Source: Dacryopinax spathularia
Lineage: Eukaryota; Basidiomycota; Dacrymycetes; Dacrymycetales; Dacrymycetaceae
Direction: 5' to 3'
Length of the DNA stretch: 64,000 nucleotides
Assembly: GCA_037974965.1 (NCBI GenBank)
Contig: JBBPFI010000008.1
Coordinates: 1,364,001 to 1,428,000, forward strand
Shown: in pieces, positions 1 through 64,000 of the stretch
Position numbering within the stretch: the first letter of the stretch is position 1
Layout of the letters: each line of letters opens with the position of its first letter
Position numbers and translations under genes: made by a program
The notes under the pieces: generated by a model
The model's database searches: none
What the model saw: the letters and a program-made list of their open reading frames with translations, nothing else
Told to the model about the DNA's origin: nothing

Positions 1-2008
1 TAGAAACGCCGAGCAACATCCTCCTCAAGCGAATCCGGCCGAGCGCGTACCTTTCCTGGATGATGCTGTTGTGGGGCATAATGATGACCATTCAAGGTTT
101 GGTCAGCAATTACGGAGGCCTTGTAACGATGCGCTTCCTCCTTGGCTTTTTTGAAGGTGGACTGTTTCCTGGCGTTACCTACTATCTTTCTTGGTAAGCG
201 TTGGGGTTGTGCCCCTCCATGGATTCGGTGCCTGAGATCGAAAGCAGCTGGTATCGGAGAGGCGAGTACGGCATCCGCTTGGCGCTCTTCTTCTGTGCAG
301 CGACGGTATCTGGCGCCTTCGGCGGTCTCATTGCAGCCGCCATCTCAAACATGAATGGCGATGGCGGTAAGGCGGCCTGGGTACCAATCCCTAGGAAAAA
401 TTCAGGACGATTGCTGATGCCTTTCGAAGTCATGGATCTTCCTTATTCAAGGTTTTGCCACCATCATTGTTGGCGTGTTATCTTTCTGGATCATTCAAGA
501 CTTCCCGGCGACAGCCAAGTTCTTGACGGAAGAGGAGCGTATGTGATGATCGCCAAGCGTAAATCCCTTCGCAAATATTCACCGCTGCACAGGTCACATC
601 GTCCTAGAGAGACTGCAAGAGACAGATTCGTTCACAGTTGTCGGAGAGAAGGTCAATATGAAATATGTACTCCAAAGGCAAGTCTGACTAGTCCGCGTCG
701 TATCTTGCCGTGCCACTGCATGTTAACGAAGGTCCAGCTTCCTGGACTGGAAAACATGGGTTGGGAGTGAGTGCCCTTCACGCCCGGCGATCGCGGGGAT
801 CCCTGTTGATGATCAGTCCGGTAGTGCTCATATACGCTGGCGTGTATAGAGAGATCAGTTGGTTGCCTTTGCGTGAATTGACTGTGACCCAGCGAAGTTC
901 CTATCTATGCGTCAGCACTGTTCACGCCGTCGATCATCAACCAACTTGGTGCGCAACCTGTTTGAAGTCATCGTGAGGTGTCCGGTCTGACTCCTAGCTG
1001 GGGCAGGGTACACTGCCACGCCCGCCAATCTTCTCTCCGTTCCCGTTTACGTCTGGGCCTTCATTCTCTGCGTGGGGGTCGGATACATGGCCGATCGCCT
1101 CCAAACGAGAGGCATTTTCAATTTGTAGGTCACGCACATCATTCATTAGCCGTGCTTCTCTCACCTAGGAGCAGAATCTTCTCCGCTCTCAGTGAGTTAT
1201 AAGCCTTATGTAATCGGATGGTCCGTAACCATGGTTCAGGCGCAACTGGCTACATCATCCTTATCTTCTCCCGCAACCCGGGCTTGTCTTATTTCGGTGT
1301 ATATCTGGGCATTTGGTACGTTCTCGTGTTCTGTACAACCAGCAGGCGCCAAACCAACTGCCCTTTAGCATCTTCCCCCTCGTTCGTGCGTGCATGCATG
1401 TATCAATCTCCAAACAACTCCCTCACTGTTTCATCAATTTTCAGCGAATGCATTGTAAGCCTATTTTCACTTGGGTCAGTGTCCCTAGGTCTAACGACGA
1501 CAGGGCCTTCGTTTCGAATAATGTGGAGGGATCGCTAAAGAGGGGAACGAGCTTGGGCATTGTGATTGGATTTGGGAACCTCAACGGCATAGTGTCTTCC
1601 AATATAGTGCGTTTTCTGTCGCCTTCGGACTGCGTTCGCTAACAGGAACATTAGTACCGAGCTCAGTATCAGCCATGGTTTGACGAATCCAACTGGCTTG
1701 TGCGGGCATCTGACGCTAAGCGATAGGTACACCTTTGCGCACGGAATCGTACTTCTTTATGTCCTGCTTGTCTTCATCGGGACCGCTCTTATGATGTTCT
1801 TCCTCAAGCGAGAAAACGATGCTCGGGACCGAGGGGAGCGGGACGAGACCATTGGGGTAAAAGGCGAAGGTCCGGAGAACAGGAATGGCACATTTGCCAC
1901 AGTAGAAGAAGCCAAGGTGCCTCTCCTCTCTTACTTTGCCACCATATGCTCATAATCCTAAAGCTGGCCAAGGGAGACGACTGGAGTGGGTTCCGCTACA
2001 CCTTGTGA
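1..2008 (+). CDS. Dal5-type MFS permease, 5' end outside window
   Basis: This is a plasma-membrane major facilitator of the anion:cation symporter (allantoate/nicotinate permease) family, probably importing a small organic anion. The first visible exon reads through ETPSNILLKRIRPSAYLSW and MRFLLGFFEGGLFPG, which match the TM4-TM5 region of the family. Later exons give SGAFGGLIAAAI, WIFLIQGFATIIVG, VGEKVNMKYVLQ, SFLDWKTWVG, FTPSIINQLGYTATPANLL, VPVYVWAFILCVG, SNNVEGSLKRGTSLG and the family C-terminus GDDWSGFRYTL, ending with TGA at 2006-2008. Several short introns are needed, including one with a GC donor at 678-737. One junction near 1700 is unclear. The coding pieces look intact, so I read this as a working gene cut by the window edge. 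The substrate cannot be told from sequence. Confidence 0.8.
678..737 (+). other. Predicted GC-AG intron
   Basis: The exon frame VGEKVNMKYVLQ ends in CAAAG and is followed by GCAAGT. The frame resumes after CCAG as SFLDWKTWVG. Removing 60 nt joins the two family motifs exactly, and no GT donor nearby would do so. GCAAGT is the usual form of the minor GC donor class. Confidence 0.65.
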
Positions 2009-3168
2009 CATGTAGTCGGCGGTACGGTGCTCCCCTCGAGTACTCTTCTTCCAGTATCATCAGGAGTAATGGACAACAGCTGAAAGGCACCGCGTTACAA
2101 GGCGCAAGATGCGGACTGGGCTTCCTAATAGACGGGGTGGTACATTATCCTTTCGGTATCCAGTTTCCTCTTGCTCAGCTACTATCTCCACTGCTTGCGC
2201 TTCTTCGTGTTCCTGTATGTGCGATGGAGAGACTGCGGTGGCATTTCCATCTGGCATAGCGGCAAAGTGCGCATCGCAATCTTTGATGGTATAAGAGTTG
2301 GGTACAGACGTGTATGGAAAGGGCGAAGCGGTCGCACCCCCTTTTGCTGACGAAGCGATCTTTTCAAATCCGGTCCGAAGCTGATGGCCGGAGAGAGGGG
2401 GGGGAGGGGGGCTGCGATACTCTCGGCAACGAATCCTGAAGGAGCAGCTACGCATCGGCTATGGTTCAGTCCTTTCACAAGAGGATCGGCGATGATTCGG
2501 TGCAGGCTCCAGCCTTCTGGTATCTATGCTTCTTTGCTACTACCGCCAAGGCGGTTTCCCAGAAGCAGAAAATGATCTGCAAGGGCAGGAGACGAGGAGT
2601 GTTAGGTCTTCGCGTCTGGGGAGTGGAAGAGCTCGTCATGGGCTCTCGCTCTCGTCCTGGACCTCCACGTATGCACCCGTCCAGATTTCCACAAGAGAAG
2701 CATTGGGCACTCGGTGGAACAGTTAAGTTGGCGATTTAGACCTACTCGCATCCGTTTGGTGAGCAGGTGCTTTGTTGGGTTAGAGACAACGTGTCAGTCA
2801 CCATGCCATGTGCCTTGACGTCGCTCGTTTGCCTCATTTCCGCAGTTGACACGCCTTTCATGGGCTCCATTTAGGACGGTGCTAAGCCTGCGTGTCTGAC
2901 CTGCAAGCTTCTCATGTGTTTGGCTGCTGCGCGTCCGACGTAGACGGACAGTTCTTCTATATTTGGAGTTTCACACGATTTGAATCATGAGAAATAAGAC
3001 TGTCAACAGAACAACAATGTAGTCCTTGTGCGGGATTGAGTCCGTGCATAAGAAGAAAGATGGCCAAGCCCTACAAAAATGAAAGAAACTCCGCCAGCAA
3101 GGCTAGCTCCTCCCGCCCATGCCTGCCTGGTCTGCCAAGGAAACGCCAGCGATGACATTTGTGTCAGT
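2009..3168. other. Intergenic, no gene supported
   Basis: This 1.16-kb stretch lies between two genes whose 3' ends converge. Only short overlapping open frames are present (about 130 codons at most, with skewed composition), and none shows a recognisable motif. It includes a purine-rich G tract near 2395-2412. Confidence 0.5.
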
Positions 3169-3995
3169 TTAAGCAAGCAGGCCGAATCCCAGGGCAAGGC
3201 AGGCACTAAGCATCGTACTGCCTGTTACCAGCTCTCGCAGCCAGGTCGGGGAGACGATTGATGGGCTGCTGCTAGAGAAGGAAGTCGGCGAAGCAGTCGA
3301 TGATGAGGATGAGCTGGTAGCAGACATGCTGTCCTTCTTTCAGTCATTGATTGACCTTTGGAACATGACAATGCTTACGCGGAGGCGCTACTAGCCGATG
3401 TCGTCAGGCTTCCTGTCATGGACATCGTCATGCCAGTAGCAGTAGAGGACATGCTAGACGTAGTCGAAACGGTATCATTCTCAGTGACGGTGAACGTATC
3501 TGATGTGGCATAGACGATGTTGATGTCGGATATGTTGACGAATTGGAGTAGGTAACCGCCACTATTCTCATTACAGATCAGCGAGAGGACGGAAGGCATG
3601 AGACTCCTGCGCACCCAGGAGGCACTTGAGGCAGCTCGAAGCTGAGCTGGCCGTTCGCAGTAGGAACTGAATTGGCGATAATGAGTGAACGAAACCTCTA
3701 CAGAGTCACAGTGGCGCACCGTTGGTTCCTACAGCCAGAGCACCATTGTATGGGCCCAGGTTCTGATTGGGGCGAGAGAGCTCAATACTGAAGCTAGCGG
3801 GATCACCAGCAACTGACGTCCAGGTGATCTAGCAAATCCCGGTGAGCACGTTGGTCATGAAGGGAGTAACGGGCTGCAGGGACAAACCTGTACGGTGGTA
3901 TTACCTGTCCAACCTTGAGCGGCAGTTGGGGCGGTGATGGTCAACGCTCTGATGAGCGGGAAGAGGGCGAGCGCGGCAACCAGTAGAAGCTGCAT
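3169..3995 (-). CDS. Kre9/Knh-like secreted GPI-anchored wall protein
   Basis: This is probably a cell-wall glycoprotein of the fungal Ser/Thr-rich GPI-anchored family with a Kre9/Knh1-type domain. Translation starts at 3995 with the signal peptide MQLLLVAALALFPLIRALT. A beta-domain follows, visible as ITWTSVAGDPASFSIEL, then LSFELPQVPPG, then GYLLQFVNISDINIVYATSD. A Ser/Thr-rich stalk comes next, and a last exon (stop at 3169-3171) ends in the hydrophobic tail MLSACLALGFGLLA, as expected for GPI attachment. Four introns are needed; the last one removes an early in-frame stop at 3375 and adds the GPI tail. The domain order and tail fit the family well. A TATA-like sequence lies about 100 bp upstream. 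The exact wall role is unknown. Confidence 0.8.
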
Positions 3996-4952
3996 GTTCG
4001 TCCTTTAATGAATGCGGTACCACTGAGTAAGGGAGGGGAGTCGTAGGCTGGTCGTGAGAGGTGAAAGACGAGTGTCCGTGCCAGCCAAGGCGGTATATAT
4101 CGGCCCACTGGGTAGCACGGGTCGGACAAGAAGGCAATGGCGATTCGCGGGAAGAGAAGGGACCAGCAGCAGGAGAAGAGGTGAGACCACCACGGAACGG
4201 CGGCTGGGCGGCATATCCGCTAGCAGACAGCGAAGGATATCGCGCTGTCCATGCCGGCGACGACGTGTCGATCAGACAGGTCAAGCTCGCGTCCTGAGCA
4301 CCGGAATGGGAAAGAGACAGGCAAGCGACGAGACAGCGCGGAGATGGCCTGTCCATTACACCGCCGTTACGTGTCTGCTGGCAGCTTCATCTCGACCAGC
4401 GAGTAAACAGCGCGTCCCAGGCTGGTCATCGTCGCCGTTGTAAGCCGTCTGACAGGCAAGCGAGTACAAACAGAAAGTTCTAGTACAACTTAAGAATACA
4501 GCAACGACGGTCAGACGGAGCGAAGGGGCAGAACGCTGTAACTAGTGTTCGGAAATGAGACGGAGATACCCTTTCTCCTGCCGATCGCGTCGCGCGACTG
4601 TCCATTCCCTCAGATAGATAGGCGGACAGCAGTGAGCCCACCCTTCTTCTATCATGTTCATCAGTCGGTTCTTGTACTTTTATTCGAGCAAACCCTTCTA
4701 TACTGACAGCGGGCCATTGACTCCGTCTTACATATGTACGATTTCATTAGTTTCACATGCGTAATTGCCAGCCGACATCAAACCCAGATAGCAGCAATAC
4801 TCCGCCTCGCACACACGCTTGTCACTCCCCGTTAACCCACGTAGCATCCGCTCAGCATGGTCTTCCTAACCATGTGCAGCTCTGCCACTTCGGTCGGACC
4901 GTACACTCTTCCTCCTACAGCGGAGTGTCGGACCGAATAGTGCACAGGAACT
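3996..4952. other. Intergenic between wall protein and alcohol dehydrogenase
   Basis: This holds the 5' region of the wall-protein gene and the 3' flank of the alcohol dehydrogenase, both on the minus strand. Several overlapping frames of up to about 150 codons exist on both strands, but none has a recognisable motif. No RNA gene was seen. Confidence 0.5.
4094..4100 (-). promoter_or_regulatory. TATA-like element of wall-protein gene
   Basis: The minus strand reads ATATATACC here, about 100 bp upstream of the predicted ATG at 3995. The spacing matches that seen upstream of other genes in the window. Confidence 0.4.
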
Positions 4953-6103
4953 TTATAGCGATAGGTCCTGCTCCAGGACGATGCGGTAGCGGACCTTGCC
5001 GTTCTTAACAGCCTGGACGGCCTTGCCGCAATCCTTCATGGGCATCTTCTCGATCCATGGCTTGAGACCCTTGTCCGCGGCGAGCTGGAGCATCTGGTTC
5101 ATCTCCTCGTGGTTGCCCAAGTGGGAGCCGGCAAGACGGCAGCCATTGGGAAGAAGGTTGAATGCGGTCAACGGCGGGAGGTGTCCTTCCGGGAGGCCAA
5201 CCATGACGAAAATGCCCTCGACGTCGAGCATGCTGAGGTACTCGCCGATCGGGAAGCCTTCGCTGACGTTCAGCGCACAGATGATGATGTCGAACTCGCG
5301 CTGGAACTGCTTCGAGAAACCCTCCTCGGAGGAAAGGACAAACTTGTCCGCACCCATCTTCATCACATCGTCCTTTTTGTTCGGCGAATGGGAGAAAGCA
5401 GTGACCTCGGCTCCCAGGGCGTGCGCGAACATGATGGCGTAGTGGCCAAGGCCACCGATGCCGGCCACACCCACCTTCTTGCCTGGTCCGCAGCCGTTGC
5501 GGACAAGTGGGGAGAAGACGGTGAGACCGGCGCAGAGCATGGAGGCGGCGTCCTCGGACGCGAGGCCATCCGGGATCTTGAATGCGAAGAGCTTGTTGGC
5601 ACGGATGGCGGTGGAGTAGCCTCCCATAGTCTTGGTGCCATCGGGATACTCAGAACCCTGCGTGTAGTCTGTCAGCAAATCGTTCAACGGGATAAGACGC
5701 TGTGTCCACATACATAGGTATCGATCATCTGTGGGCAATAGTTCTCATTGTGGTTCTTGCATGCCTTGCAGTTGTAGCATGAGGCGATCTGCGCACCGAC
5801 ACCAACCCGGTCCCCGACCTTCATCTCAGTGACGTTCTTGCCCACGCGGGTCGCGATGCCGACGATCTCGTGGCCGACGACGAGAGGCGGGGAGATGTCG
5901 CCCCAGCCGGCTGTGATGGTGTGTACGTCGGAGCCGCAGACGCCGCAGTGGGTGATTGCGACCTCGACGTCGTCGTCCGTGAACGTCTTTGGCTTGTAGT
6001 TCATGACGGTGAAGTCTGACCAGTTTTTGGTGTCTGTGACGGCATACCCCTTGAAGTCGTTGTCGGAGAGAGGTTGAACGGATACTGGCTTTGGGTGTGC
6101 CAT
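4953..6103 (-). CDS. Zinc alcohol dehydrogenase, cinnamyl-ADH/ADH6 type (copy 1)
   Basis: This is a medium-chain, probably NADP(H)-dependent, cytosolic alcohol dehydrogenase acting on aldehydes and alcohols. It has two exons (6103-5712 and 5657-4953). The catalytic zinc region is HCGVCGSDVHT and GHEIVG. The structural zinc site is SCYNCKACKNHNENYC, and the nucleotide-binding loop is GVAGIGGLGHYA. GSEYPDGTKTMGGYSTAIRAN and the C-terminal VRYRIVLEQDL are typical of the subfamily. At about 365 residues it is full length. The ATG at 6103 (MAHPKPVSVQ) is preferred over the one at 6196 because a TATA box sits at 6208-6214, which would put transcription start downstream of 6196. Two relatives lie at 42.4 and 47.4 kb. 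The physiological substrate is not known. Confidence 0.9.
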
Positions 6104-6207
6104 GGTGATGATGGTGTTTGATTTATTGTCAGATTTGAGTTTCTTTTGTGTGTGATGGGATGATGGTGATGACGGGGGTGAACGTTTGTCTGCCATAGAT
6201 TACGGTG

Positions 6208-6214
6208 ATTTATA
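6208..6214 (-). promoter_or_regulatory. TATA box of alcohol dehydrogenase copy 1
   Basis: The minus strand reads TATAAAT, about 105 bp upstream of the chosen ATG at 6103. It helps decide between the two possible starts. Confidence 0.5.
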
Positions 6215-6371
6215 TGCAGGGGAGGGGTGGGGGTTGTTTGCCAGTGTGTTCCCTTTGCTGGAAAGGGTTCCGATGATTACCCTGTCCCCCTTCCCCTTTT
6301 CCCTTCCCCCCTTCCCCCTCCCCAACCCGATAAAATTTGACCTCGGCCATTCCTCCCATCGCATCACCGAC

Positions 6372-6395
6372 GGGGGGGGGAGGGGGGGGGGGGGG
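6372..6395 (+). repeat. G homopolymer tract (G9 A G14)
   Basis: Nine G, one A and fourteen G form an almost uninterrupted run in the upstream region of the alcohol dehydrogenase. It could form a quadruplex, and its length may vary between isolates. Confidence 0.8.
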
Positions 6396-7969
6396 CCAGG
6401 GGCAGCGCGGGGGGGCAGAGAGCGGGCTAGTCCCAATCCCCCTCCATCCGCTCAGCCCCTCCAATCCTTCGGCCCGAACTGTCCCGGCAGGAAAATGACG
6501 CTGTTCACCTTACGTCACTACTTCCTTCCTTTCGCCACGCAATCACCGTCATCGCGAAGGAATCTACAGTACCGGCCCTCGTCTTTCCTGTTTGATCCGC
6601 CAGCTTTGACCAATCCCTCCTCCACCTCTCTCCTCTTCTCACATCGTTCCCGATCGGTTTCACCGCCGCCACACGTCTATTCCAGGAAATCGCAAATTCC
6701 TCGTGTCCACGACTCCATCGTCGCGTTCGCTTGGGTTTAGTTCCCTCTGCCGGACCTTCGGAGAGGTTCTATCCAACCGTCGGCAGCAGTAGTGACTGCG
6801 TCCCCGTCGATTCTGTCTCCACATAGTTGACCGATCACGATCGCAACCGCTTTTGTCGATCACGGGCCGGTCGATACATCGCCTGCCTCTTGCTGTTATA
6901 CAAGATTGGATGGCGTTAAAATGCATTCATCAAATATGTGGACGTGCTGCAAGAATTCCTTCCCGTCCTTTCACGAGCAGATATGGGGAGTCTACCTCTC
7001 TCGCAGAGCACTCACGTGGAGACGAAATACTACGACAGCTGATACGTTGCGGCACGACGCGCTCCCAGCGCGATCAGCATGAAAGACCTCCGACAGTCAT
7101 CAGCCGTGTCGCCCACCTGAGCACCCATCGGTATTCTGATCAGCAGTCGCATCGATCACGCCCGCATATCCTTACATAGTCTGTGAGGCGACAGTCGTGA
7201 GACCTCTCTGTTTGACACAATGTCCGAAGTCTTGGATGCATGATCCGTTTCGCAGATCCACGTCTCTGGGAGCAACTCACGTGAAGATTAGGCTTTCCAC
7301 GAGCAGGACTGCTCTTTGCAAGAAGCTTTAACATGTCCACGGCGTGCGCAGATTGTGTGGCAGAAAATCAGAATCCTGAGGAAGTACCTGGAACTCGGTC
7401 AGTTGGTGGTGGCGTTGCCATGTCACGCGCGCCCTCACATGCACGGCGCTGTGATGAGGAATGATTTTAGGAATACAGTATTGGGCAAAATTAATCACAA
7501 TGGCCTCTCTTCCCATTGCCTCGTCCACAGCGGTGGACAGACCACGACGGGGGGCTCACCGCGGAAGCAATCGCTGTGGTGCGCTGAGTTGGTCCAACTG
7601 AGAGGCTGATGCAATGTACGGCACATGCTCCATCCCTGGCCTGCATTATTTGTTGACATTTCATTCTTGTCGTCATTTACCGCGGCCGTGGCCAACCCCA
7701 GGCATTTCCCAGCTGTAGGGTAAGGGCAGAGTTTGTTTATCTGTCTGCAAGGCACGCACACCGCCGCAGCCTGCGCCTGGGCCGTACCTTCTTTCGAGTC
7801 CTTGGCTTTACGGTCTCAGGGTCGGGTATAAGCCTTTGTTAGCAGCTGTCTCACGTGTTCAAGCAACTCCCATCGAACGCAGCTCACCTCTGTTTCTTTC
7901 CCCCCTCCCCCCCCTCTCTCTCTCTTTCTCCACTCTTCCCTCCTCACCCACTCCTTGACGCCAAATACG

Positions 7970-8828
7970 ATGCGCTCTCGTACCCCCTGCTTACCGTTCG
8001 CCCTTCTCGCCCTTCTCCCAGTCGTGCTCGCCTCTTCCCAAGCATGCACGTACGACGGCCCCGTTCCATCCTTCTCGGACGAGTGCATGCTCGGCACGAA
8101 CCCCATGTGCATCAACCATCAGTGCATGTACGAGTTTTGCGACCAGGGAAGCTTTGCAGAGCACGCGTTTCATCCGGGGCAACTGTTTGACGATAGCCCG
8201 ATGTACTTTTATTGCCGTATGTAACGGGTGGCTTGCTGGGATGAAAGGGACCGGCTAACCAGAACCTATGTACAGATCGTTGCCCTGGAGAGGGGCAGAC
8301 AGCGGATGATCAAGATAGCAATTCAGCGGGCATCGGAGAGTGCTATGTGCCATGTGGACCGGTACGTACCTTGCGACGCGTTCCTGCACTGTTTACTCAT
8401 CTTGCTGCTGCAGGTAAAATGCTACGTGCCCTCACTAGGGGGCACAAATCCAGGAGCGTACCAGACAGGAGAGGGGGTTTGCGTGAACCCAGCAAAGGGG
8501 ATCTGCGAGGAGATGTGCGATGTCGCCGGGTATGCGTTACCCATTTTTGCGCCGGGAGCACGACTGACGTGACCGGAATATCAGCCACATCCCAATACCC
8601 GACGCGTACTCGCTGAACAACACGTGTATTCTCGCATTGGAAGATCATACATTCTTCAAGCGAGATGAACGCTCTGTACCGCTGAAGGAGCTTGACCCGG
8701 AAAGGCGTGCCGCACTGGCACTACGACATGCCGCATCGAGCAACCGAAAACGGAGGAGGCTCGCCAAGTTGGACTCTGCCAGGCTTGTTGAACGGCACGA
8801 TCGTGGACGGCACCAAGGCGACGTGTGA
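7970..8828 (+). CDS. Secreted cysteine-rich protein, four exons
   Basis: A small secreted protein of unknown function. It starts at 7970 with a signal peptide (MRSRTPCLPFALLALLPVVLAS) and continues QACTYDGPVPSF. The frames join over three short introns: FYC to HRCPGEGQTADD, ECYVPCGP to VKCYVPSLGG, and EEMCDVAG to HIPIPDAYSL. The stop is TGA at 8826-8828. At least fourteen Cys are spread over the first two thirds, which suggests disulfides. The tail is basic and Cys-free, with KR and RKRRR sites that a Kex2-type protease could cut. The N-terminal half matches the spacing of the N-terminal module of the repeat protein at 10.1-11.7 kb (LGTNPMC, QCMYEFC, LFDDSPMYFYC). A role as effector or precursor is only a guess. 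Confidence 0.75.
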
Positions 8829-9196
8829 GCGCCGCTTCGGCCCACGAGCACGCAGGGCGAGAGCAAACCACTTCAAACCGGACATTCACCATGCACCTGT
8901 ATCCAACAATATCAACCGCAATGTATTTTTAGACCTTGCTGCAATTCATATCAGTTTACCGACGTCACGGCTGATAATCGGACGCTTCCGCACGCCTGTG
9001 CACATTCCTTGGCGGCGGACTCGCGGCACTGACGACCAGTGACTCGGAGCCGATATTTGTCGCGCATTTCGCCTTCATACGATCATATTGGTTGTTCATA
9101 CGAGGCATACATGACCCGTCACGGCAAGTCCCGTGATGTCCCCATCAGCTCTGGCTCCCCAATCGAATAACCACCATCTTCCGGATCTGAATGACC
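8829..9196. other. Intergenic between converging genes
   Basis: This is a 3'-to-3' spacer between the Cys-rich protein gene and the L28 gene. I see no gene or structure in it. Confidence 0.6.
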
Positions 9197-9735
9197 TCAC
9201 GCCAGGCCGAAGTTCTTGGCCTTCTTGCCGCGGGCCTCCTTCGGCGGGTAGTCCTTCTTGGGCTTCTGGGCTTGGAGCAGAGCAGATGCACGAGCAAGAG
9301 CGGCCTGAACCAACAATCAATCAGATTGTAGAAACATGCTGATACTGCTCACCTCCCGGAGATCGGGCCTGTAACCAGAGCCAATCTTCTTGCTCACAAC
9401 ACCGGCTACCCTCCTGCCACCAGACCGGTTGCGGATGCTCTGGGTCTTCACCGCCTTCTTGTTAGCGTTGATGGGCGCTTCGCTATCACGAGTTCGGAGG
9501 ACGATCTGCCCATTCTTGTCCGAGATTTCGATCGTCTTGGCGTTAGCAATGCCGGAGTACTTGGGCGAGTGCAGATTACGCAGATTGCCCGGCTCCCTGG
9601 AAAAGACCGGCCCTTCCGGCACGCGATCTACGACGTAGGAATTCCATTTCTGTACGAGGTTATGAGTCCATGGTTCGTGGCCTGTCCGCCGGATACACGC
9701 ACGCGGATAAGGAGCCACTCGAGATCGTAGGACAT
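9197..9735 (-). CDS. RPL28: 60S ribosomal protein L28 (eL28)
   Basis: Cytosolic large-subunit ribosomal protein of the eL28 family. Three exons join as MSYDLEWLLIR, then KWNSYVVDRVPEGPVFSREPGNL, then ALARASALLQAQKPKKDYPP, ending GKKAKNFGLA. Conserved pieces are FSREPGNLRNLHSPKYSG, IRNRSGGRRVAGVV and the Lys-rich C-terminus. The length (about 145 residues) is normal. The start at 9735 is followed by a short first exon and an early intron, as is common in fungal ribosomal protein genes. Here RPL28 means the eL28 family, not the uL15 protein that carries that name in budding yeast. Confidence 0.92.
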
Positions 9736-10132
9736 GGTGAGAGACGTGCTTGGGATAGTAGATTAGACGACGAGCAGCACCACTAATACTCAGGGTCCCG
9801 AAGCGGCAAGGGAGGCGGGGCCAAATATCATAACTGTACAGATGTGGCTGCAGCGGGTCGTCCAACCAAATAGTCACTGTTCCACTTGGTGCAGACGGTC
9901 TCGTATTGTGGCAATATATACTATTGTAGCGATGGACATTCACACCCCAGCAGCGAGTGAAGAGCAAGAATTAAGGAAGAGGTAATAGTGGTGGGTAATC
10001 AGGGAATACAGTAGGCCGCAGCATTTGCGAATCAGGGTTCCTTCTATGATCGCAGTCACGTAGATAAGCCAAATGCTGAAATGGATGAAATCGCTAGCGA
10101 CAAGACACTGGTTGAAATGATGACACCGAAAT
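9736..10132. other. Intergenic upstream of L28 gene
   Basis: This contains the 5' region of the L28 gene and the 3' flank of the repeat-protein gene, both on the minus strand. It is somewhat AT-richer than its flanks. No gene was seen. Confidence 0.6.
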
Positions 10133-11130
10133 TTAGGCAACCTCGACCGTCACCTGGCGCCTGCGAGAAGACGGGGCGGGAGCACGAGCTCGCACCGGAG
10201 GAGGAACGGCTCGGGCTGAGGGCGCGGGAGCGCGCTTCTCGGGAGCAGCATACGGACCGATGGGGCCCTCAGGCTGAGCCTCACGACGACGAGCAGAGGG
10301 AGCAGGGGCGCGAGCCGACGGTTGGCGGCGGTCAATGGTGACATCGGCGGCAACATCAGCGTACGGGCCGACCTGGGCATCTACCTTCAAAGCCTCACGG
10401 CGACGGGCAGACGGGGCGGGTGCGCGGGCGGAGGGCTGGCGGCGATCGACAGTGACATCGGCGGCAATGTAAGGACCAACCTGAGCTTCAACCTTCAGAG
10501 CCTCGCGCCGGCGAGCGGAAGGGGCAGGAGCGCGGGCGGACGGCCTGGGAGCGCGCTTCTCGACGTCGTCGGCGTAGGGGCCCGCTTCGACATCTCGCTT
10601 GCTTACATCGCGCCTGCGAGCGGAAGGCGCCGGGGCACGGGCGGATGGTTGGCGGCGGTCCACGGTAGCATCGCCACGGGCATATGGGCCAACTTGCGCA
10701 TCGTTGCCGTGAGCCTCACGCCTGCGAGCGGAGGGAGCCGGAGCGCGCGCAGAGGGTTGTCGACGGTCAACGGTAACATCCGCTGCAACGTAAGGCCCAA
10801 CCTGAGCCTCAACCTTCAGAGCCTCGCGCCTACGGGCGGAAGGAGCAGGAGCACGGGCAGAAGGCTGGCGACGGTCCACGGTGGAATCGGCGCGGGCGTC
10901 GGGACCGGTCTGACCCTCGATTGGTTGGGCCTCGCGACGACGAGCGGAAGGAGCCGGAGCACGGGCGGATGGGCGGGGAGAGCGCTTCTCGAACTCATCA
11001 GCGTAAGGGCCAACTTGCGCATCGCGCTTGTTCGCTTCACGCCTGCGAGCAGACGGTGCCGGAGCGCGGGCGGAAGGCTGGCGGCGGTCCACAGTGCGGT
11101 CACCCCGGGCGTAAGGACCAGTCTGACCCT
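10133..11130 (-). repeat. In-gene tandem repeats of about 100-115 bp
   Basis: The units coding for PSARAPAPSARRRE plus a variable segment recur about nine times with one degenerate final copy (AVPPPVRARAPAPSSRRR). The constant part is nearly identical between copies. The segment between basic sites varies in sequence and slightly in length. Confidence 0.8.
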
Positions 11131-11734
11131 GAACGAGTTCAGGTTCCCGACGACGAGCAGACGGTGCGGGAGCACGCGCATGCACATCGGCACCGACTAC
11201 CACCGGGCCCGCATTGACATCGGCAGCGACAACGATCGGGCCGGCATTCGCGTCGACATCAGCGGCAACGGTAATTGGACCAGCGATGTCGGCATCGGCA
11301 GCAACATCGATGCCAGCCACGTCAGCGCCGATCGTTGCAGTGATTTGCCGCTTCAGTTCAATGTTCAGACCGGCCACATTCACCTGAATGCCGTTCGTCG
11401 CCTCGTCCAGTGTTGGTTCAAGCTGGCTGATAGTGCTCTGGATGGCATCTGATGGAACATGTCGGCTGCTTTGGACGCACATTGACGAGGAAGGAAACTT
11501 ACTGCAGAGGTACAGGACCGGGCTATTTGGGAACAGCTCGTCACCCGCGAAGGCAACGACAGCATTGGCCACATCGTCGCACGCCGTGTAGACGCACTCT
11601 ACGCCGGTGCAGATGGGGTTTGACCCGAGAGTGCACGCTGCATCGGAACCGAAGGACGAGCAGCTCTGGGACGCCGCCGACGCGATGAGAGAAAGGAGTG
11701 TGGTGAGTGTGACTGCGGAGCGGTGGTAGGCCAT
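10133..11734 (-). CDS. Secreted repeat protein with dibasic sites, candidate peptide precursor
   Basis: A protein of about 533 residues (515 if a stopless 54-nt intron after VLYLC is removed). It has a signal peptide (MAYHRSAVTLTTLLSLIASAASQ) and a Cys module (CTLGSNPIC, ECVYTAC, LFPNSPVLYLC). An Ala/Val/Asp segment with short AADV-AGP repeats follows. Then come about nine units of 33-38 residues built on PSARAPAPSARRRE, a variable stretch holding QVGPYA or a variant, and VDRR or EKR before the next unit. RRR and KR or RR sites frame each variable segment, as in Kex2-processed precursors such as mating factors and fungal RiPPs. One unit has GPD instead of GPY. The ATG lies about 80 bp below a TATA box. 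A repetitive wall protein is the main alternative. Confidence 0.8.
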   Translation of the reverse strand: MAYHRSAVTLTTLLSLIASAASQSCSSFGSDAACTLGSNPICTGVECVYTACDDVANAVVAFAGDELFPNSPVLYLCSKFPSSSMCVQSSRHVPSDAIQSTISQLEPTLDEATNGIQVNVAGLNIELKRQITATIGADVAGIDVAADADIAGPITVAADVDANAGPIVVAADVNAGPVVVGADVHARAPAPSARRREPELVQGQTGPYARGDRTVDRRQPSARAPAPSARRREANKRDAQVGPYADEFEKRSPRPSARAPAPSARRREAQPIEGQTGPDARADSTVDRRQPSARAPAPSARRREALKVEAQVGPYVAADVTVDRRQPSARAPAPSARRREAHGNDAQVGPYARGDATVDRRQPSARAPAPSARRRDVSKRDVEAGPYADDVEKRAPRPSARAPAPSARRREALKVEAQVGPYIAADVTVDRRQPSARAPAPSARRREALKVDAQVGPYADVAADVTIDRRQPSARAPAPSARRREAQPEGPIGPYAAPEKRAPAPSARAVPPPVRARAPAPSSRRRQVTVEVA

Positions 11735-14402
11735 GCTAGCGGATTAGAGAAGGGTGAAAAGGGAGAAGGATGCGAGAGAGGTAGGATGCTGTAAGGACCC
11801 GGGGCGAGAACATCCTTTATAGCACGCATGTAGGTCGATAGCCGATCCTGTCTAGCTCATCACAACAAACATAACCAGACGGTATAGAACGAGGATAAGG
11901 TGAAAGAAAGCATAGGTGACCAGCCATCCCAAGAGACGGGTGTAGAAAGCATCCAACAGGTGTGTAGCAAAGGTTGGTCGAGCAGCCAGACGCGGAGCCA
12001 CAATGGACAATGGACGATTTACCTAACATGGCCCCTGCGGGGAACCTTCCGTCGCTTCTCATTGCTCCCGCGTCTCGCATAATGCACGTGATGGATGGGT
12101 GGGCTGCTGACACTCGTCCTCCCGCCAGTTTCTACCTTCCCATGTCAATATTTACTTGCATTCCTCATCTTAAATCGACTCGTCCGGACCGATCTACACA
12201 CTCGGAAAATCGCGTATCGGTCTGTATGGATTGCATCATTATTATTGTGTACATTCTGGCGCGACGGTTCTGCCTTCCGGCGGACATCCCCGCGTGGCCA
12301 GTTACGACATGTTGCTCTGCTCACCGTTGGTGCCTGTTTGTGCAGTCATCCCTTGCCTCTGGGGACGACCAGCCTATTGCAACGTCACAGATAGGGGATG
12401 CTTTCTTCTGGCTAGGCCCCCTTATACCCGCGGGAAAATGCATCCCGCGCTCGAGACGGCGGTATACACATTTGTGACTACCGTTATGCCCTTCTTCCTG
12501 AGGCAAGCGACGACGCATACTGCCAAGCATTTGCCATCAATGCACAGGCATGTGTGCGAGGAACACACAGTATCTCAGCATTCACTCGGTATCGTTGCGC
12601 CGTTCGTCCGCGCCGTTGTGTTCTACCATCGCGCTTCGCGCATGCCGCTCCTCTCCGCCGCCGACTACGGGAGCCCGAAGCGACCGAGGCGTACGTTGTG
12701 TATGCTCCATCTGACGACATGGAAATGATGGGAATCGGTGATTGAGTACTAGTGTATCCCTCAATGGCACCCGCAAGGAACGAATGGTGGCCGTCGTCCT
12801 CGTCGCCTGGTAAGCCATTCGCGTGTCGATCTATGGAGCACACGACCACTCCAACACTATCTCCGTCCATTTGTAATTGTATGTTCCTGTGCCGCCGACG
12901 GACGCCGGGCCTACCGATGCATCTCACACCTCCTCGCATTCATCACGAACAAAGATGGGATCGATTAGATGGGGGATTACGGTTTCTATACATTACAAAA
13001 CGGCACTCGACACTTTAAGACCATTAACCCTTCCCCCGCCGCTCGAGGTTCCCGCAAGCAGAGGCACAATTACAACATTATACGTATCAGGTCAATTCGA
13101 TTCGATTCGGGCGGCAAGCTGTATACCCCCTGTCGGACATATGGGTTGCTTCGTTGGGAAGTCGGTCATCGCGAGCTCAAGCCTACGCGGCTGGGTTTCG
13201 GCGTAGGTTCTTTGGGCATTCCACCGACGGTCCCGGAGGGTCGCAGGACGCTCTAAGGACAAACCATTAGCCCATTTACCAATGAATTAACGGATGGACG
13301 CACACTCTCGGGCAGGTAGGGCGCTTCTGGTGGTTGTACCGCTCGTCCGCCATCGAATCCGTATGCGCTGCGAGGCGTCGTTATTTCTGCAATACACTAC
13401 ATCAGCGAGGTTCGAGCAACGCATGAGTACACGACGCACCGATATCTTCCTGCTGCTTTGGCGGATCGAAACAGGAGCAAACGGCACCCATTGGGCTAGC
13501 GGCCAGCCAATTCGAGGGTAAGCGATAGGTCTGCCGCACAGACGATCCGCAATCAGTCGATTAAGGGGTCACCCACCAACAAGCCAGCAGGCTCTAGCAA
13601 GCAAGCCAGCAGAACCCCCAACCAGGGGTCTGTGGTCTAAGAGAAGAGTCGAAGAGGGGCAAGGCTGCCAGCAAGAATGAGGGTTTAAGTTCACTTGCCG
13701 GGTGCGGGAGTCGGAGTCGGCGAAGGCGATTGGACAAGTCCACCCCGCTCTATCGTCGAAGGGGCGGAGGTTGTGGCGGTCGCCTGTCGCCTTGTTGCGA
13801 TTGATCGGCAGAATTGATCCCCGCTTCGCCTGCAAGTGCAAGCAACGTCCTGCCCGCCCCGTCCCCTTCTGCATCGGCAAAGGCGGCTGCGAGCGTGGAC
13901 CAGGAGATGCGCATGTGACAGAATACGAGCGTGATGATAAGGCACCTGCCGGCCAACCATTACCGTTTCGAGCTGTTGCCGCTGTCAATTCCGACCAGAT
14001 GCATCGGGATGCTGTGCAGAAGCCAGTCAGCGTTTTCGTGTCATGTAACAGCGCCTGCCAAGCGATTCGGTTCGTGCGTGTTGCGACACGGAAGAGTCGA
14101 AAATGAAACAGCAATCTTCCTGCGGGCCGGTTATGCCATTGCGGTCCAATTCAACTGGTCTTCTTCCGCAACAATCAACTCCGCAATGGCATTACCTAAT
14201 ATTCATCCACTCCCCGCCCAATGGGACACGCATCCGCCGCATGGCTTCCTGCCGCGAAGCCCAGGAGGTCAATCAATCGGGGGCGTATTGAGATGGCGGG
14301 AAAACTTTGATTAGTGTCAAACATACTGATACACGTCGCCCAGGTCGGGGAAATAGGAAAGTACAAGCAGATGAAGACGGATCGCAGCGAGTCATCATCT
14401 CA
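11735..14402. other. Long intergenic, no firm gene
   Basis: A 2.67-kb stretch upstream of the repeat protein and downstream of the His-rich protein. Minus-strand frames at 12484-12939 and 13691-13960 were considered. The second reads TATTSAPST and SPSPTPTPAPGK near its end, which resembles a secreted-protein stalk, but no convincing start or splice set was found. I support no gene here. Confidence 0.45.
11815..11821 (-). promoter_or_regulatory. TATA box of repeat-protein gene
   Basis: The minus strand reads TATAAAG about 80 bp upstream of the ATG at 11734, a canonical element at the usual distance in this window. Confidence 0.5.
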
Positions 14403-14846
14403 TCAATCTAAGTCTTCCAAGGAGCTCTCGATCAGATCCAAGCTCCGCTCCTCAACCTCGTCCTCGAGGTCGCGATGCGAGTGGCCGGGTCTATGGTGGT
14501 GGTGATGATGGTGGTGATGGTGCTTGAAATGGACACCATGCTTGTGGCCCTCGACGCTGATCGCGTGCGCGAACCCGGCAAAATAGTGTTCCATATCAAA
14601 CACCGTCTGTTTGAGGATCTCGACTTCCTTCTCAAGTTTGGCAAGCTTCGACGAGAGCTTGTGCCGGTGGTTTCCGTGTTTATGACCATTGAGCGGGTTG
14701 CTACCTAGCCTGCCTTCGTGCGGGAAGAAGGTGGACTGCTGCAGGGGCGACTTGGGGTCGACGTGCGATTTGCTCGTGAGACTATCTGCGGCGAAGGCAG
14801 GTGTAATGAGTGCGAGCACAAGAGCAACTTGACAGAATGACGGCAT
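14403..14846 (-). CDS. Small secreted histidine-rich protein
   Basis: A single-exon protein of 147 residues and unknown function. It has a signal peptide (MPSFCQVALVLALITPAFAA). The mature part carries HKHGNHRHK and then a short heptad-like segment (KLAKLEKEVEILKQTVFDM) that could form a coiled coil. HKHGVHFK and a run of ten His come next, then an acidic tail (DLEDEVEERSLDLIESSLED). The His clusters suggest binding of a transition metal such as zinc, copper or nickel, or pH sensing outside the cell. That is inference from composition alone. The reading frame is uninterrupted and ends just before a quiet spacer. Confidence 0.7.
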   Translation of the reverse strand: MPSFCQVALVLALITPAFAADSLTSKSHVDPKSPLQQSTFFPHEGRLGSNPLNGHKHGNHRHKLSSKLAKLEKEVEILKQTVFDMEHYFAGFAHAISVEGHKHGVHFKHHHHHHHHHHRPGHSHRDLEDEVEERSLDLIESSLEDLD

Positions 14847-15490
14847 GGTGTAGGTCGACGTGACTTAAGTGAGCGGTGAGAGCGAAGTGGACTAGTCCCT
14901 TTGTAAGTCTAGCCCTCCCCTTCGAAGCAAGTATACTCACCGTCCGGCGTCACGACTGGGGGCGCTATGTGGGGGAGAATACAGGGGCCAGCTGTTTGCG
15001 GGCGAGTCTCCCCCAGGGAAGGCGCCGAACTTATAGGCGAAGGTGACACAGCTGTTCACGTTTATGAAACGCGTCCTGAAGCGGATGCCCCAGGGGGTCG
15101 TCTCTCTCACGTCGCGTCGCAAGGTCGGTGGCTACAGACCACAGAACTAGAATATAGACCGCGCCTAGGTACATGGCACTGCCGCTATGGGACTGCGAGT
15201 GTGAGCGGTACTTTACAGCGTTTCAAGCAGTTAAAAGTCGCAGAAGAGCCGTCGATGAGATGGGCGCCGGCCTCTTTGACCCGAACGACGCGGAGACTCC
15301 GTATCAGCGCGTCCCTTAAGAATCCGCCCATATGCCGCGCATTATTATAATCTATGCATTCTTAGGCTGTTCACATTCTTCGAATCTATATAAGTTATCG
15401 GTAAAGGTATCTTCAATACATTCGTACTTGCTGCCACCGTTGTTAACACAGTCCGTTCCTCTGTTCTCAACGGACTCTTCTCTATCCACC
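14847..15490. other. Divergent intergenic region
   Basis: This spacer separates the His-rich gene (minus) from the DUF1349-like gene (plus) and holds both promoters. A TATA element for the plus gene lies at 15387. No other feature was seen. Confidence 0.6.
15387..15394 (+). promoter_or_regulatory. TATA box of DUF1349-like gene
   Basis: TATATAAG lies about 100 bp upstream of the ATG at 15491. Confidence 0.5.
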
Positions 15491-16238
15491 ATGACCATCA
15501 TCCCCCTCAAGCCCACTGCCGAGCACCCCTTCCGCGGCCACCCGGCCCCGGCCAGCGCAGCGCCGTCACCAACTGGCGGCCTTGTCCTCACCGCCCAGCC
15601 CGAGACGGACTGGTGGCACACCCCCGAGCCCGACCCGGCCGATCGCCGTACTGGCGCCCTGTATGCTCTACCGATTGACGGGAGTAGGGATTGGGAGTGC
15701 GGGGTTTGGTTGACGGGAGACTGGGGCACGCAATATGACCAAGGGTGTCTGATGGTCATTGCTGGTGATGAAGGGGACAGACTAGACTATGACTGGATCA
15801 AAGCAGGAGTGGAGATGGATGGGGGAAAGGAGTGGATTGGGTACGTTATCACGCTCGCCTCCGTGAGTGAGTAGGTTGTATGCTAACGCCGCATATAGAT
15901 GCGTGGTGGCTTCTCCCTGGTCGGACTGGTCGATTGCTGAAGCGCCTCACACCACCTCGACCACTGCAGATGCGCACTCCGTCTACATCCAGATCACCCG
16001 TACAGGCAGTACCCTCACCGTTCGGCACGCGTTTGTGCTCAAACCCAGACCGACGGACATGCCTGCCCCAGAAGAATTAGTAATGATGCGCGAAGTAAAG
16101 GGGTTCAACGTTGACCCTTCAGGCAAACAGAAGACCCACTCAGGGGAGAAATGGAGGATCGGGCCGATGGTCTGTGGACCGAAGAATAAGGAGGGGACGA
16201 AGGCACGCTTTGAAGGGTTCTCCTTTACGTATCTCTAG
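15491..16238 (+). CDS. DUF1349-like (concanavalin-fold) protein
   Basis: A cytosolic protein of about 229 residues resembling the DUF1349 / 'regulation of enolase' family, which has a concanavalin-like beta-sandwich. Exon 1 (15491-15840) has ETDWWHTPE near residue 38 and then ECGVWLTGDWGTQYDQGCLM and DYDWIKAGVEMDGGKEWIG. The intron 15841-15898 contains a GCTAAC branch-like site. Exon 2 begins CVVASPWSDWS and contains YIQITRTGSTLTVRHAF and REVKGFNVD, ending EGFSFTYL. The order W-x-T, D-QY-QAGL-like, WIKAG-E, SDWS matches the family. The biochemical role is poorly known. Sugar or glycan binding is possible. Confidence 0.75.
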
Positions 16239-16250
16239 TAGAAAGAAGGG

Positions 16251-17215
16251 CTAAATCAGGCCGAGGTTCATCGCACCCAGCGCTGTCTTCTCCAAGCTGT
16301 GGTAATATTGCCCCACGCACACCTGCTCTCCTGTTAGCTTCTCGCTGCAAATGTAACAAAACGGAATATACCACTCACTCCGCCTGGATCCAGCACGAAT
16401 AGCTGCCCCTTCTCCAGCGGCAAGCCCAACCACCTCGCCAAAAAGCATCTCGAGAAATGCCCGTGGCTCACGATAAGCACATCTCCTCCTTTATCACCCT
16501 CCCCTCTGCTCTCCGCCTCATACCATCGCCTATGCGCTTCCCTAACTGCATTTACAACTTCATCCGCACGATCCTGCATTTCCTGGGCGCTCTCGCCGTC
16601 CTCGCACCCGTCTATCCAGATATCCCACCCACCTTCTCCTTCGGCAGAGAGCAGGCCATGTGAAGCACGCAGAGCAGCCGCTTCATGCTTGAGCAGACCT
16701 TCATATGCGCCATAGGTCCACTCTCGGACGCGCTCGTCGATATTGAGTGCTGGCTTGACCGGCGAGGAGGCGAAGAGGAGCTCGAATGTGCGCTTGGCGC
16801 GTAGCCGCGGCGATATCATTACGGTTCCAATCGTGGTGGGATCGATGAGTTCTGCAGGAGGGTATTCAGCATGCTTTTCTGGGAACAGATAGGAGAGGAG
16901 ACGCACTACCCGGGCCAGCGGCCTTCGCTCCTAGCTTGAGCATTGTAGCCTCGCCAGTAGCCGTCAAGGGCAAATCCGTGGTCCCCGTCTACCATCCACA
17001 TTTCAGATTTGGTACGCCCCTAACGCGAAGCATAGCTCACATGCCGGCCTGCAGCAGCGAATCAGTTTCTGTGTGCACATTGGAAGGGGCAAGACATACC
17101 ATTGATCGTCCTGCACGAACACTCAGCAAAGCAGGCACGGAAGAAGCCATTGCGCTTACCATTCAGTTTCGCCGTGTCGCACTAGATAGACCTTAGGTAA
17201 GCGCTTGGGAGCCAT
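16251..17215 (-). CDS. Histidine phosphatase, Shb17-like sedoheptulose bisphosphatase
   Basis: This is a phosphoglycerate-mutase-fold phosphatase most like yeast Shb17, which hydrolyses sedoheptulose 1,7-bisphosphate to feed riboneogenesis in the cytosol. The start is at 17215 (MAPKRLPKVYLVRHGETEW). The catalytic RHGETEW is followed, over two micro-exons, by TINGRHTGTTDLPLTATGEA. SPRLRAKRTFELL, REWTYGAYEGLLKHE, the GGWDIWIDGCEDGES region and VSHGHFSRCFLARWLGL (second catalytic His) follow. The C-terminus is DPGGVCVGQYYHSLEKTALG. All catalytic parts are present. Introns of 49, 51 and 52 nt separate the first four exons, and a 31-nt intron is needed near 16895 to keep frame. The family is confident; the exact sugar substrate is inferred. 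Confidence 0.85.
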
Positions 17216-18444
17216 CGCTGACTAGACCAGGATCGAGTTGGTGAGAGAGTTTCGCTACGAAGTTGCTGGACAAACGCTGGCAAAGATTGTGGGTGTAAAG
17301 TGTTCATCGATTTTCCGCGCCGGGTCTGCAGCACCCGTTCTCACTTTGTAATAGCACTCAAGTTTACGTCCGCAACATGCTAGCTTATACAGAAACAATG
17401 TCCTATATCCATATTTACCGAAAGGCCTCTCTTTCCAAACTCTACAAAGAAGCCCGAACCGATCATGACTGACCGACTTCACCTCGAAATTTCGAACCGC
17501 CGGCGTCCCGCCCGATCAACGCGGCCCGCACTTCGGTCCCTTACGCCCGGGTTACGGTATGCAAAGGAATCCTCTTTTAGACCCTCTCCAATGCCGGTTT
17601 CTTTGCTAATCACCAGCGGTCTATGCACCCCAGGGCAGCGCAACCCTATTGTCCTGCTGTGGTTGTAACCTTATAGAATCAAAAAATCAAAAAACAAAAA
17701 ACGTCGTTGCTACGGGTCGAGCTCTTTTACTTAAATGAGCGAGCCTCTCGCTTTCTTGAGCAATGCTACGAAAGCTCCATGAGGGATTGATTACTTTGTT
17801 AGTTACGCAAGGAGCACGAGGAGTAATCCGTTTCCAAATCCGAATTCCCGGTCGCTCCGAAGCGCCCGAACGTGGGGTTCTTCTCACCCAAACACGTGCG
17901 CCCGAATTCCGTTGGGAATTCAGGGTCCAATGGGGGCGCTCCTTTGTGGGTGCGGTATTGGACTGTGGAACGTGCACGACTCTGATCCCCAAAAAGCTCG
18001 AGATGGCATAACTAGGGGACATCAAGAATACCTCCTCACGGGGGGAGACGGTGAGGAACATGGGGGACGGCAGTTACGGTTGTCTTTATGGCGTGCAAGG
18101 CTTCATGGGCGGTGATTGGCCGGATGGTTGGGCGAGGTAAGGGAGCCACGGCGGTTGTCATCCTCCGCTTCCAAGCGAACAGTAGTAAGTATGCCGAGAA
18201 GAGCGTGGTCCCCTATAGTTGAAGAAAGTCAGTGTGATTGTCCGAAAGCGGGACAGGGTCAATACAACGGCGAAAAGAAGGGGTCCCACATTGACGGGGA
18301 GGAGGAGAACGTGGCCGACTGGACCTTATAACCCATCAAACGGTCCTAGCCCTCTCCCCGTCGTCCTTTCCCCCTTTTGACGTGCTCGTACGACCTCGGA
18401 GCAAGTCATCCAAAAGGTCGGACGACGAACAAGGCAGCCAACAG
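17216..18444. other. Divergent intergenic region
   Basis: This lies between the phosphatase (minus) and the betaine-lipid synthase (plus). It contains an A-rich run near 17680-17701 and a TATA-like TTATAAC near 18326. Frames of up to about 125 codons overlap on both strands without motifs. Confidence 0.5.
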
Positions 18445-21230
18445 ATGGCACCCTCAACCGCAACCGTCATCGTCGCCGCCACTTCAGCAGTTGTCGCCGC
18501 TCTCTACGCGTACACACCCCTGGGCGAGCACTTCGAGGCCCGTTTCCTGCTCCCTATCCCTCTCATCCTTCTCCTCCTCTCTTTCACCTCCTTCAAATCG
18601 ACTCTCAAGGCTGCATGGCTCTTCTGCTACAACTGCTTCCTCCGCCCTCTCGGTCTACACTCGGACCAACAGTCTAGGCTCGACTCGTTTTACACCGGCC
18701 AGGCAGAGGTATACGACGCAACCCGCAATGGTCTCCTCCGGGGCAGGCGCACAATGCTCAAGTTGTCCATCGCACACCTCAAGCTCCTCCGTGCCCAGGC
18801 CACCAACCCAAACAAGCGTCTGGTCTGGGTCGACATTGGCGGCGGGACAGGCTGGAACATCGAAGTTATGTCGCAATATGTCGACCTCAGCATATTTGAC
18901 GCCATCTACGTGATCGATTTGTGCGAGCCGTTGCTCAAAGTCGCGCGTGAGAGAGCGGAGCGCAACGGGTGGAAAAACGTCCACTGTTTGTTACAGGACG
19001 CGTCGGGCTTCGTCTTGCCAGAGTGGAAGCAGCTGAGGATCAACCCGAGAGGGAGCGTCAGCTTCGTCACTTTGTCCTACTCACTGTCGATGATCCCGTC
19101 CTACTTCACATTACTGGACAGAATCGAACAGGTTCTCGACCCGGAGGACGGCTTGCTAGCAGTGGTGGACTTTTACACGGCGGCGAAGGAGGCGTCGGAG
19201 CACGAGAAGGCCATTGGAGGGGGAGGTAAGAAAGTAGGCTGGTTCTCCCGTTGGTTCTGGCAGGTGCATGTCCAGCCCCATCTGTCCTTGAATCTTGCAG
19301 CTAATGGCGCTTTGTGCAGATCTGGTTCGACTTTGACCATGTTCACCTCAGTCCGGGGAGGCGCGACTACCTAGAGTACCGCTTCGGCACGATCAAGTCC
19401 TATAACGGTCGGAACAAATTCGTGGTGCCTTTCATCGTTCGCATGTGCGCAGATATGCGCTATCCTTTTCAGTTCCATGCATATCTGACCTCATTCGGCA
19501 GCCCTTACTATATCTGGCTTGGCACTCCCCGTTCTCGGTCCACGGAGCGGAACCGTCATGCATTCGAAGTGGAGGGAGGGAACACTGTCGGCAACCTTTC
19601 GCTACCCGGCACTCCGCTGGCTCCTACGCGCCCGACCACACCGCTTTCTCTGATCGGCAAGGAAGCTGGTGAAGAAGAGGATATGGAGGTTGAGGAACTT
19701 AATTTGGGCTTGTCTCGTGCTGCTGCAGTCGCCGCCGCCCATGATGAGATGCACTCGGTCTTGGGCGAACGAAAGGAAGGCGAGAAGGAGGGCAGGAAAC
19801 ACATCGTGTTGGACGTGATGCCGCCTCTGAGCTCCTTCCACTACCAGATCAAGCACGTAAGTGCGGTCCTTCCCTTATTTGCAGTCAGGTTCTGAGCATA
19901 TGCATTAGCCATGGCGCCTCCCTTACTATGAAGCCAAGATCCACAAGGCCTTCCGGACATTCGTGTACTCCTTCACCTGGGAAGACCCCGAAGAGGATAT
20001 GCGCCACCTCCAGCTCTCTCGGGACGACTCCATGTTTGTAATCACCTCAGCCGGCGACAATGCCCTGCATTACGCTATCGCAGCCCAGCCCAAGCGGATC
20101 CACTGCGTCGACATGAACCCTTGTCAAGGCCACCTGATGGAGCTCAAACTTGCCGCAATTCAGTCGCTCGAATATGAAGACTTCTTCAAGCTGTTTGGTG
20201 ATGGGAAGCATCCCGAGTTCCGCAAGCTGCTCGACTCGGCTATCTCGCCCTATCTATCCTCCAACGCGTACACGTTCTGGCGGATCAACTCCAAGGCTTA
20301 TTCGTCTTCCTTCTACCGTCGAGGCTATTCCGGCTGGGCACTTCGCCTGGCTAAGTGGGTCTTCTCCTTCGCTGGCGTGAGTCAGTATGTCGACCAGCTA
20401 TGCGAGTGCGACACCGTCGAGGAGCAGGACAAGATTTGGCGGGAGAAGATCAGGCCGGTGATCTTGAACAAGACCTTCGTCGATCTCGTCCTCAGTAACC
20501 CAGTATTCTGCTGGAATGCACTAGGCGTACCCATGAACCAGAGGGCGATGTTTCTTAACGAGGGCACGGCCTTCGAATTTGTGAGGGACACACTCGACCC
20601 GATCGCAAAGACTGCCGTACTCAAGCATGGAGCTTATCATTTCCTTCTTGTGAGTGTGCATCATCCTCCCGAATCTCTTGTGCACTCCTGACATGTGATC
20701 CCAGTGTCTCCTTGGCCACTATACCCCTGACTCATGCCCGCTGTACCTGACTCGTGACGGCTTCAACGCGCTAAAAGCAAACGACGGCGCCCTCATGGAT
20801 GCGTTCCGTCTCCATACGGACTCCATCACTAAGTACATCCTTCCCTTCCCCTCATTGTGCGTAGTTGGGTTCACACCTTCTGCAGTGTTCTGCGCGGCCT
20901 GGCGCCGGACTCCATCACCCGTGCAGTCATCATGGATCACCTTGACTGGTTCGACCCCGGTTCTGAAGACGCCAGGGATGAAATATCGGCTATGTATCGT
21001 GCCCTCGCCCCAGGTGGGATGGTCTTCTGGCGCTCGGCAGCCAGGCAGCCGTGGTACTGCGCGATGTGCGTCTCTTACACCGTATCCGCCCACCCATATT
21101 CTTACTTATGCGATGCAGGTTCAAGGAACAAGGATTTGACCTTACACCTCTCGGCGTGCGCGAAGGGCCGGGAAAGGCCATTGATAGGGTGAATATGTAC
21201 GCCTCCTTCTGGCGTGCGGTAAAGGTGTGA
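18445..21230 (+). CDS. BTA1: Betaine-lipid (DGTS) synthase, Bta1 type
   Basis: A bifunctional enzyme making diacylglyceryl-trimethylhomoserine, a phosphate-free membrane lipid, in the ER. After an N-terminal hydrophobic stretch (FLLPIPLILLLLSFTSF), a methyltransferase domain shows the SAM motif VWVDIGGGTGWNIE and DAIYVIDLCEPLL. The second half, similar to bacterial BtaA (DUF3419), has FTWEDPEEDMRHL, MFVITSAGDNALHYA, IHCVDMNPCQGHLMELKLAAI and LGVPMNQRAMF. It ends EGPGKAIDRVNMYASFWRAVKV, stop at 21228-21230. Domain order (methyltransferase, then BtaA) is that of fungal Bta1. Five or six introns interrupt it. One joins IVR to IPYYIWLG, and another joins IKH to PWRLPYYEAKIHKAF. The chosen ATG gives MAPSTATVIVAATS. 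Low phosphate usually induces such genes; no regulatory site was recognised. Confidence 0.92.
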
Positions 21231-21660
21231 TTGCGGGGCGGAAAATAGGGGTGGGCTTTGCCAGGTCTGCCTCATCTGTTGGCAGCCTTGCGCGGTTCTT
21301 TTGGGGACACTTTGGTACATGAAATAGGTTAGATGCTCACTGAATTAGAGATCTTGGTTGCCCGAATTTTACGAGAGAAACTTTGTCCTTGGCGTACTCT
21401 CTTCCGCCGAACTCGGTTTCTATCTGTACATCATGACCATAGAGTAGTTGGATATTCCCTCCATGGGGAACGCTGCCCGCAAAACTTCTTGGAACACGTT
21501 TCACAATAATTATTACAGAGTTCTTGGTACCGAGGTGCAGGAGTAACTACAGATGATATGTAGCCCTGAAGGATATAGCTCTCCCCGATGTATCCATCTC
21601 TTCGGACCCCGGAACGGGAAGGCGGCCAATAATGGCTACAACTTCCTTGGCCCAGCTCCC
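21231..21660. other. 3'-to-3' spacer
   Basis: A spacer between the converging betaine-lipid synthase and permease genes. No feature was seen. Confidence 0.6.
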
Positions 21661-23443
21661 TTAGAGACCGTACACGAAGGTCCACTTCTTGTCACCCACA
21701 CGCACATCCGACAAGTTCTCCTCCTCGATCTCCTCCACCGTCATGCTCGCCAGCTTCTTTGCTCTCCACCGGTTGGTAAGGCGGAGCAGGACGTGCGTCA
21801 GGATGTAGAGGAAGAAAGAGCAGACCATCAGCCCCAGCGTGACGGTGAGCGGGTAGTGGTAGTCCGGTCCGTATTTAGCGAGGAAGAGTTCGGAGCCGAT
21901 GATACCGGAGAGGTTGCCCCAGCCGTTGATGGCGAGTACAACTACACGCTTTCCAGGTTCCGGGGTGTTGCCGGATAACCAGGCGCTCGTAAGCGGGGAA
22001 GAGATAAACGAGCCGGAGAGGAGGATTAAGAGACCGGCGTAACGACCTCCGGTGTTGGCGAGCGGCAGCGTAATGGTGAGGATAAGACCGATGATGACAA
22101 TAAGCAGGCCACTATGCACGTAGTCAGAGCATGATTGTGAATGACAGGGCTTATCGCGCACACTAGAATGTGCAAAGTACGGTCCTTTCGCCTGTCGGAA
22201 GAGTAGGCAAAACACAGCAGTACCACTGTGCCTGCAACATACGGCGGGACCGTCATGAGATTGGCGAGTGCACCAGAGTATCCCAGGCCCTGCCGTTCGA
22301 TTAGCAAGTTTTTCCCCACAGAAGGAAGGAACATTTCACCTTAACCACAACCGGGAAGAAAATGGTAAATCCTTGAGAGGACATGCTGGCAAGGATATTG
22401 GCAGCGAGGGTAACCCACAAACGCCAGTCCTTGCAGGCTTCCATAATATCCCGTCGGGACATCTTGTATGTTGCATCGAGATTCGCGGCAGCATCGATAA
22501 CCATACGCTTCTCGGCGTACTCCCGCTCCTCGGGGGTGAGGTACCACGCCGTCTTGGCATCTTTGGCCAGGACGAAAGGACAAATGGCGGCTAGGAGGAT
22601 TGGCACTGCACCTTCGAGGAAAAACAGGTATTGCCAAGAGTGCATCGATCCATGAATCTGGAAGATCCCGTAGGCAATGAGCCCGCCGAAAGCACCTGCG
22701 ATAGCGAAGAAACCGTAGAAGACTGCGAAGCGGAAGGCGAGGTCATAGCGCGGATAGAAGAGCGAGAGGTAGGAGAGGACGGTCGGGTAAAAGCCGGATT
22801 CAGCGACGCCCATGAGCAAGCGGACGGCGATGAGCTGGGCGTCGTTCTTGACGAAAGCGTGGCAGATGGTGAGGATACCCCATAAGCTTGAAATGATGGC
22901 GATGAAGCGGGTTTGGCCGAAGCGCTTGCCGAACGCCGCCATGACTGGCTGAAGGGGCACGTAGGTAGCGAAGAACAGGCTGGTCGCCGTGTTCACTGAA
23001 GATGAAGGGATACCGATATCGTTGCTGAAGTTATTCGTCTGCGCGTTGCCAAGGTTGCTGCGGTCAAGGCCATTGAAAAGGTAGATCGCAGCACAAAATG
23101 GAATGACCTGCAAGGAATGAGAACCGTGCCAGAAAATTATGTATTGTACGCATACAAAGAGGTCGAACTTGCGATTCAGTCGGTAGTGTGCTTTCTTCTC
23201 CTCGTCGGTGATCGGGCGATAGCCACCTTGTTGATTTGTTGCCAGTTCGCGGCGGAGCTCCTCCGCCTTGGTATCGTCGACATAGAGAGTCTCTTCCGCC
23301 AGCTTGTCGGCGGTGACGCCGTGCATGATGACTTCCTGATGAAGAATGTTCTCATCGACATGATGCCCGTGGCGATTGATCTCTTTGGTCCCCACGTCCT
23401 CATCGTGGATGGGTACGTCCTTCTCAGATGCTGACCGCGACAT
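21661..23443 (-). CDS. Dal5-type MFS permease (full length)
   Basis: A plasma-membrane transporter of the anion:cation symporter family, complete in the window. A hydrophilic N-terminus (MSRSASEKDVPIHDED) is followed by PFCAAIYLFNGLDRSNLGNA (TM1 and the family RSN motif), MAAFGKRFGQTRFIAI, LMGVAESGFYPTVLSYLSLFYPR, FAIAGAFGGLIAYGIF, FFLEGAVPILLAAIC and YLTPEEREYAEKRM. The distal half has AINGWGNLSGIIGSELF and ends GDKKWTFVYGL. The frame at KFDLF is read through a 48-nt stopless intron before VIPFCAA; removing it restores the family spacing. Two more introns lie between 22090 and 22330. A TATA box lies 74-81 bp upstream. The substrate is unknown; vitamins, allantoate and other organic anions are usual in the family. 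Confidence 0.88.
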
Positions 23444-24699
23444 GATGGAGGAAGAAGGAAGAGGGAAGCGAGGCAGGCGCACGGGTCGCTACTCCTCCAC
23501 CGCCTCACCCGACCCATTTTTATATGCAAAGCAGCTCTATCGGCGTGTGGAAGAAGCAACCCAAAAATGCGGGGCCCCGCGGTATCATTTCCAGGTCATG
23601 CGCACGATGCGGGGGCGGGGAGGGAGCCATACAAAGTCAACTTTGAATTGATTCCGGGAGTTGAAGGAGGCGCAGTGACTACGTTTTGACATGCTCAGGG
23701 AAGCCTCCACACAGCGGAGGAATGACTATCGTTGTATTGATGCGCCGACCGAGCCGACGGTCGGAAACCCCTACTCAAACTCGTGATGCTTTCCGACTTG
23801 GATGGCCCTATTGATCAAGGACGAATATAATGCTTGGAGAAGACACACGTTCCCTTGGTGGAGTACCAACCTGTCAACGCTCGTAATTGCCCAGGAGCGG
23901 GGGTCATACCCAAACCAGGTCAGATATCGGTGGTCTCTCTAGCCTTTGAGTGAAACTGGCAGCACGTGTCGGCCTTCGCGACAATTTGACACCGGTTCCT
24001 GGCGGCGATGGTTCTCGATCACTTCAGCCAAGGTTGGCCAAGAACGTCCTGACGTGTCCTGCCACTTCGCCTATCTCTCTGACTCAAACCCCTGATACGT
24101 ATTTTCGTGCGCCAAGGTGCTTGTCCTACAGTCGGCTGCGAGAGCCGGTTTCTTCATTTGGCCTAACGACCGAGACATAATGTAGGCGTCCATGGCACTT
24201 GAGAAGACCGGCGCTGTGGATTGGTACATTCGGGTATGCTAACTGCCGAACCGACGCAACCAGGCCCTGGATTGGAATGCTGAAGGCTTAGGTTTCCACT
24301 TGGTCGCCTCTGTAAACCCGTAAGGTGCGCCGAGATCCGGGCCAGACCGAATATTGCTGATGTAGAGCCGCTGATGGAGTCGTATCTACTGGGATCTATA
24401 CAGTGTCCGATCTTCCGTTGATGGATCAAGTAGTGATTGCCGTGGAGAGCCACCGGGATGCCATTTGCTCTGAGAACAGCCGTCATGCAAACTGCTGTAG
24501 GTCACAGAAGGGCCCTCCTCGAACCCACGAGGAGTCTTACTTGGAATACAGGACACGAACAGCTACGCAAAAGATTGATCGTCCATGGTGTTATTTGCAA
24601 TGAGGAAAGTAGCGTCACAATCGTGAGGTCATGGTTCACGTCGTCCATCGAGCTTGGGAATGTCCGCCTCTGTGTGGCAGTTTCCCGCCTTTGAGGACG
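23444..24699. other. Intergenic, no gene supported
   Basis: A 1.26-kb stretch upstream of the permease and downstream of the DUF3074-like gene, both minus. Only short unrelated frames are present. Apart from the TATA box at 23517, nothing stands out. Confidence 0.55.
23517..23524 (-). promoter_or_regulatory. TATA box of permease gene
   Basis: The minus strand reads TATAAAAA, 74-81 bp upstream of the ATG at 23443. Confidence 0.5.
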
Positions 24700-26005
24700 C
24701 TATGCAACTCCAGCAGTCTTCACCCCATCCACCGGCTCCACCCCATCCACCGGTTCACTCTCATTAACTCCACCAGCTGCTCCATCAACAGCAGGCTCGG
24801 AGGCAGTAGAAGGAGCAGCAACCTCAGACGGAGGAGCAACCACAGCAACCGCTGAGCCTTCAGCCACTGCGGCGAGCATCGCTGCGGGCTCAGGAGCGGT
24901 GTCTTTTGCAGGTAGCGCGGGCGCTGCCTGTTCGGTGGGAGCAGAAGCTAGGTCTTTGGCGGGTACGGCTGGTCCGTCTTTTGCGATTGGCGTGGGTGGG
25001 GCAGCAGAAGAGGACGGTGGATGGGATTTCAGCCATTTCAAGACGAAGGGCACGTCCTGCACGAGCAAGAGTGTCAGCATCACGAGGAGTAAACAGAGGA
25101 AGACAAGTTCGCGATACAGGCAGGGAGTGAACTCACATCGGCAATCTTCCCCGCCATGCTAAGCTCTTGTATCCAGCCCGGAATTCTTCCGCACGCAGAA
25201 CTTTGTACCGCCATCCTCCATTCCACTTTCCCCCCCTTGCCCGCTTCTGAGGAGATAGGTGGCAAGCGCTTGAGCCGCTCAATACTGCAATACTTCCCCC
25301 TCACAGACTTCTTCAGCTTTTTCTCTTCGTCTGGCGATGGCGTATATGGGAGCGAGATGATAAGGCCTTCTTCTTCTCTTTCGACTGCTGCGTCTTGCGC
25401 AGAGGCTCCTGCGAGTGAAGAAGGCGGGTCGATGATAACGAGCACCGTAAATGTTCTCGGAGATATTGGCGGTGGGAAGGTGTAGTACAATGCCCACGCC
25501 TCGACTCTCCCAGGCTCGAACGAACGCAATAGAGTGGCCTCTTTCAAATCTGGGACATACCTACTCTATGTCAGCACCGGTAGGTAGCGAATGACGGGCA
25601 TCAATGCAGCACGAAGAAGGGCGAGAGACGCACTGTTGCTCATGAATCGAATGATCCACACCCAACGCCCACCACAGCGCACCGAATTCATCTGATTCAT
25701 GCTCACTAACCCGTACATACCACCCCGGGTCCTTCGTCGCAGCTGTGCCCGTCTCGTTAGGGCTTGAAGAGGAAGGAGGAGTGTGCGACAAAGTGCGGAC
25801 CAGCTTGTTGTGGTACGCTTTGCCTTGTTTCCAGCTTGAGGTGCTGGTGAGGAGCGCGCGAGCTGAGGCGAGAACGTGTGATATGTCTGGAAGATCTAAT
25901 ATGTGCTTTAGTTGGCCTGATGCGGTGGATATGAGAGTGGAAGGGGGGCGTACTATCTGCTGAGACGAAGTTGTCGCATGAGAATGGGTATGGCTGATCG
26001 CTCAT
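24700..26005 (-). CDS. DUF3074-like START-fold protein with Ala/Pro-rich tail
   Basis: A protein resembling the fungal DUF3074 family, which has a START-like lipid-binding fold. Exon 1 starts at 26005 (MSDQPYPFSCDNFVSADS). After a short intron the frame gives LLTSTSSWKQGKAYH, KDPGWYVRVSEHES and FGALWWALGVDHS. A second intron leads to DLKEATLLRSFEPGRVEAWALYY, PRTFTVLVIIDPP, YCSIERLKRLP and WRMAVQSSACGRIPGWIQE. A final exon (DVPFVLKWLKSHPP) ends in an Ala/Pro/Glu-rich tail with an EPVDGV duplication. Order and length fit a cytosolic family member; the ligand is unknown. Splice edges in the first 250 nt are the least certain part. Confidence 0.7.
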
Positions 26006-26381
26006 CTCGTTTGTTTCAACCCGTCTCTAACGAACGCGACCTTGACACCGCTTATATCGAGTAGGTCGACGTGTACGTTGTCCAAGTTGTTAGAAACCTT
26101 CCAGCGAAACCCCTTTGCAGCTCGACGTTTACATCCAACTTGTCCACTCAGGCGGCATTCACATTCATTAAGTTACCATAACAAGTTATCAGACCACCGA
26201 TTCGATCGGGCGCTTATCCCCGCGGACAGTGACAGCAAACAGTCCCTTAATATCACGTGCAATGTTAGGGTTAATTATAGGCCATTATTGTTCAATTATT
26301 AGTTACTTAGTAGTCTGGTGTATCTCGGCAGATCAGCAGGCTTGATGCTTAATAATTCTGTCGGATATGAAAACAAAATGC
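26006..26381. other. Intergenic, AT-rich
   Basis: The promoter region of the DUF3074-like gene and the 3' flank of the NIF3 gene. It is AT-richer than average and contains one TTAGGGTTA at about 26266, too short to call a telomere relic. Confidence 0.5.
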
Positions 26382-27529
26382 TCAGTGAAGCCTCAACGGG
26401 TGCGCATCCGCCTGAGAGATCTCAACCTCCCATCTGCCCTCCCCGTCACCGTGCTCATTCTCCAGCTCAACCAGCAGCTTCTCCCTCAGGACGGTCAAAT
26501 AGCCACGCTCGGTATTCGTATGACCACCTATGTGCAATTGGCGCATGAATCAACGCAGTCCAGTCAGCGAATTGGAGAGGTTAGGGGTGACGTACAAAGT
26601 AGGACCGTCTTACCCATCGCGACAGCTGCCAAGACCTCATGCTACCCCTTCAAATCAGCACGAGTCGCTTGTGAGCCAGGAGAAGTACAGCGTACGTGTG
26701 ACATCTCCCCCGTGAGCCAGCAGTCCGCATCCTTCCCCTGAGTCTGGAGCGAGCTCCCGCCCGACCCAGCACATAGGGCAATAGTGCGTATTGGCGGCTC
26801 GGAAGTCAAACTTCCAACGTTTACTGCAGAACCACGCCGAATCAGCCTCACGACCTAGCGGGACGAATAGAAAGACAAGCTCGTACGATGTCTGATCCCT
26901 AAATGACCCTTCACAGCCTCCACAACATCTCCCAACCTCGCAGGCCTGTCGAGACTCACCGCCCCTCCTCCGCTCGCCCACCCCTCCCACCTTCCCCCGA
27001 GACCGTCAAACGCCTTCCCCAACCACCAATTCACACCTTCCCGCGTGTTGTCCAGGCTCGTATGAGGACTATAGACGCTCACGCCTTCCCTTGCGAGGGA
27101 GAGGAGGGTGCGCTGGAGGGGCACGGAGGTGGACATGGATTTTAGGCCGCTAAATATTGGGGGGTGGTAGGATATTATCGCGCTTGGCGGGTAGGGGAGG
27201 ATGGAGTCAAGGACTTGGGGCGTCAAACTGCATGCACGCGAAATGAGCCCTCGACGGAAGGAGCGAAATCTAGAAAGGACGGCGTACTCGATAGTCAGGA
27301 GCACACGCCGAGATGTTAGAGGCCTGACAGCCTCTGCATTCACATCAGTTTCGCCGCCCCTTCACATGGCAAGGAGGAGCGCACCCAGAAGTACCCCGAC
27401 CTATTTCACGTTAGATGTTGAAAGGTCGAGCTGAACAGTCGTGCGCACATTATCCCACGACTCTGCTAACGAGAGCGGTGCTATCCTATCCATCGCCCGT
27501 GCAACTTGGTGAATTATCGCTGTCGACAT
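26382..27529 (-). CDS. NIF3 family protein (dinuclear-metal-binding)
   Basis: A conserved NIF3/YqfO family protein whose members bind two metal ions; the cellular role is unsettled. The start at 27529 gives MSTAIIHQVARAMDRIAPLSLAESWDN, with the family motif ESWDNVG completed after the first intron (VGVLLE). A second intron leads to AVRPLTSRRVLLTIDLT, and a third (60 nt, stopless) to PQVLDSILPYPPSAIISYHPPIF, which carries the metal-binding YHPP. SVYSPHTSLDNTREGVNWWL supplies the conserved H-x-x-x-D. Near the C-terminus HEVLAAVAMGKTVLLC and GGHTNTERGYL match the distal metal site, and the protein ends ADAHPLRLH. The gene is divergent from the CitE-like gene, about 210 bp apart. Confidence 0.85.
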
Positions 27530-27742
27530 TTTCGTTGCCAGTAAGATCCCTCAACGCAGACGGAGAATGACGAACGTAGCCGAGGCACAAGGAATGTTAT
27601 CAAAAGTATGATGGCGGTTTGCAGGAATGTTGATGATGATGTTGATGACGGCGGAACAAGGACCCTCTTACCCCGCACCTTAGGTGCGACTGACGAGACG
27701 AGCATTCATCAGCACCCATCAGTGCCAGCGTTTGTACACGGA

Positions 27743-29354
27743 ATGTATCCCCCCATCGCCCGGAGGATGAGGGTGGTGATACGGCGTCAACCGTGGGTAG
27801 GGGTACGCGGCCTCACGACGGCAGCCGAAGGGCGGCCCAACCAACCGCGGCCCCGTCGTTCAGTTCTCTATGGTAAGCATATCCGACAGCGACCTCATCA
27901 AGCAGTATGCCACTAATGACCCCATCGTGTGCGTCCAGTACCCACCTCAAACCCCCGGATGCTCAACAAGTCCCTCGAGACCACCGCCGACCTCGTCATC
28001 TACGACCTAGAAGACTCGGTCTCCCAAGCAACCAAGGCCACGGCAAGAGAACAGCTTTCCGAGTTCCTGAGGACACACCTGTCATCTGAGGAGTGGGGCC
28101 ACCGGATGAGGAAGTCGGAAGGGAAGGGGCTGCCGACGGATATGGTCAAGCAGGTGGAATGGACTCATCCGAGAGATTTTGCGGTTCGGACGAACGCGGT
28201 CTCCACTCCTGAGTTTCGGGATGATCTACAACTGGTGGTATGTCACGCTCTGACGGCCAGTCCGTGTCTCCATTCTCCTACTGCCGCAACCATAGCAGGG
28301 TCTGACGCGTGAATCTGCAGGTTGAGCACCCCATACTATCTACCCTCGTCCTGCCCAAAGTGACAGGTGTGAGAGACTTGGACAAGACAGCCCGGCTATT
28401 CAGCGACTCGTGGTACACCGCACGGAAAGCGTCGGCAATCGAGACCGATGATGCTTCCCCAACAAGATACCTGGAGATTGTGGCCAGCATCGAGAGCGCA
28501 CGCGCTCTGCTGGATGTGGGGTCTATTGCTGCTTGGAACCCGGACCGACTCGTCCGCGATAGAACGCCCCCTTGGTTGAAAGCGAGAGGCGAGCAGAATC
28601 CAGTCCCCCAACATCTGCTTGGAGTGAAGCTCGCCGCCCTGCTGGTAAATCCTCCATCCACTATTCCTTATTCAGTCACTAACGCAGACTAGTTCGCCGC
28701 TGAAGATTGTACGTGTCTCCCACAATGGCCGATAGTCAGGGGGTCGTGCCACTGACTGTTTCACTTATTCGGTAGATTGCGCCAGCACGGGCATCATCCG
28801 CACTCCCTCACGTCGAGAGCTGCTCTACCCTCGAGCGACAACGGCCACAGCAGCAAAAGCATACGGCCTGCAGGCGATTGACATGGTGCGTCGCTGTCTT
28901 CCCCCTAGTTCGCGAAAGGACGACTCACTCATACGTTGATAGGTGTGCGTGGATTATACGGACGAGAAGACTGCGAGGGCTGAAGCGCAGGAGGCGAAGG
29001 AGCTGGGGTACGATGGCAAGGTGCTGTCTCTCCCCCTATCGCCCAGTGGGCTCAGCTCACATGCCTCTCGAACAGCAAGCAATCCACCCCTCCCAAGTTG
29101 AGATCTACAATGCCACCTTCGTTCCCACCGCTCACGAGATCGAGCGAGCTGTCAAGATCCTTGAAGGAATGGTCGCAGCAAACACGGAGGGTACAGGGGC
29201 ATACGGGCTCTCCCTGGGTGGGAGGAACGAGATGATCGACGAGCCTATGGTTAAGCAGGCCAGGAGTGTGCTGGATCGGGCGCGGCAAGCGGGGATCAAG
29301 GTGCCTGATCCGGAGTCGCCAGATGGGGGTCGTAAGAAGGATTACAATTCGTAA
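27743..29354 (+). CDS. CitE-like (HpcH/HpaI family) lyase, probably mitochondrial
   Basis: A TIM-barrel enzyme of the HpcH/HpaI aldolase / citrate-lyase-beta family, like mammalian CLYBL and bacterial malyl/citramalyl-CoA lyases. The Arg-rich N-terminus (RRMRVVIRRQPWVGVRG) fits a mitochondrial presequence. Family motifs are RSVLYVPTSNPRMLNKSL (start of the barrel), LVIYDLEDSVSQATK (metal Asp), ARDFAVRTNAVSTPEF-like sequence, TLVLPKVTGVRDLDK, YLEIVASIESARALLDV (metal Glu), QAIDMVCVDYTD and QAIHPSQVEIYNATFVPT. The stop is at 29352-29354. About six introns are needed. The start is uncertain; the ATG at 27767 is an alternative. It is divergent from NIF3 and converges on the dioxygenase gene. Confidence 0.85.
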
Positions 29355-29477
29355 TGAGAATGCATTCGGGCTCAGCTCTTGTCTCCTAATTCATTCGAGC
29401 TGTAAGACTCCATGCTCGACATGCAGAACAAGCATATTCCGTATTCTACAGGACCAGAGATACCTGATGGGGCACAA

Positions 29478-30810
29478 TTAGTCCTCAGCCCTCTTCACCG
29501 GCATCTTGTAATACACCCTCGTCCCCTCCGGGAACGCGTTCGGTCCTGGCGGGGCGGCCAGCCCGTTTCTCTTCTCATGCTCCTTAATCTCTTCCTCACT
29601 GCGAAGATAAACACTGTCAACCGACTCGGGCGGGAGGCCTTTCGCAGCCGCGGCGGCGATCATTCGCTCGAGCTCTTCTTGTACGCGAGCTTTCTTGAAG
29701 GCTGCATCGAGCGGTAAGCGTGCGATTTGCGAGGGAGGGGTGGTGGTAAAAGGGGAACAGGGGGGAGACGTAGGCTGGACCGGGGGACATACTGTAGTTC
29801 CGCGGGTAGTACACTTTGCGGGGGGCGGTGATGTGCCATTCTGACGCTGGAATCCGCTCTTTGCCAAGCTTGCGCAGGATATACAGCTCGCACAGGCTCT
29901 GCAAGCACCAGTCAGCCCGTAGACGAAAACAAGGGTGGCGAATAAGCATACGAAATCCTCCGGGTTCTTCCTATCAAAATCATACGGATCCTTCAGATTT
30001 ACATGCGGGTTGGTAATAACCCTCGGCTTCCTCAGATGGTTCTTGCTCGCCGTGTGCGGCAGGAGTCCATGCAGAATCAACGTATCTCCCTTCTTCGCCG
30101 TAACCTCCGTGAACACCTTGCAATCTTTCACGTGGGCGAAGAGCTCGTCGAAGGGTGGATCAAGCCCCGCTGGGTGTGCGTACAGGTACTTGACGATGCC
30201 GGTGATGCCGTCCTCGCAGAGCCAGGTTCCGCCTCCACGGGGTTCAATGTCGGTGAAGCAGTGAATTATGGTGAGGGCATTGCCAGAGCTGTCCAGGAAT
30301 TGACGGTACCAGTCATTGTCGCAGTGCCAGCCGCCGGCTTCTTGTGGAGTTTGGTCGTGCTGCGAGCGAGCGGGGTCAGCGGTTTTTGAATGAGCGATGG
30401 AAGGGGAAGAAGGCGTACATCACGCCAGTATTCCGTTCCACTATTGATTATGAACTGGTCCCCGTGGTGCGTCTCCCTCTCTGGGTCGATCCTCTCCACC
30501 CCGCCAACTATCTCGACCATCGCCTTCCACGCATCCGGGCAGAACTCTACCATCACATGTCAATCAGCACTTTTGAGAGGCAAGTATAACGCGACACCGC
30601 ACCGGCGACAGGCACCTCCCTATGCCTGGGCAGCTTGACATACTCTTCCGTCCAAGTAGAGACATCTTTCTCGACGAAACCCAGGCGAATCCAGACGTCT
30701 GCCATCCATGCGTCCAAGTATTGCGGGTTGATCGCATTGGGTATGCGGAGCCAACCATGCTCCAAAAAGTGCTCGCGCTGTTCCGGAGTAAGGTATTCGT
30801 ATTTTACCAT
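29478..30810 (-). CDS. Phytanoyl-CoA dioxygenase (PhyH)-like protein
   Basis: A probable Fe(II)/2-oxoglutarate dioxygenase. The start at 30810 gives MVKYEYLTPEQREHFLEHGWLRIPNAI. The second part shows PDAWKAMVEIVGGVERID and HHGDQFIINSG. The iron ligands appear as WHCDND (H-x-D) and, distally, ILHGLLPHTASKNHL with Arg in RKPRVITNPHV as a likely 2-oxoglutarate contact. LTIIHCFTDIEPRGGGTWL is the typical core strand region. The tail (KKARVQEELERMIAAAAAKGLP to YYKMPVKRAED) is charged. Three or four introns separate the pieces. The substrate is unknown; fungal relatives vary widely in activity. Confidence 0.82.
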
Positions 30811-31624
30811 GTTTCCTACTGCTCTTCGCTTGGAGGCTTAGACTTGGCTTTCTGAAATGTGAACTCGGTAGTTCGAGGTAGTTGGCTCAAGTCAAGCAGG
30901 AGCTCACTGCCGCGGTCTATTTTGAGAGCAGGGTTGATATAGCTGGCAAGCAATGTCCCCTCCACAGCAAAGAAGCAGGCCATTTCTCCGATGTACTGTC
31001 GGGCATGTTGCCGTCCTCAGCATCACTCGTCCGCCCATACACGCAGCTCGGGCCGATGTGGCGAAACGAATGGTGCGGGGAACCGCGCGGGGAAAACGAG
31101 GAAGCCCAAAGTGACGTCGGAGTAGGGTTGCCTTTTTGGGTCACGGCGGTGATCGGTCCGGCCGAGCTTGCTGAGAGTTCTGTACATCCGGGCGACAACA
31201 TCCACTTTTCACTGAGAAAATATATCTTTAAGATATATTTAAGCATCGTCTCTGCTCTGGGAGATGATACATTCGGGCGCGGATGGCATGGTGTTTTTTG
31301 CCCTGAGTGCGCTCCACGGCCCACTTGCGACAAAAAAGTGTACATTCCAAACCATCTCACCCTCGTCAGTAGCACAAACCCCCAAAGCCTCTTCCCTCTC
31401 ATGCATACCCCAACGCGTCACTCCAAAGCACCCGGAGCTCCGCCCCCAAAAGCACATATAAACCCCTCCTCAAGCTCCATGAAGCGTGCATCGGTCCTTG
31501 CTCCTCCCCACGCATGGAGGAGCGACCTCTCCCCGAACTCCCCCTGACGAACGAGGCGACCCGCAGTCGCTCCCGTCTACTCAGCCAAAAGAGCATACCA
31601 GACGGTGCCGGCCGCCCACCGACG

Positions 31625-31674
31625 GGGTATATGCGCCCTATCTCCCGTGAAGAAGGGATGGGGCGCATATACCC
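31625..31674. repeat. Inverted repeat with 13-bp perfect outer arms
   Basis: GGGTATATGCGCC at 31625-31637 is the exact reverse complement of 31662-31674. The inner bases continue to pair with few mismatches, so about 20 bp could form a stem around a GTGAAGAA-type loop. A weaker copy follows 120 bp downstream. Confidence 0.75.
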
Positions 31675-31743
31675 GGCTCTGTGGGATGCCTGCACCCTCG
31701 TGCCTCGTCTTCGTGCCCCAGCAGTGCGTCGCCCGCCCACAGC

Positions 31744-31800
31744 AGCGTATATGCCGCCCATCCCCCCTAAAGAAGAGATGGGCGAGATATACCTGCCGCT
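31744..31800. repeat. Second, imperfect hairpin of the same type
   Basis: The arms GTATATGCCGCCCATC and GATGGGCGAGATATAC pair with mismatches around CCCCCTAAAGAA. The layout is the same as at 31625-31674. Confidence 0.55.
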
Positions 31801-32218
31801 GTGAGCGGTCTGCGCGCGCGCGCGATGCCTTCGTTCGTCAGCATCAGGCTGTCCGGCCCGTCTCTTTAGTCGTCCTCTCCCGTCGTGTGCCGCACCCCGC
31901 CTGGCAGCATATATGCGCCCTCCGTAAGCGGGCGGAGATGCTCTGACAGACTGGGTAGGGTCGACCTGTCCCCACAGCGGCATCGTGCGATCTTGTCTGG
32001 CGCAGCTGCGTGTGATGTCTGCGTGAGATCTGGATTCCGAGCCTTGTTTGGCGCACCGTCCTCTCCTTAGGCCGTACGTATCCATGCCGGGCAGATTGAC
32101 GCATACCACGGAATGTCGCACCTCTCGCATTCACCAGGAACAGTGAATGGGATCGTGTCCCTTGCCTAGACCGACCGTGTGAAGCCAGGATCCGTCCGAG
32201 CTAATCAAGCAGGAGGGT

Positions 32219-32390
32219 GCAGAGCATAGAAAGGCGCACATATGCCTCTCAGGGAACGGTGGACGTCGCACGTCGCACCGGTCATTCACGCAAAGATATG
32301 CGGGGTCGATGTCGCGTTGCTTGGCGTCTCTTCCCCTTCGTTTCTCGGCTTTCGCGCTGCGTGGCCGTTCATCACGTCGATACTTTCGCG
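32219..32390. repeat. Dispersed repeat, copy A
   Basis: This resembles 34276-34451 along its whole length by eye: a GCAGAG..ATAGAAA start, GCGCA-ATATGC-TCTC, GGAACGG, GCGGGGT, TTGGCGT.TCT, TTCCCCTTC, and TTCATCACGT near the end. No protein is conserved in any frame I compared. Confidence 0.6.
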
Positions 32391-33540
32391 TTGTATTTGT
32401 AGCATCGCCAATAAGGCAAGCCGCGAGCAGGCAGTTCTGACGCATTGTCATTGGCTTGCGGCCAGCAAGGGAGTGGAGGCTGAACGACCGTCGGCAGGTT
32501 TGGCGTGAGCTGGAATATAGACTATCGAGATGGCTGCGTATATCAGCTGGTCTCTTTGAACTGAGCCCTAGGAGGATCCGATGGGTCATGCCCCCTCAAT
32601 GACGACTCGAGAGCGTACTAGTAACAGATTGCCAGGGACTCGCGGACCGTCTGCCCCATTCCGGGTCGCTCTCAGCCAGGGGGTCGTTCGGTCGGTGTTG
32701 GGAGGCGTGTGATCCAAAAATACCCTTTGACGATCCATAATTATGCACCGCCCTTCTGCCTCCCTCACCGCCCCGGGCATCGCAACCTTTTCCCCCCAAA
32801 ATCCAAAAACAGCGTAATCATCCGCGTGCGCGGCTCTTATGTCCCTTCGAGTATTTAGGGAACTCGGATGACTATTTTTAGACGCTGGGTAGGCTTGTAA
32901 TGCTGTTAGGCTGTTGGAGGGCAATGGCGCAACCTTCTCTCTCTCTCTCCTTAACTCATCGGCACCATCGCTCAGCTCATCGACCTCCTCCCCGCCCTCG
33001 CCGTCCACCCATCATCCCTCATCACCCGGTCCTCCTTGCCCTCGTCGAACCTATTCTCCCGCAACCCATCGCAGTCTATCCACCCTTCCCGTCCAAAACC
33101 CCAAATCTTCCCACCCACACCCAACGAAACCGCAATCTTCCAAATCACATCACCAATCCAATAATAGCACACCCACGAGACGGTGCGAGAATAGCACCAG
33201 TCTTGCGCAGCACCCAGCAATCACTTGCAGGCTCGTAGAAGGTGAAGGGGATATATTTACCTCAACCTCTTTCGCCTGAGTGGGCCGTTACTGCTGGATT
33301 ACGCACGGGTTGGAGCGAGGGGACGCATATAGCTGCGGTACTGCTGGACGTTGTCGCCAACCACCGACGCTCGGACGCTGGATGAGGGCTGCTGCCCTTC
33401 CATCATAAACCCGCCAACGAGCAGTCATCCTACATCCCCTTAGTGTACCGACCGGCGAGCTACCCGTGGCATCGGTCGACCGATTAGAGGTTGAACAGGG
33501 AAGCGATAAAAGCTATAAGAGACAATAAGAGCGGCGAGGT

Positions 33541-34224
33541 ATGCCGGAGCCAGCAGTCTTTATCGTCGTTGCGATCCTGGCAGTAGTGTGCGCTGCCATA
33601 CCCTTCCGTACGTCCCTTCCTCCCGTCCCTCACTGGACCATACACCCCCTTCCTCTCTTGTATACCCCCCGTTCGCCCCGACTGACGGTCTCCGCAGTAT
33701 ACTGGCACATCAAATCCCGCCGCGCGCGCTCCTACGCCGATTCCACCCCACCAACAACCACCTCGACGCCCACCATGCGCGGACTAGAAGCAGCAGTCCT
33801 CCGAGGGCCCGACAAAGACCCGCCTGGGATACGAGTACCGGGAGCAGCCGGTATGGTGGGTGTGCGCTCTGTACCTTCGGATGGCGCAGCGCTGCCTGGC
33901 ATGGGGAGGAGAACGGACTCTACAAGCGGGCTGAGCGGGACGACCTACGTTCCTTCGACCTCATCGCCACGTCCGTCGACGTCGACTACGAGGCAGTACC
34001 CGTCTCGTCCCGCGAGTGCGGTACTTCCACCACAGGCATCAACATCACGCCCTCGAAGAGGTGTCCAGCAAGGGTTGGGTCGAGCAGGCGGGGTTCACCC
34101 CGCTGACGTGCATAGGTCGCGGACAGCTGCAGGGGCGGGCATGGGGCAGAGAGGGGAGCTTGAGGCGCCGCCTGCGTATGAGGAGGTCGTGGATGAGGGA
34201 GGCGAGATACTAGGCGGGGGATAA
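33541..34224 (+). CDS. Single-pass membrane protein with C-terminal PPxY motif
   Basis: A protein of about 197-227 residues and unknown function. It opens MPEPAVFIVVAILAVVCAAIPF, one membrane segment right at the N-terminus, followed by YWHIKSRRAR. A long Ser/Thr/Pro/Arg-rich tail ends with EAPPAYEEVVDEGGEI. The PPAY motif is the kind recognised by the WW domains of Rsp5/NEDD4 ubiquitin ligases, so an adaptor that recruits the ligase to a membrane is a reasonable inference. A 90-nt stopless intron (33608-33697) probably separates IPF from the YWHIK segment. No neighbour suggests a pathway. Confidence 0.65.
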   Translation: MPEPAVFIVVAILAVVCAAIPFRTSLPPVPHWTIHPLPLLYTPRSPRLTVSAVYWHIKSRRARSYADSTPPTTTSTPTMRGLEAAVLRGPDKDPPGIRVPGAAGMVGVRSVPSDGAALPGMGRRTDSTSGLSGTTYVPSTSSPRPSTSTTRQYPSRPASAVLPPQASTSRPRRGVQQGLGRAGGVHPADVHRSRTAAGAGMGQRGELEAPPAYEEVVDEGGEILGGG

Positions 34225-35378
34225 GCGATGGGACGTGTCCGGCTCCAAGTTGAGGGGAAGTCGGAGGAGGAGTGCGCAGAGATATAGAAAAGATGCGCAT
34301 ATATGCGTCTCGAGGAACGGCAAAAGTCGCGCAGGACATTACGCCAAGAGACGCGGGGTGAGCTTGGCGCGGCTCTTGGCGTTTCTCGCCTGCTTCCCCT
34401 TCCCGTCGCGGATTTCGCGCGGTGTGGTCATTCATCACGTTGACGCTCTACTACTCCTGTTTGTCTTTTTGTTTAGGTCTGATGATGTTGTTCCCCATGA
34501 TGTTTTTATTGCGATTGACTTGTATTTGTCATGAAATGATGTGGTGACGTGATACTGGCGTGTTTGACTCCTGCCTTAGACAACTTAGTCAAATGAGAAT
34601 GAATGAGCGAACGTCTCGTTTCCTCGAGTTGATCCGGTAGTTTCGGATACTTAGCGCCGTATTGTAGACGGACATTCACTCGTCTTGGTAGAAATAGTGT
34701 GTTATGATTCTACGAGTGAGTCAGGCCAGCGCTACATGACATTCGTGCTGCCTTGTAGGTTCTCTTCTCCGTTAATGCAGCCCTTGCAGCTGCACAAGAG
34801 AGCCGTTTACCTCCGAGGGCTAACGACCATCGTGCCGCCCTCCAACGAGCTGAACAAAGGGGCTGTGTCGTCGTGTCGCCGCAGCGAAGACCCATCCCAG
34901 CGGCGCTAACCGTCCTGGCCTCCTATGCCCGCTCTGGCTCCGTCCAACTCGCTCATTACAGTCTGCTCATTGTCCGCGCCTGCTCTGCGTCTCTCCAATG
35001 GCTCTGAACTGGCTCAAAGGCAGCCTCTTTGCATAATTAAGGAGGGACGCACAAAACCTCTGACGTGTCTCACCACGTTCGGCGATCGCTGGCCGCTCAT
35101 GCGGATGAGAGAGGAAAGAGTATTAGAGCAATGAGCGAAGGAAGAGCCAGCATGGTCCTTCCCTTGGGCCAAACCCCGTACGCCCGCGACGTACAGGACT
35201 ACTGCTGGCCTCGGACTGGCTTGACTTCGACCTTGAGGCTCGTATTGCTGGCTCCTTGGTTCGGGGTACTTAAACCTTGCTATCTCGCTGGTCTTCCTTC
35301 ATATTCTTGCATCACTTCACACTCTGCGACAGCCTCTTTACACTGCCCGACGACCTGGAACGCCCAGAACTAGGACTC
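34225..35378. other. Intergenic with repeat copy B
   Basis: This contains the second copy of the dispersed repeat (34276-34451) and the promoter of the next gene. Other frames are short. No RNA gene was recognised. Confidence 0.55.
34276..34451. repeat. Dispersed repeat, copy B
   Basis: The partner of 32219-32390. It includes a palindromic GATGCGCATATATGCGTC at its left side, which echoes the hairpin arms at 31.6 kb. Confidence 0.6.
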
Positions 35379-36194
35379 ATGCCCAAGATGCCTGTTTGGA
35401 AGTTGCACCGCAAAAGACGGTTCGACCTCCTTCCTGAACCTAGCCCGCCTCCTTTTGCCCATCCTTCGTCCACAACTTTGGAGAAGAAGCACGCGCATCC
35501 CCTTCCCAGGCCGGCATCTCCTTCTACCCGGGCAAAGCTGTCCAAACCTGCCGCGCCTGTTGGACCGGGGACGCTCTACTGGCGTCGTCGGGCACGGAGA
35601 GCTGCACTGGCAAAGCAGGCCGACATTCGCTCTCCCTCGCCTTCCTCTTCGCCGCCGCGCCTACCAGAATTGCCGCCCTCCCCGGAGCTGTCCGACTGCG
35701 ACCTCTTCTGCCCTCCCCCAAGCGCACGCCGCACCTACCGAGCTCGCTTCATCGACCTCGACGAGCTCTTTTCTCAATTCCCCACTCCGTCCTCCCGAGC
35801 CGCGGAAGGTGCCGCCTCATGGTTCCGTTTCCAAGCCCAGCTCGCCGCCCAAACCCTCATCCTCGACCTCTCCATATGGGTGCGGCACGACTGCACCGCC
35901 GCGGAACACGCGGCTCGGATGTGGCGAGAAGATCTTCAGCGCTGGGTGGACGGGTTCGAAGAGTGGGAACTGGGTGGAGAGATGTATTGGGAGGTTGTGA
36001 GGGTTGCGGGGGAGCTGCCCAGGGTGAGGCGGTGTCCGGGGGAGGGGAATAGGGGAAAGTTGTGTCCAAATGATGTCGATCCGACCGAGGGGAGTGGGAG
36101 TGGGAGCGAGAGGGGGAGCAGTAGGAGCTCGGAGGAGGAGGACTTGCTGGAGACGCCGCCGTTCACACTATATCCGGGCTCTGGGTCGGATTGA
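35379..36194 (+). CDS. Hypothetical Pro/Ser-rich protein
   Basis: A single-exon protein of about 271 residues that I do not recognise. The first ATG gives MPKMPVWKLHRKRRFDLLPE, a basic start. A Pro/Ser/Arg-rich, probably disordered part follows to about residue 115. The middle has a more ordered stretch, TYRARFIDLDELFSQFP and ASWFRFQAQLAAQTLILDLSIWVRHD, then AARMWREDLQRWVDGFEEWE, which look like amphipathic helices. The end is Gly/Ser/Glu-rich with SSEEEDLLETPPF. The open frame extends upstream to 35277 only without an ATG. Confidence 0.55.
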   Translation: MPKMPVWKLHRKRRFDLLPEPSPPPFAHPSSTTLEKKHAHPLPRPASPSTRAKLSKPAAPVGPGTLYWRRRARRAALAKQADIRSPSPSSSPPRLPELPPSPELSDCDLFCPPPSARRTYRARFIDLDELFSQFPTPSSRAAEGAASWFRFQAQLAAQTLILDLSIWVRHDCTAAEHAARMWREDLQRWVDGFEEWELGGEMYWEVVRVAGELPRVRRCPGEGNRGKLCPNDVDPTEGSGSGSERGSSRSSEEEDLLETPPFTLYPGSGSD

Positions 36195-36484
36195 CACGAA
36201 TATCTTACGCATACATACTTCTTTGTTTAATCGCCCTTGTTGTTCAGCGATCTTGTCGTCTTTGTATATCTTGTAGGGTGTTTAATTTCTTGCATGTTCC
36301 TCTAGCAAGTCAAGCCGATCCTACGCAAAGCACGAATAATATGCGCGTGTTGCAGCAGCGGACACGACTGGACTACTAACGCGTCTTGTAATGTTTGGTC
36401 AAGAGGGTTACGTAAGCAACATTCCTGTCTGTCGGCGTCAGGGTTTTGCGCCGTGTCGTGACTGCAACCATATGCCTCAAAACC

Positions 36485-37412
36485 ATGTCCTCCTCCTCCG
36501 CCTCAACCTCCTCCAGCCCCGCCTCGCCCTCATCATCATCAGCATCTCATGACCCCCTATCATCAAAGGACCAAACAGCCTTCGAACGCTGGCGTCGGTC
36601 CGCCGCCTGGATCACAGGTATCGGCCTCAGCCCGGAAGACGCAGCTGCCAGGGAGGAGGAGATGCTCATGAAGAAACGGGCTTACGAGTGGGATCAGTGC
36701 GAGAGGTGGAAACAAGAGTTGATGTGGAATAGTGCGCTCCCTTCCCTTTCTTTCCTCGGCCTGGTACACGGCCGGACTTTGGAAGTTGGCTTGGCGCGGT
36801 GTTGTGCTCACGCGTACGCAGGCCCAGCAATAGTATTCATGCGGAAACACATGGCCCTCCTTGGCCACCCCGTCCCCCCCGAACAACTCCTCTGCGAGCC
36901 TTGCGAGGCTCTTTCCCGCTCTGGAGGGACGGGACCAGATGGGAGCATCATTATCTGTCAGGATAAGGTGCTCGAGAAGCAGAAGATGGAGGATACGATC
37001 ATGCATGAGCTTGTGCATGCTTATGATCGGGTTAAGTTCAATTTGGACTGGTCGAACTGTAGGCATCATGCGTGTACTGAGGTGCGCTGCTTGTCCTCCG
37101 TCCTGAACAACCAGTGCGGATGCTGACCCACTCCTCCCAGATCCGAGCCAACAACCTCTCCGGCGACTGCAAATGGAACCGAGAAATAATGCGCGGTTTC
37201 TTCTCTTTTACAAAACAGCACCAAGCCTGCGTCCGCCGACGCGCGTTTCAAAGTCTCATGCAGAACCCGTGTTGTGCTGATCCGGACGTCGCGCAGAAGG
37301 CGATCGATGAGGTTTTCGAGAGCTGTATTAAGGATACGAGGCCGTTTGATGAGGTGCGGGTGATTCGGTCCTTGTTTGGGGTACCTTCTGACGTCCGTTA
37401 CAGGTCTTCTAG
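36485..37412 (+). CDS. ATP23: Mitochondrial inner-membrane metalloprotease Atp23
   Basis: A zinc metallopeptidase of the intermembrane space that processes Atp6 and helps assemble ATP synthase. A Ser-rich N-terminus leads to AFERWRRSAAWITGIGLSPED. An intron joins LMWNS to PAIVFMRKHMALLGHPV. CEPCEALSRSG precedes IIICQDKVLEKQKMEDTIMHELVHAYDR, which carries the HEXXH catalytic site. NCRHHACTE is followed after an intron by IRANNLSGDCKWNREIMRG, the family motif. The last exon closes RPFDEVF with TAG at 37410-37412, as in relatives that end RPFDEIY. Paired Cys are kept. The start at 36485 gives MSSSSASTSSS. Confidence 0.9.
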
Positions 37413-38359
37413 ATGGGTTGGGTTTGTAACCGTAGAGCCATTGGATATCCTGCTATCGTGCATAGAGGAGGAAAAGATGGCGCGTCATGTTCATTATATT
37501 ATACGCGCAACGCCACTTGGACTTATTGCATACCGTCATCAATCCTCCTTGCTGCTGGTCCAAACAGGTATCGCTACGTCCCGTACGATCCTCGTGCCCA
37601 CCAAGGGGACAAACGGACCTGGGCGCCAACAACCGAACCCCCCCTCCGGATCCCCACCTTTCCGGTTTTCCAGCTGCACGAGGCCTACCATCACTAGCGC
37701 AGCCTCACCTCTCTTCCTTCCCAAAAGCGCAGGGGTACCTCCCCGCCCCATCACAGAGATTAGATGACCTCCCCTCCTCTCCTGCGCCAACGACTCGAGC
37801 ACCGCACCCAGCGAATCGGCATCGCGTCTAACAGAACTGCGGGCCACGTGACTCGGAAGTGCTTGGCCGTGCGGAGCGGAGAAACGCAGTGAAGTCCCTT
37901 ACGCCTTGACTGAGAGACGGCTTGCAAGGCGCGGCGATGTATCACCTTCCAGAAGCGTAGGTTGGACAAACATGACACTTAATATCGATAGTATCCATGG
38001 ATCCACTGCAAAAAAAGAAACAACAGGCAGGGCGCAGCAAGTCAACTAGGTACCGCAGCATATTGTCGTGAGAAAAAGAGTCAGCTAGTATTAGTCTCAT
38101 CCACATGCTGCGAGCACTGCAAAAGGCGTAGCACGACGACCCTGTCTCCCGACGTGTTCATTGAGGTTAGACATGACAAGCCGCAAGGGTTATAAGCCCG
38201 CTATTCTTGGCGGGATGGATGTCAGAAACAACTTGACAGCCTTCCCGCCTACTCCCAAGACCAGAAGTCGACACATCTACCTGCTTAACCTCTTACCTCG
38301 CTGTCCTCAGCTTTGATTGACTGGACGTACTCACCGAACTACACACAACACCATAAACG
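37413..38359. other. Intergenic, no gene supported
   Basis: This lies downstream of ATP23 and upstream of the monooxygenase. Overlapping frames at 37413-37847 lack motifs and start codons in good context. Confidence 0.55.
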
Positions 38360-39658
38360 ATGACCTCCAAACCGCAGCATGTCATTATCATCGGTGCAGG
38401 CCTGGGCGGTACGGCCCTCTCCATTGGCCTCGCCCTACAAGGCATCAAATCCACGCTCTACGAAGTCCGTCCCACGCGAGGCACGATCGGCGGCGCGGTC
38501 CAACTCGCCCCCAACGCCCTGCGCATCCTCGACCGCCTAGGCGTCTACAGCACAATCCAGTCGCAAGGCTTCAACTTTGACAAAATACGGTTCATATCCG
38601 AAAAGGGATCTGTAATAGGCGACTTCTACTCGGGCGGGAAGGAGAGATATGGCTATCAAGCGCTGAGGATCAAGCGTGAGCTTCTGCTCAAGGCCCTACA
38701 TGAGCGAGCGCAGGAACTGGGAGTGAGGATCGAATTTGGGAAGAAATGCGTCTCTGTCTCTGAGCATGAGGAGGGCGCGACGGTTCAGTTCGCCGATGGC
38801 ACCAGCGCTACGGGCGATTTGGTAGTCGGGTTCGACGGGATTCATTCCCTCGTCCGGCCACACGTCACTGGCCCCTCCACGATTCCGAGATATACGGGGT
38901 TCACAGCAGTCGGCTTCGCTGCCCCTAAGAGCGCAATCCGCTTCCCCAGCTCGCAGTACGAGATGCCATGCATGATCACTGGCCGGAAGGGGAACTTCGG
39001 GATGATGCCCCGTGATCATGAGGGGGAGGAGGTGGGCTGTTTCTCGACGTGTGAGATGAAGGAGGATTTGGGCAGGGAGGGGTGGGCGAGGTGGGCGAAG
39101 GAGGAAGCGCTGCCGTGGGTTAGGAAGGTGCATCAGGATTGGGATGATGTGAGTCCCGCTCCATCCCCTGATGTGAGTTATGATGGCTGATGAGGTTATG
39201 ATGGATCGATGTAGCCGGTCAAGAGCATGCTCGCCGCCCTCGACCCCTCCGACATCCACATCTGGCCCACCTACGAGCTTCCACCCGCCCCGCGCTGGCA
39301 CACCGCCCGCGTAATAATAGCAGGCGACGCAGTGCACGCCATGTCTCCCCACGCCGGGCAAGGAGCAGCCCAAGCATTCGAAGACGGTGCTCTCCTCTCC
39401 CGAGCTCTCTCCCTCCTCTCCTCTTCCTATCCCCTAGCCCGAGCGCTGGATAATTGGGAGAAAAGGAGAAGAGAGAGGTTTGAGATTGTGCTGGGCTTTA
39501 CCAAGCGTAGCAGTTCTACGAGGAGGCAGACGAGTGCGTTGGGGGAGGTGGTGAAGGAATGGGGGCTGTGGGCGTTTTTCTTGATGAAAGGGCGTGAGAG
39601 TTCGGGTGTCTTGAATGATTATGATGTCGAGAAGGTGGATTTGATGGGGGAGGCTTAG
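38360..39658 (+). CDS. FAD-dependent monooxygenase, salicylate-hydroxylase-like
   Basis: A flavoprotein aromatic hydroxylase-type enzyme using NAD(P)H and oxygen. The N-terminal dinucleotide fold is VIIIGAGLGGTALSIGLALQGI. The family motif that contacts both FAD and NAD(P)H appears as GDLVVGFDGIHSLVR (DG motif), and the second FAD motif is RVIIAGDAVHAMSPHAGQGAAQAFEDG (GD motif). One intron, from about 39149 to 39214, separates QDWDD from PVKSMLAALD; its in-frame stop shows that it must be removed. Length is about 410 residues, normal for the group. The substrate is not predictable; fungal relatives hydroxylate salicylate, kynurenine-like or polyketide rings. Confidence 0.85.
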
Positions 39659-40147
39659 ACTTGGAACCTCCCTTTGCCTTCGCCGTCCTTACTTTTGCCA
39701 TGGGTTCAGTGGCTTTCTTGTGATGATCAGCTTGACAAGACTGTTATGTATTCATTGATCTCTGCTTATATAGTTAATCGGATTCGGATCTCTTCCTGTT
39801 CCTGGATGGTCGCCTGATCAAACTACATTTTCAGGCTTTGTATGCGCGAGCAGCGCACAGGTTCCATTCCCCATCAGCGAACCGATACCAACTAATGACC
39901 TTGACGGTCGTGTTGTACAATAAAACAGAGAGCGCTCTGGCTCCATACATTTGGAGAGGTACGGTAATGCTGTTGTTACACGATATAAGAGAGACGACGA
40001 CATGATACGGCGTATGTATTTTTATCAAGTTTTTCATATTTCTGAAGAGGAAGAAAACGATAACCGGGACATGAAAGGAAATGGAAGAAAGGAGCTCGGA
40101 ATCGGCATATATGCGCCTCATGGCGCTCGAATCCCAAACGTCGTTGC
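39659..40147. other. 3'-to-3' spacer
   Basis: A spacer between the converging monooxygenase and zinc-finger genes. A GGCATATATGCGCC near 40103 repeats the hairpin-arm sequence of the 31.6-kb region. No gene was seen. Confidence 0.5.
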
Positions 40148-41242
40148 TTAGAGGCGCAGGCCTCTCATTCCACTAACGAATGCCTCCATCGCATCCGTAA
40201 CATCGGCGAACTTTCTCACGCCGCATTTGCCGCTCTCGATATGCTGGCAGAGCGCACTGAGGGTGACAAGATGTTCGGCGCATTGGAGGTTCGGGCATTT
40301 GTAGAACATGTCTTCCGGCTTGATGTGTGTGGAGGAGTTGAGGTGCTGGTTCAGCCGCTGCACTTCCTCGAAGGTCTTGTGGCAAATGTAGCATTCGAAT
40401 TCCGTACCGTTGAATGCATTCTCGGCGTCCACGATGCAAAGCGTCGTTTCGCGCGGCATGCGAGTGCCAGTCGGGCCATGAAGCAAACGAGTCGGGTCGA
40501 CGATAAGATCTTTGGTGTCCTCTTGCGCGATATACCGATCAATGAGTTGTCGAGTTATCCGACTCGAGCACCAACCGCTCTCGAGGTGCTGTACTACGGC
40601 GGCAGGGGAAATGAACTTGAGACGACATTTTCTCATAGGACATTTGAAGGTCGCCCTGACATGCTTCTTCGAGCGCAAGTGCTGTCAATGAGAAACTCCG
40701 TGAGGCGGTGATAGGGCAGGTTTCGTAACTGGACCCACCGTATCCAGATTTGAGGCACTGAGGAACTCCTGTTTGCAGCCATCACAGAAGTAGTGCACAT
40801 CGCTGCCGCGGTAGTGATCAAACAAGGCCTGACGGGTGCGGAATGCGAGCCTGTCGCATTTGGCGCAAACGTAGTGCGATTTCTTGTAGTGATCAAAGGC
40901 GTCGTCAAAGCGCTCCATATGAACCTGACACCACTTGCATGACTCTTTTGGTCCTTCTGATATGTGCATACTGTTCTTTCTGAGAGATAGCGATTTGCGT
41001 GAGTACGGATGAGCGGATAAGTTGTCGCACTTGTCAGGCGCAGAGTGAAGGTCGACAAGTGGGCGCAGGCGGTAGACAGAGAGCTCTGGGTTATCTTGCG
41101 CGGCCGAACTGACATGTGCGGAGCCGGGTGAAACACGAGGTGCGGGGGTATTGGGAAGAACCGACTGAACCGAATATAGAACTGTGCCCTGAGCAGATGC
41201 GTTCATGTCGCCGATATCCAAGTTCACTGACGAGACCAGCAT
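40148..41242 (-). CDS. C2H2 zinc-finger protein
   Basis: A probable nucleic-acid-binding protein of about 345 residues with scattered C2H2-like fingers. The first ATG at 41242 gives MLVSSVNLDIGDMNASAQG. After a Ser-rich start come CKWCQVHMERFDDAFDHYKKSH, CAKCDRLAFRTRQALFDHYRGSDVH and FCDGCKQEFLSASNLDTHLRSKKH, the last joined over a 58-nt intron. Further fingers are CPMRKCRLKFISPAAVVQHLESGWC, CYICHKTFEEVQRLNQHLNSSTH and CPNLQCAEHLVTLSALCQHIESGKC. Several fingers have longer loops than classical ones, and two end in C rather than the second H. This arrangement occurs in fungal proteins annotated only as C2H2 type. The target is unknown. Confidence 0.78.
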
Positions 41243-42374
41243 GGAGGAGCTGCATCCTTCACTCAGCCGACTGCCCGAAGAAGACAACGCCGATCAGAAG
41301 ACAAGCGAGACACACTGGACGACACGCTTTCTGCGCTGGTGCTAGGCCCAGCAAGTACGTGACGGGCGATCTATTGGCGAGCCCTCATCTCCCGGATAGA
41401 GGCGAGATATGGTCTTGCATAACACGATCGCCAGAGGACGAGAATCCTGTACGCCAGAGTGCGAGGCTGCCGAAGGCAAAATCGAACAGAGGCATCCAGC
41501 CGATCTATACCAAAGCGGGAGATTTGGTATAGATCCTAGGCGAATCGAGCCGGAAAATGTTTTATAACCGAAGCTGCTTTGTACAGAATTCCGTATGCCG
41601 AAGTGCAAGATCGCCGTAGGCGACCTCGAACAAGAGCATCCAGAGCGGGGAGAAAAAGCAGAGTTTCAGAGTAGCTCTAGCTTGACCCGATCGTCTTTGA
41701 GCCACAGTCCGCTTCCGTTTGCCAAGCCACGCATAATCACATTGTCAGCAAAACATGGCTATACTTACTCAGAGGTTCGTCGGGATGAGAGGTCCATTCT
41801 GGCAAACGATGCCGAGGTTTTGGCCGATAGCGGTCGCAGGGTCGCATTTGACTCGCTGATCGAACATACCAAATGGCGGTTGCGGCGACATGCGGATGTT
41901 GGAGAACGAGACGTTCGAGTACGAACCCGCCTAACGGGTTGTCAGCTAAAACATTCGAACTGACGCAAATGCAACATACGGCCAGGTCAATGATGACCGA
42001 CTCTAGGGACGTGACGTTCGCTTCTTGATGAGGTCACACCAGCTCCTTTGCTGTGGGCCAGCCTTGCGGCTTTTTTGCTGTTCGGTCTAGCCATATCCGA
42101 TGGACGGTATCACCACCGGACTTCACATTTCCTATTGTCCAAGTCTTGCGCGAGCACCCCTGAAGCCGTTTCCGGAGCATTTTACCGGTATCCTTCTCAA
42201 CTCGTCTTCTCTGTATCGCCGCCATGCACATTTCCTACGACTTGCTATGCTATGGCGATGGCCGGGCTGGTGAGGCTGCACAATGAGGTACATAAAGCCT
42301 GCACGAGACGTACGTTGTCAGACCATCAGAGTGGTCCATTCGTCGCTGGAATCTGCAATTTCGCTTCACGAAAC
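41243..42374. other. Intergenic with a perfect hairpin
   Basis: The promoter region of the zinc-finger gene and upstream flank of the decayed alcohol dehydrogenase. It contains the 34-nt hairpin at 41502-41535. It also has a faint local duplication: GCCGAAG/GCAAGATCG and CGAACA.GAG/GGCATCCAG words near 41456-41500 and 41597-41645. Frames up to about 120-150 codons lack motifs. Confidence 0.5.
41502..41535. repeat. Perfect 13-bp inverted repeat, 8-nt loop
   Basis: GATCTATACCAAA (41502-41514) is mirrored exactly by 41523-41535 around GCGGGAGA. No T run follows, so it does not look like a simple terminator. Confidence 0.8.
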
Positions 42375-43357
42375 ATGGGCGCACCTCTGTCTGCCGAGTT
42401 CAAGGGAATTGGAGTGAGCGAGGAGTCCAGAGTGTGGGTAAGTACTTTACCACCATTTGCTCGAGGCAGCGGCCTGCTGACGAGGAAGGTAGAATGACTT
42501 CCAGGTGATCCCCTTCGCCCCCAAAACGTGGTCAGAGGACGACGTAGAAATCTCAATTAGCCACTGCGGGATCTGCGGCTCTGACGTCCACAGTAAGGGA
42601 TATTCTTCCCTCAATGAGTCAGAAGCTGAATCCCTCGTCAGCTTTGACTGGAGGGTGGGGACGGGTCCAGCCACCTCTCATTGTCGGCCATGAGATCATC
42701 GGTGTCGCTACCAAGGTCGGCGCCAATGTCAAGGGTATCAAGGTTGGCGACAGAGTCGGCGTGGGCGCTGCAGTGCAGTGTTGTCATCACTGTAGCATGT
42801 GCGAAGGTGTTGAGCAATACTGCTCTGATGCTATCTGGACCTTCGTACGTCCCTGCCTTTCTGCTCTCGACCGTCACCTTCACTGTCCCCGCAGAACAGG
42901 TACTACCCAGATGGAATCAAGACCATGGGCGGATTCTCGACCGCCATCCGAGCGAATCAGCAATTCGTCTTCCCCATTCCTGACGCCATCGACGCGGCCG
43001 ACGCGGCCAGCATGATGTGCGGTGGCCTGACGGTCTTTGCGCCGCTGAAGCGGTACGGCGCTGGGCCAGGCAAGAAAGTTGGTGTCATTGGTATCGGCGG
43101 TCTCGGGCACTACGCCATCCTCTTCGCCAAAGCCATGGGGTGCGAGGTGACCGCCTTCTCCCACTCGCCAAACAAGAGGAAGACGTGAAGAAGATGGGGG
43201 CGGACAACTTCGTCGTCAGCACCTCCGGATTCAGAAGATGCCGATGAGCCGGGCGGCCGAAGCGGTGGAGCTCATGAAAGCCGGCAAGGCGCGGTATCGG
43301 ATCATCCTGGAGCAGGATCTGGAGAATAAGCCGGTAGTCGCAAATAAAGGTGTCTAG
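42375..43357 (+). pseudogene. Zinc alcohol dehydrogenase, decayed (copy 2)
   Basis: This is a broken member of the alcohol dehydrogenase family, closest by eye to copy 3. The first two thirds look intact: MGAPLSAEFKGIGVSEES, SHCGICGSDVHT, IVGHEIIGVATKVG, the structural zinc site CCHHCSMCEGVEQYC, YYPDGIKTMGGFSTAIRAN and GVIGIGGLGHYAILFA, over three normal introns. After FSHSPNK one base is missing, which breaks the frame at GAAGACGTGAAG. The words KKMGADNFVV then run directly into QKMPMSRAAEAVELMKAG. Against copy 3 about 88 codons are gone, taking most of the second half of the Rossmann domain. The C-terminus (KARYRIILEQDLENKP) is still readable up to TAG at 43355-43357. A working enzyme is unlikely. 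Confidence 0.82.
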
Positions 43358-43781
43358 ATCATACGCGAGCATGGGGTAGCGGGGTTGGATGGTTGCGCAG
43401 GGAGGAAGGGGAGGGAACGCGGGTGAGAGAGGTGGGGTCTGGTGGCGCGACAGGAGGAGAAGAGGAAGGAGGAGACGCGAGAGGGGATGGAGGGATGAGA
43501 GAGGGCATTAGTGAAAGGCATAGTGGGTAACGGGGTACGAGGCATGAGGCGAGGTCCAGGGGAAGAGAGATGCTCTCCTTCCCCTTGCTCGAGGTGGTCA
43601 TCGTGGACGGGCTGCAAGGAAGAACGGGGGACGACGGCGCGAGACGGCTTCTGGGGGGAGGCGTTGGTTGAACTGGAATGAAACGCAAGTGGATCGGGTT
43701 GATGGGACCACATTGGCTGATAGAATAATATGCTGTAAACGAAAGAACAACGTTGGGTATGCTAGTTACAAAACACGACTT
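43358..43781. other. 3'-to-3' spacer
   Basis: A purine-rich region (GGGAGG and GAGGAG words) between the decayed dehydrogenase and the coatomer gene. No gene was seen. Confidence 0.6.
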
Positions 43782-45524
43782 CTACACAATGACATACTCG
43801 TCCGTAATGAGCACGACATCCTGGGAGAACGTGACGTTCTCCCCGCTGCCCACAGTGACCACATCCCCCACCATGACGCCCGCCATGCTGTTATTGCTCG
43901 CGAAGCTCACGTGGACCGGGAAGAAACTCTCGATGTCCGTTCCGTCGACCGTGAACTCGAGCGAGCCGGACTTGTTCTCCTCAGGGTCGACGACTTCGGA
44001 TGTCCAGTCGAGCGCGTGTCCGTTCGGGCTGAGCGACCACTGGCCGGTATAGCCGTCTGTGATGGTCGGGTAGGCGCCGTCGGGGAGGGGGATTGTGACG
44101 CGCAGATTGCGCAGTGTGAGATCAGGCCGCTCGAGCTCGTACTCCAAGTTCATCTGCAACGAAGTCGACGACAACTGGGACGGCCAGCAGTTCACCGTAA
44201 GCGGCAAGAGGCTCTCGTCGTCCTTGCTCGCCAGCCGCCACTTCAGCACACCGAGCGGTTTTTGCCCGATGGGCCAATCCCGATTCTGGTCTTTGAGCGC
44301 AACGACCTTCTCCCCCCCAGGGCCGAACTTGGCCACGTTCGGGTGTTGCTTGAATTGCACGTCCCTGGGTGCGTGCGGCGAGGGAGCTAGGTTGAGTCGG
44401 ACTTTGCCGTAGGCTGGGTCGGAGATGGACAGGTTGAGGTCGCCCGTCAGTTCGAGATTCCGGACGCCCCCGTCTCGGAGTAAGGAGGCCTTCAGGTGCT
44501 CGCGGATCGAAACGTGAACACTTTCTTGAGGGACACTGGGTAGGCCCGCGAGCTCGTCTCTTTGCGCAACAGGTTCCACCGCTGCTGGCTGCGGTGATGC
44601 CGGGATCAACGGTGCCTCTTCGGGGACGAGCTCGCCGCCCATCACATCCACCAGCTCGGCAGTCCGACCTTTCTTGCCAAGCTTCATACCGCTGCCCTTG
44701 AACGCAGGTGCTTTTGCCGGTGCGGGCGAAACGGTGCGAGGCGGTGTAGGCGCCTCGAAGCGTGGAACCGAGGTGTAGGAGGGTGTCGAATATCCACCTC
44801 CTGCGCCCAGATAGCCGCCGGGGCCACCGCCGAGCCCGGAGTTGGCCCGCTTTTGCATTTCCCGACGCTGCATGTCCAGCTGCTTCGCGCGTCGTTTAAG
44901 CTCTTCCTTCGCTTCGGCTTCTTTATTCTATCGCATCCTGTCAGCCATGCTTAATGGAAGGAAGGGAGGACACTCACCCGGGAGATGATCTCCTGGATCT
45001 TCTCCTCATGACTCTCCATCTCGATCACATTCCTGATCTGCGCCAGGTTGACCTGCTCCCTAAAGCCCAGACTGATGACCTCGTCAAACGCGCCCAGCAG
45101 CTCAAACGCGTTCCTCGCAATCTCCCTCTCGTCTGCGCTCCTGCACAAGTCGCTCACAACGCGCGCAAACAGGTGCAGGGTGTCGATGTCCTGCAGGATG
45201 TTGGACGCCTTGTTGGTGATGAGGAGGATGTAGAGTTCCTCGAGCGGCTGGTAGACGTAGCGGACTTCGGACGTCTCGATGGTCGTGTGCTGCGAGTTGG
45301 CGGGGATGAGCTTGGGAAAAGAGGTGAGCAGACCGTCGATGCGCGAGCGGGGCATCTCCCGGAACTGGCGCGAGATGACGGCTGAGAGGACAATGAGCAT
45401 GCATACCTCAACCGTTTGGGTGGTAAGGACTTACGTTTCCCCGATTTTGTGCATATTGAGGCAGCGAGAACAACCTGCTCTCCGTCAGAATGGATATAGC
45501 TACAATGAATTGCAAACTCACCAT
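43782..45524 (-). CDS. RET2: Coatomer subunit delta
   Basis: The delta-COP subunit of the COPI coat, which works in Golgi-to-ER retrograde transport. The mature N-terminus reads MVVLAASICTKSGKPVISRQFREM once two introns are removed; the first coding exon appears to hold only the ATG (45522-45524). The longin-like part follows: RSRIDGLLTSFPKLI, VRYVYQPLEELYILLITNKASNILQD, then FELLGAFDEVISLGFREQVNLAQ and MESHEEKIQEIISR. A helical linker (KEELKRRAKQLDMQRREMQ) leads to a Pro/Gly-rich region. The C-terminal mu-homology domain runs LELTGDLNLSISDPAYGKV, KWRLASKDDESLLPLTVNCWP and ISFFPV-like ESFFPVHVSF to ITDEYVIV. Length is about 540 residues, as expected. It shares a divergent promoter with the ubiquitin-L40 gene. 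Confidence 0.93.
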
Positions 45525-46429
<905 letters not shown>

Positions 46430-46616
46430 TGGTTGGGCGCTCGCTGCTGTGGAGAGGGAGATGTACGAGACCGCGTCTTGTGTTGCTACATGCTGCATAT
46501 GCAATATGAGATATGACTTGCACTTTGCCGCTGCTCCTGCTCCTGCTCCTGCCCCCTTTTACCCTCACCCTCACCCCTCTCGTGCTCCTGCCCTGCCCTG
46601 CTCAACCCCGCTGCAT

Positions 46617-46920
46617 TCAATCGCGGTACGACCACTGCCGCGGCGGCCCCTCAGGCCTAAAGAACCTCCTCAACTGCTCCTCCTGCGCTTGTTGGATAAC
46701 TGCCAGGTAGTCGACCGCCATCTCCTTCGCCGTGCGCATCGGCGCGCCCTGAGCGATGCGCTCGATGATCTGGCCGCGGAAGGCGTTTCCATTTCGCTCG
46801 ATGGCGATTGATATGTCTAGCAGCGCTAGCGCCTCATCAGCTAAAGTCGGTGACAGTGAGAGTGCAAGTAGTACTTGTCCGCGGCGTCTGTTGGCCCGCA
46901 GCTGCGGCGTTGCTCTCCAT
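46617..46920 (-). CDS. Small hypothetical protein
   Basis: I do not recognise this gene. A model from the ATG at 46918-46920 (MESNAAAAGQQTPRT) needs a 34-nt intron to join DEALALLDISIAIERNGNAF. The rest, RGQIIERIAQGAPMRTAKEMAVDYLAVIQQAQEEQL and RRFFRPEGPPRQWSYRD, looks like a helical protein of about 90 residues. The longer open frame without that intron has no ATG. It converges on the ubiquitin-L40 gene about 190 bp away. Evidence is limited to frame and composition. Confidence 0.4.
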
Positions 46921-47440
46921 CTCTTGCCCACAGCTCCGGCCGACGTCAACGTATTATTTTCTGGAGTGAGTGAGGATACTGCAAGCCTCAAGCGCGGTCA
47001 ACAGAATTATGCAGCGACGTCTACCTCATGTCGTATGCTCATATATACATATCCTCGGATACACTGGGGTGCCAGCAAGCCGAGTGCTCTGAACAACGTG
47101 TTTGTCGCCCCATTCTTTCCTTTGCCCATACCTGCAAAGGTCAATGATTATCACCAGACAATTCCAGTCCAGCGAAGAGCGCAGCGTCTATCTTCATTGA
47201 GTTGTATGCTCATGTATGGTATGGCTGTTTCTTTGACGTGCCAGCTGATGCGCAAAGAAGTCAACGGCTTTGTTGCCACATTCTTTGCATTGTCCAAACT
47301 TGCGAAGATCAATGATTATCACAATGATAATCACAATCCATACCCGTGCAATTCCGTTCAACCCATACATCTAATCCGGTCATTACATTAGTTAACTTGG
47401 TCTAATTTGCGGAATCCCATCAACCCATTGCGCCCAATGT
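46921..47440. other. Intergenic containing a tandem duplication
   Basis: This region includes the two diverged copies at 47011-47154 and 47181-47322. No gene was seen. Confidence 0.55.
47011..47322. repeat. Two diverged tandem copies, period about 170 bp
   Basis: Copy 1 is 47011-47154 and copy 2 is 47181-47322. Shared words in the same order are GCAGCG, GTATGCTCAT, GTGCCAGC, TTTGT.GCC, CATTCTTT, and AATGATTATCAC at the end. Divergence is large, so the duplication is old. Confidence 0.65.
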
Positions 47441-48714
47441 CTAGAGGCTGGACTTCCCCGCCAGCGGCTTATCCTTTATATCCTGCTCCAGGATGATCCT
47501 GTACCTCGCCTTGCCCGCCTTCATCAGCTCGACCGCTTCGCCCGCTTTGCTCATCGGCATCTTCTGGATCCACGGCTTGATATTATGCTTCACCGCGAGG
47601 TCGAGCATCTCAAGCGCTTCAGCCTTGCTCCCTACCGAGCTGCCCGCCAGCTTCAGCCCTGGAGCCGTGAGGCTGTAGGCGCGCAAAGCGGGCATAGGCT
47701 CGTCCGGCAGGCCAACCATCACGAATGTGCCCAAGGGGTACAGGGTGGTCATATACTGCGCCAGGGGGAAATTGGACGTCACGTCGATAGTGCAGATGAT
47801 AAGGTCGAAGTACCGCCTCCAGTTCTTCTCGAACCCTTCGTCCGTAACCACAAAATGGTCCGCGCCCATCTTCTTAATGTCCGCTTCCTTGTTCGGCGAA
47901 TGCGAGAAGGCGGTCACCTCGGCACCGAGGGCCTTGCCGAGCAGGACGGCGTAGTGTCCCAGCCCGCCGATCCCGATCACACCGACTTTCTTGCCGGGGC
48001 CGGCGCCGTACCGCTTTAGAGGCTGGAAGACGGTCAGGCCCGCGCAGAGCATGCTCGCTACTTCGGCAGAGTCGAGCTCCTTAGGGATGGGGAACACGAA
48101 CTGCTGGTTGGCGCGGATGGCGGTCGAGTACCCGCCCATGGTCTTCACGCCATCGGGGTAGTAGCTGTTCTACACCAACAAAGTCAGCATCCAGCTCCAC
48201 CAACACAAAATAGCACCGAGGACGTACGTAGGTCCACTTCATATCAGCGCAATACTGCTCCTCCCCCCGTTTACACAGGTCACAAGTATGGCAGCTCTGG
48301 ATCGCCGCTCCCACACCGACCCGATCGCCAACCTTGATCCCCTTGACGTTCTTCCCGACCTTCGTAGCATACCCCACGATCTCGTGCCCGACGATCAAGG
48401 GTGGCTTTACGGGTCCCCAGCCGCCGGTGAGTGCTGAGCAAAGCATGTCAGCATCGTGCACACGTGCTCACGGGGAAGGGGAAGGGGACATACTGTGGAT
48501 ATCGGACCCGCAGATCCCACAGTGGGTAATGGCGATCTCGACATCGTCTTCCTCCCACGTCTTGGGTTGGAAGGGGATTAGTTGGAGGTCGTTCTACCCT
48601 CTACCGTCAGCAATCTGCTACACGACGGCGAAAAGGGAGGAGGGGACATACCCAAACTTTGGACTCCTCGCTCACGCCCACGCCCTTGAACTCGACATTG
48701 CTGGAGCTGCTCAT
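47441..48714 (-). CDS. Zinc alcohol dehydrogenase, cinnamyl-ADH/ADH6 type (copy 3)
   Basis: A full-length medium-chain, probably NADP(H)-dependent alcohol dehydrogenase. It starts MSSSSNVEFKGVGVSEES at 48714. Key parts are THCGICGSDIHT (catalytic Cys), IVGHEIVGYATKVG, the structural zinc site SCHTCDLCKRGEEQYC, YYPDGVKTMGGYSTAIRAN, GVIGIGGLGHYAVLLG (nucleotide loop) and TAFSHSPNKEADIKKMGADHFVV. It closes KARYRIILEQDIKDKPLAGKSSL. Three introns fall at KVW/NDL, IHT/ALTGG and WTY/NSYY, the first two also present in copy 2. Copy 1 lacks these two, so copies 2 and 3 are closer relatives. The substrate is not known; aldehyde reduction is usual for the group. Confidence 0.9.
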
Positions 48715-49566
48715 TTTTCTTGCTTGCTTGGATTGGTTGGGTGGATTAGGAAGTAGACTGGGTGAAATTACGATGGTCCAAGAAGATCCGTTCGCTCGTG
48801 CTGCTTAAGTACGCCTCGCAAGCCTCCCGATGAAGCGTATCAACCGGTCTGTCAAGATCGGGACCAGTAAGGAAAGTGTGATTGGTGATGACGGCGATGA
48901 CGGAGCACCAGGTACGACAGGTACGACAGACACGATCCGGTTGCAGGTCCACAACGTTCTCGAACCCCAAGCTCGTGTGCAGTGTGCATGCAAACTTTTT
49001 CTCGTCGGTCGGAGCGCCCATCGGGCCGGGTGTAGGATTCAGGCGAGGACGGAGATACGCTGCGCGACTATGGAAATGAAGAGTGGACAGCTCATATTTC
49101 GCGCGTTTCAGGGCCCTAGACCCAGAGGACCCCTGTGAGACCCATTTTGCGAGCCTTGAGCGGGGTCAGCTATTAGGTAAGCGCGTTTCGATCTCAGACT
49201 AGGGTCCTGCCGCTGACCGGCTATATGCGATAGGTGGAGGGCTCGATTCGGGGTCATGGGCAGGAGGGGGCGGGGCAGGGGAAGTGAATAAATTATTTAG
49301 ATAAATAATGAAATTTATGAAGTTAAAGATCAACTTTTGTAAGAAAAGAGGCGCAACTTGCCTTGAGGAATAGGTGCGGGAGACAGGTGAGACTCTCCTT
49401 GAAGCGCACCGAGTCTGGTGTGTTGAAATCGTACTGCCCGCCGAAGCAGGCAGTACATCTTATTATCATGTCTAGGAGGGTAACGCTTGCGAGGGGGATA
49501 CATTTTTGTGGTTTTAGCGAGAGAGTTCACGATGAAAAAGAGGTAAAAAAAAACCTTCTGCTCCTC
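48715..49566. other. Intergenic with copy 1 of the 25-bp motif
   Basis: The promoter region of alcohol dehydrogenase copy 3 and 3' flank of the membrane protein gene. It holds the 25-bp motif at 49416-49440, followed by a small inverted repeat (GTACTGCC ... GGCAGTAC, 49430-49455). An A/T-rich patch lies near 49285-49320. No gene was seen. Confidence 0.55.
49416..49440 (+). repeat. 25-bp motif, copy 1
   Basis: Core GTGTTGAAATCGTACTGCC. It is identical to copies 2 and 4 over all 25 positions, and sits next to an 8-bp inverted repeat that reuses its right half. Confidence 0.8.
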
Positions 49567-50584
49567 CTAATCACCCAGCTTCGACTTTATCCACCCAGGG
49601 AACGCCTTGAAAAACGCAACGAGAAGCAGAACGATGTTGACGCGGAGGACAAGGCAGAGGACGAGGAGAAGAGCTAAAAGGTTTGTCAGTTTCGTTTACA
49701 AATGATGAGTAGAAAAACTTACCCAACGCCAGCGCGATGAGACGTCTGTACGGCCAGACGTGCACCTTCGCCCAGCGCCCCGCCGCATACACGAGAATGA
49801 AGGGTAGGGCAAGGAGGAAGGTGATGACTCCGCCCAGGTTCTTCAACCAGGCGAGCCAGTCCCACCCCTGCTCCCACATCTCCGTCAAGACGTGGACGAT
49901 GGCAGGCAGAATACGCTCCGCCCACATCCTCGCCTTAAGGGAGATGTCCCATCCCTCCTTCGCCACGGCCGCCCAAGCAGCGTACGTCCAGCGGACGGCG
50001 TTCCTCCCTCCCTCCGCTCCAATTCTGCGTTGGGCTTGAAGGGCATCGTGGTACTCGATGGCCCCCATCTCCCAGGGCGAACGGTCCTAGAAATAAATGA
50101 GCGCTGGCTTCGACGACGAGGAAGAAGCGGGCAGTACGATTGGTGTGTTGAAATCGTACTGCCCGTTGGCGAGACGCACCTTGATACCCGCCTCGAGCTC
50201 ACGGGGTGTGCAGCTGCCCTCCCCCTGCTGCACACCCCTATCCTCTCCCTCTCCCTCCTTACTCCGAACCTCTACTCCCTCTCTCTTCTCCACCCGCTCA
50301 TCCGCTCCATCCCCCCCGCCTTCCGCCTTGATCATAGGGCCAGAGCCCATTGCCGTCAGGTCGTTCGCGACCAGCGTGCTCATCGGGATCGAGTCACTCG
50401 CGCATGCGTTGAACTGTCGCTCGACCCAGTCGACAGTGGAAAAGGAGAGGTCCGGAAGGGGGCGACGAGCTGCATGCTTGCCCTTGCCGCTCGTCGACGT
50501 TGTCGCAGCTGCTGTAGTCGTCGCCAGGGGGGTCTTCTTCTTGGATACAGGAATTTTGTCGATTATAGAGCGTATATGCTCCAT
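49567..50584 (-). CDS. Hypothetical membrane protein with two C-terminal hydrophobic segments
   Basis: I do not recognise this protein of about 265 residues. It starts at 50584 (MEHIRSIIDKIPVSKKKTP). The N-terminal half is Ala/Thr- and charge-rich. After PRELEAGIK a 93-nt intron (50087-50179) leads to DRSPWEMGAIEYHDALQAQ. A Trp-rich helical stretch (WEQGWDWLAWLKNLGG) precedes the hydrophobic VITFLLALPFILVYAAG. A second intron leads to LALLLVLCLVLRVNIVLLLVAFF and the end FPGWIKSKLGD (stop 49567-49569). Two membrane spans near the C-terminus are likely. The first intron is about twice the usual size here and contains a 38-nt perfect hairpin made from the 25-bp motif. Confidence 0.6.
50128..50165. 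repeat. 14-bp perfect inverted repeat inside an intron (25-bp motif, copy 2)
   Basis: CGGGCAGTACGATT (50128-50141) pairs exactly with 50152-50165 around GGTGTGTTGA. The right side (50141-50165) is the 25-bp motif. Confidence 0.85.
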
Positions 50585-51112
50585 GGTGGTGGTTGATGAT
50601 ATGAGAGAGGAAAGGCGATGAGCTCGCGCGTTCGAATAGGGGTGCAGCGCTTCTTCGGAAGTGCGAAGCATACGGCCCCTATTCAACCCACGCGGCCGCC
50701 TCGCGTGCCAGCTGTAACGCTACTTAGAGTTAGAAACGTTCGGTCATCGTGTAAGCATTACTCGCCTTTCAGATAATAGGCTATGCGGAAAGAGACCATT
50801 TCTTGCCGTAGGGAGATAGGGAGGCACACCATTTGGTGTGTTGAAATCGTGCTGTCGGTCGAAGGAGACAGCGTTGCTCATTGGCGAGTGAGGTTGAGTC
50901 AGTTAAAGTCGAATCAGCTGGTGATTGGTACCGTTCGAGACGGTGAGGTCAAAGCGTTCATTCAGTTAATCTTAGAGCTTAGAGCGGATTTGACGCACTT
51001 CACAAGTGGATACCTCTGTCGAACCAAAGTGCAGACGATGACAGCCGGCTACGCGCATATAAGCGCCGTTGGTCACGTGAGTGAGGGTCTGACTTATGCC
51101 ACCTCATCCACC
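50585..51112. other. Divergent intergenic region with copy 3 of the motif
   Basis: This lies between the membrane protein (minus) and the hypothetical gene (plus). It holds a slightly changed copy of the 25-bp motif at 50834-50858, again followed by a small inverted repeat (GCTGTC ... GACAGC). A plus-strand open frame from 50783 runs through it but is not supported as coding. Confidence 0.5.
50834..50858 (+). repeat. 25-bp motif, copy 3 (diverged)
   Basis: This differs from the other copies only in its last third (GTGCTGTCGG instead of GTACTGCCCG). Confidence 0.7.
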
Positions 51113-52239
51113 ATGCGTGGCGCGGAAACTCCTATCTTTCTCATCTCTAAACGATACAACCACCTACGCCAAACGAATCTCTCACAATTGCTCAAGCTGT
51201 CTGAAGAAGAAACCATATCAAAGTCCAAGTGAGTAACTGTGTCTTGATAAGACTGATGATGTATTGAATATGGCTTCAGATTGTCCTTCGCCGCCCTCTT
51301 GCTCGAGACGATGGAGGTTCCGAAGACAGGAGTGGGGGGCGTGGGGGAAGATGGAGGAGATTCCTCGCACGAAGAGATACGGAATGAGCATTGGGATGCA
51401 TCTGAGGGTGAGGCGCAGAACTGGTTGTGGTTCACCAGGTTACTGATCTCTTCGCAGGAAATTTGCGCTCCGCAGAGTCGATCACTCTTTCAGAGGGCCC
51501 CGAGGGAGAACGCCATGGGATCTCACGGGGCCAGAACCAATGCCATGAGGAGGGGAGCGGGCAGTACGATTTCAACACACCAACAATCGCCGATCGCCTC
51601 TGGATCGGCCCGGACACCGTCACTGTGTCCAACTCCGTCGACCGTCCTCGGGTTGACAAGGGCGCCACTATGGAGCCCCCTCCTGTCTACTCTTACAAAG
51701 AGCCAGACGGGGACCAAGATACCAATGATTCCAGAAGTACGATGGTGAAGACGCATCCTACCGATCTTCGAATTGTCGAACTACAGCAGAAGATGGACCA
51801 GTACGCCGCCACCCTGCGTGCCGTAGTCCCATCCTCGCTCGCAGAGGCCGTTGCCCTTGCCGGCCGTCTTGCTGAGGTGGAGGCTCTCCGCCGTATTATC
51901 GACTCGCATGACGAGAACGCGCCGGCAGACAACATCCCGCCTTCTTACCAGCCGGCTTGGGAGCATGCTCTTTTCAAGAACTCACAGGGCTGCGTCACCC
52001 TCGATACCGTCATCCACCTCCCCAGATCCGCCCCGATCCGTCCGCCATCCACCTGCACGCAGTCTGATGTCAATCCCAGCAAGATTCCCTATGACATTCG
52101 CGTGTATACAGATCCCGCAATTGGGCGAGCCTTTTCCGAGCAGCGAAAGGAGGATTTCAAACGCTACCGCGAACAGCGGGGGCTCACGACCTACACCAGC
52201 AGGTTCCTCAGCTGGTGCAGGTCCATCATTGATGCTTAG
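51113..52239 (+). CDS. Hypothetical protein, three exons
   Basis: I do not recognise this gene. The ATG at 51113 gives MRGAETPIFLISKRYNHLRQ. Introns of 51 nt (51229-51279) and 50 nt (51408-51457) join KSKLSFAALLLETMEVPKTG and then EGNLRSAESITLSEGPEGE. The third exon carries the 25-bp motif, read as GSGQYDFNTPT, followed by IADRLWIGPDTVTVSNS. Later parts include EPPPVYSYKEPDG, a helical segment (LRIVELQQKMDQYAATLRAVV, ALAGRLAEVEALRRIIDSH), IPPSYQPAWEHALF and FKRYREQRGLTTYTSRFLSWC. If the upstream exons are wrong, translation could start at 51670 (MEPPPVYSYK). Both introns have the usual size, which supports the longer model. Confidence 0.5.
51558..51582 (-). repeat. 25-bp motif, copy 4
   Basis: The exact reverse complement of copy 1, here inside a predicted exon and read as GQYDFNTP. 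Confidence 0.8.
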
Positions 52240-52764
52240 CCCAGAGTCACCTCCCACATGCATCGTCGCTCGTGTGCTTTGATTACACCCGTTACTGTTT
52301 ACCACGTCCTCCGCTGCCTCTTAGGTAGTTCCATGTATATGGGCCATGACCATTGGCTTGAGAGGCCATCCATTCCTTAATGACACTCGTTGAAGTGAGG
52401 TACTACATTCGTGTGACTGCCTTCGTAACACGCCTGGCGCTCGATTCGAGGTTGCGAAGTCAGCCCCCCAACTTCTGCAGGCCGGTAGTATGATATATTC
52501 TTGTGACTGAAGCCTACATGCCCATGCCTTTGATCCTCTCCTTCCATACAGACTCAGACCAAAGCTACGCGCAGCAGGCTATTATTGAGCCAAAAAACGA
52601 GCTGTATGCCATATACTGGCCGAGACCTTGGCCGCCATGGACAACTGCCATGTCAGGGACCGGCGCCTAAGTCGGTCAGATTGCCTATCCTTGTTGTCAC
52701 ACCACCATACCGCTACTAGACTCATACCAGCCAATTTATCCATACCAACCCAGTTTTAACCGCA
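52240..52764. other. Intergenic spacer
   Basis: The 3' flank of the hypothetical gene and promoter of the next plus-strand gene. No feature was seen. Confidence 0.6.
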
Positions 52765-55700
52765 ATGACGAATCGCTCCACAACCAAACCTCAGAAGAAA
52801 CCACTAAGAACGTACGGGAAGTCCATCAAGCAGAGGCTTCTCGCGCCAAACCTCGAACCGCCCATACCCAAGCAACCAAGTACAATCCCTTCCTCCCACA
52901 CAGCGCATACATCTGGTTCTTCCCGTCCTACTTCGTCCGTTTCTCTTCCCACTGTTTCCCAGCTCGGCCCTGCACGTTTCCCTTCTCACGAACAGATCAT
53001 GTACGACCCAAAACCTCGCCGTTGCCCTCCAACTCCGCCCTCCCCCGCCGGCTCTGGCTCGACGCTCACGTCAACCGACTACTCTCACTTGGACGTATTG
53101 CCCCCTCGCCGCAAATATGTGCGCCTGTCCGAACGGGAGCGTTTGGCGGCTTATGCGGCCAAGATAAAGGAGGAGAAACGGGCGCAGGCGCATGCTAAAG
53201 GTCCTAAAGGAGGTGCCGTGGCTGGTCAGGAGGATGGAGGGGACGCCGCTGTGGGAGAAGGAGAGCGCATACATGCTACTCTGGACACCTTCTATGTGGC
53301 AGATGAGCACTCCGTTGCCGATCATACCATGCTCGACCTACCAACGATCGACTACCTACCGTCCAGTCAGGACGGCACTGCTCTGGGAGACGACGAAGAG
53401 GGCGACGACGACGACGACGACGAGGAGGAGGAGGAGGAGGATGAACTTGCTAACGACGACACGAGCTTCAAGCTGTCGACTCAAGATACTGACGATGAGC
53501 GTCAGTCCCAAGACCAATACGGTAGCTCTCAGTTTGAGCCGTCGAGTCAGGAAAGCGGCTCGCTGTGGAAGCCCTCAACCGAGGAGGAAGGCGAGGCGAT
53601 ATCCTCTTCCTCCGACCACGACTCTGAATCGGATGAGCTTGATGATGAGCTGATGGAGCTGGCAGGTTTCGCCAGTTCCGACTCAGAGAGCTCCGATCAT
53701 GGGCAAGATAGGGATTGGTCGGAGGAGGGTGAGGAGGAGGACGGTTTGCTAGAAGTGGCCGAAGGGGAGGACGAAATGAAGGTCGGACGCCGCACTTCTC
53801 AGGAGAGTGGATCAGATCAGGATATTGATGCAGGGGAAGGAGAGCAGCAGGGCGTGCGTTTTATCCATCTTCGTCTCGTGCGATACTCATTACTTTTCTT
53901 AGAGCCCCTGCGAACCGCGTACTCATCCTACCGAGCTCGACAAGGACCTCGCTGAGTGGAACGAAGACTTGGAACCTGTTCTCCTTCGATATGACCGCGC
54001 TCAAGACGCCCTTCTCGATCTTGCCAAAAATGTCCCCGACCCCGCTAGTCGAGACGAGTGGCCTGAATGGGAGAAAAAGCTCATGCGTCTGCATGTGAGT
54101 GTGCTCGTGTTGAATTCCCTACTTCAGCTGACTCTATTTAATAGTCGTACTTCAACCACTGGTACCAGGACGACTTCAGCAGAGAGACTCAACGCATGAG
54201 TCTTGTATGCTCGTCACTTATCAAGCATCTTAAGGAACATGGGAAGGGGAAAGGGAAACGAGGGGAAGGTGCAGGCAATGACGGCGAATTCTGGGGAAAC
54301 AGGCTGCGAGAAGAAGATCATCTGATTGAGTACCAAGAGCTGGTCCAGACGGCTCATATGACCCTGCAGCAACGGATCCTACGATGCAACAGCGCCCAAG
54401 AGCTGATAGACGACGGGGAACGAGAACCCCAAATTCCAGTGCTGGACGACGCAAACCTGCAAGAAGCAGAGGTGGCCTGCGAGAGACGACGGCGTTGGTT
54501 GGTACGGTTAGCTCTGTTTTGCAACTATTGACCGAGCACTAACTCTTTTCCAGGGTTGCTACTTTAGCCTTTTGGTCGAAGGCAAAGCGCAGGCGTGGCT
54601 GCAAATGAGAGGCCCGCTTGCCATCAGCCTCATGAACATCTGGGCTTGGCACCTCGATTACGGCTTACCAGGGGACATCCCCTTCTTGTCTCAAGTCGAT
54701 GACGCTTTCGGTGACGACTGGCTCTTTTCGGATCTCTATAAGCAGTGTCAAGCAGTGAAGGACGGCGAGCGGGGTACCCTCTGGTACACCGACCTCTACT
54801 CCACTCTGTATTTGGCCGGACTTGATGGGATCACTCGTCCTCGCCCTCTTTTCCCTACTTCTGCAGTAACCAGGGTTTCAACGTGGATGACTGATGCCCG
54901 GGGGCACATTGTGAGCTTCTTGTTTTATCGTCTTATTATGTCACAGCTAAACCTCAGAATAGAAAGACACTATGGATCATCGGGCCCTGTTCAGAAGCCC
55001 ACCCACCTTCAAATTCGCGTACCTTACATTCGATATCATGCGATACGCGACCAGATGGTCACAAGTACACGAGGGGCTCGACGACTGGCCAATTCTACAG
55101 GGGATACCCTTGGCCGTCAAGAACCTCGTTATCCTTGATATGAATAACTACGCGATCTCGGCTCAACCTTTCACAGATGCCCAGCTAGCCGATCTGGATG
55201 GAGATGGACGGCCCGTCACGGCTGAAGAGGTCTACAACGACATCATCAAGCATACGAGACATGCACTCACTCGTCAAGAAAAGGAGCTTGAGATGGTTAA
55301 CGCATATCATCGAGATCGACCGACACGGCGCATACATTTTGGGGTGCTGCCCGACAAGCTGCGTGCACCACCGGCTAATCTCGAAACTGTCTCGCTTCCT
55401 TCTCTCGCCGATGCTAGAGAAGCTCAGACAGTGCGAGTTCTACCCGGTCCCCTTCCCTGGGCTGTTCGTGTAAGCCTATCCTTACTGTAGCCTGCAAGCA
55501 GCTGATCTCGGACTTCTCAACAGTTGGCATTTGGCCCGCACGCTTGCCAGGGCTGTCGCAGACATACAAAGGTGCCTCGTCAAGGCATATACAGGGTGTG
55601 TCATCGATTCGAGGGCGTCGCTTGTGGGGAGTGCAAGGAGTCTGGCATTTCGTGTCTTTTTAGGAAACAAGCCGATGAGGGCGATGACGTTCCGGGGTAC

Positions 55701-56134
55701 AAAGGAAGTACGTATCTTATCTACCAGGCTTGCACCTTTTGATTGACCCATTGGCGCGTAGTTTCTATCAAAGATTTTGACGAATACAGGCCTGTCAGAG
55801 ACGTAACACTGGACTATGAAGCCTTGCGAACTTACCTCGACAATACCTGGTACAATGGAATGGCTGCCGAAGACGATCAGCCTCCCGAGAGATGGGTCGA
55901 GTGGGATGACAAGGATTGGGTCGACGTCCATAAGTTGGAGAGGTCCGCAAAGTCCGCACGGAAGGCTGCAAGAGAGGCCAAGGCGCGAGAGCAGGAGCAG
56001 AAGAAAGAGGCTGCCAAGAAGCTCCGCGTCGCTAAATACGCTGCGCAGGTGGGCGAAGGAGATTCAGCCGGGGATGTCCCCGGACATCATCAGGAAGAAG
56101 CCTCCTCTTCTCGTCGGCATGCCAAGAAGCGATA
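52765..56134 (+). CDS. Large acidic protein with C-terminal variant zinc cluster
   Basis: A protein of roughly 1000 residues that I cannot name. It starts MTNRSTTKPQKKPLRTYGKS with a Pro/Ser-rich, basic region. A long acidic segment follows (DDDDDDEEEEEEDE and several SSQES repeats). Introns then lead to LAEWNEDLEPVLLRYDRAQD, a region of predicted helices (DHLIEYQELVQTAHMTLQQR), GCYFSLLVEGKAQAWLQM and WAWHLDYGLPGDIPFL. Near the end, PWAVRLAFGPHACQGC begins a Cys cluster spaced C-x2-C-x14-C-x7-C-x2-C-x6-C. A helical basic tail (KLERSAKSARKAAREAKARE) ends in RRHAKKR. About seven introns are needed. The layout suggests a nuclear DNA- or chromatin-binding protein of a fungus-specific family. That is inference. 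Confidence 0.65.
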
Positions 56135-56361
56135 ACAGGGTGATATTGAGAAGGACGGGGAGGTTTCCAGATTAGGACGCTTGTGGGACCTGATACGAGC
56201 GTGGCAATAGAATCTGTTCCTCCCCATGTCACCGTTCCAGCTTACATCTCAACGCGCTCGAAGTGCAGAAAACGAGTAATGATCAACATGTATTCAGTTT
56301 CGCAGGCAGTACAAAGTGTTCCTGACAGTGGACGATTCCAGCCCACTACCTCTACAGTAAA

Positions 56362-56895
56362 CTAACGACTGTAGGCCGACGTGTACAGACCCCCCGGGAT
56401 ATGATTGTACCTCACGCCATCGGCATGGCGGTTGGCCACAGCCGTCGCCTCTGCTTGCAGGGCCAGTACGTTTGGGCAATAGATGTAGCCAGCGTTGTGC
56501 ATGGCGCGAATGGCCTGGCGCCACCAGATGACGCAGTCGAAAGCGGCGGGCTGGTCGATAGCGGGCGTAACGTGGGGGATTGGCCGTAGCAACGCGTCGA
56601 GTTCGGCTACAACACCATTAGTACATGTGCGTTGGATCTGATGAGGCAATCAGGACGCACCCTCGGACCGCGGTTGGCCAATCTTCAGGCCGGCTATAGC
56701 CATCACGGAGTTGGGGGCGTGCCAGGCCATCTTCGTGTAATCGTAACGGCCGCCAGGGGCGTCGCGGAGGTGGAAGGCCCAAGGAGTAGGTCCACCGTCC
56801 CAGGTCCAAATCACCCAGTGATACTCGCCGGGATTCATACGACCCGTCAAAATCACGTAGGTACCTTCGACAAGTCCGGCGATGTTGATAGGCAT
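56362..56895 (-). CDS. Uncharacterised fungal protein
   Basis: A protein of about 160 residues starting at 56895 with MPINIAGLVEGTYVILTGRM, then NPGEYHWVIWTWDGGPTPWAFHL and GRYDYTKMAWHAPNSVMAIAG. An intron near 56607-56660 joins GQPRSE to AELDALLRPIPHVTPA. The end, FDCVIWWRQAIRAMHNAGYI and LALQAEATAVANRHADG, resembles uncharacterised proteins seen in basidiomycetes with a Y-H-W-x-I strand and a D-C-x-x-W helix. Further exons upstream to about 57120 are possible, since frames there read WICCALCPDPGCISTRQ. Function unknown. Confidence 0.5.
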
Positions 56896-57320
56896 GTTGT
56901 GGACCGCTGATAAGTTGCGCTGCCAGCTTTGTCCATCAATCTGGCGAGTACTTATGCATCCTGGGTCTGGACAAAGGGCACAGCAGATCCACGCGCTTGC
57001 AACGTTGTTGGTTTCGCCAGAGAAGTACGGTTGATAGGAAGAACTGCCAGGCTGGCAGTACGTCCTCGCGGTGCCGAAGAACCAGTCTATGCATGCGGGG
57101 CGGCCAGTCCCCATTCGGTAGGATGGCCGACTGGAACTCCATGAGTATCGGATCAAGACGCGAGGGGTTGAGGCGTTAGAGCGGATAAGCAGTAGGGTCG
57201 GAAAGGTGGTGTTCCCCGTGACCACATTCAACTTGACACACCTCCGCAACTGCGTAAGTCCAAGTAACATGCCAATCCACCAGCATCTCAACCTCCTTAG
57301 AGACTGAAGGAAGCCGCACA

Positions 57321-58279
57321 ATGGCCTTCAACATTCGAGAGGCATATCCCGTCCCACCGACCGTGTCGCACGCATGGGAGGTTTGGTTAGCAATGCCAGA
57401 CGCTCTTCGAGCCTGGACGTACGCTCTCCTCCTCCTACTCCTCACTGTACTCCCTCGCGTCGGATGGGTCATCGAACATCGCAAGGTTCCAGGTGTGAAA
57501 AGGGTTACAAGACTCCCCTTTGGAATAGTCGTCAAAGCCACGGGTGGTCGAGAACGAGAAGCCACCTTGCTGGCTGGACAAGACCGCACAGTTCCTGTGC
57601 CTCAGATCTTCGACAGCGTCCAGCTTCCAGCGTCGGTCGCTGGATACTTCATGCGTGGAAATATACCCGACGAGGAAGCTGTTCTGCTCGTTATGTCTCA
57701 TCTCCCTGGACGCCTTCTCTCGGAACGGCTTACTGAACTCACCGACGAGCAACTGGCAAGACTCTCGCACCAGCTTGGCTCTGCGATGCATGCGGTGCGC
57801 CGAATCGAACTGCCGGCCAAGCAAGTTTGCGGTGTTGGGGAAAGGGCATGCGTGTCCTTCGTGATGGCTTGGGAGCCATTTGGGCCGTTTACGTGCGCCG
57901 ACGGCTTCAACCGGTGGATGGTTGATCGCGCTCGCTTGCGCTACGGGGATGACGCGGTTACGGCCTTACCGCCTAGGCCGGAGAACATGAGCACTGTCTT
58001 CACCCATGGCGATCTCTGCGCATACAACATCTTGGTGGACGAAGAGGGTAATCTGAGCGGGATCATCGACTGGGAGACGGGAGGATACATGCCGGAGCAC
58101 TGGGATCCTGCATACGTAGGTCTTCTGCCCACCGATTTGACTCTGGCCTGACCCTGTTGTAGAGCATTTGTAAATTCGGGAACGAAGGCAAGTGGGCGAG
58201 GATGATTCAGCAGGCGTTTGAGCAGCACAAGAGAGATGTTGAGATTGAATACCACTGGAGATTGGTGTGGGACTTTTGA
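57321..58279 (+). CDS. APH-type phosphotransferase (aminoglycoside-kinase-like)
   Basis: A small-molecule kinase-fold protein of the APH/choline-kinase-like family common in fungi. It begins MAFNIREAYPVPPTVSHAWE; the stretch LRAWTYALLLLLLTVLPRVGW looks like a membrane segment. The N-lobe reads RLPFGIVVKATGGREREATLLAG, with Lys and Glu for ATP. The hinge is VLLVMSHLPGRLLSERL. The catalytic loop FTHGDLCAYNILVDEEG (H-G-D-x4-N) and the metal Asp in GIIDWETGGYMPEHWDPAY are complete. An intron after DPAY joins SICKFGNEGKWARMIQ and ends EYHWRLVWDF, stop 58277-58279. The substrate is unknown. Neighbouring it is a second, unrelated kinase type on the opposite strand. Confidence 0.85.
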
Positions 58280-58605
58280 CTTTGATTGCTGCGGACGTCG
58301 CAACCAGAAGCGCGTCAATTAGCGTCCTACCGTTGTGCTGGAGTGATGGCTGTAATTATTAACTCGTTGCTATCCAGTTCCTGGTCATTTCGCGAATTTG
58401 CGGGAAGCCGACGATCTTCGATTTGAGGATGTGCAGAGTGCCGCCTTCCCCGGCTCGTGGCTACAGCGCCCGAAATCGATAATGACAGCATCGTTTCACT
58501 GAATACGCATGTGCATGATATTATTATTCGGCTGATCTGGTACGAGTACGTGCGACAATAGAGCGAAGTAAGGAAAGCCTCAGGAAAGGGACGACTGGCC
58601 CTGTT

Positions 58606-61168
58606 TCAGGCATCTGATGCGGCGGTAATGGAGCGGGCAGGCCAATGATTTTCGATACCGAAGGCGATACAGTACTCCGTGCAGACGTGCTCCGTGGTGA
58701 ACAGCTTGAAAGCACGCGCAACATTACCGCCACCGAATAAGCCGACAAGCGAACTGTAAGGTGGTATCAACTCGCGCTTCCCCCTCCTTAGAACATATCA
58801 ACTTACGGATGAGTTAAGATCTGGGGATCGGTCAAGAGCCCGCCATGACCTGGCTGACGATTAGCAATGACGGTGCGTATTCAAAGATATTGCACGTACC
58901 TTGGAAATCACTTACATAAACCAGGCCATCGGTATTGATATACTGCAGGTGTTGGGCGAAGGAGAGGAACCTGGCCAGGTCACCATCACAGCCCGTAGTC
59001 AACAAGGGCGCGGCGTGTGAGTTGTTGATGTATTTGACAAACTTGCCAGGCGTCTCTGTAGTACCGTGGCGTATCAATTCCTCGACCAGATAGGTGACGC
59101 CATTCCTTGACTTTTGCTTGCTCTTGGTGGCAGGCTGGGTGACGCGAAAAAGTCCCGCATGAACGTATCGGGCTGATGGCCACTGGACGCCCATCACAGG
59201 ATCCGTAGGGCTAGCCACCGAGCGAGCCGCAGCAATGCAGTCGTAGACCATGTTCAATAACGAGCTCGCCCATATCATGCACGTCAGTTCTGCTGCCAAT
59301 TTGCCCTCTTCCTCCGGTCTACCGATTCTGACGATGTCCGTGTCGTTTTCGGATGCCTTCTGGAACCACCTCTTCAGAGCAACAGGGGTGCGTTGGCCTG
59401 CTGCGAAAGGCCATTGTGCCAGATTGACACCATTGTCAGCTGACTCGTGCAGGACCAGGGAACCGGGGTGCGCAGTCTTGAAACTACCGGGCCGACCCAA
59501 AAGCGATTCCAGCCTTTCATCCACGTGAAGCTCGGCTGTGCAGCCGTGCTTCGGCCAATCAATCACCAGTCGATAAGCGTCCTGGACGAGGGTACGAAAA
59601 TTGAGCACTGGTGCTGAGATAAACAATCCCGTGTCACGGAAAGAGCCTAGTGCATATTTCAATATCCGTGAAGACAGCATGGATGTTCATATCTACCAGA
59701 TGGAAGCTTCGCACTGCCTATGAGCGCGTTGCTCTGCTTCAAGGCGTTGAGGATCGCGGCCGGGTCAGGCGACACAAAATCCTGACGTCGTCCAGCCGTG
59801 GATGAAGTTGGGGCAGACGACATCTGGGTAACACGCTGAGAGACCTCAGGTAGATGCGGAGGGGCTCGATGCTCGGTCAATCGGTCTGCAAGGGCGGCGG
59901 ACTGAGTGGGAACGCCCTGAACCACATGTAAGCATCATATAGTAGTTGACAAAACTAAGCTGTACTGACTTGTTCAGTCCGAAAGGCCTGGAAGGATTGG
60001 TCCTCATCATAAGCGGCGCAATCGTTCTCGGGAAGGAAGGATTGAGAACGCGGAAGGAACAGAGACCGCTCCGGAGATGCGGTTGGTGCAACCTGTGTGT
60101 TGAAGCGCGAGGGATGAACTGGGTTCATCTCCATATACCGCTCGACCTCTTCGTACTTCAAGGCCGACATAACCAAGCGGACGTCGAAAGTCTTTCCTTG
60201 GCGGAATTCCGGAGTGGAGCCTTTGGCCTTGCCTCGGGGTGGAACAAAGCACTGATCATAGAATAACGGTTTCTCGGGGGGAAAGCGATCGTAGGACGTC
60301 ATGTCCTTTCCTCTGAGCTCGAAATCCTGGGAGTTGAAGATGAATCCCCTTGTAGATTCCATGAGCCGACGTTGCATCAGACCGTACAGGGCCGTTTTGA
60401 TTTCGGTCGGCGTGCTGCGGGCGGGTAAGGAGTGTTTGTCCTCGAGATTCTGTCATTCATCTATGAGTAAGGTGCGGCTCATCCAAACAATCTGTACGTG
60501 CGCACCATGAACAGTCGAGAACCCTGCTTCCCCAGCTCCAAGTAGTGCACCGCAAACTTGACAAAATACGTTTGCGGCTGGAGTCGAGCGTATGCCTGAG
60601 TACCGCGGCGCTGAACCTCCGCAGTATAGTGTCGATGAGCAGGTGTGTATCCCCTCGCGGCAAGGCCCGTGTTGGTAGAACCGATGGAGGCACCAATGCC
60701 GCGAACGTGCGATCCTCCAACTAGGTGGCAGCAATCAGTAACTGCAGGGACGAGCATCATAACGAGGTACTCACCACGCATCTTCGCTTGTTGATTCATG
60801 CGACGGAGCACCCCAATGCTGGGCTGGAGCGCTGGAGTGGTGAGAACTACCTGCCGTGCTGAGAACGCCGGACGGGATTGTGTCGAAGCGGCAGAGGAGG
60901 GGCGGATCTCCGTGGCCACGTATTTTGAGCCTTCCTTCCCCTTGTAATGATCGTGGCATGCAGGGCAGACGATTAGAATATTGTCGGCGCCGTCTGTGAT
61001 AGCCTGGTACGGTGCACCGATTGGAATGAGACCACCTTTATCCCCTGCGGACAAGCAGCGGTTCCTACGGCGGCAGTATTCAGGCCGTTCAGCGTAGCTC
61101 GTTATATCTCCGGGAGCCAAGATGGCCGCGTGATACACAGGGTTGAAGTCGGGTGGAGGAGGCGGCAT
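58606..61168 (-). CDS. Alpha-type (atypical) protein kinase
   Basis: A protein of about 750 residues with a C-terminal alpha-kinase domain of the myosin-heavy-chain-kinase/TRPM7 type. The start at 61168 gives MPPPPPDFNPVYHAAILAPG. An N-terminal Cys/His region contains YAERPEYCRRRNRCLSAGD and ILIVCPACHDHYKGKEG. Central parts include TYFVKFAVHYLELGKQGS and FIFNSQDFELRGKDMTSYD. The kinase domain shows ARYVHAGLFRVTQP, a catalytic-region DGLVYVSDFQG (D-x-Q-G), GLLTDPQILTHP, then LFGGGNVARAFKLFTTEHVCTEYC with the zinc-binding H and Cys of the family. The stop is at 58606-58608. Several introns are needed. It is divergent from the integrase gene, with one poorly supported minus frame between. Substrates are unknown. 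Confidence 0.8.
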
Positions 61169-61274
61169 GGGTATAGAAACGGTCGAGGGGGAAAAGAGAG
61201 AGGGTGCAGCAAAGTTGAGTGAAAATGGAAAGGCCGGGGCGAGTATGACGGTCGTGGTTCAGAGGCGACTGCCT

Positions 61275-62033
61275 TTAAACATACTGAACCGGGGGGGTGA
61301 AGCCGTTGATTTGGAGGTTCAGCCAACGGACAATCTGCGCGGTATCTGTCCCCAGTCCAGGTGCTAAGGCGACAGCACAGGATTGGAGAAAATTATTCAG
61401 AGCGCAAAAGCGGGATGCGTCGGTGGGCGATACGCCAGCCTGATTCATGTAAGCGTCAAATTGCTGGGCCAATGAGGGCTCACGGTTGGTTCGCTACCGG
61501 AGTGCCAAAGGCCGAAAATTGAGGGACACGACCATGTTTCACGGCCTAGAGCAGCGGGCCAAGCTGAAGAACAACAGTTCGATTTGGGGTTTCCAAGGAG
61601 GGAATCCCGTCCAGCCATGAGGCGTCCATGGAGATTCAGCGCCGTCAGTGAGGGTTACCGGACCTCTGGCTCTGCCAGACGTCACATCAAGGCGGCGGAG
61701 TCGAGTCGATCGCCCCGAATCGAAGTGCGGCTTCTTCATCTGCCGCTAAAACCGAATCACACGGCGTCTAATCCAGCCGACTTCACCAATGAGTCGTTCT
61801 TGCAGAGGGAATGCAACGAGCCAGCCCACTCCTTGCACGCCATCCAGTGGAAGCAGCCCGACCTTAGTTTTATAGAGATGAGCGTACGTTCGCAAAGCAG
61901 AGGAAGAGCTGACCAGTATGGTGCACTCACAACGGGCGGAGTGGTCAGCCCGGATGTTGATGGAAGCGCCGAAGAACCTGACGATCTGGGAACGTCGTCG
62001 ATAAAGCCCCTTGATGTCGATCGCCGGGACCAA
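61275..62033 (-). CDS. Possible hypothetical gene between kinase and integrase
   Basis: Two minus-strand frames might belong together. One starts at 62033 (MVPAIDIKGLYRRRSQIVRFFGAS) and includes YKTKVGLLPLDGVQGVGWLV. The other reads LAQQFDAYMNQAGVSPTDAS, RFCALNNFLQSCAVALAPGLG and ends LQINGFTPPVQYV at 61275. The second stretch looks like a genuine helical protein end. I could not work out the joining exons and recognise no family, so the span is approximate. Confidence 0.3.
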
Positions 62034-62118
62034 ATAGCCCGTATTCGATCCTCACCATCTGACTTCCACTCTATTCGTCAAGAATGCGCCTTCTGCCATC
62101 AACCACCATACGTTCTCC

Positions 62119-64000
62119 GTGATTCGACCCGAAGAGTGCGACCGGTCCGCCCTGCTTGCCGAGCAAGCTGTGCTGGAACTAGATGTTCGGCACCTCGCGA
62201 CACGTCGTCTGGCCTCCATTAACTTCGAATTCTTGTATATTCATGAGAGAGCATGGTTGAGGCCGTTGTTACAGATGGAACGCCCACCCCTGATCAACGC
62301 AGGAGTTCAGCAAGCAAGACAACGCAACCAGCATCGTCCGACGGGTACGTCAATCGACTCAGGCACGGGGGCGCGTGCTCATGCTAGGCTGACTGCCCTG
62401 GAGACAGTGCCGGATGTCCTGCTTCTACCATTAATCCACAAGTATTGGAAGCTTGGCTATGGTGATACTGCCATAGCCGAGTACATCACCCAGGATGTCA
62501 ATGCTGCTCAAAACGGATGGACCATCGCGTAAGCACCTCAGTATGTTGTTACGATGCTTCAGACTTATTGCGCAGGCGGAAGACGATATCTCGACGCCGA
62601 ACCGAGCATGGTTGGCGGAGTACACGCCAGCAAGGGCACACATTCCAGACAATCGGGCCATATATGGAGGCCATCCGGGACGACTTTGGCAGGAAGACAG
62701 GAGCTAAGAGGGCAAAGGACTGGTTGCGGGCGGTATGCGAAATGCACGTCTCTATGTACGTCTTGGTGTTGATCCTCTCGTTGTGCAATTACTGATGCGT
62801 GCTGTAGGAGCTTGATACGCAGATACAATCTATTACATCACCCGGACGAAGTGGAAGAACGGAAGGGCCGACGCTTGAAGAGGAAGCAGTACTGGTCCCC
62901 AGGTGTTTTCGCCGTAGTTGCTGTGGATCAGCACGACAAGTGGGGTCGCTACGGCTTGTATCTCCATCTCGGCTTGTGCCCCTTTTCAGGCGCCCTCCTG
63001 TGGTTAAACGGTTGGTGGACAAATTCTAATCCTCGTCTCATTTTCAGCTACTACCTGAAGATGGCGAGAGAATACCGTGGTGCGTGTGTTGTCGTCATTC
63101 CACTCTGTTAGCTCGCGCTGAACTAATACTTGAACCAATAGGCATACCAGTTCTCACTCAGAGCGATCCTGGGAGCGAGAATAACGGCATTGCGAACGGA
63201 CACAGCATGCTTCGACAGCGCCTCGACCCGTCTCTACTCGGTTATCTGCAACACCTTTGGTTGAGAGGTCATGCCAATATCAAGCCGGAGATCAAATGGA
63301 GTCAGCTGAGAAGGGAGTTTACGACCGAACTTGAAACCTTGTGGGCGCATGGAACTCTCGAAGGCTGGTATGATCGAGATACCCCTTTGGACCAGTGAGT
63401 CTCTGCTTGCGTTGCGAGAAGCACTCATGAAAGCGGTGATAGTTACGTCTTCCGGTGGATTGCTATTCCATTTCTACAGTCAAGGCTCGATTTGTACCGT
63501 CAGATGCATAACTCCAGTCGACCGCGGGCAGACAAACATAAGATCTTGCCTATCGGAATACCTCAGCAAATTCTTGAGCATCCGGAACGATTCGGCAATG
63601 CTAAGGACTTCAAGGTACGTAGGGAACAATATCTGGTTCACCGGACATTCACTCCTCTCTTAGGTTCTGGTGACAGAAGAAGACTTATGTCTGGTCGAGC
63701 ACCTATACGCTCCCCCAGATCATCCGGTTTTTGAGCTGGTACCACCGGAGTTCGAGCAGCAGATACGGGAGCTGTATGAAAGTAAGAGACGCTTCATATT
63801 GAAGACGAATAGTAGCTCAAATGTAACAGCAATGGGATCCCCCTCGATCAGCATGCACAACTTTTGGGACGTTTACCTGGAACTGAAGCTCGCCTTTCTG
63901 GAATGCATGGTGGATGACGGAGTGCTGCGCAGTTTGGCCTCGTTCGCCGAACGAGACCTGACTATAGCCAAAGAGCACATCGACCTGATCGACGGTATGG
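62119..64000 (+). mobile_element. Intron-rich integrase-core (DDE) protein gene, cut by window edge
   Basis: A gene of a eukaryotic integrase-core family that I recall from basidiomycete genomes and that belongs to the DDE recombinase fold. A helical N-terminus (LLLPLIHKYWKLGYGDTAIAEY) leads over an intron to RRRTEHGWRSTRQQGHTFQT, a likely DNA-binding region. The core begins VAVDQHDKWGRYGLYLHLGL and WWTNSNPRLIFSYYL. It continues VLTQSDPGSENNG and HANIKPEIKWSQLRREF, giving acidic residues spaced D-x58-D-x40-E. HKILPIGIPQQILEHPERFG follows. At least five short introns keep one frame throughout, so the part seen looks whole. No terminal repeats are visible inside the window. It may be a domesticated transposase or part of a larger element beyond the edge. 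Confidence 0.7.

Follow-up and report, generated by a model that had tools for sequence, protein, structure and literature searches.

A predicted KEX2-processed repeat precursor of Dacryopinax spathularia in which an invariant block alternates with diverging GPY segments

In this study we describe a gene of the basidiomycete Dacryopinax spathularia that, judged by its sequence, clearly belongs to a known class of peptide precursors in fungi but is itself uncharacterised. The encoded protein is most probably a KEX2-processed repeat protein (KEP) with two kinds of product, one of them invariant and the other diverging. Zero residue change combined with near-saturated synonymous change indicates that selection has been strictest on the constant block; the variable GPY segments nevertheless look the obvious cores.

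Results

The gene lies on the minus strand at positions 10133-11734 of a 64,000-nucleotide stretch of contig JBBPFI010000008.1, here called the window. The open reading frame that the earlier note had placed at these coordinates is present there with the array layout it described and comprises 533 aa when left unspliced. As first read, however, it likely crosses an intron that was overlooked earlier (11449-11502, minus strand; 54 bases, in-frame, phase 1, GTAAGT...CAG). We call this intron because the neighbouring gene at 7970-8828 has a homologous six-cysteine exon followed, in its own model, by a phase-1 intron at the homologous position. Once the predicted intron is removed, the gene encodes 515 aa from ATG to stop, a protein rich in A, R and P, and splicing takes out a seventh cysteine, leaving six that all lie inside the N-terminal module. 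A TATAAA (11816-11821, minus strand) found as a motif match 87 bases upstream of the ATG might belong to a core promoter. The plus strand carries an antisense open reading frame (10220-11452), which we rejected as a gene, its length being expected by chance from the codon usage of the KEP: the longest antisense open frame on the spliced sequence has 449 codons, a length equalled or exceeded in 28% of 2000 trials in which the KEP was recoded synonymously.

At its N-terminus the protein has a likely signal peptide (residues ~1-23, 11666-11734, minus strand), called by hydropathy from the hydrophobic stretch VTLTTLLSLIA, with the cleavage point placed by eye. Simple sequence tests and hydropathy gave no later membrane-like segment (the best later 19-mer averages 1.44 in Kyte-Doolittle hydropathy), no N-glycosylation motif and no GPI-like tail. 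The signal is followed by a module of six cysteines without a CC pair (residues 25-77, 11504-11662, minus strand), which recurs in the neighbouring gene at 36% identity over 61 aa (E 2e-12) and whose cysteine spacing pattern has only two occurrences in a six-frame scan of the window. Both a signal peptide and a cysteine module had been proposed in the earlier note; the module is borne out here, and the signal peptide is likely. The cysteine modules match no Pfam family; the spliced N-terminal part gave none at E up to 1, a hydrophobin domain included. Likewise, the KEP matched no Pfam family, since the two weak hits obtained with the unspliced protein as a whole (E 0.06 and 0.23) lie far below their cut-offs, and a PDB sequence search returned nothing meaningful (best E 0.19). 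AlphaFold models were poor, with a mean pLDDT of 52 for the cysteine exon alone and 42 with its neighbour.

After the first KR site comes a region (residues 112-175, 11156-11347, minus strand) with repeats of the GP(I/V)(T/V)V(A/G)ADV type and no dibasic site between them. It leads into the Kex2-site array (10157-11155, minus strand), made up of nine variable GP(Y/D) segments and a constant block in alternation. The block consists of Q, SPR or APR followed by PSARAPAPSA and RRR, and its last copy has diverged. A portion of this array (10276-10892) is also detected independently by TRF, with a period of 108 and a score of 376. Beyond residue 22 the spliced protein has 22 [KR]R+ sites and would be cut into 23 pieces, whereas 2000 composition shuffles gave a mean of 8.6 sites and a maximum of 16, in agreement with the units bounded by RR, RRR or KR that had been claimed. 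The array itself would yield 20 fragments of 3-22 aa, 18 of which measure 11-22 aa.

According to the part of PMC6339444 that sets out its survey rules, a KEP is recognised by a signal peptide with no later membrane segment, at least four fragments after KR/RR cutting, at least three similar fragments, and a smallest motif that multiplied by its copies covers at least 15% of the protein. Here we counted the 23 pieces mentioned above, among them six identical QPSARAPAPSA, eight block copies and nine related variable segments; the motif coverage is 17% by hand count (11 aa x 8 = 88 of 515 aa). X-Ala or X-Pro directly after Kex2 sites, the STE13-type feature of KEPs, was found as well.

By their pattern these X-Ala/X-Pro starts are the STE13 signature of alpha-pheromone-like precursors. 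They open 18 of the 20 array fragments and 13 of the 15 distinct ones, where 5.3 would be expected; 13 was reached in 0 of 20000 per-fragment shuffles, a test that overstates independence since the array fragments are related by duplication. The two distinct fragments without the signature are DVS and DVEAGPYADDVE. Fragments from the constant block, including its diverged last copy, carry four to six such pairs in the register set by the cut. When the register is shifted by one residue, 19 of the 20 array fragments no longer start with such a pair, and the remaining fragment starts with just one. The linkers before the eight exact blocks (Q, SPR or APR) differ in length by two residues, and since their length is always odd the dipeptide register is kept.

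The constant block PSARAPAPSARRR is present in eight exact amino-acid copies, with RAPAPSARRR occurring nine times and RAPAPSSRRR once. When the 28 copy pairs are compared at 13 positions, none of the 364 residue pairs differs, as against 226 of 364 codon pairs (62%); had every codon been drawn independently according to the codon usage of this gene, 70% would be expected. Nei-Gojobori-type counting gives a pS of 0.63 and a pN of 0.016, the latter arising solely from stepwise paths between arginine codons. All eight DNA versions of the block are distinct and 69-87% identical; with synonymous sites this close to saturation, recent duplication or gene conversion was rejected as the source of its constancy. 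On this codon evidence the block is old and selected as protein. Hence it is more likely to be released as a peptide than to be a mere spacer.

All nine variable segments contain GP, in eight cases as GPY and in one as GPD. The earlier note had counted about nine segments with GPYA; the number nine holds, but exact GPYA is present in only six of them. In each of the nine the first residue is acidic, an acidic residue stands before the closing cut and the closing [KR]R is kept (RR in six, KR in three), its second Arg being fixed. Two segments have an internal KR that splits off a tripeptide. For the variable segments the same type of counting gave a pS of 0.67 and a pN of 0.33, and among the 406 codon pairs that encode the same residue, 205 are different (50%, as against 58% expected). 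By this measure the variable segments are similarly old to the constant block and have been diverging in sequence within limits at their acidic ends and GP. The computed MH+ of the predicted variable peptides is 1873.991 for LKVEAQVGPYVAADVTVD, 1888.006 for LKVEAQVGPYIAADVTVD and 1154.500 for QVGPYADEFE (1137.473 in its pyroGlu form); for the candidate products of the constant block it is 669.368 (RAPAPSA) and 1035.522 (pyroGlu-PSARAPAPSA). An RGD tripeptide occurs in two variable segments (11087-11146 and 10658-10717, minus strand), probably by coincidence.

Discussion

A plain processed peptide, as put forward in the earlier note, agrees with what we found: codons are scrambled yet dibasic sites are kept, X-Ala or X-Pro follows the cuts, the N-terminus is hydrophobic and no membrane-like segment comes later. 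We propose that the precursor would enter the secretory pathway and that a Kex2-type protease would cut it after RRR, RR and KR. The basic ends might then be trimmed by a Kex1-type carboxypeptidase, and a STE13-type dipeptidyl aminopeptidase might take off leading EA, EP, QP, SP, AP and similar pairs. The expected products would be nine variable peptides, exemplified by LKVEAQVGPYVAADVTVD, together with a constant peptide in eight copies; the cut at the first KR would release the six-cysteine module as a mini-protein of its own. We envisage the peptides as linear secreted signals, possibly directed to the fungus itself or to other organisms. DPP-IV-type enzymes disfavour trimming before proline, and when trimming was simulated with such a proline stop the linkers Q, SPR and APR all converged on RAPAPSA, in 8 of 8 copies. 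Under a plain rule without the proline stop the constant block was reduced to PSA in eight copies, which counts against a second product. If the N-terminal Gln were cyclised first, pyroGlu-PSARAPAPSA might result in 6 of the 8 copies. STE13-trimmed and pyroGlu KEP peptides have been detected by mass spectrometry in mushrooms or KEP-expressing Pichia, by the account in PMC9769878.

It is possible, though we rather doubt it, that the variable GPY segments are the only products and that the constant block serves as a spacer, its ladder of X-Ala/X-Pro pairs being destroyed by STE13-type trimming. The block does read QP-SA-RA-PA-PSA in the Kex2-cut register, with four to six pairs per copy, and plain-rule trimming leaves only PSA in the eight copies; repeated STE13-cleaved dipeptides are described for alpha-pheromone precursors and some basidiomycete KEPs in the relevant part of PMC6339444. 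However, a spacer of this kind should tolerate any X-Ala/X-Pro pair, yet RAPAPSARRR is unchanged in nine copies, and 226 of 364 codon pairs of the block differ while none of its residues do. The block is moreover closed by its own RRR cut instead of being fused to a product, and the reluctance of DPP-IV-type enzymes to trim before Pro speaks against its complete destruction. Because the whole block is invariant, we favour a second released product over a spacer. More speculatively, and with little confidence on our part, such a precursor with two kinds of product might send two secreted messages: diverging GPY peptides facing other organisms, and the fixed heptapeptide RAPAPSA as a conserved ligand, similar to a hormone, that the fungus itself would perceive. 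RAPAPSA would be reached from three linkers via trimming halted before proline, and the precursor might have arisen when the six-cysteine exon shared with its neighbour gained a repeat array behind the phase-1 intron.

A dikaritin-type RiPP, in which the Tyr of GPY(A/V/I) would be cross-linked by a UstYa-family oxidase encoded elsewhere, seems improbable to us. It would suit the presence of Tyr in 8 of the 9 cores, and according to the figures given in PMC7329392 Tyr is commoner in KEP repeats near a DUF3328 gene (65.6% vs 38.2%). Against it, a Pfam scan of positions 1-29802 in all six frames, with hits considered up to E 0.01, detected neither UstYa nor DUF3328, in line with the earlier statements that no UstYa-type oxidase was seen nearby and that a modified RiPP is less certain than a plain processed peptide. 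The same scan did recover an eL28 gene and an ADH gene, the latter in two halves; it had no UstYa positive control, short exons could hide a match, and to the left of the gene it reaches only the 10.1 kb up to the window end, beyond which an oxidase gene could lie. Three HxxHC motifs, which we take to be the UstYa motif, occur in the window, none with UstYa-like context by eye. That the protein stays uncut as a Pro/Ala-rich wall or matrix protein, its basic pairs serving for binding and not for cleavage, we consider very unlikely. Repeat-rich wall proteins are common in fungi and the composition, rich in A, R and P, would be suitable, but the dibasic sites set the X-Ala/X-Pro register, and in the closing pair K and R replace each other at the first residue only, both of which point to cleavage rather than to a charge pattern; a GPI-like tail is missing. 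Surface-active peptides assembling at the hyphal wall, as known for Ustilago Rep1, are barely plausible here. Rep1 is indeed a repeat precursor cut by Kex2, and in Hum3 repeats with Kex2 sites are linked to a hydrophobin domain (both as presented in PMC4617103). The array fragments of our precursor, however, measure 3-22 aa, whereas those of Rep1 are given in the same source as mostly 35-53 aa and amphipathic. According to PMC6339444, Rep1 lacks a STE13 signature, and the cysteine module here, with its six cysteines and no CC pair, has no Pfam match. A KEP with two kinds of product remains our preferred reading.

Several known systems resemble this KEP in part. The Agaricomycetes KEPs Coprinopsis 490115 and Pleurotus 1091723, as portrayed in PMC9769878, have a signal, which is likely here too, and likewise dibasic-bounded repeats, STE13-type X-Ala/X-Pro and, on some products, an N-terminal Gln. 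The Pleurotus and Lentinula peptides reported there as detected end in AADW, and most of the detected 490115 repeat peptides end in W. In contrast, and again compared by description, the cores here contain GPY, in one case GPD, and have Asp or Glu as their last residue, and two fragment types alternate, one of them invariant, behind an N-terminal six-cysteine module. The two-motif KEPs of the Le Marquer survey (PMC6339444), which we liken by description, also have more than one repeated fragment type per precursor; by the counts given there, 77 of 1193 surveyed KEPs have two motif types and 2 have three, and KEPs with a STE13 signature are recorded from basidiomycetes. Ustilago maydis Hum3 and Rep1 share Kex2-site repeats with our precursor, and Hum3 also couples a cysteine-bearing domain to them; in the description of PMC4617103, however, the hydrophobin domain of Hum3 comes after the repeats, whereas the six-cysteine module stands before them here, and repeat length differs. 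Dikaritin precursors of the UstA type combine a signal peptide, likely in our precursor too, with Kex2-bounded repeats that have a core Tyr, unlike our gene in that positions 1-29802 hold no UstYa-family match. Ascomycete alpha-pheromone precursors have the same Kex2 and STE13 layout, but by eye we saw no alpha-pheromone-like core here, and our cores vary within the precursor.

A role as mating factor was the weakest part of the first interpretation, because basidiomycete mating pheromones are expected to be of the a-type and made otherwise than from such precursors, as stated in passages of PMC9769878 and PMC6339444. Relatives were confirmed neither in viral_contigs (8 pattern-matched stretches) nor in genome_contigs (42); this is weak evidence, since the query was the unspliced ORF and the collections are not fungal. 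The comparison of codons with residues between repeats might be applied to the thousands of catalogued KEPs, where it could find the selected fragment without relatives.

The neighbouring gene might give hints on the origin of the precursor. We modelled it from the sequence with four exons (7970-8828, plus strand; 230 aa; introns of 59, 52 and 55 bases). It has a signal-like N-terminus, and its exon 1 contains the six-cysteine module as in the KEP. Directly after the last cysteine of the module the model places the phase-1 intron, and read-through would meet a stop at 8224. Behind this common intron the two genes diverge, with a cysteine-rich part of another kind in the neighbour and the pro-region and array in the KEP. 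The C-terminal part of the neighbour carries KR, RR and RKRRR sites and no repeats, and the gene may represent an unrepeated type of Kex2-processed relative. In the pro-region of the KEP, 33-base repeats detected by TRF (11177-11249, minus strand) encode uncut GP(I/V)(T/V)V(A/G)ADV-like units. These resemble, by eye, the core GPYVAADV, and the variable cores may descend from them. A reasonable history would be that the six-cysteine exon was duplicated, in either direction, and that the array then grew.

Elsewhere in the window, APH was the single family returned when about 49001-64000 was scanned with Pfam in six frames, and 29803-49000 was covered through eight selected open frames only. Two zinc alcohol dehydrogenases, which match identical Pfam families, lie ~42 kb apart (4953-5744 and 47441-48169, both minus strand). 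At 18295-20691 (plus strand) a methyltransferase domain and DUF3419 are found on neighbouring open frames, a combination that we presume to belong to betaine-lipid synthases.
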